From Gonapodya prolifera JEL478 (taxonomy: Eukaryota; Monoblepharomycota; Monoblepharidomycetes; Monoblepharidales; Gonapodyaceae), in contig KQ965767.1 in NCBI GenBank assembly GCA_001574975.1, positions 178,455 to 242,454 of the forward strand: a stretch of DNA of 64,000 bases. Direction: 5' to 3'. Under the pieces are notes generated by a model. It searched no databases. It was not told where the DNA came from and saw only the letters and a program-made list of their open reading frames with translations. Of the stretch, positions 1-64,000 are shown in pieces (within the stretch, counting starts at the first letter, position 1; each line of letters starts with the position of its first letter). The translations under genes were made by a program, and so were the position numbers.

Positions 1-8
1 GCGGTACG

Positions 9-584
9 GTGATGCTTTACGTTAAGGAAGCTCATCGCAAAGGGGACAGTACCAAGTTTGCTTCCTACTGGGCTGGCCCTTACACCGTTACGGAACAAGT
101 TACGCCTGTCACCTACCGTCTTGTGCATGTTCGCACTGGTCGACCGGCTCTTGCTCACGTGACTCGCCTTCGAAAGGTGCCGGCGTACATTCCGCCACCG
201 GATGCACAAACTGCACTGGCAGCGACCGCTTCATCTCTTGAGGAGGACTGGTCGTCTCCCGCGGGATCTGCCAAGGATATGCCAAACGCCCTCGGTTCCC
301 CTATCGGTTCACATGCTGATGGTAGACCACAATACGAAATGGAACACATTTGGGCGAAACGTGGTCACGGCAAGAACACGCAGTACCTTGTAAAGTTTCG
401 AGGCTATGATGATCCTGAATGGACATTTGCCTACGATATCCAAGGTAAAGCTATGATCAAGGAGTATGAGCGACTGAACTTTCCGGGGAAAGTTAAAAAG
501 CCTCGTGCTCCGAGACCTCCAGTCACTTCCTCAGAACGCAAAGCGTCTCGGAAAAGTGCTCATGTGGCCCGGAACAGGAATTAA
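9..584 (+). CDS. Pol C-terminus: integrase tail with chromodomain (partial)
   Basis: The frame is open to the left edge and ends at 584. The first ~60 residues resemble the GPY/F region of Ty3-type integrases: the segment KFASYWAGPYTVTEQV contains the GPY motif, followed by a basic strand. After a low-complexity linker comes a chromodomain-like stretch around residues 108-155 (YEMEHIWAKR, then YLVKFRGYDDPEWTF). That spacing is typical of chromodomains, including the aromatic YLVKF-GY-D-WTF cage residues. The last ~35 residues are basic. This part of Pol binds chromatin and the donor DNA ends. The Met given is only the first in the window, not the true start. Confidence 0.8.
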   Translation: MMLYVKEAHRKGDSTKFASYWAGPYTVTEQVTPVTYRLVHVRTGRPALAHVTRLRKVPAYIPPPDAQTALAATASSLEEDWSSPAGSAKDMPNALGSPIGSHADGRPQYEMEHIWAKRGHGKNTQYLVKFRGYDDPEWTFAYDIQGKAMIKEYERLNFPGKVKKPRAPRPPVTSSERKASRKSAHVARNRN

Positions 585-877
585 TTCTGTTTCGGTGGGG
601 ACACCTCTTTACAGGAAGGGGCGATCTCTCTCAGCCACTTCGCGTTTTATTATTATGGTCCACCTTTACTCTTACAGATTGGTGTCCCGAAAAGGATCTA
701 CTTGTGATGGGAGTTTTTACCCCAAGGGTTTCTCCTATGAGGGCTGTCAAACCGTGCCTGTATGAGTTTGCGGTCTGACCGATGATGTTTTTTTTCCCAA
801 TGGGTTTTGCATGTCGGGGTGTACATGGTCTGAACATACTCCTGGTGCGGACACCAGCCTTCCATAAGGAGGGGAGG

Positions 878-1115
878 TGTAGTGGAACTAACACTCGAAG
901 GGGTTAGTAGGAACTACTGAAGCCTTGGGTAGGATGGGGCATAAAGGTAGCTTCAGGCACCACTATTTATATGTTCAGAAGCCTCATCGAGCTAGACCAA
1001 TACACATCTATCTCATATACTACCATCTCTCTCTCCGTCCGATCCTCTCTAGTCCCGCGCTGCTACTTACCCTTTGGATAACCCTAGGAGGCTGATCGAG
1101 TATCAGTTCTACCAC
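878..1115 (+). repeat. 3' LTR (approximate limits)
   Basis: It starts TGTAGTGG directly after a purine tract (AAGGAGGGGAGG), the usual polypurine primer site. It ends near CTACCACA, whose reverse complement TGTGGTAG loosely matches the start. A TATA-like TATTTATATG lies near 964. The length of about 238 bp is normal for fungal chromoviruses. The right limit is an estimate because no second LTR is in the window. Confidence 0.55.
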
Positions 1116-2205
1116 AGTGCTGATTGGTGGGTTCAGGTGCTAAAGGCTGTAGAAGAGAAGATGAAGGGCATGGGGAAATCTTTTCATGTCAAATATCAAG
1201 TTGTGGGCCAGGTTGATACCTCCAGGTCTGTTCATGTTTCATCTCTAGTTGCGGTTGCCTCAGATGAAGACAAATCGTTGAATGATTGCACAACCACGTA
1301 GCGCCTCGGCAGTGTCTCACTCTGCAGTGTTCACTTTGCTCCCATTGAACACCATCTTGGAAGCCTATAGTTACATCATTATTGATGCTTTTAACGTAAC
1401 TCATGTAGTTCAAATCATAATCTTCAAGCTTATCTCTTGCAAAGCCCTCGCTCAAACTCAGTGTGTGAAGATCACTTGCTCGATCCTTTTCAAAGGTTGC
1501 AATGAACTCGCGTGACGACATCCGCAAAATTGATAGGCGACGTTTGCTCAAGATAGGGAGTACGTGTTGTAAGACCTCGCTTCAATAGTCATGCTGGAGC
1601 TAGTTTTCAGTCAAAGCTCACGAGAGAGATTTTACCATGGCAGTAGACGGAGAGCTTTCTTATTTTGGCTTGAGCAAACTATCAACAGTAGTTTGTTTGA
1701 GGTTATTATTAATTTCTACGCGCAAGAACAGTTGTGTCTTGCGAATTCATCGGATTCCAAGTGCGTTGGCGGGGTGATGATTTAATTACGACCACCAAGG
1801 TCCTCACTGCCAACTCCTGTCAGCCCAAGTCGCTGAAAGTGGACACCTTCGTCGTTCAATTACATTGGTAATCGTCTTATTTTCACACCGCACATCACCA
1901 AAAGAAAGAAAATGCTAGTCTTTTCGGGATCGACCAAACGTCTGCACCAGGATCGCCACCCGCACCTCCAAGAGAACCATCCGGGAAATTGAGAGAGCAA
2001 CGTTGGGGTTTGAGCTCCGCCTTCGCTGAGGTTTGAGGTGCTTTGCTGCCGCTCCACTGATGGCAATCCCCGGAAATCTCCTCCAGACGAGTACTATCCT
2101 CCGCTGCCGAAAAGAAGAACCACCCATACCATGTCGCCTTTGACCGCTCGCACACCGATTTTTCCAAATCTGATTGTCTCTCATCCACACACCTCCCCAA
2201 CTCCC
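1116..2205. other. Intergenic stretch, no confident gene
   Basis: This lies between the LTR and the 3' end of the endosulfine gene. A 120-codon minus-strand reading frame (1189-1551) has a reasonable amino-acid mix but no recognised motif and no clear splice partners. It may be a fragment of a lost gene. The part next to 2205 would hold the 3' UTR of the endosulfine gene. Confidence 0.4.
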
Positions 2206-3152
2206 TCAGGCCATCTCCTCATCCTCCGCGGCATCCTCCTTCTGCTCCTTGGCCAGACCGCTCTCCCTCCCCGTACTCTTTGCCAGCCCTGCACCTGCGC
2301 CCGACCCATTTACTCCCTGCGCTGCTGGTGCCCCCTGCGCCGGAACAGCCACGGCAGCATGCCCCGGCTGAGCGACCTGCAAATGCGCGGGTACAGAGTG
2401 CGGGATCCGGTCAGGTACGGGATGGGCGGATCCGACGTCGGAGGGTTTGGCACGACCGGCTTGGGAGAGGGCGTAGTCGCCGGAGTCGAAGAATTTACGG
2501 TCGCTGCCCTGCGGGGGAGTGGGAGGGAGGGGTTAGAGGAGGGAAAAGAGGGAGAGATGTCTCGGTGTCGAATCCGTAGTGGTGCTCTCGTCGGACTTCG
2601 CCATATTTCGGCCTCCTTTTGGACGCCTTGACCTCCCACAACCAACCTTCTACATCAACAGATCGCCATCCACCCCCCACCCACCCCCCTTCCCCCCGCG
2701 CTCAAGCATCCATTGAATCTGACATTGCGGTCTTGTCAGACTTCGCCGTGTTTCCTCCCCCCGTCGGACGCCACCGTCCAATACCTTTTCGATCCACTGT
2801 TCTTGAACACCCCGCCCCTCCTCGTCAAAGAGACGACGTTTCCACAGTCCAATATGTCTCCCACCTCCCATCTCATCTCCACTCTCCAATCGTCGCCTCC
2901 CATCTCCTTTTAACTCACTTTCAACCTCCCCGCCAACAAATCGCCCTTCTTTGGAGGTAGCCGTCCGTACTTTTGGTAGAACACGCGTTCCTCCTCCGAG
3001 AGTTTCTTTCGTGTGGAGTTGAGTCGGGTCCAGCCACGGTGGGGTAATGAACGAGTGTTAGTGGGGAACGAGAAGAACTGGAAAGACCCAGCACGGGCAC
3101 TCACCGAGACGTCAACAGGCGGACCCTTCGCTGCAGGCTTCGGTCTCTGCAT
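2206..3152 (-). CDS. IGO1: Endosulfine/ARPP-19 family protein (Igo1-like PP2A-B55 inhibitor)
   Basis: Three exons, read right to left: 3105-3152, 2919-3005 and 2206-2508, giving 146 residues. All splice phases are 0. Donors are GTGAGT; acceptors are GAAAG and CCCGCAG. The core matches the family: KLSEEERVFYQKYGRLPPKK, then, across the second junction, DRKFFDSGDYALSQAGRA. The FDSGDY block is the signature. In yeast and animals its serine is phosphorylated by Rim15/Greatwall, which turns the protein into an inhibitor of PP2A-B55; this controls entry into mitosis or quiescence. The Ala/Gly-rich, acidic C-terminus (ends EDEEMA) is poorly conserved, as usual. The second intron is about 410 nt, several times the local norm, and contains a duplicated segment. 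Head-to-head with the hydratase gene, 500 bp between starts. Confidence 0.9.
2577..2772 (-). repeat. Duplicated ~50-bp segment inside the second IGO1 intron
   Basis: 2577-2628 and 2724-2772 share a core (TCGGACTTCGCCATATTTC against TCAGACTTCGCCGTGTTTC) and the end GGACGCC. Read on the gene strand, both give similar peptides around RPKGGRNMAKSD and RPTGGGNTAKSD. They could be a relic or alternative exon, or just a tandem duplication that lengthened the intron. The match is modest, about 16 of 19 bases in the core. Confidence 0.4.
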
Positions 3153-3652
3153 GTCTTAGATGGCTGGATGAGTGACGGAAGGTGGCCGCGGTTTTCTGTG
3201 TTGTTGAGTTCACGCAGGTGGGGAATGCGAGATCGTGGAGAGCGCCGCAAAGACGGAGGAGTCAGAGAAGGCGATGCAGTGAGAAGTTGCGATGGAAGCG
3301 ACCGCGCTGAGGTGTGGAAAAAGTTGTTTGCGTGAAGTTTTGAACGCGGATGATTTTCGGGTGAATTCTGGACTCAACCCATGGATTCAATATCAAATTC
3401 AAATATCAGAACACGTGCGGTTTCGTGTCGTTTCTTCACAAGAAAATGAGTTGGAGACAGTGAAATGAAAAGACGTGATGCATTAGAGAATACCCTACAC
3501 TTGACACGAAATATTTCACGCGGATAAACTATGGAAAACGGGAGCTGATTATTCGAAAGTATATTTCGCTTTTGATATGGGCGTTAAAGTAGTAACCTAC
3601 TATAAAGTCGGTAAGAAATGAACCGGATTCCCGAACGGAAACACTCCCCACC
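3153..3652. promoter_or_regulatory. Shared divergent promoter of IGO1 and the enoyl-CoA hydratase gene
   Basis: 500 bp separates the two start codons. A TATA-like TATAAAG at 3601-3607 lies about 46 bp before the hydratase ATG. The stretch 3340-3600 is AT-rich with no open frame, as expected for a fungal promoter. No TATA-like box was obvious on the IGO1 side. Confidence 0.5.
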
Positions 3653-5306
3653 ATGGCAGCACCCACACCGCGCGTCGACAACTTCACGCAAATCGCTTAC
3701 TCTGTGACACCCGACGGTGATTTCTCCCTCCCCCTCCCACCTTGCCGCGCCCTGCCCTATTCATTCTGATACCATTGCGATCGGCCCGTTGAACTTTGAA
3801 GGAATCGCGATCGTCTCACTAAACCGGCCCAAGTACCGGAACCCCATCGGACGGACGTGCACGCTGGAACTCGATGCGGCGTTCACGGCTGCGTGTAATG
3901 ACGATGCTGTGAAGGTCATCATCTTGGTGGGTTGTGTTGTTGGGACCATTTTGCTTCCGTCGATGTGAATCACCAACGCACACCGTTTCATTCGTGTGAT
4001 GTAAAAAGAGGGGAGAGGGGGACTCTTTTTCTAGCGGACATGACCTCGGAACACCTGACGAGAAGGTGTGTTGAGGACAGACCATCTTCACTGGAATACG
4101 GACACCCCATAAAACATACCGCCACGTCCCCCCCATCTCTGCAGAAAGACGCCACCGTGAGCAAGCTCCAAGCAGACGGGTTCCGGGGCGATTACGAACG
4201 GTGGAGCTATCTCGGTGAGCGTCTCCTCCCGCCGTACCTTTGTGCACACGTCACACCCAACTGAAAACCACGTGCACTCTCGACGACTCAACGCCACCGT
4301 GACGCAGACGTCGACATGTGCCTTAAATGGTGGAACATGCGAAAGCCCTTGATTTGTGCCGTCAAGGGGGTGAGTCCTGCTAAAGTCCTGTTGGCCCGAC
4401 CGTTTCCCCTCCCAGTTAACATCTTCTACCGCCCACTACTTCGATAACAGTACGTCGTGTACCACGCCTTTGCAGTCATGGCTATCGCGGACATAATTAT
4501 CGCGGCGGATGACGTGAAGTTGATGCCGTCGTTGGGTGAGTTTCGGGATGGGACCGAGATGTGCAATTGAAGAACGCGGAGGTGTTAAGGCACGAATATG
4601 AGCGACGAGCTGGAGGACGAAGATGGGACCCTACTCCCTTTTTTTTTTTTTCTCTTCCCTTTTCCGTTCTTTCGTCCTCCTCATTCCCCGCTCAGACTAA
4701 CCCCTTCCCCCTCCCCCCCAGTCGAATTCACCTCCCTCCCCTGGGACCTCAACCTCAACATCCGCAAAACTAAAGAACTCCTCTACTCCCAACGCTTTAT
4801 CCTCGCCGACGAGGCCGAGGAGCTCGGGATCGTGAACCGCATCGTGCCGCGCGGGAAGGAAGATGAGGAGGCGTTGGGGTTGGCGCGAATCATTGTTAAA
4901 ACGGTGAGTTTTGATCACAGTTTACTTCAGGGGAAGGTGACATGATAGTGTGCTGGAACTGGTGTGACGTTGTGTTCAGGACCCGTTCCAGTTACGGATG
5001 ATGAAACTGGCGGCGAACCAGGCTGCTGATTCGGCCGGGTACAGCGTCAACATCAGGAGCTCGCTCTCTCACTGGACAGCCTATCGTGCAAGGTGAGGCT
5101 CCATTTTAAGTGACCGGTTCCTGGTTGAGCACACGTTCTAAAATGCGCATTCATTCTGTGCCGGCAGCTCAACAGACCCTGCATCCAACGCTGTTGCTAC
5201 GGGATCGAAGCGTTTCGCGCCGATCAAGGAGAGCGAAAAGGAAGACGTCATGTACTGGTCGCGGACGGCGCCGAAGGCGAGGAAGGGAGAGCGGGGGAAA
5301 TTGTAG
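3653..5306 (+). CDS. Enoyl-CoA hydratase/isomerase (crotonase) family protein
   Basis: Nine exons, all phases consistent: 3653-3716, 3802-3926, 4009-4065, 4145-4214, 4308-4369, 4451-4535, 4722-4903, 4980-5092, 5168-5306; product 298 residues. The crotonase fold is clear: IAIVSLNRPKYRNPIG near the N-terminus, VIILRGEGDSFSSGHDLGT forming the first oxyanion-hole loop and CoA site, then KPLICAVKGYVVYHAFAVMA at the second oxyanion-hole position, and a LADEAEELGIVNRIV helix. The GHDLGT version of the usual AGADL motif is common in actinobacterial EchA proteins and a fungal subgroup. The usual catalytic glutamates are not obvious, so the substrate and even the reaction (hydration, isomerisation or other) stay open. 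No peroxisomal SKL-type ending is seen (ends RGKL). The third exon start rests on homology, with an AAAAAG acceptor. Confidence 0.88.
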
Positions 5307-5808
5307 TGGTGTAAATTCGATGGAGTACCTAAGTAAATAAAGCGCATATAGCACGCAGGAGGATATTCAATTTCTTGATTGCTGTGAACTCTGGCCGGCG
5401 GTCGTTTCTGTACGAGTCGATCTTGTCGACCCTCTGAACGGATGTTCCAGTCACCAAAGGCGAGGTATTATCCTTTGGAGGTGGCGAACTAAAGAAGGAT
5501 GGGGTTTTTTGTGCGGGCTCTTTGTGGAAACGAGAAATTGACTTTTCAGAAGAAAATTAATAGATTCGTGCATGTGATCTCGCTGTACATTCCGACACAT
5601 CCAATTTTCACAGCGTACCCTTCAGGGCCTCAAAGTGACATTATACCTTTTAATACAATATCTACAGTAATTCGAAGCCTTTTCAGCTTTGTAACTCGGT
5701 GATTCCGACCAGGTCCGAGGCAACAGGGAGACAAGCTTTCAACAGATCGATCCAACTCAAAAACCTGCGCATCCAAGCTCAAATCTTCCCCAAGACGCTT
5801 CCATCGAG
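5307..5808. other. Intergenic stretch, nothing recognised
   Basis: The 3' UTR of the hydratase gene and the promoter of the next gene would lie here. A small T-rich frame at 5499-5702 has no supporting features. Confidence 0.5.
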
Positions 5809-7451
5809 ATGGCCCAACTCACCGCGCCCACCCCTCTCAGCCAGCTGCTGCTCGACCACTTGGCTGGTCAATACGGCAAAGACATCATGCAGCGGTTCCG
5901 GCGTTCCACAAATGAGGAACTCGTGCCCCTCGCGCAGGCCGGGGACGAACCCGTCGACGCATACGTCGACAATAGCGACGTGAACCCAAAGACAGACGAT
6001 ATCCTGGCCAAATTGAAGGAGGATGTCGGGCGTGGTCACGTGCAAGCCAAGGCGCTTTCGAGCACCTCAACACTGTTCCGGAGTGGGTCGATATGGCGAG
6101 AGTTAGGCGGGGACAGGTGAGAAGCCAGTTTGTGAGGGGATGTTGAGCATAAGGCGGTGTTGTCCGACAGGTTTTGACATTTTTTTGAAACGATGACTCA
6201 GAACGTTTACTTCAGCTTTGTGGAGGTCTTCAATCTGCTTTTCCTTTACGACTCACTCGTTGGTAAGTGGGACGGAGCATGGTTTGCGTTTTCGACGCCT
6301 AGAGTACTGACTCTCGACTGTTCGTGACAGGGACCGGATCGCCCGACTTCAGCAAAATTCTCTTAGCAACGGGGTACATGCTACTCACAAGCGCGTGAGA
6401 TCCATCGAGTAGGAGACGGCCTAATCCAACCCATTCCTCAACGGATTCCACTTCTCAGGAATACCAATGTAGAACCCAATGTACCTCCACGCATGGGCAA
6501 AGTCCTCCCTCTCCTCATTGGAGCAACTGAACCCAGAGACGGGAACTGCATGAACGGCTGGACGCAGATGGCGAGCAGCGTGGCGAAGTTCTGGAGCTGG
6601 TTGATGGGGAGGATCACTTCGGCGTTCGAGGCCCATTTGGCTTGAAGGCGGCGGCGGACGGACGCGTGCAGGAAGCGGACGCGGACGATTGCTTGCCATG
6701 CATCGCTGTCTGGTCCGAGTGCTAAGAGAGTCGGAAATGGGAGGTGTTGGATGGTTTGGAAGCTTGAGACAGGAAAACCCGACGTACCGTCATCGGTCAT
6801 GCAGTTCACCACCCAGTGTGCCGTCTCTACAAGTCGCCGAAATGTTTGACGGTTTGGGCTGGACATGCCGTCTCCTGGCTTTTCAGCCAGCGCACGAAAC
6901 TGAACACACCGCCTCCCACACCTCACCAGCCTCATCAAACCCGACGCCAGCACAATCCGCCTCTCCAACACAGTCCTGCGCGGGGCGGCCATCGGTCTCT
7001 CCAACATGCAAGAAAAGCGCCGCAGTGCGTGGATCGTGTCCAAGAAACCCGAAGGCGTCACGGCCCGGTTCGAGCTCGACTACAAGAGCAACTTCCTCAC
7101 GCTGACGCAGGTGGCGCGGATTTTGATCGGAGACCAGTTTTGCGACTTTGTGGGCTACCCGAAGAGGAAGGAGATCCCGCCTTATAGAGTCCTGGGTCGC
7201 GTATCGTTGTTCTTAGTTCTGTTCTTTACGCGGTTCCTGAGGTTGTCGAGCTGGTTGCTTGCGTGTGAGTGAAGATCGCTGCGTTGTATCCTTGGAGGTT
7301 TTTGGCTGATTACGATCTCGTCTCGACATGATTAGTGAGCATCAGGTTCAGGAAAACCTTCTATTTGAACCGTTACATCGAGATTCTTGGCGAGAGGCCG
7401 AAATTCCTGCTTAAGCACGACCCAACGACGTACGCAAATGGGAAGGAATGA
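5809..7451 (+). pseudogene. MpaB/DUF2236-family (ER-bound oxygenase-like) gene broken by an internal inversion
   Basis: N-terminal exons are on the plus strand: MAQLTAPTPLSQLLLDHLAG from 5809, then FVEVFNLLFLYDSLVG, then a piece ending FSKILLATGYMLLTSA near 6400. The C-terminal part is also plus: LIKPDASTIRLSNTVL, ARFELDYKSNFLTLTQVARI, LIGDQFCDFVGYPK, a hydrophobic helix and LGERPKFLLKHDPTTY, stop at 7451. The expected middle is on the minus strand between 6413 and 6876: TFRRLVETAHWVVNCMT, RVRFLHASVRRRL, PINQLQNFATLLAICVQP and EEREDFAHAWRYIGFYIG, in the order known for DUF2236 proteins (relatives of the MpaB oxygenase and latex-clearing proteins). Two single-base shifts also separate neighbouring blocks. 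The middle cannot be expressed with the ends in this arrangement. Family assignment rests on motif order recalled from memory. Confidence 0.6.
6413..6876 (-). other. Inverted internal segment of the MpaB-like gene, bounded by a 10-bp inverted repeat
   Basis: AGGAGACGGC at 6413-6422 recurs as its reverse complement GCCGTCTCCT at 6867-6876. The intervening ~445 bp carries the central exons of the MpaB-like gene on the opposite strand, including one normal intron (donor GTACGT, acceptor TCTTAG). The repeat ends coincide with the points where homology changes strand. This is the expected footprint of an inversion at short inverted repeats. Confidence 0.6.
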
Positions 7452-8774
7452 GAGAGAAAGGGTTTCGTCTGTAGAGCGCGATACCACAGGCCGTGTTACA
7501 TTGATTGTGAGTAGTAAAAGTTTGGAAATCCCGTTGTCTCCAAGATTAGATTAATGCAGTTGTTTTCAAGTCACTCCAAATTCGATTAAACCGGCTTTCT
7601 CTGTATATAAGATCCCGCTGGCGTGGTTTAGAATACATGTGCAGTAAGCGGATCATATTCGACAAGCACCATTGGGAATAACTTTGGACCCAGTTGAGTA
7701 AATGAGTTGCGATCTTTAACTTCTCTGGCAAGTGTCAGAGAAGGGGGCACACAAAAGTCAGCTCCGTCAACGTTGGCCCATAAATCGCTCTTGGTGACTG
7801 AAATAATTAACCGAGCGCTTGCTGACGATTTCCCCGCCAGAGCCCACAGAAGATCTCTCGAAGAACCGCAGTTCTCTTTGCGAAGTGGATGTCGTTTCAT
7901 GTACATTGCATACGAAGACTCCAGATCGCCACAGCTCGTACCAAAAAGCCCACTCGTAGTCTCCTTCCCCGCTTCGTGTTCGAAAAATTTACGAACTGCA
8001 CCTCATCGTTGCAATAACAAAACTTCTCGGGTTTGGCCGTGCAGAACGCACAAAAGATCGCTACGTCACCGTGGCTCATGACCATGAATCTTCATCGCTG
8101 TACCTTGGAACGTACGATAAGCGACCCAGCGCTTGTTGGTGGCTCTGGTGATTCCAAGAAGCTGATCACTTATAGTCCTTCTTTCCATATCCAGGCAACA
8201 TTTGTTGATTGAATGCGCGCTTGATTGGTCGAATAAGTCTGCGAGCTGTCGCCCTTCGCGATGTTCGAATTGATTCGTTTGTGCCAGAAAGACACGTGAC
8301 CAGCTCCTCCATCTCACCCAGTTCAAATGCATGAGTCGAGAAAAACGCACGAAACATTTTCATATGTCGAAAGAGCATAATTAAAATCTAAAAGTGGCGA
8401 AATAGACAGGCCGAGCAGAGCGTACCAATAACTTTGTCACGGCACAGGCAGGTGTTGCAAAGGAGCTGGTTGTGAGGGAAAAATAGGCGGAGTGGTCGCT
8501 CACCGAGTTGCGAGCCTTGGGACTCGAGACATCCCCCCTCCTCGCCCACTGCGTTCGCTCTGCAAGTAACGCGTTGAACGTGGTTCAGTTCCAGCGGGCG
8601 AGAGTCGTGCCTTTGTCCCGCTCCCCTTTTGCTTCCGCTCGTGTCGCACCGGAACCTTTTCTTTCCACTGCATCTGTCATTACATGCATTACATGCATCA
8701 CATAATTACATTACATCGCGTACTCTCTTCCATGGAAAGCGTTTGGCGGCAATGTGTTACATTGGTGTATACCA
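7452..8774 (-). other. Possible minus-strand gene (about 7628-8378), unrecognised
   Basis: Three overlapping minus-strand frames (8066-8350, 7897-8085, 7628-7906) look weakly coding. One has a cysteine cluster, IFCAFCTAKPEKFCYCN, that could bind a metal. They lie in different frames without convincing introns between them, so this could be a decayed gene or chance. The rest of the interval (8379-8774) shows nothing. Confidence 0.25.
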
Positions 8775-9632
8775 TTACAATCCTATTGGAATCATTTTAC
8801 AACTCTTCACAAGACCGAGAGACCGAAATCCGAGCTTCAAATAAAGTTCCCTTGCTCCACCGTTTTCTGGATCCACCTCCAGGAACACTCTCGTGGTCAC
8901 GCCTGGTCCGGAGTCGCGAACCATCTCCGCAAGAGCGGATCTCAGTGCCCACGAAGCAACCCCCCGTCTCCTGTGCCTCTCCCCCGTCACGACCATGATT
9001 GCCAGCAGGGCATGTTCGTCGACTTCACTCAACGCCAGGCGAAAGAACGCGACGTGGAACCCTGCCTCGCCGGATTCGTCGCGGGTTAGGAACACGGTGT
9101 GACCGGGGGCTTCTCCAAGCATGGCGGCGGTCCTTTTACGTAACCAGTCTAGCGGCTCTACCGAGCCAAAACTGACGCCTAGCGACATAATGGCGGTTTG
9201 GTCGAGCGGTGAAGCCGTCGCGCGATGCAACGCGTAACCTTGAGGAGGTATCTCTATAGCCCACTGGGATACGTCGGTGGTGGTCCATGTGGCCTCCATA
9301 ATAATATCAACCTCCTGTTCGACCCTCCACCCGTCTCGTGCCGCCAATACATCCTGCCAAACTTGTGGCGATGGAGTAGCCAATGCGTCGATGCGGACAC
9401 AGATCCCTGGTGGCAGGTCACCGAGAATGGATTCCACCTCCTTGATGGAATTCGCCCTTGGTGCGTAAAAGCTGTTGCTGTCGTAATGTTGGGGGTTTTT
9501 CGGATTCCGAACGAGAACGTTGCACAGGGCCCCGCTTATTTCATGCGATGCAGGATTTGCGGTGAATGAGAGCGCGTAGGCAATTCTGACACGAAGGAAA
9601 GCAGTGATGGCGGTGGGTGGAGCGAGTTCCAT
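8775..9632 (-). CDS. GNAT-family N-acetyltransferase
   Basis: A single uninterrupted frame of 285 residues. The C-terminal half is a GNAT domain: a beta strand HALLAIMVVTG runs into the acetyl-CoA pyrophosphate loop GERHRRRGVASWALRSAL (residues ~205-225, R-x-x-G-x-A type), then VFLEVDPENGGARELYLKLG, the usual N-A-x-x-L-Y-x-x-x-G-F motif. The N-terminal ~130 residues are less typical and may be a second, degenerate GNAT lobe. Substrate unknown. Being intronless is unusual among its neighbours, but the frame is clean. It lies downstream of the ILVBL-like gene on the same strand. Confidence 0.85.
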   Translation of the reverse strand: MELAPPTAITAFLRVRIAYALSFTANPASHEISGALCNVLVRNPKNPQHYDSNSFYAPRANSIKEVESILGDLPPGICVRIDALATPSPQVWQDVLAARDGWRVEQEVDIIMEATWTTTDVSQWAIEIPPQGYALHRATASPLDQTAIMSLGVSFGSVEPLDWLRKRTAAMLGEAPGHTVFLTRDESGEAGFHVAFFRLALSEVDEHALLAIMVVTGERHRRRGVASWALRSALAEMVRDSGPGVTTRVFLEVDPENGGARELYLKLGFRSLGLVKSCKMIPIGL

Positions 9633-9800
9633 CGAACACTATCAATCGGCACTCGCCGCAATGTTTTGCCGTTCCTTGTCCAATATCATCGTAAGATTTC
9701 CACAGAAAGAACACAGCTGTAGCTACTACCGCTAGACTTTTTCACGATTACGGGACCAATCGCCCATCTTACCAAAACCACAAACTCGGCACCTCAATCC

Positions 9801-12800
9801 TCAAACGCTCACACTCCCCTCCCTGAAATCCGTCTCGCCGATCCACACATCAAGCACTCCCGCCTCGCCCCTCCCGGCGGCGTCCACGGCCTCTTCCAGC
9901 ACCTTGTCCAGCTCTCCGTTGATTTTCACTGTCCACCCGCGTCCGCCCATTGCTCGACCCGCCGCGGCGTAATCTGCAGTGCGAGAGAGAATGCAGGCGG
10001 TGGGGCGGCCGAGCATGTGGACTTGCTCGCGGGCGATTTGGCTGGGTGATTATGCGAGGGGTCATAAGTATTAATGAGACATTCCAACGGTGGGAGTACT
10101 TACGCCCACTTGGCGTCGTTTCCTATAATTGCCATGATGCCGAGTTTCTAAAGACATGATTACGTTAGTTCTTCACTCCCACCAACCCAACACGCACTTC
10201 CCACCACAAAAACTCACATGTCTCACCCACGTATCCACCTCCGCCTCCGCCCACCCGAAGCTTCCGTCTCCAAACACGACCCACACTGGTCGCTCTGGAT
10301 GGACCACCTTTGCCGCGATCGCAAACCCTGCCCCAACACCGAGCGTCCCGAACGCGCCGGGGTCAAGCCACCCGAGCGGACCCCGTGGGCGCAGAATGTA
10401 CGCGGCGGTGCCGACAAAGTCGCCGCCGTCCGCGACGAGGATGGCGTCGGCGGGGAGGTGTCGGTCGAGGGCGTACAGGACCGAAAGAGGGTTCAGTGTG
10501 CTTGGTGCGGTCGTTGTGAGGGATTTCGTCCTTTGGGGCGACGCAGGTGTAGAAAAAATTTGTACACCTGCACATCTTCGTCCGACCACACACCTATTCT
10601 CCTCCTCCTTCTTCCTCTCAGCCTCCGTCAACTCGCCCACCCACTTCTCATCCTTCTCCCACGCCTTCCCCTTGACGCCTTTCGCCAGCGCCTCCACAAA
10701 GTCTCCCGGATCGCCCAAGATAGCCACCTCGGGAGTCCAGAACAGTCCGGCGTTGAGGCGCAGAGAAGATGGGTTGGCGTTGCACGCGATGATCTTAGCC
10801 TTACGGCTCAGGACTCGCCCGTAGTCGAGCCGGAAGTCTGGTGTGATGCCTGGAATTGTGGGGCGGCGTCTCATTGTCACCTGTCAGACTCCAATGAGCA
10901 CCGTCGCTCACCTGCTAGCACGATAACATCTGCCGTCTTCAGCGCCTGTTTCCTTACCTGCCTTAGCTGACACCCGCCTCCGTCAACACCGAGCAATCCT
11001 CTGCTCATCCCAGCCAAAAACACTGGCACGCCCAAGCTTCTCACCGCATCTGCCACCCTCCTCGCCGCTTCTGGGCCCCGGGCGACGCATTGGGATCCCA
11101 TGAGAAGCACGGGGCGGCGGGAAGAAAGGAGCACATTTAACGCTCGTGAGGTAGGTCGTTGCGAAAAAGGTGTGCGTGGCACGGGGAGGGGCACCAACGT
11201 GTGCATGGGCACCAGGGGGGACTCCCCCGCTGGCGTTGGTTGGCGGTACCCAAACCCTTCAAACGCGTCCGCGAAGACGAACCGCACGTATGCGGCCAGG
11301 AGCGACTCGACAAGCGCTGCACCGATACCCTTTCCTGGCCCGCCTCCGCCACTTGCGCCGACGTTTTTCGCGACGAGGGAGATGGGATACAGTGTGTCGA
11401 TGGGAAGTTCGACGTATACTGGGCCCATGGGTGGTGTGAGTGCGTGTTGGATGGCGGTGAGGAGCGTGGGGGGAATTGAGCGCACACGGGTGGCGGTGTG
11501 TGTGGATTTGCAGAGAGGCTGGGAAGAAAGTGGTGAGCGTGGGGACGAGGCGGGGAAGACGGGTGTGTAGCACCAACTTTCATAACCGCAAGTTGATCAA
11601 TATCTTGCAACGCCCCTCGACCTTTGAGGAGGGTGGCGGCGGCACCAGAGATGACAAGCACAGGGGATTCCGCCTGATTATCCACCAGTTTATGAAAAGT
11701 GAGATGATGGCAAAGCGATCAATCTTGGGCGAGGAGAAACAAACCATTTGGGCATTCTTTACGGCGGTTATGGTGTTGGTAAGGCCTGGTAAATAGGTTG
11801 TGTACACTCGATCACTTGAAACCGCTCAAGCCCAAAGCTCCTCATGCGACTCACCTGGCCCTGCCGTAACAACAGCCACTCCAACTCCTCCCGTCAATCT
11901 CGCATATCCGTCTGCGGCGAACACGGCTGTTGCCTCATCCCTCACGTCGACCACACGAATACCAATCTCCTCGGCGGCGACAAGCACGGGAGCGACATGA
12001 CCGCCAGCCAGGGTAAATATGGCTTTGACGTTGTGAGCGCGAAGGGCATGCGCGGCAAGGTGGCCTCCGTGGAGTGGGGAGTGGTGGTCGACCTTGTAAG
12101 TATTTGGACCAGTTGATGGTAAACTCTGTCTTTGCGGACAGGACAGACGCTCATCCTCGGAGAGAAACTCACCTTGCCTGTAATAAGGCGGTGTATTTCC
12201 ATTCCCGAGATGAAGTGCTTCCAGAGACGGTAGGCGGCGAGCGTTGCTGCGACATGGAAGACCGTTCGGTTGGGGACGGCGTCGGAGAGAAAGCGTGGGA
12301 GGAGGCGGAGAAAGCCAAGAAAAGCGAGGATCGGGTAGTGAATGGGCTGGGACCGGGGGAGGAGTGAGTTAACTGGTGGTTAGTTTTCTCAGTTTGTGCT
12401 GAAGTCACGGTAGGGAACATACCTTCTCGAGCGCGAGCTCTTTTAACATGGAGAGCGCCATGACGGTGGCGACTTTTGAGGCTCGGAGGGCTTGTTGTCT
12501 TCCACAAAAGCGGTATGATATTCCATTGTGATATTCCCGCGAAGTTTGAAACGTCGCCACGCACCTCAGCTTCTCCCTTGACCCGTTACCTTGTTCAGTC
12601 CCACCAGTAACGTGACCGGCAATCTGTCCTACGCGATCCAAGGACTTGGCAGTGTCTCCCAGGGAAGGTTGTGCGACAAATACGTTTGCGGGATTCGGTC
12701 GTGTCGAAGCCGCCGAAACCGTCCTAGACTCCGAATTTGACGGTGATAAGACTTGCGGTGTGATGATGGAATGGTGAGATGCCGGCTCAACCACAGTCTC

Positions 12801-12959
12801 TTTCTCCTCGTGTTGAATGTCGGAATCGTCGGCTTGATCCGAATGGACCGCGTCTCGGACGTGAAAAGACTCCAACGGTGGCGACTGATTGGTCTCGTTC
12901 GATTCCTCGTACGAGTCCTCGTCGATGGGGTCAATATCGTCGTCCAGATCTCCACCCAT
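9801..12959 (-). CDS. ThDP-dependent 2-hydroxyacyl-CoA lyase 2 / acetolactate synthase-like protein (ILVBL type)
   Basis: Nine exons on the minus strand with consistent phases: 12423-12959, 12173-12346, 11855-12092, 11745-11785, 11578-11673, 10912-11518, 10218-10849, 10104-10147, 9801-10041; 869 residues from the first ATG. Family marks in order: [40 protein letters not shown] with the catalytic Glu, [65 protein letters not shown], and the ThDP/Mg motif [15 protein letters not shown]...GNDAKW. The end [13 protein letters not shown] mirrors human ILVBL (HACL2), an ER enzyme that cleaves 2-hydroxyacyl-CoA in alpha-oxidation. A hydrophobic stretch ([12 protein letters not shown]) precedes the enzyme, as in ILVBL. 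The acidic first ~165 residues are unlike the family; a start at 12461 (MALSMLKEL) would give 703 residues, close to normal. Substrate is inferred. Confidence 0.88.
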
Positions 12960-13694
12960 GACTCAGACCGGCTTTCAACCGTCGGTTCGTCACAAAGATC
13001 ACAAATGTGGAAGCCCGGCTAAAAAGAAGGCTTCCGTAGTTTACATGAGCTATTTCCATTGAATACAAAAAGCTCGAATGCCGGGTTCAATAGTTCGAGA
13101 TGCAATTCTGATGTAGGTATTCAAGGATGTTTTAAACCCGCCCAGTCTGACGTCTCGCAGCAGAACAGTTGGAGAGAATGGAACCGAGTTGGGTGGGGCA
13201 GTGGTGATGTCGTGCACGTGCGAGGGTGTCAGTGTAGTGAGACATTCATGGCAGTGCATCACAAGATTACGTAACCACTAAAGGTCCTCCACTGACCGAA
13301 TGAACCTTCGAATAGTTTCAGTCCTTATATTTTGATCATAGAATAACGCTCCCTCTTAGTTCCACTCGCAGGAAATAGAGCTAGCTAATTTGAGTTCACT
13401 GAGCACGTTTTCCTGTCAAATAGCAACAATAATACAAACCATTTTGTTTGTTGAAAGAACGTACAAATCCATGGCACGAGCTTTGAGTCTCGAGGCTGCG
13501 CAATGCCATCCCCAAAGCACATGTGCGAAGGTACGGCGAAGGCGGGCAGGAGAGACAGGGAGAACAGGATGTCGGAGGCGACGAAGGGGAAGAAAAGGTG
13601 TGATGTGAGCGCAATCGGGAGGTCGAGAGGAAGCCGATCCTGTGATATGGTGCGCTTCTTCTCATTGCTCCACCATTCGTAGCTATCTTTTCCT
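12960..13694. other. Intergenic stretch before the tandem units
   Basis: This holds the promoter region of the ILVBL-like gene. Small frames at 13050-13274 overlap on both strands and have no motif. Nothing firm is seen. Confidence 0.45.
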
Positions 13695-13986
13695 CCCTTC
13701 GGCTGAGCGCGGGACGAAGTATCGTTGACGCATCTAGAATTACACATCTAAATTATAGCCTGATCACTGATCAGAACCAACTCGGGCGGAGGAGGATTTT
13801 GAGTTCGAGAGTCGGGGCGTATTCGTGAACAGAATGACACGATGGTTAATGTAATCCCTTCTCTCATACACGAGTAAAGCTCAGCCAGTAATGTTATAAG
13901 AGCTCAAGGGGGAAAGATATTAACGACTTGTCATGGCTTTGGATTAGGTCTATTTCCGTGGCAGCCCTCTGCCTTTTCACATCCTA

Positions 13987-14288
13987 TTAGGCCAGAGAAC
14001 AAGAGAACATTGGAAGCGTTGTTAGAAACAGAAACACCCTGCGACGGCACTTGGCGGACGAACCTCTAGTTGGGGTGCCCTGTGAACGCGGTTTAGAGTG
14101 AGGTAAGAGACGAGTGTCGCAACACGCAGGGGAAGAGCGCCTCAACTTACTTGGCCATTCGCGGCACATGACTGGCCTGGTGGGCACGTTGGGCGGTCGG
14201 CCGCTCCAAAATCTCGTCCTTCAATGGGTACGGCGCCCACAAGAGCTGCGAAGATCGCAAGGAGAAGCAGGAATGCAAGAAGGCGCAT
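13987..14288 (-). CDS. Small secreted cysteine-containing protein, copy 1
   Basis: Two exons, 14151-14288 and 13987-14079, give 76 residues. The first exon starts with a clear signal peptide (MRLLAFLLLLAIFAALVGA), then VPIEGRDFGAADRPTCPPGQ and a short Cys-containing tail. The donor is GTAAGT and the acceptor TTCACAG. The second exon encodes a basic GTPTRGSSAKCRRRV segment and a short hydrophobic end. The upstream sequence is shared with copies 2 and 3. No family is recognised. A small, cysteine-bearing, rapidly changing secreted protein in tandem copies is effector-like in form, but function is unknown. Confidence 0.65.
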
Positions 14289-14719
14289 TGCTATCCGTCG
14301 GCTATCCAGTCGTGTTCAGCTTGTTGAAAGTCAGCCCCTTTTAAGCGCCGTTCGGTCTTAGGTACAACTACCCTTTCAGCCACTTTACAAAGGACCGATA
14401 GAAAACGATGTCCCTTCGCACCGCCTGCGCACACGAAACACGACAGGGCGGTTGACCTGGGAACCTCATTGCGAAACGCATCACGCTGAGGCTCGGATGT
14501 AAGCTGTGCCTCGTGCGAGAACTCGCTTCTTTTCTCCTCTGTCCTCACGGTGAGCTATTTGTGGCACACAACTGCTAACAACCGCACTCTTGTCCGCACC
14601 ACTGCTAATCCAGAGGCCGGGGGAAATCAGACAAATCTCAGCATAGATGTATACAACTAACAAAACTCTATGTGCGGTGAGGTGTGGGACTCGGGTGTGG
14701 CGCCTCTCGCCACGCCGGC

Positions 14720-15026
14720 AGGTGGGAAGGGAAGGACGGATATCGCCATTGGAAGCCACGAAGGCAGCACCGGACTTGCTCTCACAGGTTTGCAAGAGAG
14801 GATAGACAAGCACGCGGCGTACTCTTGCAGGTCGGTGAAGGTCATTCAATTTCAAGCAATCCGTTCAGCTGTTCTGGCAGAGATCACCATCCAGCTTAGG
14901 AATCTCAGCTCCTCATATTCTTCAGCTCAAGCGCCAACACGCCCTCGTCGTCACTCCATCGCGGTCCGTCAAGCTACAAGGACGGTGCTCTTCAATGCTC
15001 CATTTATTCGTCCTCCGGCCAGCTGA
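14720..15026 (+). other. Conserved non-assigned block in tandem unit 1
   Basis: About 130 bp here (around 14740-14875) match 16240-16375 in unit 2 at roughly 80 percent. Both include TCTCACAGGTTTGC and GTACTCTTGC. Plus-strand translation of the unit 2 version reads like a helix (EATKGALDFLSQVCERVETN), while unit 1 needs a frame change. It may be the remnant of a second gene in the original unit, or conserved non-coding DNA. Confidence 0.35.
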
Positions 15027-15463
15027 TAAGATATTATTCCTTGGGCTGAGTGGGGGACGAAGTGTTCCTGACGTATAATCTAGAATTTTACATCTAACGC
15101 CGAATGTATTTAGATTTGAGCGACCCGTGTCTTTTCAAAGAATGGAGCTCGAACTATTCGTTGTGATCGTTACTCTAACCCGGAGGGAGCTTTGCCATCT
15201 TGTTTCGGATAAAACAGCCGCCCGCAGGGTTCGCCGAAGAGCTTTGTAAACACTATTTCAATTGAAGGGGAAAGTACAAGGTGTAGCCTGATCAGAGAAA
15301 AAGAAGAGGGTGGGGCCAGTGAGCGTCAGTGAAAGTGCCACGTGTCGGAGGAGGATGTGGAGACGCTCCGACTTGTGTGAACAGAATGGTGCAATGGTTG
15401 ATGCGATTTTCTTCTCTCATACTGCATACACAGGTAGGGCTCAGCCAGTAATGTAAAAAACGC

Positions 15464-15846
15464 TCAAGCACGTAAAGATGGTATCGGCTTGTCATGGGTT
15501 GGGATGAGGTTTTCCATCGCAGTGGGTAGCATGTTGGCAACCTGAGATGCCAGAGTACCAGAGAACATTGAAATAGCTGTAGGTGACACCCTGCGACGCG
15601 ACTTGACAGACGAACCTCTATTTGGTGGGTTCTGTGGAGGTACATAGTGAATGATGAGATAAGAGAGTGGCCCGACACCTGGCCGGGACGAGAGAAAAGA
15701 ACGCTTCAACTCACTGAACCACGCGCGGGACAGCCACCAGCCGGACACACTGGTTGGTCGCCGGCGATATCTTCTCCTTCAATGGGAACTGCGCGCACAA
15801 GACATGCGAAGATCGCGAGGAGAAGTAGGAACGCAAGAAGACGCAT
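15464..15846 (-). CDS. Small secreted protein, copy 2
   Basis: Two exons, 15715-15846 and 15464-15631, give 99 residues. The signal peptide MRLLAFLLLLAIFACLVRA is nearly the same as in copy 1, followed by VPIEGEDIAGDQPVCPAGGC. The second exon (NPPNRGSSVKSRRRVSPTAI and onward) is longer than in copy 1, where the frame ends about 25 codons earlier. The intron has a GTGAGT donor and a CTCCACAG acceptor. The N-terminus and the RGSS-K-RRRV block are conserved between copies while the rest has drifted. Confidence 0.65.
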
Positions 15847-16236
15847 GGCTTTCCAGTCGTGTTTAGGTTGTTCAAAGTTGACCCCTTTTAAGCGCTGCTA
15901 CTACCCTTGCAGCCACTTCGCAATGGCCCGAGAGAAAACCTTTCCTTGGCATACGAAACACGATAGGGTGCCAGAGGTTGCCCTGGAACCTTCCTTGCGA
16001 AACACCACACGGTTTAGATGTAAGTTCTACGCCGTACCTTTGTCGAGAACTCTTTTCTTTGTTTCTTTGCTTTTCATTCAGCTATAAACGCACTTGTGTC
16101 CGTACCACTATCCAAGAGGTGCGGAAAATTTTGCAACGTAGATGTATAATAGCCGAGAAAATTTGATATGCATGAGGAGTACATATGTAGGAGTGGGTGC
16201 AGCTATCGCCACAGGTTAAGGTAGTGTCAGGTGTTG

Positions 16237-16447
16237 ATCTCCATCGATGGATGACGCCATCGAAGCCACGAAGGGAGCACTGGACTTTCTCTCACAGGTT
16301 TGCGAGAGAGTAGAGACCAACACGCGACGTACTCTTGCTCGCCAGTGTAGGTCATTCATTTTCAAGCAATGCGTTTTGTTTATCGACATATACTCAAGCA
16401 CCCACACGCCATCGTGGTCGGCCCACCACGGTCTTTCAAGCTGCTGA
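16237..16447 (+). other. Conserved non-assigned block in tandem unit 2
   Basis: This is the counterpart of the block at 14720-15026. It is open in one plus-strand frame (AIEATKGALDFLSQVCERVE and on, to a stop at 16447) and looks like the end or a fragment of a helical protein. The minus strand is also open here, so coding strand and status are uncertain. No comparable block was found in unit 3. Confidence 0.35.
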
Positions 16448-16941
16448 CCGCGTTTTGGACCTTTCCCTCACCGATTTATTTGCGGCCAAAACGTGAATGT
16501 TGGAGTGTGTTGTAGAAGCGCAAGAGGGAGAGTCAGGACCCTGATCAGATGATAAAGTTCCGTACAACGGAATTTCCTGGACGGAACGTTATAATCATGC
16601 TTCGGATAACGTATCCATTCGCAGGCTTCACAAAATGATGTTTGCTAAGCACGATTCCAATGCAAGGGAACCGGTTGATTCAGGGAAAAGTGCAGCCTGA
16701 TCAGAGCAAAAGAAGAGGGCTGCGCCAGTAAGGGCGATTGAAAGTGGATTTCGAGATGGGCGCGGGGCGGCGGGGTGAACAGAATGACTCGACAGTCAAT
16801 GCAATCTTTTTCTCTCATACATAAGTAACTCTCAGCCAGTCAATGCAAAAAGAGTTCAAGCACGTAAGATAGGATCGGCCTGTCATGGCTTTGGGTTAGA
16901 TTTTTGTTTTCGACCATGGCATTGGTTAAAACGTTCACAAC

Positions 16942-17197
16942 CTAAGATGCCAGATTACCAGAGCGCATTTGAAATGGTTGTAAGACACTCTCGCGACTTC
17001 TACTGGGTGGATACTGTGAAGGTAGTTGACGGGGAGCTAAGGGTCCCCGGAGAGGCGAGCAAGGTGCGCATCAACTTACTTGGCACATGAATCAGGATCC
17101 TGACAAATTGGTACGTTGTAGTAATTTGGATCTCGTCTTTCGATGGGTACGGCGCCGACAACATATGCAAAGGAAGAAGGAATGCAAGAAGACGCAT
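16942..17197 (-). pseudogene. Small secreted protein, copy 3 (frame-shifted)
   Basis: The gene start (MRLLAFLLPLHM) and intron positions match copies 1 and 2: exons 17080-17197 and 16942-17013, donor GTAAGT, acceptor TTCACAG. A short deletion inside the signal-peptide region puts the start out of frame with the rest (VPIERRD...CQDPDSCAK, then YPPSRSRESVLQ). The exon 1 length of 118 nt is not compatible with the frame of the body. It is probably non-functional unless a different start is used. Confidence 0.55.
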
Positions 17198-18120
17198 TGC
17201 TATCCAGTCGTGTTCGGTTTGTTCAAAGTCGATGGCTGTCCTTTTGCCCTTCGGCTCTTAGTGCAAGTATCCCTTCAGCCACTTCAAAATGACATTATGA
17301 CCCGCTAGAAAACTTCGGCCTGATCCCTTCTCCCAAGAAACAAGAAAGGGAAGTTGCCCTGACAGCCTCGACAACCCACCTTGCGTAAAGGCCACACGGT
17401 TTAGAAGTCTAGATGTTTGTGGTACTACGTCGTACGGCATTGAGCTAGCTAATTCGTGGCTCACTGCTAACGAACGCACCCGTGTCCGCACCACCATTAT
17501 TCAAGAGGCGAGGAAGACGTGAAGTGTACACTTGGCAGGGGCCAGGGGGACGCCAATTCAACTTCGCGCCACTGTCCGGCCGGTGTACTCTTGGCGGGAC
17601 ATGCTCGTTACTATTACAAAATGAACTTCGCTTCTATTCTCCCCTCTATCCACTCCGAGCGGTTGTTTGACGTTTGTGTTTAGTGTTGCTTCTGTGGCGC
17701 TTTGATTAGCAATTTGCAGCTGCCGCGACATCACACACACCCATATACAATGAACTATGAGCATACAATGATTAAAACATAAACGGACGTTTTAAAATTA
17801 TCCCAAGTGAATTTAATTTATGGCAGAGGTTGAGGTATTCAGAAGAGTGCTGCTCGCTGCTGCTTAGGTCAGTAATCTGCTCAATTGCCTGTGTATTCCC
17901 AGGAGTGGAGCTCGTAACATTCGCTGTGATTCGCATTCGATAAAGGACGGTTCGGAGGGAAGAAGAAGAATGCATGCATCCGGAGCGTCGCCTCCACATG
18001 TTCTTTAAGACTGTAAAAGAACGGCATTGGTAAATATATTCTTCATAAATTGAATAAGCTTGACTTCGAAGTCAAATGCTATCAGTACAACCCGAGATCA
18101 CACTACATAACTGCTGAATT
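17198..18120. other. Rest of tandem unit 3 and spacer, no gene seen
   Basis: 17200-17470 is the shared upstream region of the secreted-peptide genes. Around 17900-17960 a GGAGCTCGTAACATTCGCTG stretch matches 15146-15165 of unit 2 loosely. The remainder to 18120 is AT-rich and is the likely promoter of the SH3 gene. Confidence 0.4.
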
Positions 18121-20784
18121 ATGTCCGACAGCGGACGACACGCCAGCAGTGGGATCACCAGCAACCAGTCTCTAGGAAGAGCCAGTCTCGAGGTTTGGCC
18201 GAAATCGCTCTGGAGATGCGTGATAAACGCTCACTTGTTTGCTTGGACGCCGTCTGCAACACCCACCCATCTCGAGGCGACTCCACCGCATTCTACTGCC
18301 AATCGCGTGTACACCGACGATGACTTCGTGAAAAGTCCTCCACCGCGCTCTCGTTCTGCGTCCCCACGACCCCCATCCGTGGAGACCCCCGATCCGCAGC
18401 CTCCGGTCGTCTCAGGCCCGCCAATCACGGCCAGTTTCGATCCTGTGGGTCACAGGTTTACCGCTCAAGTCGCGCACGAGCCGAAATTGCAGGATGGTGA
18501 GCTCTTCGGAGGTATCGATTACTTGAGTTACATCCGACCTGAATCGACCTCTCCAGAACTCCCGGTCGCAGTTGGCGATATTGTCGAGGTCCACACAAAC
18601 TACGGAGATGGATGGGGTCTTGTGAGCAACCACACTTCTCGAGCCACTGCAGGTGAGTTGCTCAATCAGTAGCTTTCCCCAGTTGCTTCTCGATGACTCA
18701 TGTACCCTACCCTTCAGTCATGCCCTTCTCTGTCCTTGGCCCAGCCTACGCCTCCGCTATCCACCGCACCCCTGACTCCGCTCCGCCTCCGTACTCCCTC
18801 CTTCCCCCCGACCCATTCGAAAACCGCTCTTGTAGTCCTGCACCAACAAGCACTTCCCCAGCCCCCCGCGGACTCTCCTCGTTCACCGACTTTCTCCATA
18901 TTACCGACGCGACTTCAGCCGACCCAACTCGCCCTGGCTTGCGCACAGTGAACCTTGTGTTCCACGAGGCGGGGGATGAGGCGTGCATGGGAATATTGGC
19001 GGGCGACGCGTTTGAGGAGCAGAAATGGGGTTACGGCGTTGGTAGATCAGACGACTCCATGCTCTATATGCAGTGAGTTATCCTCGGCAACTACCCCTCG
19101 GTCGGGTTTGCCTGGTACACCCGGTCTACCAATCTGTTGACTCCACCGCAGATATGTGCCCCGCCTTCCCCTCAAACAAAGCCTTCAAGCAAAAGTCCCA
19201 GGTTTTGCCAAGGTCCCCGTTTTCCAGATTGTAAGCCTTCGCCATCTCGCATTTCCTTGCTCCCCGTGTTGAATCATTTCCACTCCGCGCAACTCCCCAA
19301 AAAGCACTTCCTCTTCTCCACTCCAGCACTCTACGAACACGCCAAAACTCTTTTTCCGAAATCTGCTGTCAACCTCCACGCTGAAACTGTGCGAAAGAAG
19401 TTCATCGACCGTGTGTGCAAAACGGGCAACGCGAGAGTTGCCTTTGTGGATGTGGGCGGATGTGAGCTTTCGCGCTTTGTTCTCTCCCTCGCCTTCTACG
19501 AGCTCATGCTCTCTCGATCCAATCCATGGCGACAGTCCCCGCGCATCACCTCATCTTCCTCTTCCGCTCGACACAAACTCCCACCTCATCCACCCTCCCC
19601 ACTGTCCCCGTACCCCCCAAATACACATCTTCCTTCTCACCTCCGCAAACCAACTCCACACCCACATTCACACTCCCGCAGCCACCAGCACCACCGGGTC
19701 TCACCCCCCTCGACGACCAGACGCGCACGCGATGGGCCGTCCAAGTCGGGGCCGTGTTCAGGGGCGTGTTGGAGCAGGCGAAAGCGAACACGGCCCTGCC
19801 ACAGCCGGTTGCGCACCAGGTTCTTGTTGGTGCTGGAGGCGGAATCCCGCAGCAGGTCGTCGTGCAGCAGCAGCCGCAGGTCATCGTCGTCCAGCAGCAG
19901 CAGCAGCGAGTGGACCCGTATAGCCGTTCCGGCTACATCGTGCCGTACTATGGATACGGGTATGGCAGGTACGATCCAGGAGCGATTGGTGGGTGGTTGC
20001 TTTCTTCCGTTGACTTGAGACGATGAGAATAATGCCGCCAATCTGGATGTTGTCTCGCAGCCCTAATGAACACCCTCTGGTCGCCCTACTACGGCCACGG
20101 ATACGGGTACGGTTGGGTCGGAGGCTGGCACGGGGATTAGTAAGTGTCCCTGTCACAATGCCGGCGCCTCGAGGTACCGAACTCAATCGATCACATCCGC
20201 AGCGGGTACTGGGACAGACCTGGGTACTTTGGTCCCGGCGACGTGTCTTTCGGAAGTGGAAGATATGCGGGCGATTGGGGTGACTGGGGTGTGAGTTGAA
20301 TTGCTTTATGGGGTACAGGAGGGCAGTTGTTGACGAAGTGGATTTGTGCGTGGTGTAGGATGGCGGTGGGAGGTTCGGAGGGTTTGGAAACCATGGGGTG
20401 AGTTGAACGCGACCGTTTCCAGTGTACTGTGAAGAGAATACTTATCGCTCCAACCCTTGCCTCCGACTCTAGTCGAACCACGGCCCTGGCGACTTTGGAC
20501 CGACACCAAACTCAGGCGACTTTGGATCCACCCAACCATCAGGCGGGGGCAGCATGTGGAGCGGGTTCGACTTTGGGGGTGGGGGTGGGTCGTCCTCGGT
20601 CGACACCGGCGGTGGTGGCGGGTTTGATTTCGGGGGCGGGGGCGGCGGGGGCGACTTTGGGAGCAGCAGCGGAGGAGGAGGAGGAGGGTTTGATTTCGGT
20701 GGTGGTGGTGGTGGTGGAGGAGGGGATACGGGAGGGTCGTCGGGGGGAGGGTTTGATTTTGGGGGAGGGAATACGGATAATTGA
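18121..20784 (+). CDS. SH3-domain protein with long glycine-rich FDFGGG tail
   Basis: Nine exons with consistent phases: 18121-18652, 18718-19072, 19152-19230, 19305-19461, 19536-19988, 20061-20139, 20203-20290, 20359-20397, 20473-20784; 697 residues. Around residues 110-190 an SH3-like fold is suggested: RFTAQVAHEPKLQDGE, then VAVGDIVEVHTNYGDGWGLV with the DGWG tryptophan, then a strand after the first splice. The middle includes KTLFPKSAVNLHAETVRKKF and a hydrophobic HHLIFLF. Next come Pro- and Gln-rich stretches and Tyr/Gly segments (YYGYGYGRYDPG, YYGHGYGYGW). The last ~100 residues are Gly tracts punctuated by FDFGG and DFG. SH3 domains bind proline-rich peptides; the Gly/Phe/Tyr-rich tail resembles low-complexity segments that self-associate. 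No specific orthologue is recognised. Confidence 0.75.
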
Positions 20785-20825
20785 GGAAAGAGGAGTGGTG
20801 GTAATGGTGGTTGTTACTTACAATT

Positions 20826-21089
20826 TTAAGGACTTCTTAATATTATCTTTTTATTACGACTCGCCACGGCGGTGTCCCAGTCGTCAAAGACGTGATCATT
20901 GCGCCTTGCTATACTCGCTCCACTGGTAGCCAACGAAAACGCTGACTGAAACACGGCCGACGGCGCCGCTCTGCTGATGAGGGTAAGGGCGACTGTTGGA
21001 GCGTTCGTGACGAAGAGCAGCTGGCGGGTGTGGGAAACGACGGTCCGTTTACCGTGCGGAAGGACGGAGGGGAGGCTGAAGGTGTACAA
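20826..21089 (-). CDS. Possible C-terminal exon(s) of the CBM21 gene, or a separate small frame
   Basis: An 87-codon minus-strand frame with a balanced composition (LFVTNAPTVALTLISRAAPS) and an acidic/aromatic end. It lies downstream of and on the same strand as the CBM21 gene, and could be its last exon. No clear splice pair was established, and it converges on the SH3 gene's 3' end with about 40 bp between. Confidence 0.3.
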   Translation of the reverse strand: MYTFSLPSVLPHGKRTVVSHTRQLLFVTNAPTVALTLISRAAPSAVFQSAFSLATSGASIARRNDHVFDDWDTAVASRNKKIILRSP

Positions 21090-21146
21090 GAGCCTTGGAC
21101 TTAGATATGTGCTTGGATTGTGACGAAAATTGGCACCGTCGAAAAC

Positions 21147-22288
21147 TTAAAACTCACAAGCCAGACTTTTGCACGTGTCCACAGCACTTTTTGCCGCTCC
21201 TTTTGTCACCACACGCTCATCCCTCTCATCCCTCCTCATCGTCTCCAATCCTCTGTGGATCACATTATCCCTCCAAAATACCCCCTTGCCGCACCTGGCT
21301 CGCGCACATCCCCGCCCGAGGAAAAGTCCCTCCCAAGCTTTACGAACCGAACCACGTGGTCCCGTCCGTTGTTGCTGCACCAGGAGTCGACGTTAATGTG
21401 TGGGTAGTGCAAGTGCAGGGCGAACATGAGTGTTGGAAGGACGTGGGGGAGGAGTGGGGTGAAGGCGGAGGCGGAAAGGGGGTGGTGGATATGAAAGGCG
21501 GCGTTGGCGCGGTCGGCTCGGGGAGTCGAACGAAGCAGCTCCGGAGACGTGTGGTGCGACGACGGGAAGGACGACACGACCAGTGAAGACGTCGCGCGCG
21601 GGTGATGGTTTGTGGATGGAATGACGTCAAACTTTTGTCGTCGCAGGTCACCACCGATTCGCACGGAGCAAGAACCACTCACCGACGACTCCCAGGGCAG
21701 AACAATATCGCAGTACGACTCCCAGTTGTCGAGACTGAACGGGACTGAGACTTGCTTTTGGAAGGAGAGGTTGGCGACTTTGCAACGGATTACGACCTCG
21801 CCCAGTGCTGCTCCGGACGCAGAAGCAGGAGTGAAGGAAATCAGTTTAACACTAGCGGTACCGGTCTTTGCGACGTGACAGACGCGCTGTGCTCGTACGA
21901 GGAACTGCCTTGCCTCGAACGACGCAATCGCCCGGTTGGGGTGGACGATTATCTCGGTGGTATCGTCAACAGAAACAGCACGCTTCGGAAGTTAGTCGAG
22001 AGCGCGCTCAAGATCGCTCGCTGATCCGTAGGCGGAGTCGATCGTGGTCGTGGAGGGTTGTGAGTCTTGTGAGTGCCCAATGTCTGGGTGGAAGTAGACG
22101 GTGGCGAAGTCGGATGAGGTGGGGAAGTGGGCCCTGAGCGGAGCAGCGGAATGCTTGGAGGAGGGCTTGGTGGTGGTGGTGGGCTTTGAATGGGGAACGA
22201 GGGGGGCGTCACGGAGTACTGGATCGTGGAAACCAAAGATTGGGAGCTGAACCTTGCGGTCGCTTGCCTTGAGGGTTGACTTCAACAT
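21147..22288 (-). CDS. CBM21-containing glycogen-targeting PP1 regulatory subunit-like protein
   Basis: The diagnostic part is the carbohydrate-binding module 21: VKLISFTPASASGAALGEVV, IRCKVANLSFQKQVSVPFSL, DNWESYCDIVLPW, an intron with GTGAGT donor and CAAAAG acceptor, then FDVIPSTNHH, FALHLHYPHINVDSW and CSNNGRDHVVRF. In yeast Gac1/Pig1 and animal PPP1R3 proteins this domain anchors protein phosphatase 1 to glycogen. The N-terminal ~98 residues (MLKSTLKASDRKVQLPIFGF and on) contain FGFHDPVLRD and low-complexity Ser/Thr. An in-frame TAA at 21992-21994 lies between this segment and the module, with both sides in the same frame. It could be a real nonsense change, an assembly error, or lie in an intron I could not place. 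The C-terminal end is uncertain. Confidence 0.6.
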
Positions 22289-23969
22289 TGATAACCGATG
22301 TGCTTAAAGAGATTTTGCTTTTGGTGTTGTGGGAGAGCTGTGTGAAGGAACGGTGCTGTTAGTGGTATATTGGAGCGCTTCACTCCGATCATCGATGCAA
22401 GGCGATAGAGAGAGACAATCCATCCCCAATCGCTCGGATCCGCCAAACATCGGCGAGGTGTTTGCGGTATTCAGTTCATTTAGATGAGCAGTCTCGATCA
22501 TAGACTACGGGCTTCGTTGTATGGTATGACGTTCCAGCGAACGCACTTGTTCAGAGAATTCGAGACAGAGACAGAGACAGATCGCAGTATCCGCAGTCAG
22601 CAGTTAGCAGTTGGTAGATGCGATGTATCTTTGAGGGCAAGTCTGGGGGTCGCGAAGACCCGGTGCTTCCGCTGCGCGATCAACGTCCCAAAATTACCCG
22701 GTCCACTCCATCACTTGATCATCGACGCCACGAGACCGCTCCACACCGGAAGAGTCTCGCGCGGTAAATCGTCTCATCAACACATTCTTGCCGCGTCTGG
22801 AGTGGGGAATCATCGGATTGTCCGGACGCGAACGCGAAAGGAGCCAGATGAGTGTTGGAGACCGGTGGGCGGTTCATTGTCGATCAGCGGCTGACATCCA
22901 TCAACGATTACGATGTACGGACACGGGAAGATGGCTTCTGAGTGTCTGCTGCCGCGTTTCGTGTGTCGGTATGCAGAGCGCACACGTCAGCGTAAACGAT
23001 AGCACGGACGATTTGGTCCCGGATTTCGGGCGTTGGGTGGACTTGACGATGTGAGAGACTGAATCCTTGTTGGGGATTTCGTTCGGAAGCCGTCTGGACT
23101 CATATCGGTGTCTGACGGTTGGTCTGAATGTACTGTGACCTGGACTTGAATGGGTCACTTGACGACACGAGGTGGCATGGCAGAACATACTTTTTGTGCT
23201 GGTGAAGTCGAAGGAGCCTTCATTGTGGTCCTTCGAACTCATTGGCAAACTCTCTCAACATTCAGGCTACACCTCGACACGTCTAGGCGACTCCGACGCA
23301 ATTACTGGCGTTGAATCGACACCACACGATCCGAAGACTCTTTTGCGTTCTCTGAGCGTCCAATCGACGTGCGCTGAAGAATTCGCGTTGTTGTGCCGAC
23401 ACTGATTCCGAAACCCGAACGCAGGAGACCCGGTTCGTTCTGGTGAGACGATTCCACGTGTCCAGTGTCGAGACATTGCTCAAAAGAGCAGAGCAGCCGA
23501 GAATGCCTGGGTTGACGATTGCCACTGCTGTCAAACCAACGCCACATGTTGACGACGTCTGTCACTGCGTTCCCCGAGTTTGCTGTTGGCAATCGCCATC
23601 GCAACATCTGCGCGTCCTTTGGATTATTGAAAATAGAGTTCACGGTTTATATTGCAGCGATTGTTCCTGGCGCTGGCGTTATGACCGGGGAAGCGATTTG
23701 CAAAAAACTTATCAATGATAAAACAAAGAGTTCAGTGACATAGCTTGCATTCACTCGTTTCTTGGTGAAAAAGGCATTCATATGTAGTCTCGGATGCCCT
23801 ACTGGAATGAACGGAGCCCCCTCTCTACTGAACCAAAAGGTCGCAGCATGTCGCTGTGATTCACATTTTTGATTGAAGATTTGCCCAAGATAACCAAAAA
23901 GTGAAGATCGAGCCACGGGGCCGCCCTTTCATTCTTCCTTTGAGGCGCTCCACCCATTCTCGCTCGAAA
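22289..23969. other. Long stretch without a confident gene
   Basis: Many short overlapping frames on both strands (for example 23302-23643 minus and 22484-22894 plus) but no motif, signal peptide or splice chain. A short GAGACA microsatellite lies at about 22560-22580. It may hold decayed genes or regulatory DNA; nothing could be assigned. The end (about 23760-23969) is the promoter of the methyltransferase gene. Confidence 0.4.
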
Positions 23970-25221
23970 ATGGACCAATCACCGCACCGCTGGACCCGCC
24001 CATCCTTCCCCGTGCTCATCGGTGCCGTCGCCCTCGCCCTCTTCGCCGCCTACTCCTTCTTCCACGCTCGACCTCCACCACGTGCGGGATTCGCCCACCA
24101 GCACGCCACCACATCCCCTTCCGCGCACAACAGCAACTCGTTCGGGTTCAACCCGGCCCCGCTGCCCACCGTGCTTGATGCCCAGGATGCCCTGACGGAA
24201 GCGTTGAGGAGGGCGGGGGTGGTTGTCAATGAAGGGAATTCGATGCAGGTCATGGAGCAGACCATGTATTATGCGATGGTGGCGCAGCAGGAGTGGATTA
24301 GGACGATTTGTGAGACGGGTGAGTTTGTGGAGAGTGTTGGGGCGGGAGGGCGGACCTGAAACTGGTCTGTGGGAACGGTGTCATTTGGTGACAGTGATGG
24401 CATTGGTTGGTTCCGCTTGGAGAACAGGAGAAAAATTGATGTTCTAGAGTGTCTTGCGTCCTTTCATAGTGGGGATTAGCGGTTTTACTCTGGGGAAGGA
24501 CATGGGTATCAGTTTTGGGAAGGACGGATGAGCCGAAGACACGCCCCGACTTCTCACAATCTTTTGTGAATAATCCACAAAGGCTTCAACGGCGGCCACT
24601 CTTCTGTGACGTGGCTCTCAAGCAGCTGGGACGCCACGCTGTTTTCTTGGGACCTCCCGCATCCCGAGTGAGTCCCGTCCTTCATCACTTACAAGGCCTC
24701 TCCTGAAGCTCACGAGGTTCGTGACTGATGGAATTTCACCTACATCGCACCAGCTACGGTCCCCCCGCCCGAGCCCACGTCAACCGCACGTTCCCAGGTC
24801 GATTCTACATCACCGACGGCGACTCGACCATTACACTTCCTGGATTCCACAAGGCGAACCCCGACCTGCGGTGCGACATCATTCACGTTGATGGAGGGCA
24901 CTCGTACGAGGTGAATTGAAACGCTGGGGGGCGAGGTCCCCTCTTCTGGTGCAGGCTCACCGGTGCCCCCCCTCTCCCCCACGTCGACGTCATCAGGTTG
25001 CCATCGCCGACCTCCGCAACTTCTACCACATGGCCTCTCGCCGGCGTCACATTGTGCTCATGGATGACCTGCGGTGCAGGGGAGTGTACTGCATCGAGCC
25101 AATGAAGGCCTGGGACCAGGCCGTCACCGAAGGGTGGCTCAGGGAGCGCGCGTGCTATACGAAGACGGATGGGTGGAGGGGGTGGTGTGCGGGGGAGTAT
25201 GTGTTCCAGGATTACGAGTGA
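23970..25221 (+). CDS. Membrane-anchored class I SAM-dependent methyltransferase-like protein
   Basis: Four exons with matching phases: 23970-24318, 24583-24667, 24754-24910, 24997-25221; 271 residues. A single N-terminal helix (FPVLIGAVALALFAAYSFF) after a short basic tail predicts a type II membrane protein. The catalytic part follows the Methyltransf_24-like pattern: CETGFNGGHSSVTWLSS is motif I (normally E-x-G-x-x-x-G), LFSWDLPHPDYG follows, then FYITDGDSTITLPGF, CDIIHVDGGHSYEVAIADL (the VDGGHxYE signature) and IVLMDDL. The C-terminus has several Trp and Cys. Such proteins often sit in the Golgi or ER; the substrate is unknown. An upstream in-frame Met at 23901 is possible, but 23970 directly precedes the anchor. 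Confidence 0.78.
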
Positions 25222-25676
25222 GATGGGGGCAGTGGGGAGTTGGGCACGGCACTGTTTTGGAGGTTGAGTCGTGTCTTCGAGGATTGACATAGTTTGCAGA
25301 TCACCGTGAATGGCATTTTGGCACTATACTTTACATCAAACCATCAACACTATTTTGTCGTTTCGGCTCGCCGTGTTATTCTGGGCGGCTTATTGCACAT
25401 CCCATTCACCTTTACTACGGCAGTCAAACCGAATTCCCCCTCTCCAACTGTAAAATATCTAACCTGGAAGGTATACGACAATGAAGAACTTGGAGAAAGA
25501 CTCGATTGAAAATATGATGTGAGAAGCTCCACATTTATAAGTGCAATAAAAAAAATAATGATAGAAACGATGCGAACAGCGTGTCACATGCTCCGTAGAC
25601 CAACACCGCCAAGCCCAAATTAAACGTGACAAGCGAAAAGTGCTGCAAGAAAACTACGTCGAATCCCATCAAATCC
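25222..25676. other. Intergenic stretch between convergent genes
   Basis: AT-rich, with 3' UTRs of the methyltransferase gene and the carrier gene. No gene seen. Confidence 0.5.
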
Positions 25677-27572
25677 TTATATCCAAGACCCCGTACGATC
25701 TTTCTTTAGCCAGCAAAGCATCGCAAGAACCACCATCTGGGAACACGCCACAGTTATAATAACGAAGCTCCAGTCTGTACGAGCGCGATCACCCTGCGCA
25801 GTGAATATTGAATGCGCGTCAGCGATAGAGCCAAGGATGGGACCTGGTAGTTCATTTGACGTAAGACGGAATCAAGTTCACGGTGAAGACGAGAGCTCAC
25901 CAGTAACCAAAGACCCGGGCGCGAAGAAGAAATATGCCATTCCCATAGTAGAAGCGATATTCTCCGATCCAAAGCAGTCCGTGACAATCTCTGCGATGAA
26001 TACTGGAAAGTGATGAAAGATTAATAAGACGGCTTCAAAGATACAAGCTTGTGAGGCGCGAGACTTACACACTGGGAAGCCAGAAAAAAGACCATGCAAG
26101 GCACAAAAGGTGAGCAGCAAAGTAGGTGTGGTAGCATTGAGATCTGACGTGAATTGATTTGAAGATAAGAAGAGTCAGGCAAAATCTTCCCAAAATCGCA
26201 CGATAGGATCTTACAGAGAGCGAGGTAAAGGATTATGATCGCTGTACCTGAAAAATCGGTGCCCATAACGTAAATACTGATGCCGAGGTTTGGTGACGCA
26301 TCACGATCCAAGCCTCAACACTCACTGCTAACAACTGCACATCGGTATGTTCCAAACCGTTTCACGCAAAGTCCTCCAAGTGGTTGTCCTATTGCCATCA
26401 TCCCACTGAAGACAGCGAGGCACATGGAACCAGTGATAGCCGACGTCGTGTTCTTGGTCGCATCAGATATTTGCTGTGGAATGTACAAGTACGGGCAGAA
26501 GAACTCTGGTGGGAGGAACACGATGGCCACGACAAGTTTCAGGAACGTTCCATTTCGTAGAAGCGACCAGTTGAGAATTGGGGAGTCTGTCTTGTAAGAA
26601 GCAACCACGTCGCTTGGATGAGCGGTGGGTTTCCGAAATAGCTGGATCCGTGGGGGCGCTCGAGTTCGCATGAGAAGTCCAGCAGCCACAGTGACGACTC
26701 CACAAGTCGTCGCGAGGATTCGCATGGTTGTACGCCATCCAATGGTGTTGATGAGTGTTTCCGTTAATGGCGTGAGAACAACACCTACGGAGAAAGATGA
26801 GACGCCTCATACGGGGCTTGCATGCGAGATTTGCGTAGCAACAAACCTCCAATTCCAAGCCCGGAGAGGACGATTCCAGTGGCGAGGGCAAGCTTTGTTG
26901 AAAACCAATGTGAAGTGATTCCAGTGCTGGGCACCAGCACAAAGCTGTATCCAAACCCTGTCAAATAAAAATCTGAGTAAACCAACACGTCTGAACTCAA
27001 GGATGAAATCACGGAGAAACCGTACCTGCTATAATCGCACCAACGAATAGTACAGACACACTCTCTGCAAATGACTGCACGAAATGTCCCAGGAACATCA
27101 GAACACCCCCAATTACCATGGTGGTGCCGTAACCAATAAGCTCGGCAAGGTAGCCGCCAAAAGGCTGGTACAGATCTTGACCAGCACCCAGCAACGTTGC
27201 CACCAGAGACAAGATTTCATTCCCAGCGCCAGGAAATGCACCCGTGGAAGTGAAATGGTCCACAAAGACGCCGTAAGAGTTCCCCATCCCATAACCAAAG
27301 AAGTACCCTGCAAACGAAACGGTGGAGCAATTTCGAGCGCATTTCAGTCAAGTAACGTCTTCTGTCGACTCACCTATTAAACCGCAGAGAACCATGAGCC
27401 AGGCAAACTGTCCGCCATCTGGTGGCGTGGACCTTCTCGTTGACTCGGCCTTTTCCAATATCAATCCGTCTTCGCTCAAATCAGCGAGTATTTGGACGTC
27501 CCATTGAGCTCGGTTTGCGTCATTTGCTTCTCCCTCCATCTTGAGGTCAACGGCAGAGTCTCCAAGTTTCAC
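25677..27572 (-). CDS. MFS monocarboxylate transporter-like protein (MCT/SLC16 type)
   Basis: A multi-exon minus-strand gene starting MKLGDSAVDLKMEGEANDAN at 27572. After an acidic N-terminal tail comes the MCT signature PPDGGQFAWLMVLCG, followed by YGVFVDHF, a Gly-rich second helix region (LLGAGQDLYQPFGGYLAELI), FGYSFVLVPSTGITSHWFST and KLALATGIVLSGLGIGG. The second half begins after a cytosolic loop (QLFRKPTAHPSDV) with FLKLVVAIVFLPPEFFCPYL. It ends VVLAMLCWLKKDRTGSWI at 25677. About 11-12 transmembrane helices are expected. Fungal members (Mch-like) carry monocarboxylates, riboflavin or other small acids; the substrate here is unknown. It follows the beta-lactamase-like gene on the same strand, 158 bp apart. 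Confidence 0.85.
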
Positions 27573-27730
27573 AGTAGCTTCGTCCTCCCCACTGCTTTTG
27601 AAAGTCGTTGCGAAGTCGACGATTCGAGGTGTGGATGGTGTATGATCACCATCTGGCTGCGAGCTTCATTAAGATCAAACGGCCTGTGTTTTAATCACGA
27701 TTCGATCAGGTGTTTCAGATGACAAACTCA

Positions 27731-29335
27731 CTAGATCGCCTTTTCAAAAGCTTCGTAAAGTTCAGTGACAGTTGGATCTGAGATTTGTGGTGCACGAACC
27801 TCAGCTCCTCACTTCTGCACACTCAAAAGGAACCTGCACAAGTGCACTTACCTCCAAACGGAAGAACTTGGGAAATGACAACGCCAGCGACTTTTTCTTC
27901 TGGATCCACCCAAAAGTACGTGTTGGCCAAACCAGACCAACTGTTGCTTCCAGAGCGCCGACGTCCCTCCAAGTTTACCTCCGTCCGTTCTCCAAGAAGT
28001 GACCAAGAGGAGTTCGGATGCGGTGTGTAGTCCACGGAGAGTGATGGGCTGGTCGAAATGATTGGGGATAGGGGGAGATCACCAGTGTGATTTGAAAGGA
28101 GCATCTTGGTCGCTGACACCGAGAGAATTGGGGCTCCACCGTTTGCGAGAGCGGTGCCTTGAAGAAGGGGTCATTCAACATTTGCGTTAGATCTCCGAAA
28201 GAAAAATTAGCGAAAATTCTCCACTGCTCACAGAATTTAAGATAATCGCTTGCTGTGCCGAAACATCCATGACCTCCATTGAGCATTTCCACTTGGTCAC
28301 CACTTCATAGAAGACGTTATCATCACCCATAAAGCGGTAATCAATATGTTTACTTAGTACGTACTTTTTAAATGTGTCAAAAGGACATGTTTCAAGGGAC
28401 CCATCTGGTTGTCGTTGCAGTAGTTGAAGGCGCTTCGAGTACATCTCTTTGGGGCACACGAAGGAGGTATGATCCATGCCAAGTGGCTTGAATATGTGTG
28501 CCTTCATGTATGCCTCGAGCTTTCAATAGAATATCAATATTCAACCAACTATCAACAGCACGATTCGCGACGGCTCACATTTTCCCTAGTCACGCGTTCA
28601 ATAATCCAGCCAAGCCAATCGATGCTGGATCCGTAGCACCATCGTTCCCCTGGATGATTTACAAGAGCGCCGATAAGTGAACGATAAGTTCGCGTGGAGA
28701 CTTGTGTAGAAAGGATATATTGCATCAAAATCAACGGACAACGGGTGATACCAAGCGATTACTCACTGCCCGGGATGTTCGACATTTTCGTGTATCTCTT
28801 GTAAGCCTCACTCCAAGTCTTGTAGGCGAATCCAGAAGTATGTGTCAGCAAATGTCGAACAGTGACAGTGGTCCTGGGATCCGACAGGACAGGATCGCCT
28901 TTCGCGTCGTCAAAGCCCTCCAATACTTTGCAGCCCTTGACCTCGGGAATAATGGAGTGAACTTCTGCGTCCAGGGAGAGTTTGCCGGCTTCGATGAGTT
29001 GAACTGCCGCGACGCAAGTGAATGCCTTGGTCATGGAGAAGAGATGAACAGCAGTGTCGACCGTCATGTCGTCGCTTGAAGAGTTCAGGTCGAGTTTTCC
29101 AAAAGCGCTTGAGTAAATGACATTGTTGCCTAGATGACACAACGCGAACGTCTTTTAGTAATCGAAGCCGAGGAAACCTCCCAGTGGAAATACTCGCCTT
29201 TCGAAGCACAGGCAGCAATACCTGTGACAATAAAGTTGACTCGTTATTGCGACTTGAACTCCCAGACAGGCCAAGCTCACCGTGAAGCCTTCTTTGCTTG
29301 ATCGCGTCCTGGAACCGTGATTCAATTTCCTCCAT
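27731..29335 (-). CDS. Serine beta-lactamase-fold hydrolase (class C/LACTB/EstB-like)
   Basis: A multi-exon minus-strand gene from MEEIESRFQDAIKQRRLHG (29335) to TVTELYEAFEKAI (27731). Active-site features: VHLFSMTKAFTCVAAVQLIE holds the S-x-x-K nucleophile motif, TVRHLLTHTSGFAYKTW follows as in the family, GERWCYGSSIDWLGWII supplies the Y-x-S/N tyrosine, and MKAHIFKPLGMDHTSF is typical. The C-terminal part (NSWSGLANTYFWVDPEEKVA) holds the third-motif region. Relatives include bacterial penicillin-binding hydrolases, fungal LovD-like transesterases and mitochondrial LACTB. Fungal versions act on esters or lactones rather than antibiotics. The second intron appears to use a GC donor (GCGAGT) with a CTAG acceptor. 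No signal peptide is seen. Confidence 0.83.
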
Positions 29336-29649
29336 TGCGTAAGTATCTCGAAAGCAGAGCTTCCCTTTCGTTCTGAAAGCTTCACATAAAAAGTGGGGTA
29401 ATTATGTATGGGACGCAGATACACTATATCCGAAGTGTATATCCAAGTCAGGGAGGGGGATATCGTCGACCTTTGTCAATGCGACGTACCTTCGAAAACT
29501 ATATTGACGGATATACATACGGCGCACGTGATCCAATCGAAACAGCGCTACTTCTTGGCGGTGCTGGATATCCAGAACTACTTAGTATCCAATCATTTTG
29601 AGGAGATCGTCTCTACGAAACACTCACACCCTTCACCAAGCACTCCCGC
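29336..29649. other. Intergenic stretch
   Basis: Promoter side of the hydrolase gene and 3' flank of the F-box gene. Short open frames at 29404-29649 overlap in two frames and have no motif. Confidence 0.4.
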
Positions 29650-30920
29650 TCAACTGCTTTCTATAAAGTCCGAATGCACCGGTTTATTCTGTCCGTCCAT
29701 ATTACGCTCCTGGTCGAACCAGTCACCATCAAAAACAACATTTTCCACACCGAAAGAAACGAGGAACAGCGTAAACAGCGGCGTCAATGTCATGTCATCT
29801 GCTCCGCCCTTCTCAATCGCTCGTAGAACATGGTATGCGCCTATGCACACCATACGATCCAAGTTTGGAAACAGCGTGGCAATAACCTTCGCATGGTCAC
29901 AGAGATTTTCGAGGTGTGATCCTTGAATCTGTGGGTCGTCATGCTTGAACGTAACGGTGAGGTGACGAACTTTTGGGAAGGTAGTGTTTGATGGGTTGTG
30001 GTCGATCCCGCGGAAGAAGGATGCATCCAAGGCGAAAATTCAAGTCGTTTGAAAAGGGTTGCAATGAGGTTCAGTAACGATGTGCCATTCCATCCTCAGG
30101 AAACCGGAGACCACAAACACGTAGGGATGTGATAGGGGCTTGCGACTTTGAGAGAAAAATCACGAGTGCACAGAAATGCCTCATTACGGATGGCGTCAAT
30201 GGAATGGAGGAAGGTGCTGCGTAAGGTGTCGAGTATGGGCGTCAGACGTGAAGCAAATCTCCAAAGAATGGCAGAGTGAGAACAAGCGGGTTGCGACGGA
30301 TGACTCCTTGGCAAGGTCATAAAGGGCTTGAGAATTTCGTACCGCGCATGATTCTGTCAGAAAAAACCGTAGTGGATTGACCTGAGGTTGCGCAGCGGGA
30401 TTGAGTTCCAGGGCTCCGAGAACCGCTGCGAAAAGAGCACTGGGGTTAAAGCCCACGTGCCAGCAAGACGGCGCTGCAAGGCTCTGGCTGCGGTTGAGTA
30501 GAACTGATAAAAAGTCGTGTTTCCTGTCCGAAAGGAGCTGTTCCACAGAGTTCGGAACGTGGAGTGTTCGAATTCCGAAGACCTGGAAAGATCGGTGCTA
30601 GAGGCGCTCGACCATTTGAGCAGTTATCAACGGAATGTGTTCAAAGTCCGAAAACAGTGGCTGTCGCTGCCACGAGGATCCGGATTTGGTTGCCGGGTAA
30701 GGTGAAACCTGTCGAGCCATTGCACCGAAGAGTTCCACGAGGCTTCTGGATACTTCCGAATTGTGACATCTACGCGCGCCCATGGCCTTACGCTGGGTGC
30801 AGACACCGATGTTGCCAATGTTCGTAATCGCCGAGACACCGATGCAACCGCAAGGAACAATTGGCGAGGTGGGAGAAGGAGTGCGATGGACGCGAATATG
30901 TCGAGCGGGAGCGTCTCCAT
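29650..30920 (-). pseudogene. F-box-type gene, apparently decayed
   Basis: The start METLPLDIFASIALLLPPRQ is an F-box: the leading Leu-Pro, then helix residues LFLAVASVSRRLRTLA. The body has leucine-rich, F-box-protein-like segments: LSVLLNRSQSLAAPSCWHVG, FAAVLGALELNPAAQPQ, TPILDTLRSTFLHSIDAI, LTSLRVCGLRFPEDGM-like pieces, then FPKVRHLTVTFKHDDPQIQG and VIATLFPNLDRMVCIGAYHV. F-box proteins recruit substrates to SCF ubiquitin ligases. The successive pieces lie in different frames with no suitable introns at about 30240, 30120 and 30040, so the copy looks broken by several small shifts. A longer reading from 31103 would overlap the RING gene's first exon, so I take the Met at 30920. Confidence 0.6.
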
Positions 30921-31038
30921 CGAAAACTGAGTGTCTTCAACGTTTTGAAGTTGGAGTTGCGAGTGTTCAACGTCCGCAGCAAGCAAGTCGGCAGAAGAGA
31001 ACAGGCCCACCTTTCCTTTTGTTCTATCTTCAAGCGCG
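30921..31038. promoter_or_regulatory. 118-bp divergent promoter between the F-box and RING genes
   Basis: This is the whole space between the two chosen start codons. No TATA box is evident. If the F-box gene used an upstream Met (31103) it would overlap the RING gene antisense. Confidence 0.35.
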
Positions 31039-31822
31039 ATGGCAGCGTCGTCGTCTGCGAGCGTTCTCAGCAGGATTCGGTCCGAGCTCATGTGGTGAGT
31101 CAAGCAAACCGTTCATGTGACCAACCACCTTCAAGCACTCACCCCCAACGCTGGCACGAAGCCCAATTTGCTTGGACTCGTTTTCCGACCCTCGTATTCT
31201 TCCCTGCTCCCACACGTTCTGCTACTGCTGCATCTCTCAGCTCGTCCAATCGAGCAGCCACGAGCCAAACCTGATTTCGGTCCTTCTTGCCGGCGCGCCG
31301 CAAACGATTTCTTGCCCTATATGCAAGAGACAATCTTCCATACCTTATGGCGGCGTGAGCGCCTTGCCCCGCAACCTCCCCGTCAGAGCCATGGTCGACC
31401 TCTTGCAGACGGCACCGCCCCTTTCTGAGATGGCAGGAGGGCAGGGAGCCCAGCGCGTCGGAACACGCGAGGCCCCTGACGATGACTACGAAGTCGCTTC
31501 GGATGACGGAACAGAGTCTTGGACAGACGCTGCGTCCTCCCCTCGCTCTGACACATTCCGGACAAACTCAGCGCCACCCGGTTGCTCCCCTCGGGGCGGA
31601 ACCGCAGGCTCCATGGGATACATGCCCACAACCATGCTTTCGAGGCAGGAGCCCCCGTCCCTCTTCGACAGCGTCTCGACCTTTGTCTCTGAAAACGCTA
31701 CACAAATTGCAACCGTCGCAGCGCTTCTCTTGACAGCGGGAGTGGCAAGCTATGCGGCTAATGCAAGCCGTCAAAGGGACGATGACGCTCGCAAGCGAAG
31801 GGAGAGGGCGCGGGCGGAGTGA
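31039..31822 (+). CDS. RING-finger E3 ligase-like protein with C-terminal membrane anchor
   Basis: Two exons, 31039-31094 and 31162-31822; 238 residues. Splicing at GTGAGT/GCACGAAG joins ELM to CPICLDSFSDPRILPCSHTF, rebuilding the first zinc pair of a C3HC4 RING finger; FCYCCISQLVQ and, ~25 residues later, CPICKRQSSIPYGG complete it. The context (DPRILPCSHTFC) resembles the TRIM/RNF type. A Ser/Asp-rich linker follows, then IATVAALLLTAGVASYAA, a probable tail anchor, and a basic end (RQRDDDARKRRERARAE). This predicts a ubiquitin ligase facing the cytosol from a membrane such as ER or outer mitochondrial membrane. A damaged paralogue lies 1.1 kb downstream. Confidence 0.82.
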
Positions 31823-32124
31823 CAGCTGACTTTGAAAAGGCGGTACTCGTGATGGTCTGAGTGTGTTGGAAACGTTTGCGTCAGAACTGGTCACAGTCAT
31901 TTGATGTATCACAAAATAATTGAATGATTTTTTCTCTGAGTGTTTGTTCGCTATGTACCACATAAGCTTCCAGAATTAGTCAGTCGAGAAGCAAGTATGC
32001 GGAACCCATGCCTTTATTAATCCGACCAACTGCCTCGCACTCAAACGTTTTCGGTGCCGTCAACACCGTAAAATGCAATTTTGATAGAACGTTAGCTTGT
32101 CTTAGACCTTCGTATCATGTCCAC
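31823..32124. other. Spacer between the RING gene and the TIR element
   Basis: 3' flank of the RING gene. No gene seen. Confidence 0.4.
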
Positions 32125-32876
32125 CCGTGGGGTTTAGTTAAATTTAGTTAAATGGATCTTTAATCGTATTTAACTTCAGTTAGAGCGCACCGGAAGATAT
32201 TTAGTCCAATCCTGTTTGGCTTTGTTTAGTTTAGTTTAACATAAAAAAAAAAACAATAGAATATGGTATTAGCGCTGGACAAAAAAGATAGTTTGCGCAC
32301 TTAGCTGAAATTACATAGAGAAAACTAATGAAGATGTTGTGCCTAACTGATGGTGATGGGAAGACATTACCGAACACAGAGGTTGCAGATTAACTCGATG
32401 CTCACATGGAGAACTGCAAGTATGTTGTGCTCAATGTGAAGGCTGAAAACTTCGACTTTTTAATCCTGAACATGATGCTGCCTGATTCTTAGGACAGATC
32501 AGGTTCTGAAGGAATTGGAGGAAAAGGATACAAACTCCCCGTTCAAACTGGTAATTACTGTAATTAGTTGAATTTTACTAACCATCCAGACTTGTAACAG
32601 ATCGCCGCCTGTAAGCATACGGTTAGAAAGATACTTAAACAAACCTTCCCAAGTAATACCCAAGTTTTTGTAAATTTAGATAAACGTGAAAGTGGAATGT
32701 ACCATTTATTCCAATGAAGATAACCACAATCCCATCAAGTTTTTGGGGCCTTGGGTTTACCTAAATTTATCTAAATGACCAGTCCACTTAAACTGCTAAA
32801 TTTACGGTGTTTAGGGTGGGGGCCATTTAAATAAATGACTTAATGGACCCATTTTTACTTAGTTTAACCCCACCGG
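32125..32876. mobile_element. AT-rich non-autonomous DNA-transposon-like element with imperfect terminal inverted repeats
   Basis: The left end (CCGTGGGGTTTAGTTAAATT at 32125) and the reverse complement of the right end (CCGGTGGGGTTAAACTAAGT) match imperfectly. A direct partial copy of the left end recurs at 32753-32780 (GGGTTTACCTAAATTTATC). The interior is AT-rich with no useful open frame and contains short runs of A. The ~750 bp length and lack of coding suit a MITE-like element. No clear target-site duplication was found, so the ends and superfamily are uncertain. Confidence 0.45.
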
Positions 32877-32957
32877 GCGAGCGCTCAACCTTCACGGCCA
32901 CAGCCTTCCTTGCAAGAACACGGACCTGTTTTCCCTGCATCTTTTGTTCCAATCGCG

Positions 32958-33535
32958 ATGATAGCATCTTCATCTGAAGGCGTTTTCGACAAGCTTTGGT
33001 ACGAACTCAAGTCACGTACTGACCAATTCACTCGCTCAAGAAGCGCAATTTGCCTTGACGCTTTCATCGATCCTCGTATTCTTCCCTGCTCGCACTCATT
33101 CTGTCACGACTGCCTCGCTCAGCTCCTTCGATCGAACAGTCGGAGGCAAGCGAGCTCTAGCTCGAATCCCGCAATCAAATTCCCGCTTTGCAAGAAGCAA
33201 TCTTCCCTTCCTAGTGGAAACGTGAATGTCTTGCCCCGGAACCTGACCGCCCGATCCATTGCGGACCATCTTTGCAAACACCGGTCGGCCTTTCAGAAAT
33301 GGCGCGAGACCGGGAACCTCAACATATCGGAACTGAAGGAGACGTTGATCGTATGTCAACGTAAATGGCTTCAAGGCAGGAGCCTCCGTTCCTCTTTGGT
33401 AGCGTCGCCTTCAAAGTGGTCGCGGTAGGAGGACTTGCTCTGGCGGCGGGAGCCGTGGGCTATGCGGTCGGCGCACGCCAGCAAACGGACATTGATGCTC
33501 ACAGGGAAAGGGAGATGTCGTCGCTCGAGCGCTGA
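32958..33535 (+). pseudogene. Paralogue of the RING-TM gene, degenerate
   Basis: It aligns with the RING gene at 31039: a start MIASSSEGVFDKL, an intron (GTACGA to AGAAG), then CAICLDAFIDPRILPCSHSF, CHDCLAQLLRSN, a C-terminal SRQEPPFLFGSVAFKVVAVG and LALAAGAVGYAVGARQQ. The last zinc pair reads FPLCKKQ instead of CPICKRQ, so one zinc ligand is lost. The acidic linker is mostly gone, and the C-terminal anchor is in a different frame from the RING part, with only a ~25-nt candidate intron between. It probably cannot act as a ligase. Tandem duplication followed by insertion of the TIR element between the copies explains the arrangement. Confidence 0.65.
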
Positions 33536-33737
33536 GTAGCGTCCTGCGGCAGAAGCTTTATCGCTCATAAGTCTTCATTGGAGCCTTCCCAGCATTGATG
33601 GGCTACAGTCTTTCCTTTTTTGCTGATGTTTATCATCAAGTCAGTTAAGTACATCATGCAAGTGAATACTCAGTGCAAATACGTCCTTAAGTCATTCGCT
33701 GAACACACCCCACTCGTCCCATTCAATTCGTCCTTTC

Positions 33738-34889
33738 TCACACTTCCGTCATACCCTTCGCCCCACCCAAAATAAACCCAGCGATCTTCGCGCCAACGTG
33801 CAGATCATCCACTGGTAAGTAAATTCTTTCCCTTACAGCCGAAGCGGCGACGCCCTCCAGCTCGTGGTCCTCGGATGCGAGGATGTGGTCGACGATGGAA
33901 GCGATCTTTGGGAGGAGAGATAGGTACTGAGAAAGGAGTCGTTCGAGTTTGAAACAAACGTGTGCTTACGTGATGAGAGGAATTCCGGGTGGCCCTGAAG
34001 GCTCAAGCACCGGTCCCCAACAATCTGAGCTTGGTTTGGTACTCTGTCATTCGAGAGTAGGAGGGAAAATCCTGGTGCACGTATAACAACGCAAGTCCAA
34101 TCTCGCCCAAGATCTGGCTTTCAAACTGCCCTGCGACCATAGCCCACTCTCCCAACCTCCCTCCATCCTGCCGACTTTCCCCCGAACGCCTCTGCGATTG
34201 GTTGATGTCCAAAACACATTCCGACAAACCGCGTGCGCTCGTAGTTGTCCCGGATGAACTGCTTCAGGTCTTGGATCCAGGGGTCGCTGTCGAACGCGTT
34301 TGAGCGGGATCCATCAATGATGCAGGCATCGTAGGACCGTACTTGGTCAGGTGAGGGGAGGGCACCGCGAAGGCAGGTTTGGAAGGTGTCGAACGAGAAG
34401 GAAAGCTGCGGTGTGGAAAGTGCTTTGCTAAAGATTCGCGGAAAAGACGTGAGTACCTGGTGGAGCGAACGGTCGGTTTGTCGTGGTCAGCAATCGGCGC
34501 AAAACGAAGTACGCCAGAGCATGTACACGCTGAACACACCAGTCAATCGAAGACTCAAGTTATTTTTCCTCCTCTGACGTCGTCGGATTGCACACCAAAA
34601 TTGCAATTCGCGCAATGGTGGGGGAAGCGTACGCGCGCCCTGCGTACTCCACCCGGACGGCGTCGTTCGCTCCCTGTGGGGCGGATTCGAGGAGATTGGC
34701 TTCGTGCGATGCAACGCTGCTGCCTGGTATGGTGGTCACGAGCTTGGTTTGATGGTTTGATGGGGGCGACTCTTTTGAAGTGCTCAAGTTTTTCCGGGTT
34801 TGCCACAAACACCGTTTGAGCGTGAAACTCAGCACGGCACGCAGCCAGAACCGTGAAAGGTTAATTTTCGTTGATGCAATGGTCGCCAT
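33738..34889 (-). pseudogene. Class I glutamine amidotransferase-like (GATase1) gene, frame-shifted
   Basis: The conserved core is clear: SYDACIIDGSRSNAFDSDPW, then RDNYERTRFVGMCFGHQPIA with the nucleophile elbow G-M-C-F-G-H-Q, then EAFGGKSAGWREVGR. Later LSLQGHPEF carries the catalytic His-x-Glu. The end (KIASIVDHILASEDHELEGV to GFILGGAKGMTEV, stop at 33738) is normal for the family. RIAILVC near 34590 resembles the first strand. Between GWREVGR and GHPEF the sequence changes frame at least twice (about 34140 and 34070) without introns. Such single-domain GATases (yeast YLR126C-like) have uncertain substrates. The true start was not found; 34889 is the first Met of the open frame. Confidence 0.6.
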
Positions 34890-35427
34890 ACACGCTTGGG
34901 CGCCACAAAGAGTGGCCCCGAGAGTTGCGAAAATGCCAAGTCACTTCTCGTGGTGGACACTGACTTGTCCATCTTCTCGACGAAACAAGGGTCGAATTTG
35001 AGTCCCTCGAGCACCCCACAATAGATTTAGCACCGGCATTACATCTCAGCTCAATAACACTCATCAGAACGACTTTGATGTGGCGCCAAACCGTCCAAAA
35101 AACATTCTAAAAGCATTCATCTTGAACTATGGTTATGAAGTCTTGCTGAATTAAATTGAGGCACCGTTCAGATGCATTCTCGACGTGGCCTCCCCATTCA
35201 CACTTCATATTCATTCTGGCTGCAATTTTACAACATTTTTTAACAATTTTATGTTGGAAAAATGGGTGAAATGCCATCTCCAAAATTGCTTTCGTTGCGC
35301 AAGCTTGCTATGGCACAGCAGCGCATGCTCTCGAAACACCCAAAACACACTCATAAAAAGCTTCAAGGCTCCACGATCGAGACAGCCAACGCACCCAATT
35401 CAGCCTTTCTGACCTCGCAGATTCTCC
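34890..35427. other. Divergent promoter region of the GATase-like and NmrA-like genes
   Basis: No gene seen. 35100-35260 is AT-rich and contains no open frame of note. Confidence 0.45.
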
Positions 35428-36956
35428 ATGTCAACGGAAAACAAAATTCTAGGTTTGTTGGAGACGTCTCTGTGGCCTCCGTGAGGACCGAATATCAATC
35501 GTTCACCCTCATTCACCTCTCCTGTCCCCGCTTCCCCACCACGCAGTCACGGGCGCAACCGGGAAAATTGGACAGCACCTTCTCAAGTTGCTCGATGGCA
35601 CGGTACGTCTCCGCTCTTTGCTCCTTGTTTCACCTGGTCTCAGGTCTCATTCCGTCTCCCTCGGCGATCGCGTTTGCAGGGCGCCAGCGTCACGGCCTTT
35701 GTTCGAAGCCCTGATAAAGTCGCATCGCTCGGTTTAAAAACCGTGAAAGCAGCCAAGGGAAATCTGGACGATGTGAAAGAGTGGACAGCTGGTGAGTTGC
35801 GCAATCGGCGAGGCGCGGGGACGACCCTCTCACTCAAACGCTTACCATCTCTGCTCTTGCGCATTTACTAATTCTTAATCTCCCCCAGCCGTCGCCGGAC
35901 ACACCCATCTGTTCCTCCTCACAACGGACCCGTCCAGCGAACCTGGCCTCGTTCGCGCAGCCATTTCGGCGTCTCCGTCGCTCGCGCACATTGTCAAGCT
36001 CTCGTGTATCGGAGCGGACGCATCTGGAGCGGAGCCGGGCACATTCATGCAGCAGCATGGCGCGGCCGAACAAGAGATCGCGCAGGTCGTAAAGGAAAGT
36101 GGGAAGTCGGTTGTGGTGACGCATTTGAGGTACGTCGAAGAAATCAGATGTGTGTTGCGTCAGTCCGCTGCTGGGGGACCGGAATCGCAACGCGTACGTG
36201 TACAAACATATATTGACGACCACGTTCTTTGACACGACGCACGGTTTCGGGTTCAGGCCACACGACTTCATGGAAAACATCTTCTCCCAACTTGGGACCA
36301 TTAAATCGCAGTCCACGTTCTACGGTGCCTACAGCGACGCGGCCATTGCGTCCATCTCCGCCCGTGACATTGCAGCGGTAGCTGCTGCCATTCTCACTTC
36401 GGCGGAGAAGGATAGGGCGAAGTTCGCGAATCTCGGGTTCACTATCACGGGTGAGGGATCCGTTTCATCTTTTTTCGAGGTTAGCTGCCGCACCGTCTTC
36501 ATGGCTGATCGCTCAACAACCTCAGGTCCGGCCGCACTCACCCTACCGGACCGGTGCAAAGTTATATCGAAAGTCATTGGAAAGGAGGTTCAGTACGTGG
36601 ACGTAGGAGACGCCGCACTTGTGAAAGTAAGGTCGTAAAAAAAATTATCTGAGTTGGCGTCGATCATTGATAATTCCACTGTGTGGCCGCACTCCCCACC
36701 TGTAGAGTCTGGAGCCCCATGTCGGACCTCGAATCGCGTATCTCTTGAATCATTTGACGCAGTGGTACCGGTGAGTTTATGCTTCCAATGGTATCGGGCC
36801 TGAGCTTGGTAGTCGTAAACGACATGACGTATTCACCATCACAGATTGCACCTCGTGAACAATAAGTGGGTCACAGGCAACGTGGAGATCATCACCGGCC
36901 AGAAGCCTCAGTCTTGGGAGGAGTTCCTGGTTGAGAATCGGGCGGCTTTTAACTAG
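35428..36956 (+). CDS. NmrA-like NAD(P)-binding protein
   Basis: Eight exons with consistent phases: 35428-35452, 35548-35603, 35680-35791, 35889-36129, 36257-36450, 36526-36626, 36706-36770, 36845-36956; 274 residues. The Rossmann start MSTENKILVTGATGKIGQHL has the G-x-x-G-x-x-G motif; TAFVRSPDKVASLGLKTVKA, HLFLLTTDP, HIVKLSCIGAD and THLRPHDFMENIFSQLGTIK follow the atypical SDR/NmrA pattern. YGAYSDAAIASISARDIAAV and GPAALTLPDRCKVISKVIG fit QOR2/NmrA-type proteins such as bacterial YtfG. These act as redox sensors or quinone/oxidoreductases; which applies here is not known. The first exon is only 25 nt, and its donor (GTTTGT) is non-consensus but rebuilds the Rossmann motif exactly. Confidence 0.85.
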
Positions 36957-37241
36957 GTCGCAATTGTGCAGCCATGATCGATTAGTTAGTGCAGAGGACG
37001 TGCAGTATGTCATAGCTGTGAATTCCAAAATATAGCTTCTTTTTGTTTTTGTGAATTGTGAAACAATGTACTCTGTGAACAATGTCATCACTGTACATAT
37101 CCCACTTGTTCCATAAGTCTCTCCATTGGATCAAGGCCCACTCGTCGCACTTTTCTTTTGCCTTTCAACTGATCCACAGACATCGCAATCCGGTCTCAAT
37201 CCTACTTATCCGCTAGTCTTTACCTTCAAAAGCCTCGCCAA
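36957..37241. other. Short intergenic spacer
   Basis: 3' UTR of the NmrA-like gene and promoter of the next gene. Nothing else seen. Confidence 0.4.
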
Positions 37242-38880
37242 TGCTCAAACCTCCTACAGACGAAAAGAGATCTGCCAGTGTGCGATATTCAGCAACAGCA
37301 GGTTCTGTCTCGACGCCTGCCGCTGGTCGCACACTATCACTCAAAGCCGTAATTCTCATTCTGGTGATGCTCAAGTGAGCTGCCTGCGTTTGTGCCGAAT
37401 GATATGTCGCACTGGAAATCATAATTTAAACTCGTCCCCCCACCAACGTCCCCAACCGATCGGACCCACCCAATGCATCTCCGTCGTTGCGATCATCACC
37501 GTTTCTATCAGTAGAGTGACGAACAGCTACACGGTGTCCAGCGTGATATCGGCGATTGAGGCAAAGTCAACTGATGATCTGCCTACTTACATGGGGAGCA
37601 TAAATCCGCATCGCCTGTTCGCTGTGCAGCGTCCGCGAGCATCAAAGAACTTGCCTGAGCACGACAGAGGGAGTCAAGCATTCGCATCGTGTCTGCGATC
37701 GGTGAGTCTCCCCTCCGTTTCTGACCGAAACACATTCATACATTCCCCACAGAATCATTTCTCAACCAGGTAACGCCTAGTGGTTTCCCTGCTCACGTCA
37801 CACACCTCACTCTCTCTCCCCCTCACTTCAGTCATCCGACACCGTCTCAGCCCTCGCATCCGGCTTCGCCACCGGCCGGGTGAAAGTACAGGATACAGAA
37901 AACCTTGTCGCGTTCTTTTAAGAGACCACCTCAACCGTGGGACTTAAAGATTGTCTTTGTATTCTCCGGACCTCGAGGTCGATGGATCCACTCAAGTACT
38001 CGCCATTAATTTCACCGGGTCACCCCAACCCTCCCAGAAAAAAATCCTCAGTTCCTTCGACCCCTCCATCATCTACTGGACGGGTCTCTACCGAACACCC
38101 GACAATACGACGTACCTGCAGTACGTCTGGGTCGCGGGCGTTAATGTCGACCCTTCAAAGTGCCCGCGCAAGTGTCCGAATGCGGTCTCTACCATGATCT
38201 CATCAGGTGAGTTCTGATATTCAAGATTGGATTCAACACCTGTAGTGATCGCTGACCTTCATGTCGCTACCTCTTTCTGGCCGGTTGTTCCAGCCTGCGC
38301 CGTCGCCGTCATTATAAGCTTGATCTCTCTCCTCTACGTAGGCACGTATGTTTGTCGAGAACCCCTTGGCGGCTATTCTGGGATGCAGAAAGCCACGAAA
38401 GTGAGTGTCAAGTCCGTTGTATTGTTACAATGTCAAGGAGTCATGGGTCTAAAACAAATCCGAATGTTCCCCGTAATTTGACTTTTCGTCAGTACGCGAC
38501 GGATCGACGAAACGTACCTCCGCCATCACGGAAATCAATCAAACGCAGCTAAATTTTGTGAACATGCTCAAGGTGTTCGCGGAGGCTATTCAGCGTGAGT
38601 GATGCGGGGACATCATGTTTGTCCGTCTGGTTAGAAGCACACAGCCTGTTTCTTCCTCGCGAACCCGCTGCGCCCCCATATCACCTCGACAACAGGAAAC
38701 AAGGCCCTAGCCCGGGTCAGCCACAAATAAGGAGCATCTACCTCCGCTGCCCTGGGCGATGCGAGCCTGTCGGCGTCGCAGTCGCAGTCTCAGGCTGCTG
38801 GTCTTCCTCCGGTATCAATCACGACCAGTGCTTTGATGTCGGTGGCCCGGCCAGGGGACGGAGCCCCGTGAGATGTGCGG
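37242..38880 (+). CDS. Predicted two-TM membrane protein with an external sensor-like region, incomplete model
   Basis: The first exon reads MLKPPTDEKRSASVRYSATA and ends in LKAVILILVMLK before GTGAGC. The next coding pieces are ISVVAIITVSISRVTNSYTV and SSVISAIEAKSTDDLPT, then LEVDGSTQVLAINFTGSPQP, IIYWTGLYRTPDNTTYLQYV and VNVDPSKCPRKCPN, a second helix FWPVVPACAVAVIISLISLL, and finally ITEINQTQLNFVNMLKVFAE. A TM helix, a ~200-residue external part and a second TM followed by a helical linker is the layout of dCache-type receptors (adenylate/guanylate cyclases, kinases). No catalytic domain follows before 39 kb, so the gene may be truncated or encode a small receptor. Exon joins were only partly resolved. 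Confidence 0.4.
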
Positions 38881-39090
38881 TTGGGGCATGAGATCGTGGG
38901 GCAGTGAATGCTCGGGTTGGGGGACCTACAGCGGAGTGCTTTACCTATTTGTGCTATGTCATTACAAGGCATTCTGGAATTCGGACTAGCCTGCTGATCT
39001 GGGTTGAACCCGCGAAAATATCACCGTGGATAGCACGCTCAAAGTATTTGAGCTCAATGAGTCCGCTTTATTGCTTATTTTTCAAAGCAT

Positions 39091-40250
39091 TCACGACCCT
39101 GTATCCACGTGATTCTGTAACGTGTTGAGCATGCCACAAAGAAGAACTTGCCCGGCGCCCGAATTCAACTCGTCCGAAAGCCATTCAAACAAAAGTACTT
39201 TGACTCGCTTTCCAACTTTCTTATCCATGTGCTCAGCAGCAAACTTGTTGTACACGACCTTGGAAACAGCAAAAAAGGGCAGAGATGGTTGACATGTTGG
39301 AAGTACTTGTGCAAAGTAGGTAGTGTCCAAGTGAATCCATTAATGTCATCTATGGAAAGCGCCCTCAGGTTTGGGCAGAATGAATGGAGGTTGCTTGGAT
39401 CATGAAAAAAGTTTCCTGAATCGACAACACTCTCGCCCAATCCCAACCCTGTCAGATTTAGTCCAACTCCGCGCAAAATCGACGTGCACTGAGTCAAGGT
39501 CGCGTTATCGATTTCAATTACCAAGGTTCGGAGTTTGGGCATCGTAGAAGAAGCTAGCAGCGTCGTGCATTCGTCGACATATGCTTCCTTAACAAAATCG
39601 ACGCTGAGCCAATGCAGACTGCAAAGTCATTCAACTAAAACAGTTTTGCAATACGGGTTGACGTGAGCACTTACCTTTTGGATTGTGTAAACTTTGCAAG
39701 AACTTCTGGCTTGGGATCATCCGGAGTCAGTGTTTGTAGTGCAGGAGGTACAACATAATCCTCCCAAATATTGGCTTCCCGCAGCGTAAGATGTCGTAAC
39801 GATGCCGATAAAAGTTTAATGAAGCGAATTTCAAAGCATTCCAGGACCAAAGTGTCCATTTTAAGGGAATGTTCCAGCAGATAGTGAGTTCCCTCAGGGT
39901 CGTCCGCATCCAAGAGTAACCAAGAACTGGCAGCGATGTGACAAGAGATGGATCCATTCAAGCGACCATCGTGGCAAATATCGTTATGCGGTTTCCTTCA
40001 AACTTCCATTCCTTTGCGGATTTACTTCCGTGACGAAGAGCAGGTATATGCGTGGTATAATCGTAGTGAAGGTCAGTTTCGAATATCTCCACCCTTTGAT
40101 GGTTGCCAGTTGGCGCTTTTCAACCGACATCCCCTGCATTGCGACGGACTGCCGAATATATGCGTCGCCGATGCGGAGAATCTTTTAAAGCTCAGGAAAA
40201 GCCTGATTGTACCATCCCTTGCTACTATTCGATTAGCGACGGTTCATTGA
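39091..40250 (-). pseudogene. F-box/LRR-like gene, probably frame-shifted
   Basis: Leucine-rich segments run on the minus strand: FIKLLSASLRHLTLREANIW (about 39790), MPKLRTLVIEIDNATLTQ, GVGLNLTGLGLGESVVDSGN, LHSFCPNLRALSIDDINGFT, and then, in another frame, FAVSKVVYNKFAAEHMDKKV and ending GQVLLCGMLNTLQNHVDTGS at 39091. A normal intron (GTAAGT donor after FTQSKR at about 39675) separates the first two parts. The frame change near 39290 has no intron to explain it. The 5' end with any F-box was not found. Compare the decayed F-box gene at 29650-30920. Confidence 0.45.
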
Positions 40251-40753
40251 TGGGACGGTGATTTGTGCTCACCACACGGATGTTGATTCTGCGAGGGTTT
40301 GCTGATCCATGAACGTGAATACCAGAGCCAGGATTTCCTTTATACCCAGCGCGGCTGTTGATGGGACCATAATCGCTCTTGTAATTCGAATTCACAGTTC
40401 AGTCCTCCGGCACGTGTGCCATATTTGTTGTGTGCATTGGCCCGCTCTTTCCGCACCCTGTCATGGATCCATCTGCCTATTGACTTGACAAGTTTCGCAA
40501 TTGAGACAGGGGAAGTGTATCTGTGTGGAATTCAAACAGGAAAGTCGGACTCTATCAATCTGTGTTGAGCCCCCCCGGCAGCAATTCTGATCACATTGGT
40601 CCACACTCGTGACACAAAAATGCCTTGAAATGTCATGTATCGAAAAAGTGAAGTGCCGTCGTGTCCGCAGCCCCACCCAACACTCACCAAGGAACGGTAC
40701 GAAACACCGACGATCGCCCTCCCAAGAGCGCAGACTCAGGCACAAAGCGTACG
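40251..40753. other. Intergenic stretch
   Basis: Upstream region shared by the F-box/LRR-like gene (minus) and the RING/acidic gene (plus). A minus-strand frame of 256 codons (40461-41231) covers this region but is an antisense by-product of the purine-rich coding tract to the right. Confidence 0.45.
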
Positions 40754-43108
40754 ATGCTGAGTGCACAGCAGATCCGGAGGGGCAGAGACGGAAGGGACGG
40801 CAGAGACGGCGACAGAGTGCGCAGGGAGGGAGAGAGGGCGGGAGAGAGGCGGGCGGAGCGGAGGGAGAAGGGGAAGGGCGAGAGGGAGAAGAGAGAGACG
40901 GAGAGAGAACGGGAGGCGGGAGGGGACAGGGGGCGGGACCGGGGAAGAAGCGGGGAGCGGACGAGGGACGAGGCGGGCAGTGTGAGAGCGGGCGCGAGGA
41001 CGAGCGACATGGAAAAAGGCGAGGATCCGCGACACAAGAAGCGAAACGAGTGGCGAGTGGCCGAGACCGCGGGTACCAGCAGCGGAGGGAGGGGGCGACA
41101 CGCACACATGACAACATCAGGAGCACCAACACCAGTACTTGTGCAGCCTGTACCACGCCCGACTCCCCTCGCACTCCCCACCGACACGCCATCCCGCCCA
41201 CGCTCGCATTCGCGCACACGCATGTCGCCACGATCGCTCTCCCCCCCTGACTCCACCTCCGCGCACTCGCAACTCTCGTCCGTCTCGCTCGCGTCGCTTC
41301 TCAAGAAGCGCACGGGACAGCTCGCACGACTGGATTCAAAGCACACAATTGCACGGGCACAGATCGAGACGCTCAGGGCGGAACTCGCGCTGTCGAAATC
41401 GAGTATCGACTTGGCCAACTCACGGGAGACGTCGCTGGCAACGGAAGTGGCGGCGTTGAGGGAGTCGGTCGCCAAACTTTCCAAGGTCGTCAAGGGTGTT
41501 GCATCAGGTGAGCACTTCATTCTTCTGTCGGAGGGGTGGGGGCTGGGGGTGGGGAGACGTGCGGTCGTGAGATCGCCTTGCCCGTCTTTTGGACTGATCG
41601 ACGTTGGCGAGAATCGAAAGAGTCCCTGGAATTGTTGTTATCTTTGGATCGAATAACGGTATACATGCCTTCTCACTGACTTTCTCTGGGATTGCTTCCC
41701 GAATCCCCACCCCCCAACCCTCCATGCAGACCTCGAATGCCCCATCTGCCAAGACCTCCTCGTCCACCCGCACACCACACCCTGTGGACACACATTCTGC
41801 CTCCCGTGCGTACACTCCTGGCTTGCCTCTCAGAACCCCTCGCCTCCCTCCCCGTCCACGTACGACCCCACACGGCGCCCCACATGCCCCTCGTGCCGGG
41901 CCGTCTTACCTTGGAAAGCACCTGCAGTCCGGAACAGGGCGCTGGAGAGTGTGGTCAAGGAGGTCCTCCAGGGCGGGGCGGATGCCCATGGAAGGGGGTG
42001 GGAGGAGAACGCGTGGAGGGAGCGAGTCGGGGACGTGGAGGGTGTCGTTGAGGAGGATGGTAAGGTCGTGTGGCCAAAAGTACGTCTTCTTGTTCTGCCT
42101 TACTTGGGGCAAACATCTCTCATCGAGTACTCGCAATCTCCAGCGCCCCTCCCGCCGCTCCGCCCACGAGGATCTCGACGACATTCCTGCAATGCTGCAC
42201 GCCCGTGCCGCCGAGTTGTTCATGTTGGCCGCCGGGGGTGGCGATGCGCCGTCGTCTTCGTCTTCGTCGTCATCCTCGTCCTCCGCAGAGACGGAATCGG
42301 ATGCCGATGATGCCCAGTCAGAGAGCGAGGAGAGCGAGAATTCTGACGAGCATGACTCGATTTCGGAAGCCTCATACGACCTCGAAGATCGAGAACTGCA
42401 TGAGGACGATGACTTTGACGAGGAGGACGTGGTGGACCTGTATGACCTCCGCAGGTTCCTGAACGGGCACGAGTTGGTGGGTGATGGCGGGATAAACTCG
42501 GACCCGGAGGGCAGCGGGGACGAGAGTTTGTTCAGTATGGAGGACGGGGACAGTGAGGAGGACCGGGGCGAGCACGAGCAACGATTCCGATTGGGATCTG
42601 CGGTGCATACGCAGATTCCACGCGGACTGATCCCGGACGTACCCATGGATACGGGGTCGGAACCTGAGCCGGAGTCGGATGGTGATGGAGATGCGATGGA
42701 TGAGTTTAGCACGTTGGTGAGGCGGGCGGGTGGTGCTGGGATAGAGGATGGAGAAGGAGAGGTGCATGAGGATGCTGACGGAGATGTGGAAATGAGTGGT
42801 GCGGAGACCGGGGATGGGGGCGTTGCGATGGTGAGTTCTGTTGTGAAGTGTCGGGACGCAAAACTCACGAGTCAGCAACACTCCAAATGCAGCACCCCCG
42901 TACACACGTCACGTACTCGTCGTCCTCATCTTTTACGTCGTCATCCTCTTCGGACGCTGAAGGGGAACAAGAAGTTTCATCGTCAGATGTCACGGACTCG
43001 GAGGAAGACGCAGAAGAAGCGGATGATTCGGCAAGCGAGCCGCCCGAGGAAGTGCCTGTGAGGAGGCGTGTGGTGAGAAGGTGGGATGGGCGGTTTGGGC
43101 GACGGTGA
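40754..43108 (+). CDS. Coiled-coil RING-finger E3 ligase-like protein with arginine-rich head and long acidic tail
   Basis: Four exons with consistent phases: 40754-41507, 41730-42079, 42144-42830, 42893-43108; 668 residues. Residues ~8-80 are an R/E/G/D-rich low-complexity tract (RRGRDGRDGRDGDRVRREGE). A Ser/Pro-rich stretch and a coiled coil (LLKKRTGQLARLDSKHTIAR to ESVAKLSKVVKG) follow. Then comes a clean C3HC4 RING: DLECPICQDLLVHPHTTPCG, HTFCLPCVHSWL and PTCPSCRAVLPWK. The rest is dominated by Ser and Asp/Glu runs with short basic ends (EEVPVRRRVVRRWDGRFGRR). The RING plus acidic tail suggests a nuclear, chromatin-linked ubiquitin ligase, by analogy only. The start is uncertain: the frame is open upstream to 40661, but 40754 is the first ATG. 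Confidence 0.8.
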
Positions 43109-43363
43109 CGGTGGGAGTGTCCGTTGTTGGCGCTGAGAGTAATTGAAGTGTGTTGGCACCGGGGAAGTGTGCTGACATTTGAGGTTGCTAGCAGGCTGCG
43201 ACAATATTATTGATCCATAATCATTCGTCGCTCCCCAAAATCGCACAATTGAGACCGTACCGTGCCTTCGCCGGCTTTTTTGCATTTAATTATCTGCAGA
43301 AATTATTATACACTGCCCGTCCACGCTTATCAGATATCCATATGCAATTCAATCAGCACAATT

Positions 43364-44700
43364 TCAAAGCTGTTCCAAAAGGCCGGCGGCCGTGACAAGG
43401 GCCTCCGACAATCTTTGGATTCCTTTCTTTAATGATACTCCCCTCGCCGCCTTTTCCGCGACATTGTTCGCCGAATCCATTCGAGCCTTTTGCACCTCCA
43501 GCGCACTTGCAGCACCCATCCAATTACTGCCGTGCGCCGAACCCTTCCAGAGCTTCTTCTGTTTGAGCTCCTCAGCAAAGAGCGACAAGAACTTGCCGTC
43601 CTCTTTTACAAGGACTCGCATGATTTCCACCTCTGCTGTCCTGCCATCACAACTTAGTGGTGTGGATGCTCACGGTGGGGTTACAACGACTCCGGTTTCC
43701 ATCTCCATACACTCTGTTTGAGTCGATGTTGAGTTCTTGGGGATGTTCAGCCGTGCGCGAAGATGGCGGTTGAGTGTCGTTGTTTTGAGAAGCAATATTA
43801 GCCGTGCGTTCGGGCATCTTGCCACCGCGTTGACATGCCAGTCTGTACATTATCGAGTCCGATTGCCACTTGTCAGACTTGTCCAAGGCCTTGGCTGCTT
43901 CATTGATGGCCATCTTTGTAACGACATCGCAAGTCTTGGCGCGCTTCGTGGGGGAACGTTTCGATAAGAGGACCAATTTCAAAGCAACTTGCTGCGATAG
44001 AAGTTTCGTTCGGACTGCTTCGATCCCATTACGGGCTTCATTAAGTTCGCTTTCGAGCTTTGTGGCCAAAAAATCATGACGGCCACGTCGAAGCTTTCCA
44101 AATCGTACGAACCAGAACATTCTTTTCGCATTCTCTTTCAAGGCTATCCGCGATGCTGATTTCCTGAGCCCCTTGATGCTGCAAGGTCTGCCTCGATCCC
44201 GAACACCTTGCACCTGAAGGTTTACGATAGTTTCGTTACAGTGTTGAGCGTGAACAGAAACGTGCTCCAAAGCTGCGGCTTGACAGGCGAACATGTCGAC
44301 GAGATCGCTATGCGCCAAAATGGTGTCCTGTAACCGTTCTTCAAGCTAAGGTTGGAAAGGGTGTGAGGCTCTGAGGGGTTCTTACGTCAACAAATAGATG
44401 TCACAAACCTCTTGATTGGTGCTACATTTCTTCTCGAGCAGTTCAACGGTCTTTTTCAGCTCAAGACTCTCCGCTCCGAGTTGATCGTGCAACATAGCCG
44501 TCTTTTTTGACACATCGTCGAGTTCCTCCTGCTTGCAGTGAGCAAGCGCCGAAAGATATTTTCAGGGCGATTGATTGGCGGCGACAGCTAATGGCCAAGT
44601 TGTGATGAGCGTTGTGGTACTGGCGGAGCTGAACCCGGAGCTTCATAAGCAAGGTACGTGTTATACGGACCGGTTTGTGCTGAATGAGGACTAGTCGTTT
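43364..44700 (-). CDS. Tandem coiled-coil/LWKG-tail family, copy 1 (minus)
   Basis: Read leftward: a coiled-coil exon (LHDQLGAESLELKKTVELLE, ending before GTTTGT), then LEERLQDTILAHSDLVDMFA and HCNETIVNLQVQGVRDRG with further basic/helical sequence to RSRCNPT, a 45-nt intron (GTGAGC to ACAGAG), then VEIMRVLVKEDGKFLSLFAE and ELKQKKLWKGSAHGSNWMGA, ending at 43364. The KEDGKF...ELKxKxLWKGSxHGxxW tail is shared with copies 2, 4 and 5. The N-terminal half is more diverged than in the others. The 5' end, perhaps up to 45031, is unresolved. No known domain recognised. Confidence 0.5.
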
Positions 44701-45287
44701 TTTAGACCGGGGTGCATTCAGTGCGAGCCAGAGCACAATGGTTCGGGACCGGGCATGGAGGAAGAGATTGAAGAGGTGGTCGTCCGAGGCGATTGACCTC
44801 GTGCGGATCACGTGAACTTGCACTTGTGAACGTTGAGAATTTGGTGAATTTGCCCATTGCGCTCCTCGAGATGGGGAGTGACTGACCGCAAAGAGAGTCG
44901 GGCAGCCGCCAGTCAGGGAGTCCATTGCCGGAGGAATGAACCCGGGAAACGAGGGGAGGGAGGATGGAGTGAGGATCGCAGGTGGTGCGGGCACTCATGA
45001 ATGGTTCATGACAGTTTAAAACGTTGACCAATATTTGCTTCTACGCTTTTTGCATGCTATCATGAGGTCCCTGCATCGGTTATACGACGACTTCCGGGAT
45101 GCGTGAGAAGAGATGAAGATTTTACTTGCAGCCAAAAGGTGAAACACTCGGAGCAATACATCGATATAATTCTCAAGTTTCGTATACGTCCCTCGTTGCG
45201 CTGTCGACACAAGTCCAATATGACTCGCGATGTTCCACAACCGCGCGCCGTCGCAACATCAACGGACCACAGCCCAAAAACCACCAT

Positions 45288-46700
45288 TCACCGCTCGCGA
45301 TCCCTCCCACCGACCGCGCTCGACGTCGACGTCGCGGGTACCAGCCTCCACCCCTTTGCCCGTTTCCACTGCTTGCCATGCTCCGAACCCTTCCAAAGCT
45401 CCTTCCGCTTGAGCTCGGCAACAAGGATCGGTGCGAGTTTCCCGTTCTCCTTGATGAGGGTCCGTATGGCGGCGCCTTCGCTCCCAGCTACGACGTCGAT
45501 GTGCAGGTGATTCAGATTTGGGTACCGACAACGCCAAGGAAACGGTCCTGCAAACACTCACACACCACAGCCTCCAAGCGAGCAAGTTTCTGATGCTTCT
45601 TCAAAAGGTCGGACATGGCTGCGTCGATATGACGCAAGGTGGGCATGCTGGCTAAAAGTATTGTCCCTGTATTCAGCTCTTCCAGAATGACCGTATAGGG
45701 GCGATACCCTATACTTTGTGGTGCATTCGCCACGGTGTGAGGGACATTTCCCAAGGTCCCGCGTTTGGATGTTGGTTCAGGGGGTGCAACATTATTGCTG
45801 CTGCTACGACGGCGTTGTGAGATTTGGTCCGCTTTGGTGTTCGAGTCCCCCCTCTTCGTAGTCTGGCCGTGACCGCTTGGCGCGCCGTTGTACAGGAACG
45901 TCGTCTTCGCTTTTTTTGTCCTCTTCATCGTCCAAGCCCGTCTCTTCAGAGACCGGATTCGGTCTCTTCCTACGCGGTCCACGCTGCACTTGCGCGTCTT
46001 CATCCTCCTCATGATCGTCTCCGCGGTCGGATCCCTCCTCTGCCCCGTGCGAGACATCTTCCAAGTTGGTAGGCTGAAGGGACGTTTCTCCCACTCCCAG
46101 CCTGGATCGCTTCGTGCTCGGGCTAGCCGATGCTGGAGGTGCCGGTGCCCGCATCGAAATCCGTTGCTTGTGCTTATTGGCGGCATAAATAAGTCTTGCA
46201 AAGGACGTTCGCACTGCGGCAAGTGACGCCTCAACATCGCGGGCGACCGAAATCAGCACGGCGGTTTCCTCCAGCTCGGAGCTCAAGGATTCGCTCGAGG
46301 CGGCTCGAGTCTCGCAGTTGGCATCTCGTAGAGTGGCAGCTGAGCGAGCCATTTTCATTGTGATGGCAACAACAATGCTCGTGACAGATTCGTGCTGTGT
46401 GCGATTGTTGCGTGTTCGTGAAATCCGAAGCAACTCTGACGTCTCTATGGCGTGCTTCTCAATCTTGCTGTGCTCGGCCAGAGCATGGTTTTTCAACATA
46501 TTTTTCTTTTGAGCTGCCACTCCATCTCGGCGGCAGCGGCTTGCGCTTCCCACTCCTCGAGTTCTTTGCGGCGTCGAGCTTCCTTCTCGGCCTGCATCGC
46601 CTCGTAGCGCTTCAGGGATCCACGAGCCTCCCATCGCAGCTTTTCTTCAAGGTTGGTCTCGTCTTCGCCGGGTGGATCCGACGCTGGAAAGGGCTGTGGT
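45288..46700 (-). CDS. Tandem coiled-coil/LWKG-tail family, copy 2 (minus)
   Basis: It begins near 46700 with DETNLEEKLRWEARGSLKRY, then EAMQAEKEARRRKELEEWEA, a coiled coil. KNHALAEHSKIEKHAIETSE follows in a frame one base away (at an A run near 46505). The second module is RSAATLRDANCETRAASSES and AVLISVARDVEASLAAVRTS. A charged nuclear-type stretch follows (RRAKRSRPDYEEGGLE). Then come GYRPYTVILEELNTGTILLA and LLKKHQKLARLEAVVCE. The last exon has AAIRTLIKENGKLAPILVAE and LKRKELWKGSEHGKQWKRAK, ending at 45288. This copy shows all modules of the family. One homopolymer shift may be decay or error. Confidence 0.55.
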
Positions 46701-47180
46701 GGAGGGAGTTATTGTTGCGGTGCGCAATGAAGGGGGAATCTGCTTCAGTTCCAGGGGAAAGCGGATACAAGAGTTGACACTCCGCCCACCGCCAGTGTGT
46801 TCATGGTCACGCGAATGTGATTCCCTGCGTTTCTGCTGGGGCAACGTTTCCAACACCGGCAAGACTACTAATTTAGCCCGAGACCACACTGTGTGCCCCA
46901 CTGACACAATATCCCCTGCGCGGACCCGGCTCTCCTCCAAGCGTCCCTCCACCCACTGTCCACCGCCTTGTATGCATGGAGCTCTAACACCGAGTCGTGC
47001 TGTCCTGGAAACAGGGAAACACCTTGGTGACGTCGAGAGCGCTTTGCAGTTTGGACAATGCGGTGAAGCAGGGCAAGAGAAGCTTGAAAAGGCATGGAGC
47101 GGAATTCACTATATAGGAGGCAAAAATATGTTATAGAAACAAACAAAAATTACAGGTAAAACGGGCCAGCTACATCCAGC

Positions 47181-48368
47181 CGACCACCATGAAAGTCTGG
47201 TTCAGCCCAGGAGTGACGTACATACAAAGGAGCGATCCGAATTACTGTCACAAGCTTGACGATCCTCGGTACCGTACGGTTTCGTAGCATCTCAATCAAG
47301 AAAAGCTGCATATCGTTCTTCACTGTAACGACTGATTTCCAACAATATAGGCTCATCTGCTTTGGTAGTGGTAGCAGTCCCTGTGATGGTTCGCGGACGC
47401 TTTGTATGCCGTTCTTTAGGCTTCTCCACCTCGTCATGCCCTTCAGAGCTTCGGACGCAATCGTTTTCGTCGTCCGAGCCCTCCTTTTCGTTGTCTCCTG
47501 ATTCCTCGTCGCCACGCGATCCCTCCCTATCGTGATCCGTGCGTTTCTGGTGATCAATGACCTGGTCATGGGATCCGTGGGACGTTGAAGCTGTTCTAGG
47601 GATCCGTGGGACGTTGAAGCTGTTCTGTATCGCTTCTTACTGACTGCATCGTCCCGCACCAGCGAAGTAGGTGACGAGGACGGTGTAATCCGTAAACTGT
47701 GCTTATCGGCAACACGCGCGAGCTCGAATAATCCGCACGAGCTGTGCATGGTGGTAAGCGATGCCTCAAAGTCACGGGCAGCCGCAATCAGCTCGACACA
47801 GTCCTCGACCTCCCAGCGGTACACTTCAGCCTCGGCAGCTTCGTCGGTGCAGCCGGCATCCTGAAGGCATATCATAGTGGTGATTAGTTGGGTTGCGATA
47901 TAGTCTAAAGGCTGGGACACGTTCAAATATAAACATTGGTTAGCTTCGACACTGCGAACATCCCGCGGACAACTACGGATATCCTCACCGCAAGGCGAAC
48001 TGTCTCTCGGGATCCTTTGACTCCTTTTGCCTTCTCTGCAACATTCCTTGCTGCAAGCGCGAGTTCCAACGACCGCTCTTTCACTCGCCGATGCGACTCC
48101 GTCCTCTCCCTCACGAGTGTTCGAACCCCAGCGTGCTCGCGAATCGCATAGCCCTCGAGCGCCTGCCTTTTCTGCTGCCATTCCACCTCCGCCTCAGCAG
48201 CTTGCGCTTCCAACTCCTCCAATTGTCTGCGACGAGCCTCCTTCTCCACCTGCATGGCCTCATAACGCTTGAGAGACTCGATGGTCTCTCGTCGAAGCGT
48301 TCCTTCAAGTTCGGTCTCATCTTCGTCGGGCGAATCAGAAGCAGGGTCGCACTGTGGTGTGGATGCAT
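47181..48368 (-). CDS. Tandem coiled-coil family, copy 3 (minus), with an internal 29-bp duplication
   Basis: The N-terminal exon is clean: DETELEGTLRRETIESLKRY, EAMQVEKEARRRQLEELEAQ, AAEAEVEWQQKRQALEGYAI, SLELALAARNVAEKAKGVKG. After an intron comes DAGCTDEAAEAEVYRWEVED, CVELIAAARDFEASLTTMHS, then the charged region with KKRYRTAS. A 29-bp tandem duplication at 47570-47627 then shifts the frame; beyond it, acidic and KKR-type sequence continues in another frame. The LWKG tail is not visible here. It is probably expressed truncated, or is a pseudogene downstream of the duplication. Confidence 0.5.
47570..47627. repeat. 29-bp perfect tandem duplication inside copy 3
   Basis: Two adjacent copies of a 29-bp unit starting GGGATCCGTGGGACGTTGAA, at 47570-47598 and 47599-47627 (last base differs). 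The length is not a multiple of three, so it changes the reading frame of the host gene. Confidence 0.9.
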
Positions 48369-49017
48369 ATGGCGTGTGATGTTGAAGATTTACCTTCGAT
48401 TCTCGCGGAAACGGCGTATGCGCACCGATTTTCGACGCACCACTAGCGTGTCTGTGCTCATGTGAGTGGAATTCCCGAGTGTTTGGCCAGAGCTGGGAAT
48501 CAAGTGATTGAGAGAATCGACCGAAGGCTTAATCCCCGATTTTAACCGGCGTCAACGTGCTCATCGACTGTGAACCATTCATTGTGAGATCGCTAAGGTT
48601 GGATGTGGGACTTGGCTTATCGTGAGTGTAATTTAAGAGGTGATGTGTATGCTAAGCATGCCAAAAAGGATCAGTATGACTGCAAGAGACAGCAGTGGTG
48701 GGCGGATCCGAGAGAAAATTTGGGGAAAGCGACGATGTAGTTCCGGTGTGTGGTTGACTATTCTGTTGTGGCTCGGCGAAGAGTGCATCGACATTCACAT
48801 GTTGCACTGTATCGCTGTATCACACCCGCCCTTCCATTGTTACTGCTCAAAATGAGAGCTGGTTATATGGAATGTATGCACGTGTATTTTATCGTGCCTG
48901 ATTCTTTAAAAGTTGTAGTGAAAAGTCGAAGACAAATTGCCAAACAAAGCTAATCTTGAAATCACGCGAGCAAAATGTCGGGATTCCTCCCCGACGTAGG
49001 ATATGACGTGCACGGAA
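48369..49017. other. Spacer between family copies 3 and 4
   Basis: No open frame with features. It would hold the promoter of copy 3 and the 3' flank of copy 4. Confidence 0.4.
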
Positions 49018-49425
49018 CTATTCGACCAAGAGCAGCTCCGGCGTTTCACCCTGTTGATATTCTATGGTGCGAGGTTTACGATGATCCAGTTCGGTACCGT
49101 TGATATTCCCGGTCTCAATTGAACGATTTTTCCATTTCTTTCCGTGTGCGGAACCCTTCCACAGCTCCTTCCGCTTAAGTTCTGCCACAAAAAGTGGTAA
49201 AAAATCCCCGTTCTCCTTCATGAGGTTGGTGTGTCCCTTCAACCCACTTCTACGAAGCGTGCACTGTGCGGATCCATTGGTTGTATCAATTAGGTACCGA
49301 CAAGTTCGCGACTATGTCTCTGGAACTCACAGAATATCTCCGCGCTAGATAGATCCTTGTGAAGTTGCCTTATGTTCGCCAAGGCATGTCTAATACAGGT
49401 CATGGGAGGGTCGATGGTGAGGCGT
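49018..49425 (-). CDS. Tandem coiled-coil/LWKG-tail family, copy 4 (minus), 3' fragment
   Basis: Two recognisable pieces only. MTCIRHALANIRQLHKDLSS (before a GTGAGT donor) corresponds to the RHIDAAMSDLLKKHQKLARL block of copy 2. NLMKENGDFLPLFVAELKRK and ELWKGSAHGKKWKNRS form the family tail, ending at 49018 after a unique ~35-residue end (ELDHRKPRTIEYQQGETPEL). The N-terminal modules are absent; their place is taken by the CHFR-like gene, which starts only 17 bp to the right on the other strand. So this is probably a truncated copy. Confidence 0.5.
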
Positions 49426-49441
49426 CGATTGTGGTTCGGAA

Positions 49442-51297
49442 ATGAAATCCAGAGTGGCCGCTGGAGTTACAAATTCCGCCTTACCCACTCTCCGCTCCTC
49501 TCCTATCGGAGAGGCTCACCCGAAACTTCACTTTCCCGACAATAAGAAAATTTCAACAGTCCATTTCAAACTCACCAGAGACACATCGAGCAAAGCCGTT
49601 CGCGCTGCAATCGCTGGGAGCTAACCCGACGTATGTAAATCACTAGAAGCTCGCAAAGGGGTCTGTCCGAATCTTGCGCGACGGTGGTCTTATTGCCCTC
49701 GCAAAGAAAGGGGACTCCACGTTCCCGCACTACGTATTCAGACTTGCAGGGGGTAGTGGACCTTCGACACCAAGCGGGAAACGTCCGTTGGATGACGGTG
49801 GGCTGGTTTCACCAAGTGGCTCCGGTGCCGATGCGAAGAGGCAGAAAGTTGATGACACCGGAGGAGCCTCCACTTCGACAAGCAAGGATGCGGAAGATGA
49901 AGAGATGGACCTCATGTGTAGTGAGTCTCTGTGCCATGTCTCAATCGAGAGGTGTTGAACCAACTTATGGGATTGTTTTAGCTATCTGCCACGATATCTA
50001 CTTTCAGTCGGTAAACTGCAATCCCTGCAATCACAATTTCACTGTGAGCTCCGTTTTTGATATTTCATGTCCGTATTCTCGCAATAAACGGAATGAGTCG
50101 CCATAGAACGCCTGCTTCTCCGCACTACTTCACCCTCGAAACCAAGGTGCCGTTCCACCTCCAACCCCATCATCCTCGGCGAAATACTTACGGGTACCTT
50201 GCCCTACCTGTCGTACTATGGTGACAAATGTTGGTCGCGATCACACCCTCCAAACGTTTTGCGGAGCGATTTGTGGCGAAGCATGCGGATAAGGCGAGGT
50301 CCAAAAGACGAGGAAGACGATATGATCAAAAGAGGACTGATTGGTTCTGGCGAGGTGAGTCTTTACGTTCGATAGTTTCTCAATCATTCACAACCGCAAA
50401 CAGTATGATCCGGCAGCTTCGACTTGTCAAAGCTGCTGAAGATGACGAATCAGATGGATCGTATGAAAGTGCTGAAGAAGAAGAGGAAGAGGATGACGAT
50501 GGCCGAACTATCAGTGTCTTTTGTGCGATCTCAACAATGGCACAGGGTTCATATGCACTCCAATAACGCAGGCGCACTCTACTTGTCAAAAGCGTTGGCG
50601 AAGATTTCCTGTGAGAGACAGCGCTGAGGCCAAGAAAAGTCAATGTGAGAGCCGCATTTTCTTTTGCGATTTGCTCAAAACAAACGGTTGCATTTGTTCT
50701 GCTTCCAGGCAGTGTATATTTTCAGCGGTTCTGCTGTTACACCCTTCCTGGCGGCTGCACCAATCCCACTTGCGAAACGGACTACAAAATGATCGGGGAT
50801 CACGATTTCGTAAGTTGAAGATACCGCTCCATCCACTACATCAATCTGTCACAAGCCAATGCACCGAATTTCACAGACTGTCTGTTGCCGCCCTCGTTTG
50901 GATTCAACCTTACCGAACAACAACTTCTGTCATCATATCTGACGGCCACCAACCAATCCATCACGGACGTCTACAAGACATTCTCCCTAAATATCTGAAC
51001 GCCGAGTACGTCGGTGTGGCCGCCAACCCACCCCTACCAGCTGGTCCACAGCTGCCGTCTGCGTACTCCTACACGTGCAAACCTTGCTCAAACCGTCTGC
51101 TTTCGGGCATGGTTTACGAATACCGCAAAAACATCGACATGCGACCTTTTTAGGCGCCCTACCGCAAGACATGCGCGACAGATTTGAGAAGAGAGGGGAC
51201 TGATGGTACGGTTGGCAGTGTCGAACGCAACCGAAAGCGACCAACGGAGCGTTTGAATCACATTTGTGAGAACACCTCGACAGCAAAAAGGACTTGA
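49442..51297 (+). pseudogene. CHFR: CHFR-like FHA-RING mitotic checkpoint ubiquitin ligase, decayed
   Basis: Parts of CHFR appear in order. FHA domain: SSPIGEAHPKLHFPDNKKIS, TVHFKLTRDTSS, then NPTYVNH, a TAG, KLAKGSVRILRDGGLIALAK and FPHYVFRL. RING: MCTICHDIYFQSVNCNPCNH spliced to ACFSALLHPRN and VPCPTCRTMVTNVGRDHTLQ. A FVAKHADKARSK block matches the HPDKSR region of human CHFR. An acidic linker follows, then the Cys-rich C-terminus: RFCCYTLPGGCTNPTCETDY, LTEQQLLSSYLTATNQSITD, YTCKPCSNRLLSGMVYEYRK, NIDMRPF, and finally YGWQCRTQPKATNGAF and NHICENT. Breaks: a frame change plus TAG in the FHA domain, extra bases in T and A runs near 50260 and 50305, a frame change near 51000, and a TGA where CHFR has Cys in the WYG-CRT block. 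CHFR delays mitotic entry under spindle stress. Confidence 0.72.
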
Positions 51298-51378
51298 ATT
51301 TGCAGTCATCATCATGGCATATGTAGCTCATAATACATTATCTCAGAGACAAACAGGACCCTCTTTGATCACTTTGCT

Positions 51379-54174
51379 TCAGATGCTTCCCAGGCCGGTA
51401 CCAGTCCCCCACTTCCAGAGAGTGCCACCCAGCTCCAATGATCCACCATAGCTTCCGAGACCGGGAACAACGACGTACTTGAGAACGACAACGGGAGTGA
51501 AGGCGAATAAAAGCACGAAGAACGTTAGTGCGAGACAGATCCAACCAAACATCTCGCCCCATGCGGCGTAAGGAGTTCGAACGTGTGGTTTAATGGGAAT
51601 GATTGCTTCAGCTGTTGAACCGATCAAAGTCTTCAGAACCGCGAAAGGAGCATTTTCAGTCTTTCGATCTTCGCTTTCGATATCCTGCTCGAAATGAACT
51701 CACATATGCGTGGAAGTAACGTTCTCCCCACGGTCCGACAGCTTGAGAGTATCCGTTGTTGCAACGGAGGTTCGTGAAGCCGTTCGCAATGGATGGGATT
51801 GTGTCCATTTCCGAAGTGAACTGGTGAATCGTACCTGAAAGAAAGAGGAAGAGTCTGGTCAAAAAAAAGAAAAAAAGAAATCCATCCAGATAAGGTCTTT
51901 TCGCTCACTCCATGTGTACGAGGGCTGGTGTTTGGGAAGAAGTCAGCAAATAGTTTTCGATCGAGACACATGTGGTGCAGCTCGTACCTCCAGGAAGAGA
52001 TCCACACCGGCGGCACCCGCTTGTTGCGGGACGTCATCGAAGCCTTTGCAAACGTTAAAAATCGCTCAATGATGGTGTTTCGGTTTCAGCGGCTCTGCAG
52101 TGACTTACTCAAATCGAAACAAATTGCACCAGACACTTTCATAGTCTTGGAACTTCCCGGAATCTGCACATCCGCAATCTTCGCAGATGGGTCACCCGCT
52201 TGGACATTCCACTCGACTGCCGGTACGGGATGAGACTTGTAATACGAAAAGGCGATACTTCCGTCAGGGTTAATGAGCGTCAGCTTGTTGAAGTCCAGCG
52301 GCGGATTCGTGAGCCCTCCAGCGGGGAGACCATATGCAACGCGGTCCGCTTCATTGCACTTGCGACAGAGCCCTCGGTCGGCCAGGTAAGCGATGCCGAG
52401 GAGCATCTTGTACTTCTTTGCGATGGCGATGGACCTGTTCAAAAGCGCCTGTTCGTCCGCTGCTCCGATCGTGCGAGCTGCCGTTTCGCTCCACAGGACG
52501 AGCTGGGCGCCGCGCTGGGCGAGCGTCTCGGTGGAGTTGAAGATCCATTCGTGGGTCATCCAGCCTGGAGTGAACGAGTTGGGAATGGAGGTCGCTTCGT
52601 TGTTGATGACGCAGCCGACGTGGAGGCGGGGGTAAGAGTCTTCCATTGCTTCTTGATCATTTTCTAGGCGATAGTAGGTATCGTGAGAATCGTATCGGCG
52701 GTATTCGAGTTCGTGCGACTTACGGAAAAGGTTTCCATTGAATGTCTCAATTCTAGCAGCACCATAGGTCAAGACGACGAACAGGTAGATGGCGAACACA
52801 AACGCAACACGGTATGAGCGGCGGGGAGCTCCGACTTCCGTTGGCGCCGCATGCTTGTTTCCGGATGCGGATCCGTGCCCGACGAGTTCAAGTGAGATCA
52901 TTGCAGATGTTGATCCAAGAGCGTTGGTGGAGCTTGTGTTGAACTCAGATTTGGTTTCAGGAGAGCGTGGCCCAGAAACTTTTGTTCCAGACTTGGAAAT
53001 GACAGGAACCCAGACGCTGTCGAGAAGAAGGGCTGCGACAATGCTCGCGCCCCAGCTGACGGTGAAGGTAATGCCAGACAGACCGAAGAAAGAAACGAAG
53101 TGCAACAGCGGAGTGATGGCGTACTGCGATACTCCCGGGTTTTGGTGGTGACCAAGTGGAGCAATTCGGTTGTAGAGTGCCCAAATTCCTGCGTTCGCGA
53201 GGGGATATACGAGACTGAGGAGGATAGAATCGCTTGCGGGGGCGATGCGCGAGTTTGTCGCTAGGGCGTGGTTGAGTTGAGCAGTGAATCGACGGCGATA
53301 AAAGGCAGCGTCCACTGAGAGGGGGAACATCATGAAAATGACGAACAGGTTTGAGAACACGAATGTGATTATGAACGACGTGGTTTGCCAGTATGGTGGC
53401 TTGTGTAGAAACAGAAGATGTTTGATGATTTATGAACGTGATGGATGTACGAGGAAAAGACCGAGGAGAGATTATATGTACATGTAAAAGGCGGTGTAGT
53501 CGTCAGAACCTATGAACCGCGAGGGACACTACGAACAGCTTTTCACTCACGTGGACATTCAGCATGCCAACGTAACAGAGCCAGGTACCAAAGAGCGTAG
53601 TGATATAAAGAGGAATCCATGTGGCGTACATGCGTCCTGTTCCTTCAAGACACGAGACTGGATGGCCATCTCTCTTCCGAGCCGAATCCCACACGGCGCG
53701 GGCTTGAACGCTCTTGCGAACCCAGAAGATCGAAGCGGCATAGAGAATCCAGACAAGAGGAGCGATAACCTGCAAGCCAGGTCCGAAGAAGGCAAGGAAA
53801 AACACAACAACGAAAAGTGCGCTCTGCCACCACGCGGGGAGTCCAGGGAATCGGTGGGCAGTGCGACCAGATTCAGTGGACATGTTGTAAACGAGAACTT
53901 GAGCTGCTGCAGCGGAGCTTGCTAGCACTGTCAAGATATCGTCAACGAACGTGTCGCTGGAACAACAGCAACCGAGTAACCGACGACTCACTTTGAAAGG
54001 GTGATATGATCGGTTGAAAATGAATCCTTGAGCTGCGATTTGAGCTTCGAATCGTGGCTGCGAAGGTGGGGCTAAGACGTCGCCTGAAGCATTGTTCGGT
54101 TTCCCCCAGACCACGGCATGCTGACTGAAGTGAGTCAACATTATTGAGTTAACGTGACGCTGACGCTGATTCAT
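51379..54174 (-). CDS. Lnt-like membrane carbon-nitrogen hydrolase (apolipoprotein N-acyltransferase-related)
   Basis: A multi-exon minus-strand gene whose splice joins all hold. An N-terminal part with several TM helices (SALFVVVFFLAFFGPGLQVI, WIPLYITTLFGTWLCYVGML, FIITFVFSNLFVIFMMFPLS, FVSFFGLSGITFTVSWGASI, VAFVFAIYLFVVLTYGA) precedes a nitrilase-fold domain. Its triad is visible: Glu in AQLVLWSETAART, Lys in FSYYKSHPVPAVEW and Cys in KVSGAICFD. The downstream TIPSIANGFTNLRCNNGYSQ and AVGPWGERYF fit the family, and a final TM helix (MFGWICLALTFFVLLFAF) ends at 51379. This is the architecture of bacterial Lnt, which N-acylates lipoproteins; fungal relatives exist but their substrates are unclear. 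The Met at 53883 (MSTESGRTAHRF) may be the real start; 54174 is the first. Confidence 0.85.
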
Positions 54175-54516
54175 TATATCTTCTTAAAGAGAACGAAATC
54201 TAAAAGTGGGAAGAAATACCTTCCATTTTTAACCTTCCTTTCACTTACACATCGTAATACAGGACTTCAACTTCTCATTCGTTATAATCTTTAGCTCAAA
54301 TTTGAAGCCGAAGAATGAATTTTGGACACTTACTGCACGGCTAAAATGGAGTCCTTTGTTCATGGGTTCTGCCGGATGAGTCAGCTTGAAAGGCCATACC
54401 CGATGGATACCGACGAGTTGGACACTGGCACCGAGATATCTGCCCCCATCAAGATGTGTGGTGCTGTGGTGGGTCGAGAGTGGCTGCCGTACCGATATTC
54501 CCTTTGGTTTTGATCC
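54175..54516. other. Spacer between the Lnt-like gene and family copy 5
   Basis: Divergent promoter region; AT-rich at 54180-54320. A short frame at 54322-54513 has no features. Confidence 0.4.
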
Positions 54517-55900
54517 ATGACGTGTTCCCAGTCACAACAACAAAGGTCCTCCTCTTCCGCTGATCCGTCCCAGGATACACCCGAAATGCTCGATTCTCTT
54601 CGAAGGAGCATTTGGGAAGCGATTGAGCAACTGAGGCTCACCCAGGCCGACAACAAATCTCTGCGTCATCAACTACAAGTATCACAAGCGCGCGTTGCAG
54701 ACTCGGCGCTACCTTGCGACAGGCGCAGGATGCACTCAAAGGTTTGGCTCTTCAGGAGCATGTCCGGGTCCGAAACCTCACGAATGTCATAATTGAGGAG
54801 CAGCCAGAACCGAAGGAAACGTCAGTGGATCTCGCCAGTGCTATTGCAAAAACTGTCACCAAAATAAAGAAAAACGAACAGGCGCTTGCGTCATTCAAGG
54901 TGATGTAAGTTTGCGTACTGGCTGGGGCGCCACGCGGTGTTGGGAACGTTGTTGCCCCAGGCCACACCTCACTGTATTTCTATCCGATCCAATGCCAGCG
55001 ACCGCTCGATTCCATCAACGTGGAAATAGCAAGTGCGGTGGAGTGTATATGTGAAGTCGGCTGCCATGATGAAGCCGCAGAACTTGAAGCTGCGGCTTTT
55101 GGGATATCGGAGGCAGTAAAGCTGATTGCAGCTGCCCGGGTGTGCCAGGAGAGATTTGAAGAGTTTCGTGGGATTCTCTACGCGCGCATTGTCACTGCAC
55201 ACAAGCACAACAGCGCACAGCGAGAGCCGCAGGACACCACCATCTCACGCAGCGATCCAGCAGGTGTGCAACCTGCAGAAGTTGACCAGCCAGATGTGGG
55301 TACTGAGGACCAGGAATCAGCACGAAGGTCTAAGAGAAAGAGACGGAACAGTCCTGCTGCAGGTGTGAACGCAACGGCACGTGGAATACCCACCGTAAAA
55401 GAGCAAGCTCCAGCTGGATCTCGCTACTACCATGATCTTATGGAAGAGTTGAACCCAGGGATACTGGAAATGGCCCCGCGACAAACAAAAATCAACATAC
55501 GTGTCGTCATGAGCAATACCAACAAGTATAATCAAAAGCCTCCAAGCACAAGATTGCATGAGTGAGTTGGAAAACCTTTTCTGGCTCTGGGGTTCTGCAA
55601 CATTGACCACGTCGTTACGTAAATGGTGCAGGGGTGAACAACCGAGCGCATATCCCACCAGGCGGGCGCGTTATACATGATCTCGTCAAGAGTTTGAAGT
55701 CGAAGGGCCTCTGGAGGGGTGCTGAGTTTGGTCAAAATTGGAAGGCCAATCGGCAGTTACTGCGGACCGCTGAGAAGAAACAAAGGATCGACTTGCCTGA
55801 AACATGGGCGCGGGCTCACACTTCCCCTGTTCGACCGGGAAATTTAGTTGTGGTTTGGAATCTTTGGATTTTGCAGAAATTCGATCGCACATTGCCGTTC
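54517..55900 (+). CDS. Tandem coiled-coil/LWKG-tail family, copy 5 (plus)
   Basis: First module: MLDSLRRSIWEAIEQLRLTQ, ADNKSLRHQLQVSQARVADS, then (one base out of frame) LRQAQDALKGLALQEHVRVR, a coiled coil. Second module: VEIASAVECICEVGCHDEAA, ELEAAAFGISEAVKLIAAAR, matching DEAAEAE...ELIAAARD of copies 3 and 6. A charged SKRKRR region follows, then RYYHDLMEELNPGILEMA, the counterpart of YRPYTVILEELN. After an intron comes the tail RVIHDLVKSLKSKGLWRGAE, FGQNWKANRQLLRTAEKK. The order of modules is the same as in copy 2. One apparent frame change near 54710. Confidence 0.5.
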
Positions 55901-56121
55901 AGTCTCAAACATAGGGACCAAAGCAGAAACTCAGTTTTGAGATATACATAGTGAAGACTAAACGTCAATGTTCGATACCACTGCGTGCTTGCAGGCAAGC
56001 ATTTCGGCCAATCTTCGTAATTTTGCCACGCCCCCCTTTCAACGACTTTCAACGATGATTACCGCGCAGAGGGACATGAACTCCGGAGAACACACTCCCA
56101 TGAACATAACACGCTGGTGGT

Positions 56122-57290
56122 ATGCTCAGCGGTGATCCGCCTTTGCGTTTTCCGCGAAAATGGAAGTCTGACTCACTCGCACATCCACAGTCTGCTCCTG
56201 TTACGGATCCATTCGAAGAATCGGAGATCGAGCTTGAGGAGAAGCTGCGACGGGAGGAACAGGAAGCCTTGAAGCGATACGAGGCCACGCAGGCAGACAA
56301 GGAAGCGCGTCGCAGACAGCGGAGTTGGAAGCACAAGCCGTTGAGGCAGAGGTCGAATGGCAGAGGAAAACGAAAGCCCTCAAGGATCATGCATGCACTT
56401 CGCGAGCACGCAAGGGTTCAAAAACTCGCCAACGAAACGTCCGAATCCCAGCGGATAGCCAGAGAGTGTTTCGTGGAGCTAGCACTTGCGGCGAAGAATT
56501 TTGTGGAGAAGGCCGGGAGAGGCAAACGAGCTGGAGATACTATTACACTTGTGGTAAGGATATACTTCGTTGCTGTTCGTGATAACCCATAAACTCCCGC
56601 ATGCCTAACATGTCATATCGGGACAACGTACCCCAGCCTTTCGACACCATCACATCCCAACTATCCAATGCCATGAACAGGCTTCGGGAAGTCTGCTGCG
56701 AGGACGAAGCTGCCGAAGCTGAAGCGTCTCTATTGGAGGTCAAAGGGGGCCGTTCCGAGATGTACTCTGCTACCCGCGACTGCGAGGAATCACTTCCTGC
56801 AGCTGGCACGATCTTCGCAAGCCTTGCTAATACCTCCGGCGAGAACGATATACGGACTGCCAAGGAGTCGTCTCCAGTGCTGCCGGTGCAAACGGACGTT
56901 CTCAGCAAGAAGCGATCCAGACAGGGTTCAATTCATCGTGGACTCCCTTGTGAATGTCTTGAACACACTAAAGCCTCACATGGCGCACATTATGGATCAG
57001 GCAATGAGGAGGAGGACCTAGCTCGCGCAGAAAAGGAGGACTTGTACCACGAAGAGGCTGATCCTTTGCAACACCAGTCCCTCAAGCGTCGACGACCAGA
57101 CGATGAAGGGGCGCACTCGGATGGGGTCGAGGCCGAGCAACCTGCAAACCTTCACGCTTCCACAATTACCTAGCGGCGAGATTGATGCCGTGGGGTCGAC
57201 TGGAGCACCGACTGTGGTGAGCATCTCTCCCAAAGAAACACATCATCCTGCTGATTTCGCTTACTTTTAGGATATTCTGGAAGAAGTGAG
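56122..57290 (+). CDS. Tandem coiled-coil family, copy 6 (plus)
   Basis: First exon: EESEIELEEKLRREEQEALK, RYEATQADKEARRRQ, then LEAQAVEAEVEWQRKTKALK one base away, then ALREHARVQKLANETSESQR and CFVELALAAKNFVEKAGRG back in the first frame, so two compensating shifts flank a ~100-nt stretch. Second exon: FDTITSQLSNAMNRLREVCC, EDEAAEAEASLLEVKGGRSE, ATRDCEESLPAAGTIFASLA, then SKKRSRQGS and an acidic-basic end (QHQSLKRRRPDDEGAHSDG). A short DILEEV piece near 57280 is the start of the next module; the rest and the LWKG tail are missing. Probably truncated or decaying. Confidence 0.5.
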
Positions 57291-57894
57291 TTTCTGGATC
57301 AGTAAACTCAACACGCCCCTTCACTAAAGCAATCTGGCGGGCAAGTCTTTCGTAACACGAACCAGGAGTTGACAGCGCAATGATCAAGGATGTGGTGCGT
57401 GTTTGCAAAGCCACGTTTGCTTTCTTTTTGGTGACAAAACTATAACTCGCGGCCGTCCGTATAACATGATAGGCAAATCTCTGTCGCCATTTATGCACTC
57501 ATCGAGGTCATATTCCAGTCACCACTGAAACGTCATACCCTACACCTTAATGTATAAATATTTGAACATGCATCCCTCATGGTTTTGATGTTTCGGAACA
57601 GCCCGCGATCCTCTATGCGGCTCTCCTCACTGTCACAAGGATTCACAAATACGCAGTCAATCATGATGAAACATTTTGCACACACAATCTGGATCGTACC
57701 AAAAGTGACTTCTGCGTTGTACCGTGGTCACTCACGTGAAAAACTACAACTATGATACGCACCCAAAGCGACGCAAACACGGGGAACGCTGCTCGCATGA
57801 GTATAAGCACACTGACGGTGCGTTCAGAGCTGACCCCCGTTTGCTTTTTCCACGAGAATCGAAGGTCCATTGGTCCTAACATTCCTGATCGTGA
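57291..57894. other. Spacer between family copies 6 and 7
   Basis: AT-rich, no gene seen. It likely holds the promoter of copy 7. Confidence 0.4.
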
Positions 57895-59170
57895 ATGTCT
57901 GCTCTGCAGTACTCAGACCCACCTTTGGATCCGCCCCAAGACGATGATACCGACCTTGAAGAGAAGCTACGACGGGTGGCGCAAGAATCTTTCAAGCGAT
58001 TCAAGGCCATTCAGGCGACAAAGGAAGCGCGCCTCAAACAGCTCGAGGAGTTGGAAGCACAAGCCGCTGCTGCAGAGATCGAATGGCAGAACAAGAAGGA
58101 CACGTTGAAAAATCATACTCTTTCCGTGCATACCAAGGTTGAGAAGCTCGCTCTTGAGACGTCAGAGTCGCTTCGACTTGCCAAGGAACGGTCGATGGAA
58201 CTTGCCCTTGCCGCGAAGAATATTATGGAGAAAACAGATAATGAGCTCATAATGGACTCATTGAACCTCGAGGTCAGTGTGTGCTTGTGCCTTGGTATTC
58301 AGTCACGTTTTGGGCTGATAGAAAATGCTTCATTGTTCAGCAGAAGCAGTCCTACACAACCACCGTTTCGACTATCACATCAAGAATCGCCCGCTCAGCT
58401 GCTCGTCTACGGGATGTCAACTGCGAGGACGTTGCTGCCGCTGCCAAATCCTTGTCGTCGGAGCTCGAGGAAAGCGCAGATGTTATCGCAGCGGGATAGG
58501 AATGCGAGGCGTCGCTCGCCACAGTTGCAGAAGGCCTTTCCAGACTCTGCTATATTGTTGACAAGCAACGCTCACGAGTTGCAGCGAAAATGCTGAAGAT
58601 TAAGGTGACATCCAGCAAAATTGACGAGAACGGCACTCAAATTATGGAAGGGATGAATAGGGATCGCACGTCCAAGAGCAGAACTCTGACGACGAGATGA
58701 ATGAATCTCCACAACGACCCTCAAAGCGTCCACTTCCACGTGAGGAGGTGAGGAGGAATGCAGTGCAAATGTCCAGCAAGGAGGGAAACCTTCACAAACC
58801 GACGTCGTAACTTTGCCTAAGTGACAGCTATACCAGCTGGATTTCGGCCCTACAAAGACATTCTTGAAGAGTTGAATCCAGCGATAGTTACACTTGCCCA
58901 AAGACAAGTTTGTTCGCTTTGGAGTCCAAGTCCACGCTCTCCCAAGACACATTTGGATCGCCCTTTCCGGCAACTTTCCTGCTCTTGGGGTCAGATGAAT
59001 TGTGCGAGGCCGATACGGCCACGAGTCGGCCCCGTGCCCGTTTCGGGAGGTCGTCAAGTTGCGCATCCCTGGCGTCCTATACATCCGAACCGGAATCGTC
59101 GAGGAGTTCGCCGACGTCGAGCGTTCCCGACGTCATGTCTGCGTTCGCGTTATCGGCGGACATTGTGTGG
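57895..59170 (+). CDS. Tandem coiled-coil family, copy 7 (plus)
   Basis: The cleanest N-terminal exon of the family: MSALQYSDPPLDPPQDDDTD, LEEKLRRVAQESFKRFKAIQ, KEARLKQLEELEAQAAAAEI, EWQNKKDTLKNHTLSVHTKV, ETSESLRLAKERSMELALAA, KNIMEK, all in one frame. Second module: TTTVSTITSRIARSAARLRD, VNCEDVAAAAKSLSSELEES, ADVIAAG, then a TAG in that frame and ECEASLATVAEGLSRLCYIV beyond it. PAGFRPYKDILEELNPAIVT follows at 58830-58890. Past this point the frames diverge and no LWKG tail is visible. The coiled-coil exon probably marks the ancestral protein start. Confidence 0.5.
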
Positions 59171-59318
59171 TGAATGGAGCGAGGACAGGTTGTGGTGGAA
59201 AATGTGGCCGCAGAGAACTCAACAATTCGACCAAGCAGGAAGGCCACAAAAGCTTCGAATTCCGATTACGTGCATTAAATTAATTACTCCAACGCATGAA
59301 TGCAAACTCCAGAGACTA

Positions 59319-60948
59319 CTAAGCACTTGAGGCCGCTCCCGCCTCTCCCTTGAAACTTCTTCGAACAAGGAACGCAACACCAACCACGACAGCAACCGCG
59401 GCGGCCAGAAGGTGTCCAGCTCCCATAGGTAGAAACGCTCCGCGCTCTTTCCATTTGTCGAAGAGGACACCTCGGACTTTCGTCACGATGAGGACCCCGA
59501 TGGCACCGAAAACGCTGTACACCCCGGCAACGGAACCCCTGATGGAGGGGTCGACGTATGTTGTATCGGTAGCGAGGGCGAGGGATGTGACGATCATGCC
59601 TGTGCATCCAAAACAACGTGGATTAGATAATTGTCGACACAACCTTTCGAACGTAATGTAAACTCACAGCTTCCCCTACCCCAACCAACGCCGTCCACGC
59701 GAACGTGATTCTCTTCGTCGGGTCCGCACTACGAACCATGTCGAAGTACCCAACACCTCCAATCAACCCCGCCCGCCCGACAAGTGCGACCCGAGAGAAT
59801 CGGTCGTTCGCCGAACCCCACAGCAGAGCGGCAATCAGAGCAATGACCTGGGCGACACCGGAGAGAGGGGACGCCTTGGAGTAGGCCTCGCGGCAGAGCT
59901 CTTTGACGGCATCCAGTCGCCGGGGTGGAGGGCAGAGGGATTAGGTGATGTACCATTTGGCGAAGCAGAGGGGAACGTAGAGTGTAAGAGAGAGGGTATC
60001 ACCACGGGCTTGGAACCGAGAAATACTCGCACATCCTTGGAAGCTTGTAGTCCTTCCCATGCAATTTGCGGCGGCGACTTTTCTCTAAAATTGTCCTTCA
60101 TGGCGGCTCCCGCAGTGACATTGTTTGAGGATTCGCCCTGGGGAAGGGTGGCTGCGATATCGTTCGCGGCGCCGTTGTTAGTGATGAGTGGAGCTTGTGA
60201 CGACTTCGATGAGACTGGTTGGGGCTCTGGGACAGGGCCATCCGTTGGCGCGACTTCAATGCCAGCAGAATGCTCTTTTTGCTTTAACCTGAACCACAAT
60301 ACCACAGAACAGACAAGGGCCACCGCTCCGATAACGTAGTAGGTAAGGCGAATGCTGCGAGCGTCCACAAGGCCCTGAGGATCTTTGGAGAGGGAGCTAG
60401 GCAAGCGAAGGAAGACAAAGATAGCCAGGAGGGCTCCACAAGAGGTGGTGACACCAATGATCCCGGAGAGCTTTCCACGCGAGCGGTGGCCCGAGGAGTC
60501 GGCAAAGACGGCTGTGAGCATTGTCGCTGTGGCCGAGGCTCCGAGGGCTTGTGGTGGGAGAAGACGGAGATGAAGAAGAGTTTTGGAATTGATTTGCACC
60601 CTCCCCCGAACATACCAAAGACGAGCCTCATGAGCAACAGTCCAGGATAGACGCTGGTCATATGTACATATCCAAAAAGAGACACTCCGATGAGGAGGTA
60701 CCCAGACGCGTAAACGAATCGTCTTCCGAGACGGTCTGAAGCCAATCCCCACACGTAGACCTTTTGGACCCAGACCCGCAAGCGCCATTTGGTCACCTTT
60801 AGCTTCTGTAATTTCAAAGTATCCTCGCCATGACGAGTGACAGCAGCTCATCGTAGAATCCGAGGTTTCCGGACGTCTCACCCCAGTTTTCCTTCGGAAC
60901 ACCCACAATGGTCGTGAGGATGAATGATTGAGAGCTCGAAAGGAACAT
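59319..60948 (-). CDS. MFS transporter
   Basis: A multi-exon minus-strand gene. Start MFLSSSQSFILTTIVGVPKE, then WGETSGNLGFYDELLSLVM joined, by what looks like a GC-donor intron (GCGAGG to CAAAAG), to VYVWGLASDRLGRRFVYASG with the MFS D-R-x-G-R-R loop, then YLLIGVSLFGYVHMTSVYPG and LLLMRLVFGMFGG. ALGASATATMLTAVFADSSG, SRGKLSGIIGVTTSCGALLA and SIRLTYYVIGAVALVCSVVL complete the first half. After a cytosolic Ser/Ala-rich loop the second half includes GMIVTSLALATDTTYVDPSI, RGSVAGVYSVFGAIGVLIV and LLAAAVAVVVGVAFLV, ending at 59319. The substrate is unknown. The N-terminus is short for a first helix, so an extra upstream exon is possible. Confidence 0.82.
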
Positions 60949-60965
60949 CCTTGTTCTTTCTTCAG
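60949..60965. promoter_or_regulatory. 17-bp space between head-to-head start codons
   Basis: Only 17 bp separates the MFS start (minus) from the MGCC gene start (plus). Their 5' UTRs must overlap, or one or both have upstream exons. The plus gene's ATG follows TTCTTCAG, which could be an acceptor of a 5' UTR intron. Confidence 0.4.
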
Positions 60966-61690
60966 ATGGGCTGCTGCATTAGCGCCGAAGAGGCCCAACA
61001 AGCCAAGGCACCGACAACAGTCATGCTGCTGGACTCGGACGGCACCGGTCGGACGGCACCGATGTCGACGAGCCTCCCCATGAAGCAGCCGGGTCGATCT
61101 GCCCGCAAACCACGCCCACCACGTATTCACGCACTTGTAGTACCCATCAAGGAGGCGCCTTACCTGATTAACATTGCCAACGACGGCCGACTGAGTGACT
61201 TAGATGCTATCGTGCAGGGGAAGTCGGTGGACGTTGTGGATGCTGGCCCTCGGTACGCGCTATATATCAACGACGAGGGTGAGTTGCCTCAGGGCTCTAG
61301 AGGTATACGGGTATACGAGTGTGTTGTCCATAATGTGCCATGGCATTCCACAAAACAGGCAAGCTTCAAGGCCTGGAGCCCAACGAGACGCTTGCTCGCG
61401 CCCACCCCGAGTGGCTTCTCCTCATCGGGGGTATTGCCGGAAACGCCGTACTCGTCGCGGAGGACGAGACATTCGAAGATGGAAACACAGACGTCCCACC
61501 AGGGGTCAATCTCACACGAGTGCTCGAGGAAGGCGCAGTGAGACTCAGAGAAAAAGGGAGAAAGCGAAAGGCCTTGGAATCGACCGAGATTTCCTTTTCC
61601 ATGTATCCATCGTACGCAGAGGATGTGCTGAAGAAGTTGGGTTTTATGGATGCGGCACACAATCCCAGAAGTTCTTCCGCTGCGGCTTGA
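60966..61690 (+). CDS. DUF3846-like protein with predicted N-terminal lipid anchor
   Basis: Two exons, 60966-61278 and 61359-61690; 214 residues. The start MGCCISAEEAQQA is a classic dual-acylation site: Gly2 for myristoylation, Cys3/Cys4 for palmitoylation. After a Pro/Arg-rich linker comes HALVVPIKEAPYLINIANDG, SVDVVDAGPRYALYINDEGK, LQGLEPNETLARAHPEWLLL and GGIAGNAVLVAEDETFED. This follows the pattern of DUF3846 proteins (a 'value ... lyvNEeGklkgLpxN...GxavvvG' order), small proteins mostly known from bacteria, phages and some algae and fungi, of unknown function. The C-terminal tail is basic then helical. A longer start at 60924 is in frame, but the MGCC start is far more meaningful. Confidence 0.7.
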
Positions 61691-61879
61691 GCAGCACGGC
61701 GAATATGTTCGGTGCATCCTTTACAAGCGTTGATAACTTTTAATTTTTACCTCATGGAGAGTTACAAGATGAAAGAAACTTTGTGGGTTTCACTCAAAGT
61801 GACCCCAGGTGATCTTACCTTTGACCATGCGCTGCCGTCACTGGTGTGCCCCAATTTCAACGAGCGCTGTCTCTCCGAA

Positions 61880-63435
61880 ATGGAAGTCATATTCGCCATC
61901 GCTACAAATCCATTCGGCCGCCTGCCAAACATTCTCAAGTCCAAGTCTCCGCCAGTTCCACCACCGTCTTCCTCCACCGAGCCCATTCTTCGGATCGGAA
62001 TCCTGGGTGCTGCCAAAATCGTCCCAGACGGCATCGTTCTGCCCGCACGAAACCACCCGTCGGTGCAACTGGTCGCGATCGCCGCGAGAGACAAGTCCCG
62101 TGCGGAAGTGTTTGCGAAACAACACGGAATCGCACGCGTTCTCGACTCCTACGCCGACGTCGTCACAGACCCCGACGTAGACGCCGTGTACATTCCCCTC
62201 CCCAACGGCCTGCACCACAAATGGGCTATCGAGGCGCTTCGCAACGGCAAACACATTCTTCTCGAGAAACCGTCCTGCTCAAACGCGGACCAAACAAGCC
62301 AAGTCTTCGCCCTCGCAAAGCAACGGAACCTCGTTGCGCTTGAGGCATTCCACTACAGATTCCACCCGGCGCTGCACCTGTTCGGCCACCTCGTCCGCAT
62401 GGCGACCAACGAAGGCACAAACCCCCTGACTCGCGTCGAAGCCGATTTCCGTGTCGTGGGCGCAGGCATCCCCGAAGATGACTTTCGCTTCACGCACGCT
62501 CTGGCCGGTGGCTCCGTCACTGACCCGGGCGTGTACCCGATCTGCATCAGCCTGTACACCGTCCGCGCTGCTGCAGGTCCTCCTGCCCATGGGGGCACAC
62601 TCGACTTTTTGGATTGGTCTTCCCGTATCGAATGCTCCCAGGCCAAACCCACTCTGTTCGTCCCACGCGTGGAACCTCTCACAACAGCCCACCTCGACCC
62701 AAGCGGCAAGAACGCGATCGACGAGCGCATGGACGCAACCCTTCTCGTACCTCTCCCCGGGGCTTCCGAGGACGCGCCAACAGTTGCTTGCACATTGCTG
62801 TCTACCCTGCGAGATGAAGTCGAGACAACAATCGCCGGGATCACGTTCCGCACCGCGCGCCTGTCCACACCGACGGTAGAAGCTGTGTTCAAGGACGGTA
62901 CGAAGGTGCGGTACGTGGGGTACCTCGCACCTTGGGTGAGTCACTCTTGTTCCCTTCCCTCTCTCCCGAGCATTTGGTCACACTTATGTGAATATTGACA
63001 GGTGTACCATTCCATCACAGTCACACAACCCTCGGGACGAAAAGCGACGCACCAGGCATACGCACCCTCGCCCGAACCTACCTCTGACGCACCAGACGGA
63101 TTCTGGAACACGGAGGACGGTGCGGGAGCCGGGATAAAACCCGAGGCATGGTGTACGTACTATCTTTCCCCCACGTCCTGTTTCGGCACATCCGCGGTCC
63201 CATCACTCAAATCACATAACGGCACACGACAGGGCCCACGTACCGATACCAACTCGAAGTCTTTTACCAAGCCTGGCGCGCCCACACTCACAGTACTTCC
63301 CCTGCGACAACAAATAACCCCACCACCCCTCCCCCCGTCCCGCCTCCCGTTTGGATGCACGCCGACGAATCTATTGCGGTCATGCAGTGCGTCGACAAGA
63401 TCTACGAAGCATCCGGCCTTGGAAAACGGATCTAG
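61880..63435 (+). CDS. Gfo/Idh/MocA-family NAD(P)-dependent dehydrogenase (dihydrodiol/D-xylose dehydrogenase type)
   Basis: Three exons, 61880-62935, 63002-63152, 63233-63435; 469 residues. Dinucleotide-binding start LRIGILGAAKIVPDGIVLPA, then VQLVAIAARDKSRAEVFAKQ, DSYADVVTDPDVDAVYIPLP, NGLHHKWAIEALRNGKHILL and EKPSCSNADQ with the family's EKP motif. EAFHYRFHPALHLFGHLVRM carries the conserved H-Y-R-x-H-P, DFRFTHALAGGSVTDPGVYP the substrate-side G-G-x-x-x-D-x-G-x-Y. Fungal relatives oxidise D-xylose or trans-dihydrodiols with NADP. A Pro/Thr-rich insert near the end is unusual. The frame is open to 61712 upstream; the Met at 61880 fits the family (FGRLPNILKSK precedes the Rossmann fold). Confidence 0.88.
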
Positions 63436-64000
63436 TCTGACACAGCAACTCTATTTATGAGAAAAGATTTGCGTCCCAGAGAGGGGAGCGACGTGGGCAC
63501 CACATGATCAATTGTTATTGAAGTAATTTTACATTGTGCTGAGTCGTGGCTCACGAGGGAGTATTGCAGCCTATTTTGGATAATTGTATGCCTCCCAGAG
63601 GACATACGTATTATCCGATATGCTACACACACTCCATCGCACGTCCGGATACACATGCCACTGCTTTAAATTCAGCTCTCTGTGTCGGAGTTTGCCACGG
63701 GTGCTTCTGGGACAGTCGACATCGCCCTGTAGCGACAAGATTTGGTGATGGCAAAACGCAAAGACACAACACTCGCAGCCTTCCTTGCACTTTTCGGGAC
63801 TTTGCTTGTCGTGGAGTCGTTCCCTATGAGGCAGATCTTCCTACCCGACACAGTGGGCCTGCGTTTGAGAACAGCTCGGGACATCTTGGCGTGCCCACCC
63901 CCCACACCGAGAGAGCACCCGCCAACGTCTGTGCACGATTTGAGAATCGATGATTTCAAAATTGTGATGGCGTTGGGTGATAGGTGGGATCGCAAACCGA
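63436..64000 (-). other. Window edge; possible 3' end of a minus-strand gene (63672-63995)
   Basis: A 107-codon minus-strand frame open nearly to the right edge contains VSGRKICLIGNDSTTSKVPK and a basic stretch, ending at 63672. It could be the last exon of a gene that starts outside the window, but no family is recognised. The 63436-63671 part is the 3' flank of the dehydrogenase gene. Confidence 0.25.

What the first reader, a model, noticed from the sequence alone, without database searches (positions are those of the whole stretch)
43364..59170. An unrecognised coiled-coil gene family in at least seven copies, arranged as a mirrored array around a CHFR-Lnt core
Four copies (43.4, 45.3, 47.2 and 49.0 kb) are all on the minus strand to the left of the CHFR-like and Lnt-like genes; three (54.5, 56.1 and 57.9 kb) are all on the plus strand to the right. 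All read away from the core. They share ordered modules: coiled coil (LEEKLRR..SLKRYEA..KEARRRQLEELEAQA), helix block (EDEAAEAE..ELIAAARD.EASL), a KKRSR-type charged region, YRPYKDILEELNP, and the tail KENGKL...AELKRKELWKGSEHGKQW. I match none of these to a named domain. The symmetry suggests repeated inverted or bidirectional duplication, and the variable decay of the copies suggests birth-and-death evolution, as seen for self/non-self or pathogen-interaction genes. The function part is inference.
Basis: partly seen in the sequence, partly recalled or inferred. Interest (0 to 1): 0.82.

Follow-up and report, generated by a model that had tools for sequence, protein, structure and literature searches.

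The report
Orphan fungal gene array, once inverted
A water fungus carries a small gene family that our searches found nowhere else, and the odd mirror layout of its copies probably comes from one stretch of DNA having flipped, which cut two genes in half.

Summary
The family is real. The window is contig C37 of Gonapodya prolifera JEL478, a zoosporic fungus. Copies share DNA, recurring exon boundaries and old purifying selection. Matches in the genome lie at three loci: this window, contig C83 (four copies and a remnant) and one intact gene on C15. Three searches of 5.8 billion proteins returned only this strain; Pfam and PDB gave no relative.

The mirror is probably not inverted duplication. 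C83 carries a related array in one orientation; three window copies have 1:1 partners there (support 99-100). The window segment 49.4-58.9 kb looks inverted once, cutting a gene at each end. Piece D (tail only) begins 3-8 residues after copy G (no tail) stops. An FHA (CHFR-like) gene is likewise cut: its 3' half lies beside D, its 5' half, on the other strand, beside G. So seven pieces are probably six genes, none intact by my reading.

The intact product: a 106-residue helix, a helical block, a disordered charged linker with basic patches, a small helical C-terminal module. A nuclear helical adaptor is my best guess; function is untested. Against: D's tail is nearest other copies' tails, and no uncut FHA gene was seen.

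The parts
43505..43621 (-). Copy A: last exon only (LWKG tail), 94% identical in DNA to the last tail of C83 copy a
45366..46924 (-). Copy B: all modules, but a frameshift near 46498 and about 137 nt missing next to 46425 compared with its C83 partner
47391..48503 (-). Copy C: N-terminal exons, long helix, helix block and part of the linker; C-terminal module not found. Contained in the public model M427DRAFT_70488 (P0002)
49126..49394 (-). Piece D: end of exon 3 plus last exon only, no stop or frameshift; read as the 3' end of gene G left behind by the inversion
49395..49520 (.). Left inversion junction (somewhere within): D piece against FHA-gene 3' half
49502..49800 (+). 3' half of an FHA (CHFR-like) gene; FHA profile positions 14-66, E=0.0016, below curated cut-off; broken by a frame change and a stop
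52089..53429 (-). Lnt-like gene, main ORF (CN_hydrolase, sub-threshold); one match in the genome
54526..55747 (+). Copy E: most divergent copy, all modules, two frameshifts in my alignment
56055..57291 (+). Copy F: long helix and helix block, four frameshifts in my alignment, RPY module degenerate, tail not found. The public model M427DRAFT_70490 (P0003) fuses parts of E and F
57752..58911 (+). Copy G: head of a gene up to the RPY module (P0001 residue 347-352), two in-frame stops and three frameshifts
58897..58912 (.). Right inversion junction: end of G against end of FHA-gene 5' half
58897..59163 (-). 5' half of an FHA (CHFR-like) gene, one stop; 93% identical over 267 nt to C29
41657..42310 (+). 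RING-finger gene exon (zf-C3HC4) that borders the array on both C37 and C83

Best explanation
A gene family known, in these searches, only from Gonapodya prolifera JEL478. A single gene like the intact one on C15 was multiplied head to tail beside a RING gene. That array existed before C37 and C83 separated, by segmental duplication or as two haplotypes. In C37 one inversion of about 9.5 kb, with one break inside copy G and one inside an FHA gene, turned G, F, E, the Lnt-like gene and most of the FHA gene round, giving the mirror. The window copies then decayed, or were already decaying. Function, inferred only: a nuclear, helix-rich adaptor that associates through its long helix and helix block, enters the nucleus by the basic patches of its linker, and binds a partner with its small C-terminal helical module.
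For: Family and exon layout. Three loci, by five protein queries from the modules. C83 colinear and inverted to the window up to the array, 85.3% identity over 51 kb of alignments above 300 bits. C83 array in one orientation, with partners B-b83 100, C-c83 100, G-g83 99 support. G's own DNA ends at P0001 residue 347-352, D starts at 356; on C83 the g head and tail are 179 bp apart on one strand. FHA halves: the 3' half aligns to CHFR from chain position 35 and the 5' half, ending KLVFG, has a relative on C29. No inverted repeat at the ends better than E=0.12. Purifying selection: exon 2 dN/dS 0.14-0.86 in 41 of 45 pairs that could be computed. Structure.
Against: D's tail is most like c83 (79%) and B or b83 (75-76%), less like g83 (72%), so sequence alone does not tie D to G. 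My aligner run on G alone carried G to residue 369, 14 past D's start; I set that end aside because the DNA beyond 58897 matches the FHA gene. The joined G+D scores 516-520, less than the two alone added (409+138), with frameshifts at the seam, so joining gains nothing by score. The FHA label is sub-threshold and the C29 relative reads N after the break, so no uncut FHA gene was seen. C29 and window share nothing upstream of the start codon. The C83 array breaks off before the core, so the uninverted right end is not seen. Model pTM is 0.33 with no structural relative. Heptad signal absent.
Confidence: 0.7

Rival explanations
1. The mirror arose by inverted or bidirectional duplication; D and G are independently truncated copies.
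For: Copies on the two sides are 68-76% alike in inverted orientation. D's tail is closer to c83 and B than to g83. Joining G and D gains no alignment score.
Against: It does not explain why D begins 3-8 residues after G stops, nor why an FHA gene is split at the same two places. C83 has g in the same orientation as a, b and c. B, C and G are each closest to a C83 copy, not to a copy on the other side of the core.
Confidence: 0.11
2. The inversion is an assembly error, the true order being like that of C83.
For: Only one assembly is held; paralogous repeats can mislead assemblers. Piece D carries no damage.
Against: Three of the four halves (G and both FHA halves) carry stops or frame changes away from the seam, and the ends share no inverted repeat; a misjoin of working genes would leave intact halves.
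Confidence: 0.09
3. The family derives from a mobile element or virus, and the arrays are relics of insertions.
For: C83 74-80 kb, beyond the array, is rich in repeats; virus-like genes have been reported in this fungus (PMC5294986, passages only).
Against: Tandem genes with recurring exon boundaries and purifying selection; no relative in viral contigs by one C-terminal pattern and no viral structure at E<=0.001; only three loci.
Confidence: 0.06
4. Fast-turnover recognition genes (self/non-self or antiparasite).
For: Copy content and decay differ between C37 and C83.
Against: dN/dS stays below 1 in every pair computed but one, the linker of B-b83 at 1.06; no known recognition, repeat or signalling domain.
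Confidence: 0.08

Closest known systems
Gonapodya prolifera hypothetical proteins M427DRAFT_54295, _70488, _70490 (P0001-P0003)
   Same: They are members: the C15 gene, a model over copy C, and a fused model of E and F
   Different: Public name is only 'hypothetical protein'; the three locus tags are in no held paper
Lineage-specific (orphan) tandem gene families in general
   Same: Confined to one strain in the searches made, tandem, with intact and broken copies
   Different: Rearranged by an inversion that appears to cut two genes
CHFR FHA domain (PDB 1lgp, 1lgq)
   Same: 3' half aligns to chain positions 35-96
   Different: E=0.13-0.14 only; gene broken; concerns the neighbour, not the family

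Membership tests
Any Pfam-A family | A member reaches a curated cut-off | tested here: not met
   P0001's 408-aa form and a conceptual E, P0002 and P0003, 7 C-terminal modules: none over a cut-off; best was Sec23_helical, E 0.048, in 1 of 7
Coiled-coil proteins | Heptad repeat of hydrophobic residues in the long helix | tested here: inconclusive
   Period 3.5 over residues 40-145, P=0.47; period 3.6, P=0.10, 2000 shuffles; some 28-residue windows favour one heptad position; a helix is predicted with confidence
A fold already in the PDB | Clear structural match | tested here: inconclusive
Single inversion | Two genes cut, halves exchanged at the two ends | tested here: met
   G/D and the FHA gene; FHA label sub-threshold, no uncut FHA gene seen
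Single inversion | An uninverted relative in one orientation | tested here: inconclusive
   C83 array is unidirectional and has g head and tail adjacent, but it ends before the core
Birth-and-death gene family | Copies of different age, some intact, some broken, differences between related loci | tested here: met
   0 of 6 window genes intact by my alignment; C15 intact; b83 open over residues 35-418; C83 has a long copy a where the window keeps a tail
Nuclear protein | Nuclear localisation | not testable with these tools
   Basic patches such as RRAKRQRPN recur; that they resemble NLS motifs is recalled

The most novel reading that the evidence does not exclude
A new protein family with a new small C-terminal module (RPYxDILEELNPG...LWKG, tandemly doubled in one C83 copy) that serves a fast-changing recognition or genome-defence role in zoosporic fungi, with the array itself a hot spot of rearrangement.
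Probability: 0.08. Interest if true: 0.65.

Novelty: new member of a known kind. Interest (0 to 1): 0.33.

Why it matters
It gives a worked case of how a mirror-image gene array can come from one inversion rather than inverted duplication, readable because both breaks lie inside genes. It also puts on record a family confined, in these searches, to one strain of an early-diverging fungus, with one intact copy to study.

Tried and rejected
Pfam, PDB sequence and structure searches of the intact protein and of the C-terminal module gave nothing convincing. Syntaxin-1A hits of the module profile (E 1.8-2.9) and Sec23_helical in 1 of 7 members (E 0.048) were treated as chance. A full diploid assembly was considered for C37/C83: an RPB1 domain was found at four places, and the Lnt-like gene, window 59.4-63.9 kb and the C15 neighbourhood have no second copy apart from repeats and family members among the candidates scored, so either a segmental duplication or a locally kept second haplotype remains. 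Joining G and D as proof of the inversion was rejected: the joined score is below the sum of the parts. The first protein search scored only the 7996 candidates sharing most words and the profile search 7990; the third, restricted to residues 325-423, had 29 candidates and found only P0001. A search for papers with Gonapodya, diploid and heterozygosity found none.

Full report
What the window is. The window is C37:178455-242454 of a 47.6-Mb, 207-contig genome. Homologous proteins, two of them on a contig of C37's exact length, are named Gonapodya prolifera JEL478, classed in Monoblepharidomycetes. A genome paper reports sequencing of this strain (PMC4494064, passages read).

The family. A self-comparison of the window shows the copies as DNA repeats, same-strand on each side and inverted across the core. 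I modelled the C15 copy by eye as a four-exon gene. The public model P0001 (423 aa) contains my 408-aa version entire, with 15 more residues at its start. Aligning P0001 to each locus with an intron-aware aligner of my own gave recurring exon boundaries, plus extra introns in the linker of some copies. Frameshifts reported by that aligner can be mistaken introns, so the list of damage is approximate. By it, 0 of 6 window genes is intact: A is one exon; B has a frameshift and a 137-nt gap against its partner; C runs open to residue 312 but lacks the C-terminal module; G has two stops and three frameshifts; F four frameshifts and no tail; E two frameshifts. Piece D has neither stop nor frameshift.

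Other copies. Five module queries over the whole genome gave matches that look real only on C37, C83 and C15; single weak hits on C3 (E=0.57) and C123 (E=0.14) were dropped. C83 has a (full length, one frameshift, C-terminal module present twice), b (no stop or frameshift over residues 35-418), c (two stops, three frameshifts), g (internal part missing) and a stretch like the end of F in front of g.

Selection. By a Nei-Gojobori count, exon-2 dN/dS was 0.14-0.86 for the 41 of 45 pairs that could be computed; the other 4 were saturated. Without E it was 0.14-0.61. In the helix block it was 0.15-0.79 for 32 of 36 pairs. The recent pairs tend to be less constrained: B-b83 0.36, 0.33, 1.06, 0.63, 0.18 over five segments, C-c83 0.36, 0.71, 0.35 over three, G-g83 0.61 over one. 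So the family coded for protein over long times, and constraint has loosened in the arrays.

Where the mirror comes from. C83 126.5-88.0 kb matches window 1.1-48.5 kb in order and inverted, at 75-96% per aligned stretch, one 0.5-kb stretch being turned round within it; with further C37 sequence the block runs on to C83 155 kb, 85.3% over 51 kb of alignments above 300 bits. The long match stops at the array, and C83 74-80 kb is rich in repeats. On C83 all copies read the same way. A tree of 10 copies pairs B-b83 (100), C-c83 (100) and G-g83 (99). Yet G is on the opposite strand from B and C in the window. D holds P0001 residues 356-420 only; G's own DNA ends at residue 347-352. My aligner, run on G alone, carried it on to residue 369, but the DNA past 58897 is that of the FHA gene. 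On C83 the g head (to 87377) and tail (from 87556) lie 179 bp apart on one strand. At the other side of each break lies half of an FHA gene: 3' half on plus from about 49.5 kb, 5' half on minus at 59163-58897, against the end of G. The 5' half has a 93% relative on C29 over 267 nt, which continues FGRGDG and then reads N. The 3' half aligns to CHFR from chain position 35; that this is just past the motif in question is my reading. One inversion with breaks in G and in the FHA gene yields these two junctions. Undone, the order is RING, A, B, C, G, F, E, Lnt, FHA, all copies on one strand.

Results against. D's tail resembles c83 (79%) and B/b83 (75-76%) more than g83 (72%); the stretch is about 100 nt and g83 is itself broken, but this does not favour the model. 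Joining G and D gives 516-520, below the 547 of the two alone, with frameshifts at the seam. C29 and the window share no sequence upstream of the start codon. FHA and CN_hydrolase scores lie below curated cut-offs. I saw no uncut FHA gene.

In print. The three locus tags are in no held paper. Seven papers hold both 'Gonapodya' and 'coiled-coil'; I saw only the listing, whose titles do not concern this family.

Verdict. A real family, strain-specific in these searches; the headline layout is best explained by an ordinary rearrangement; function open.

Noticed in passing
window 13696-17509: Three diverged tandem stretches (66-78% identical, up to 1.1 kb); the longest reading frame listed there is 166 aa.
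   Followed up: partly
window 31155-31404 and 33037-33272: Two copies of a 250-bp stretch, 69% identical.
   Followed up: no
L009 5843-5918 (C15): A short stretch of about 75 bp recurs at 33 other places among the 41 matches listed, 69-92% identical; only 40 of 79 candidates were scored.
   Followed up: no
L019 about 8570-8810 (C83 78.6 kb): A 240-bp element with 38 near-full-length matches at 94-98% elsewhere in the genome, of 66 matches listed; a lower bound.
   Followed up: no
G000:C196:13924-14442: An RPB1-type domain in a 1494-aa open frame; could be foreign. A paper reports virus-like DNA polymerase in this fungus (PMC5294986, passages).
   Followed up: no
G000:C37:138001-227000 and C83:87000-155430: Large colinear duplicated block or second haplotype, about 85% identical, 51 kb of alignments.
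   Followed up: partly
window 54.5-57.2 kb: Public gene model M427DRAFT_70490 joins parts of copies E and F.
   Followed up: yes
L011 2940-3700 (C83 96.9-97.7 kb): Copy a carries the C-terminal module twice in a row, so the module behaves as a unit.
   Followed up: partly
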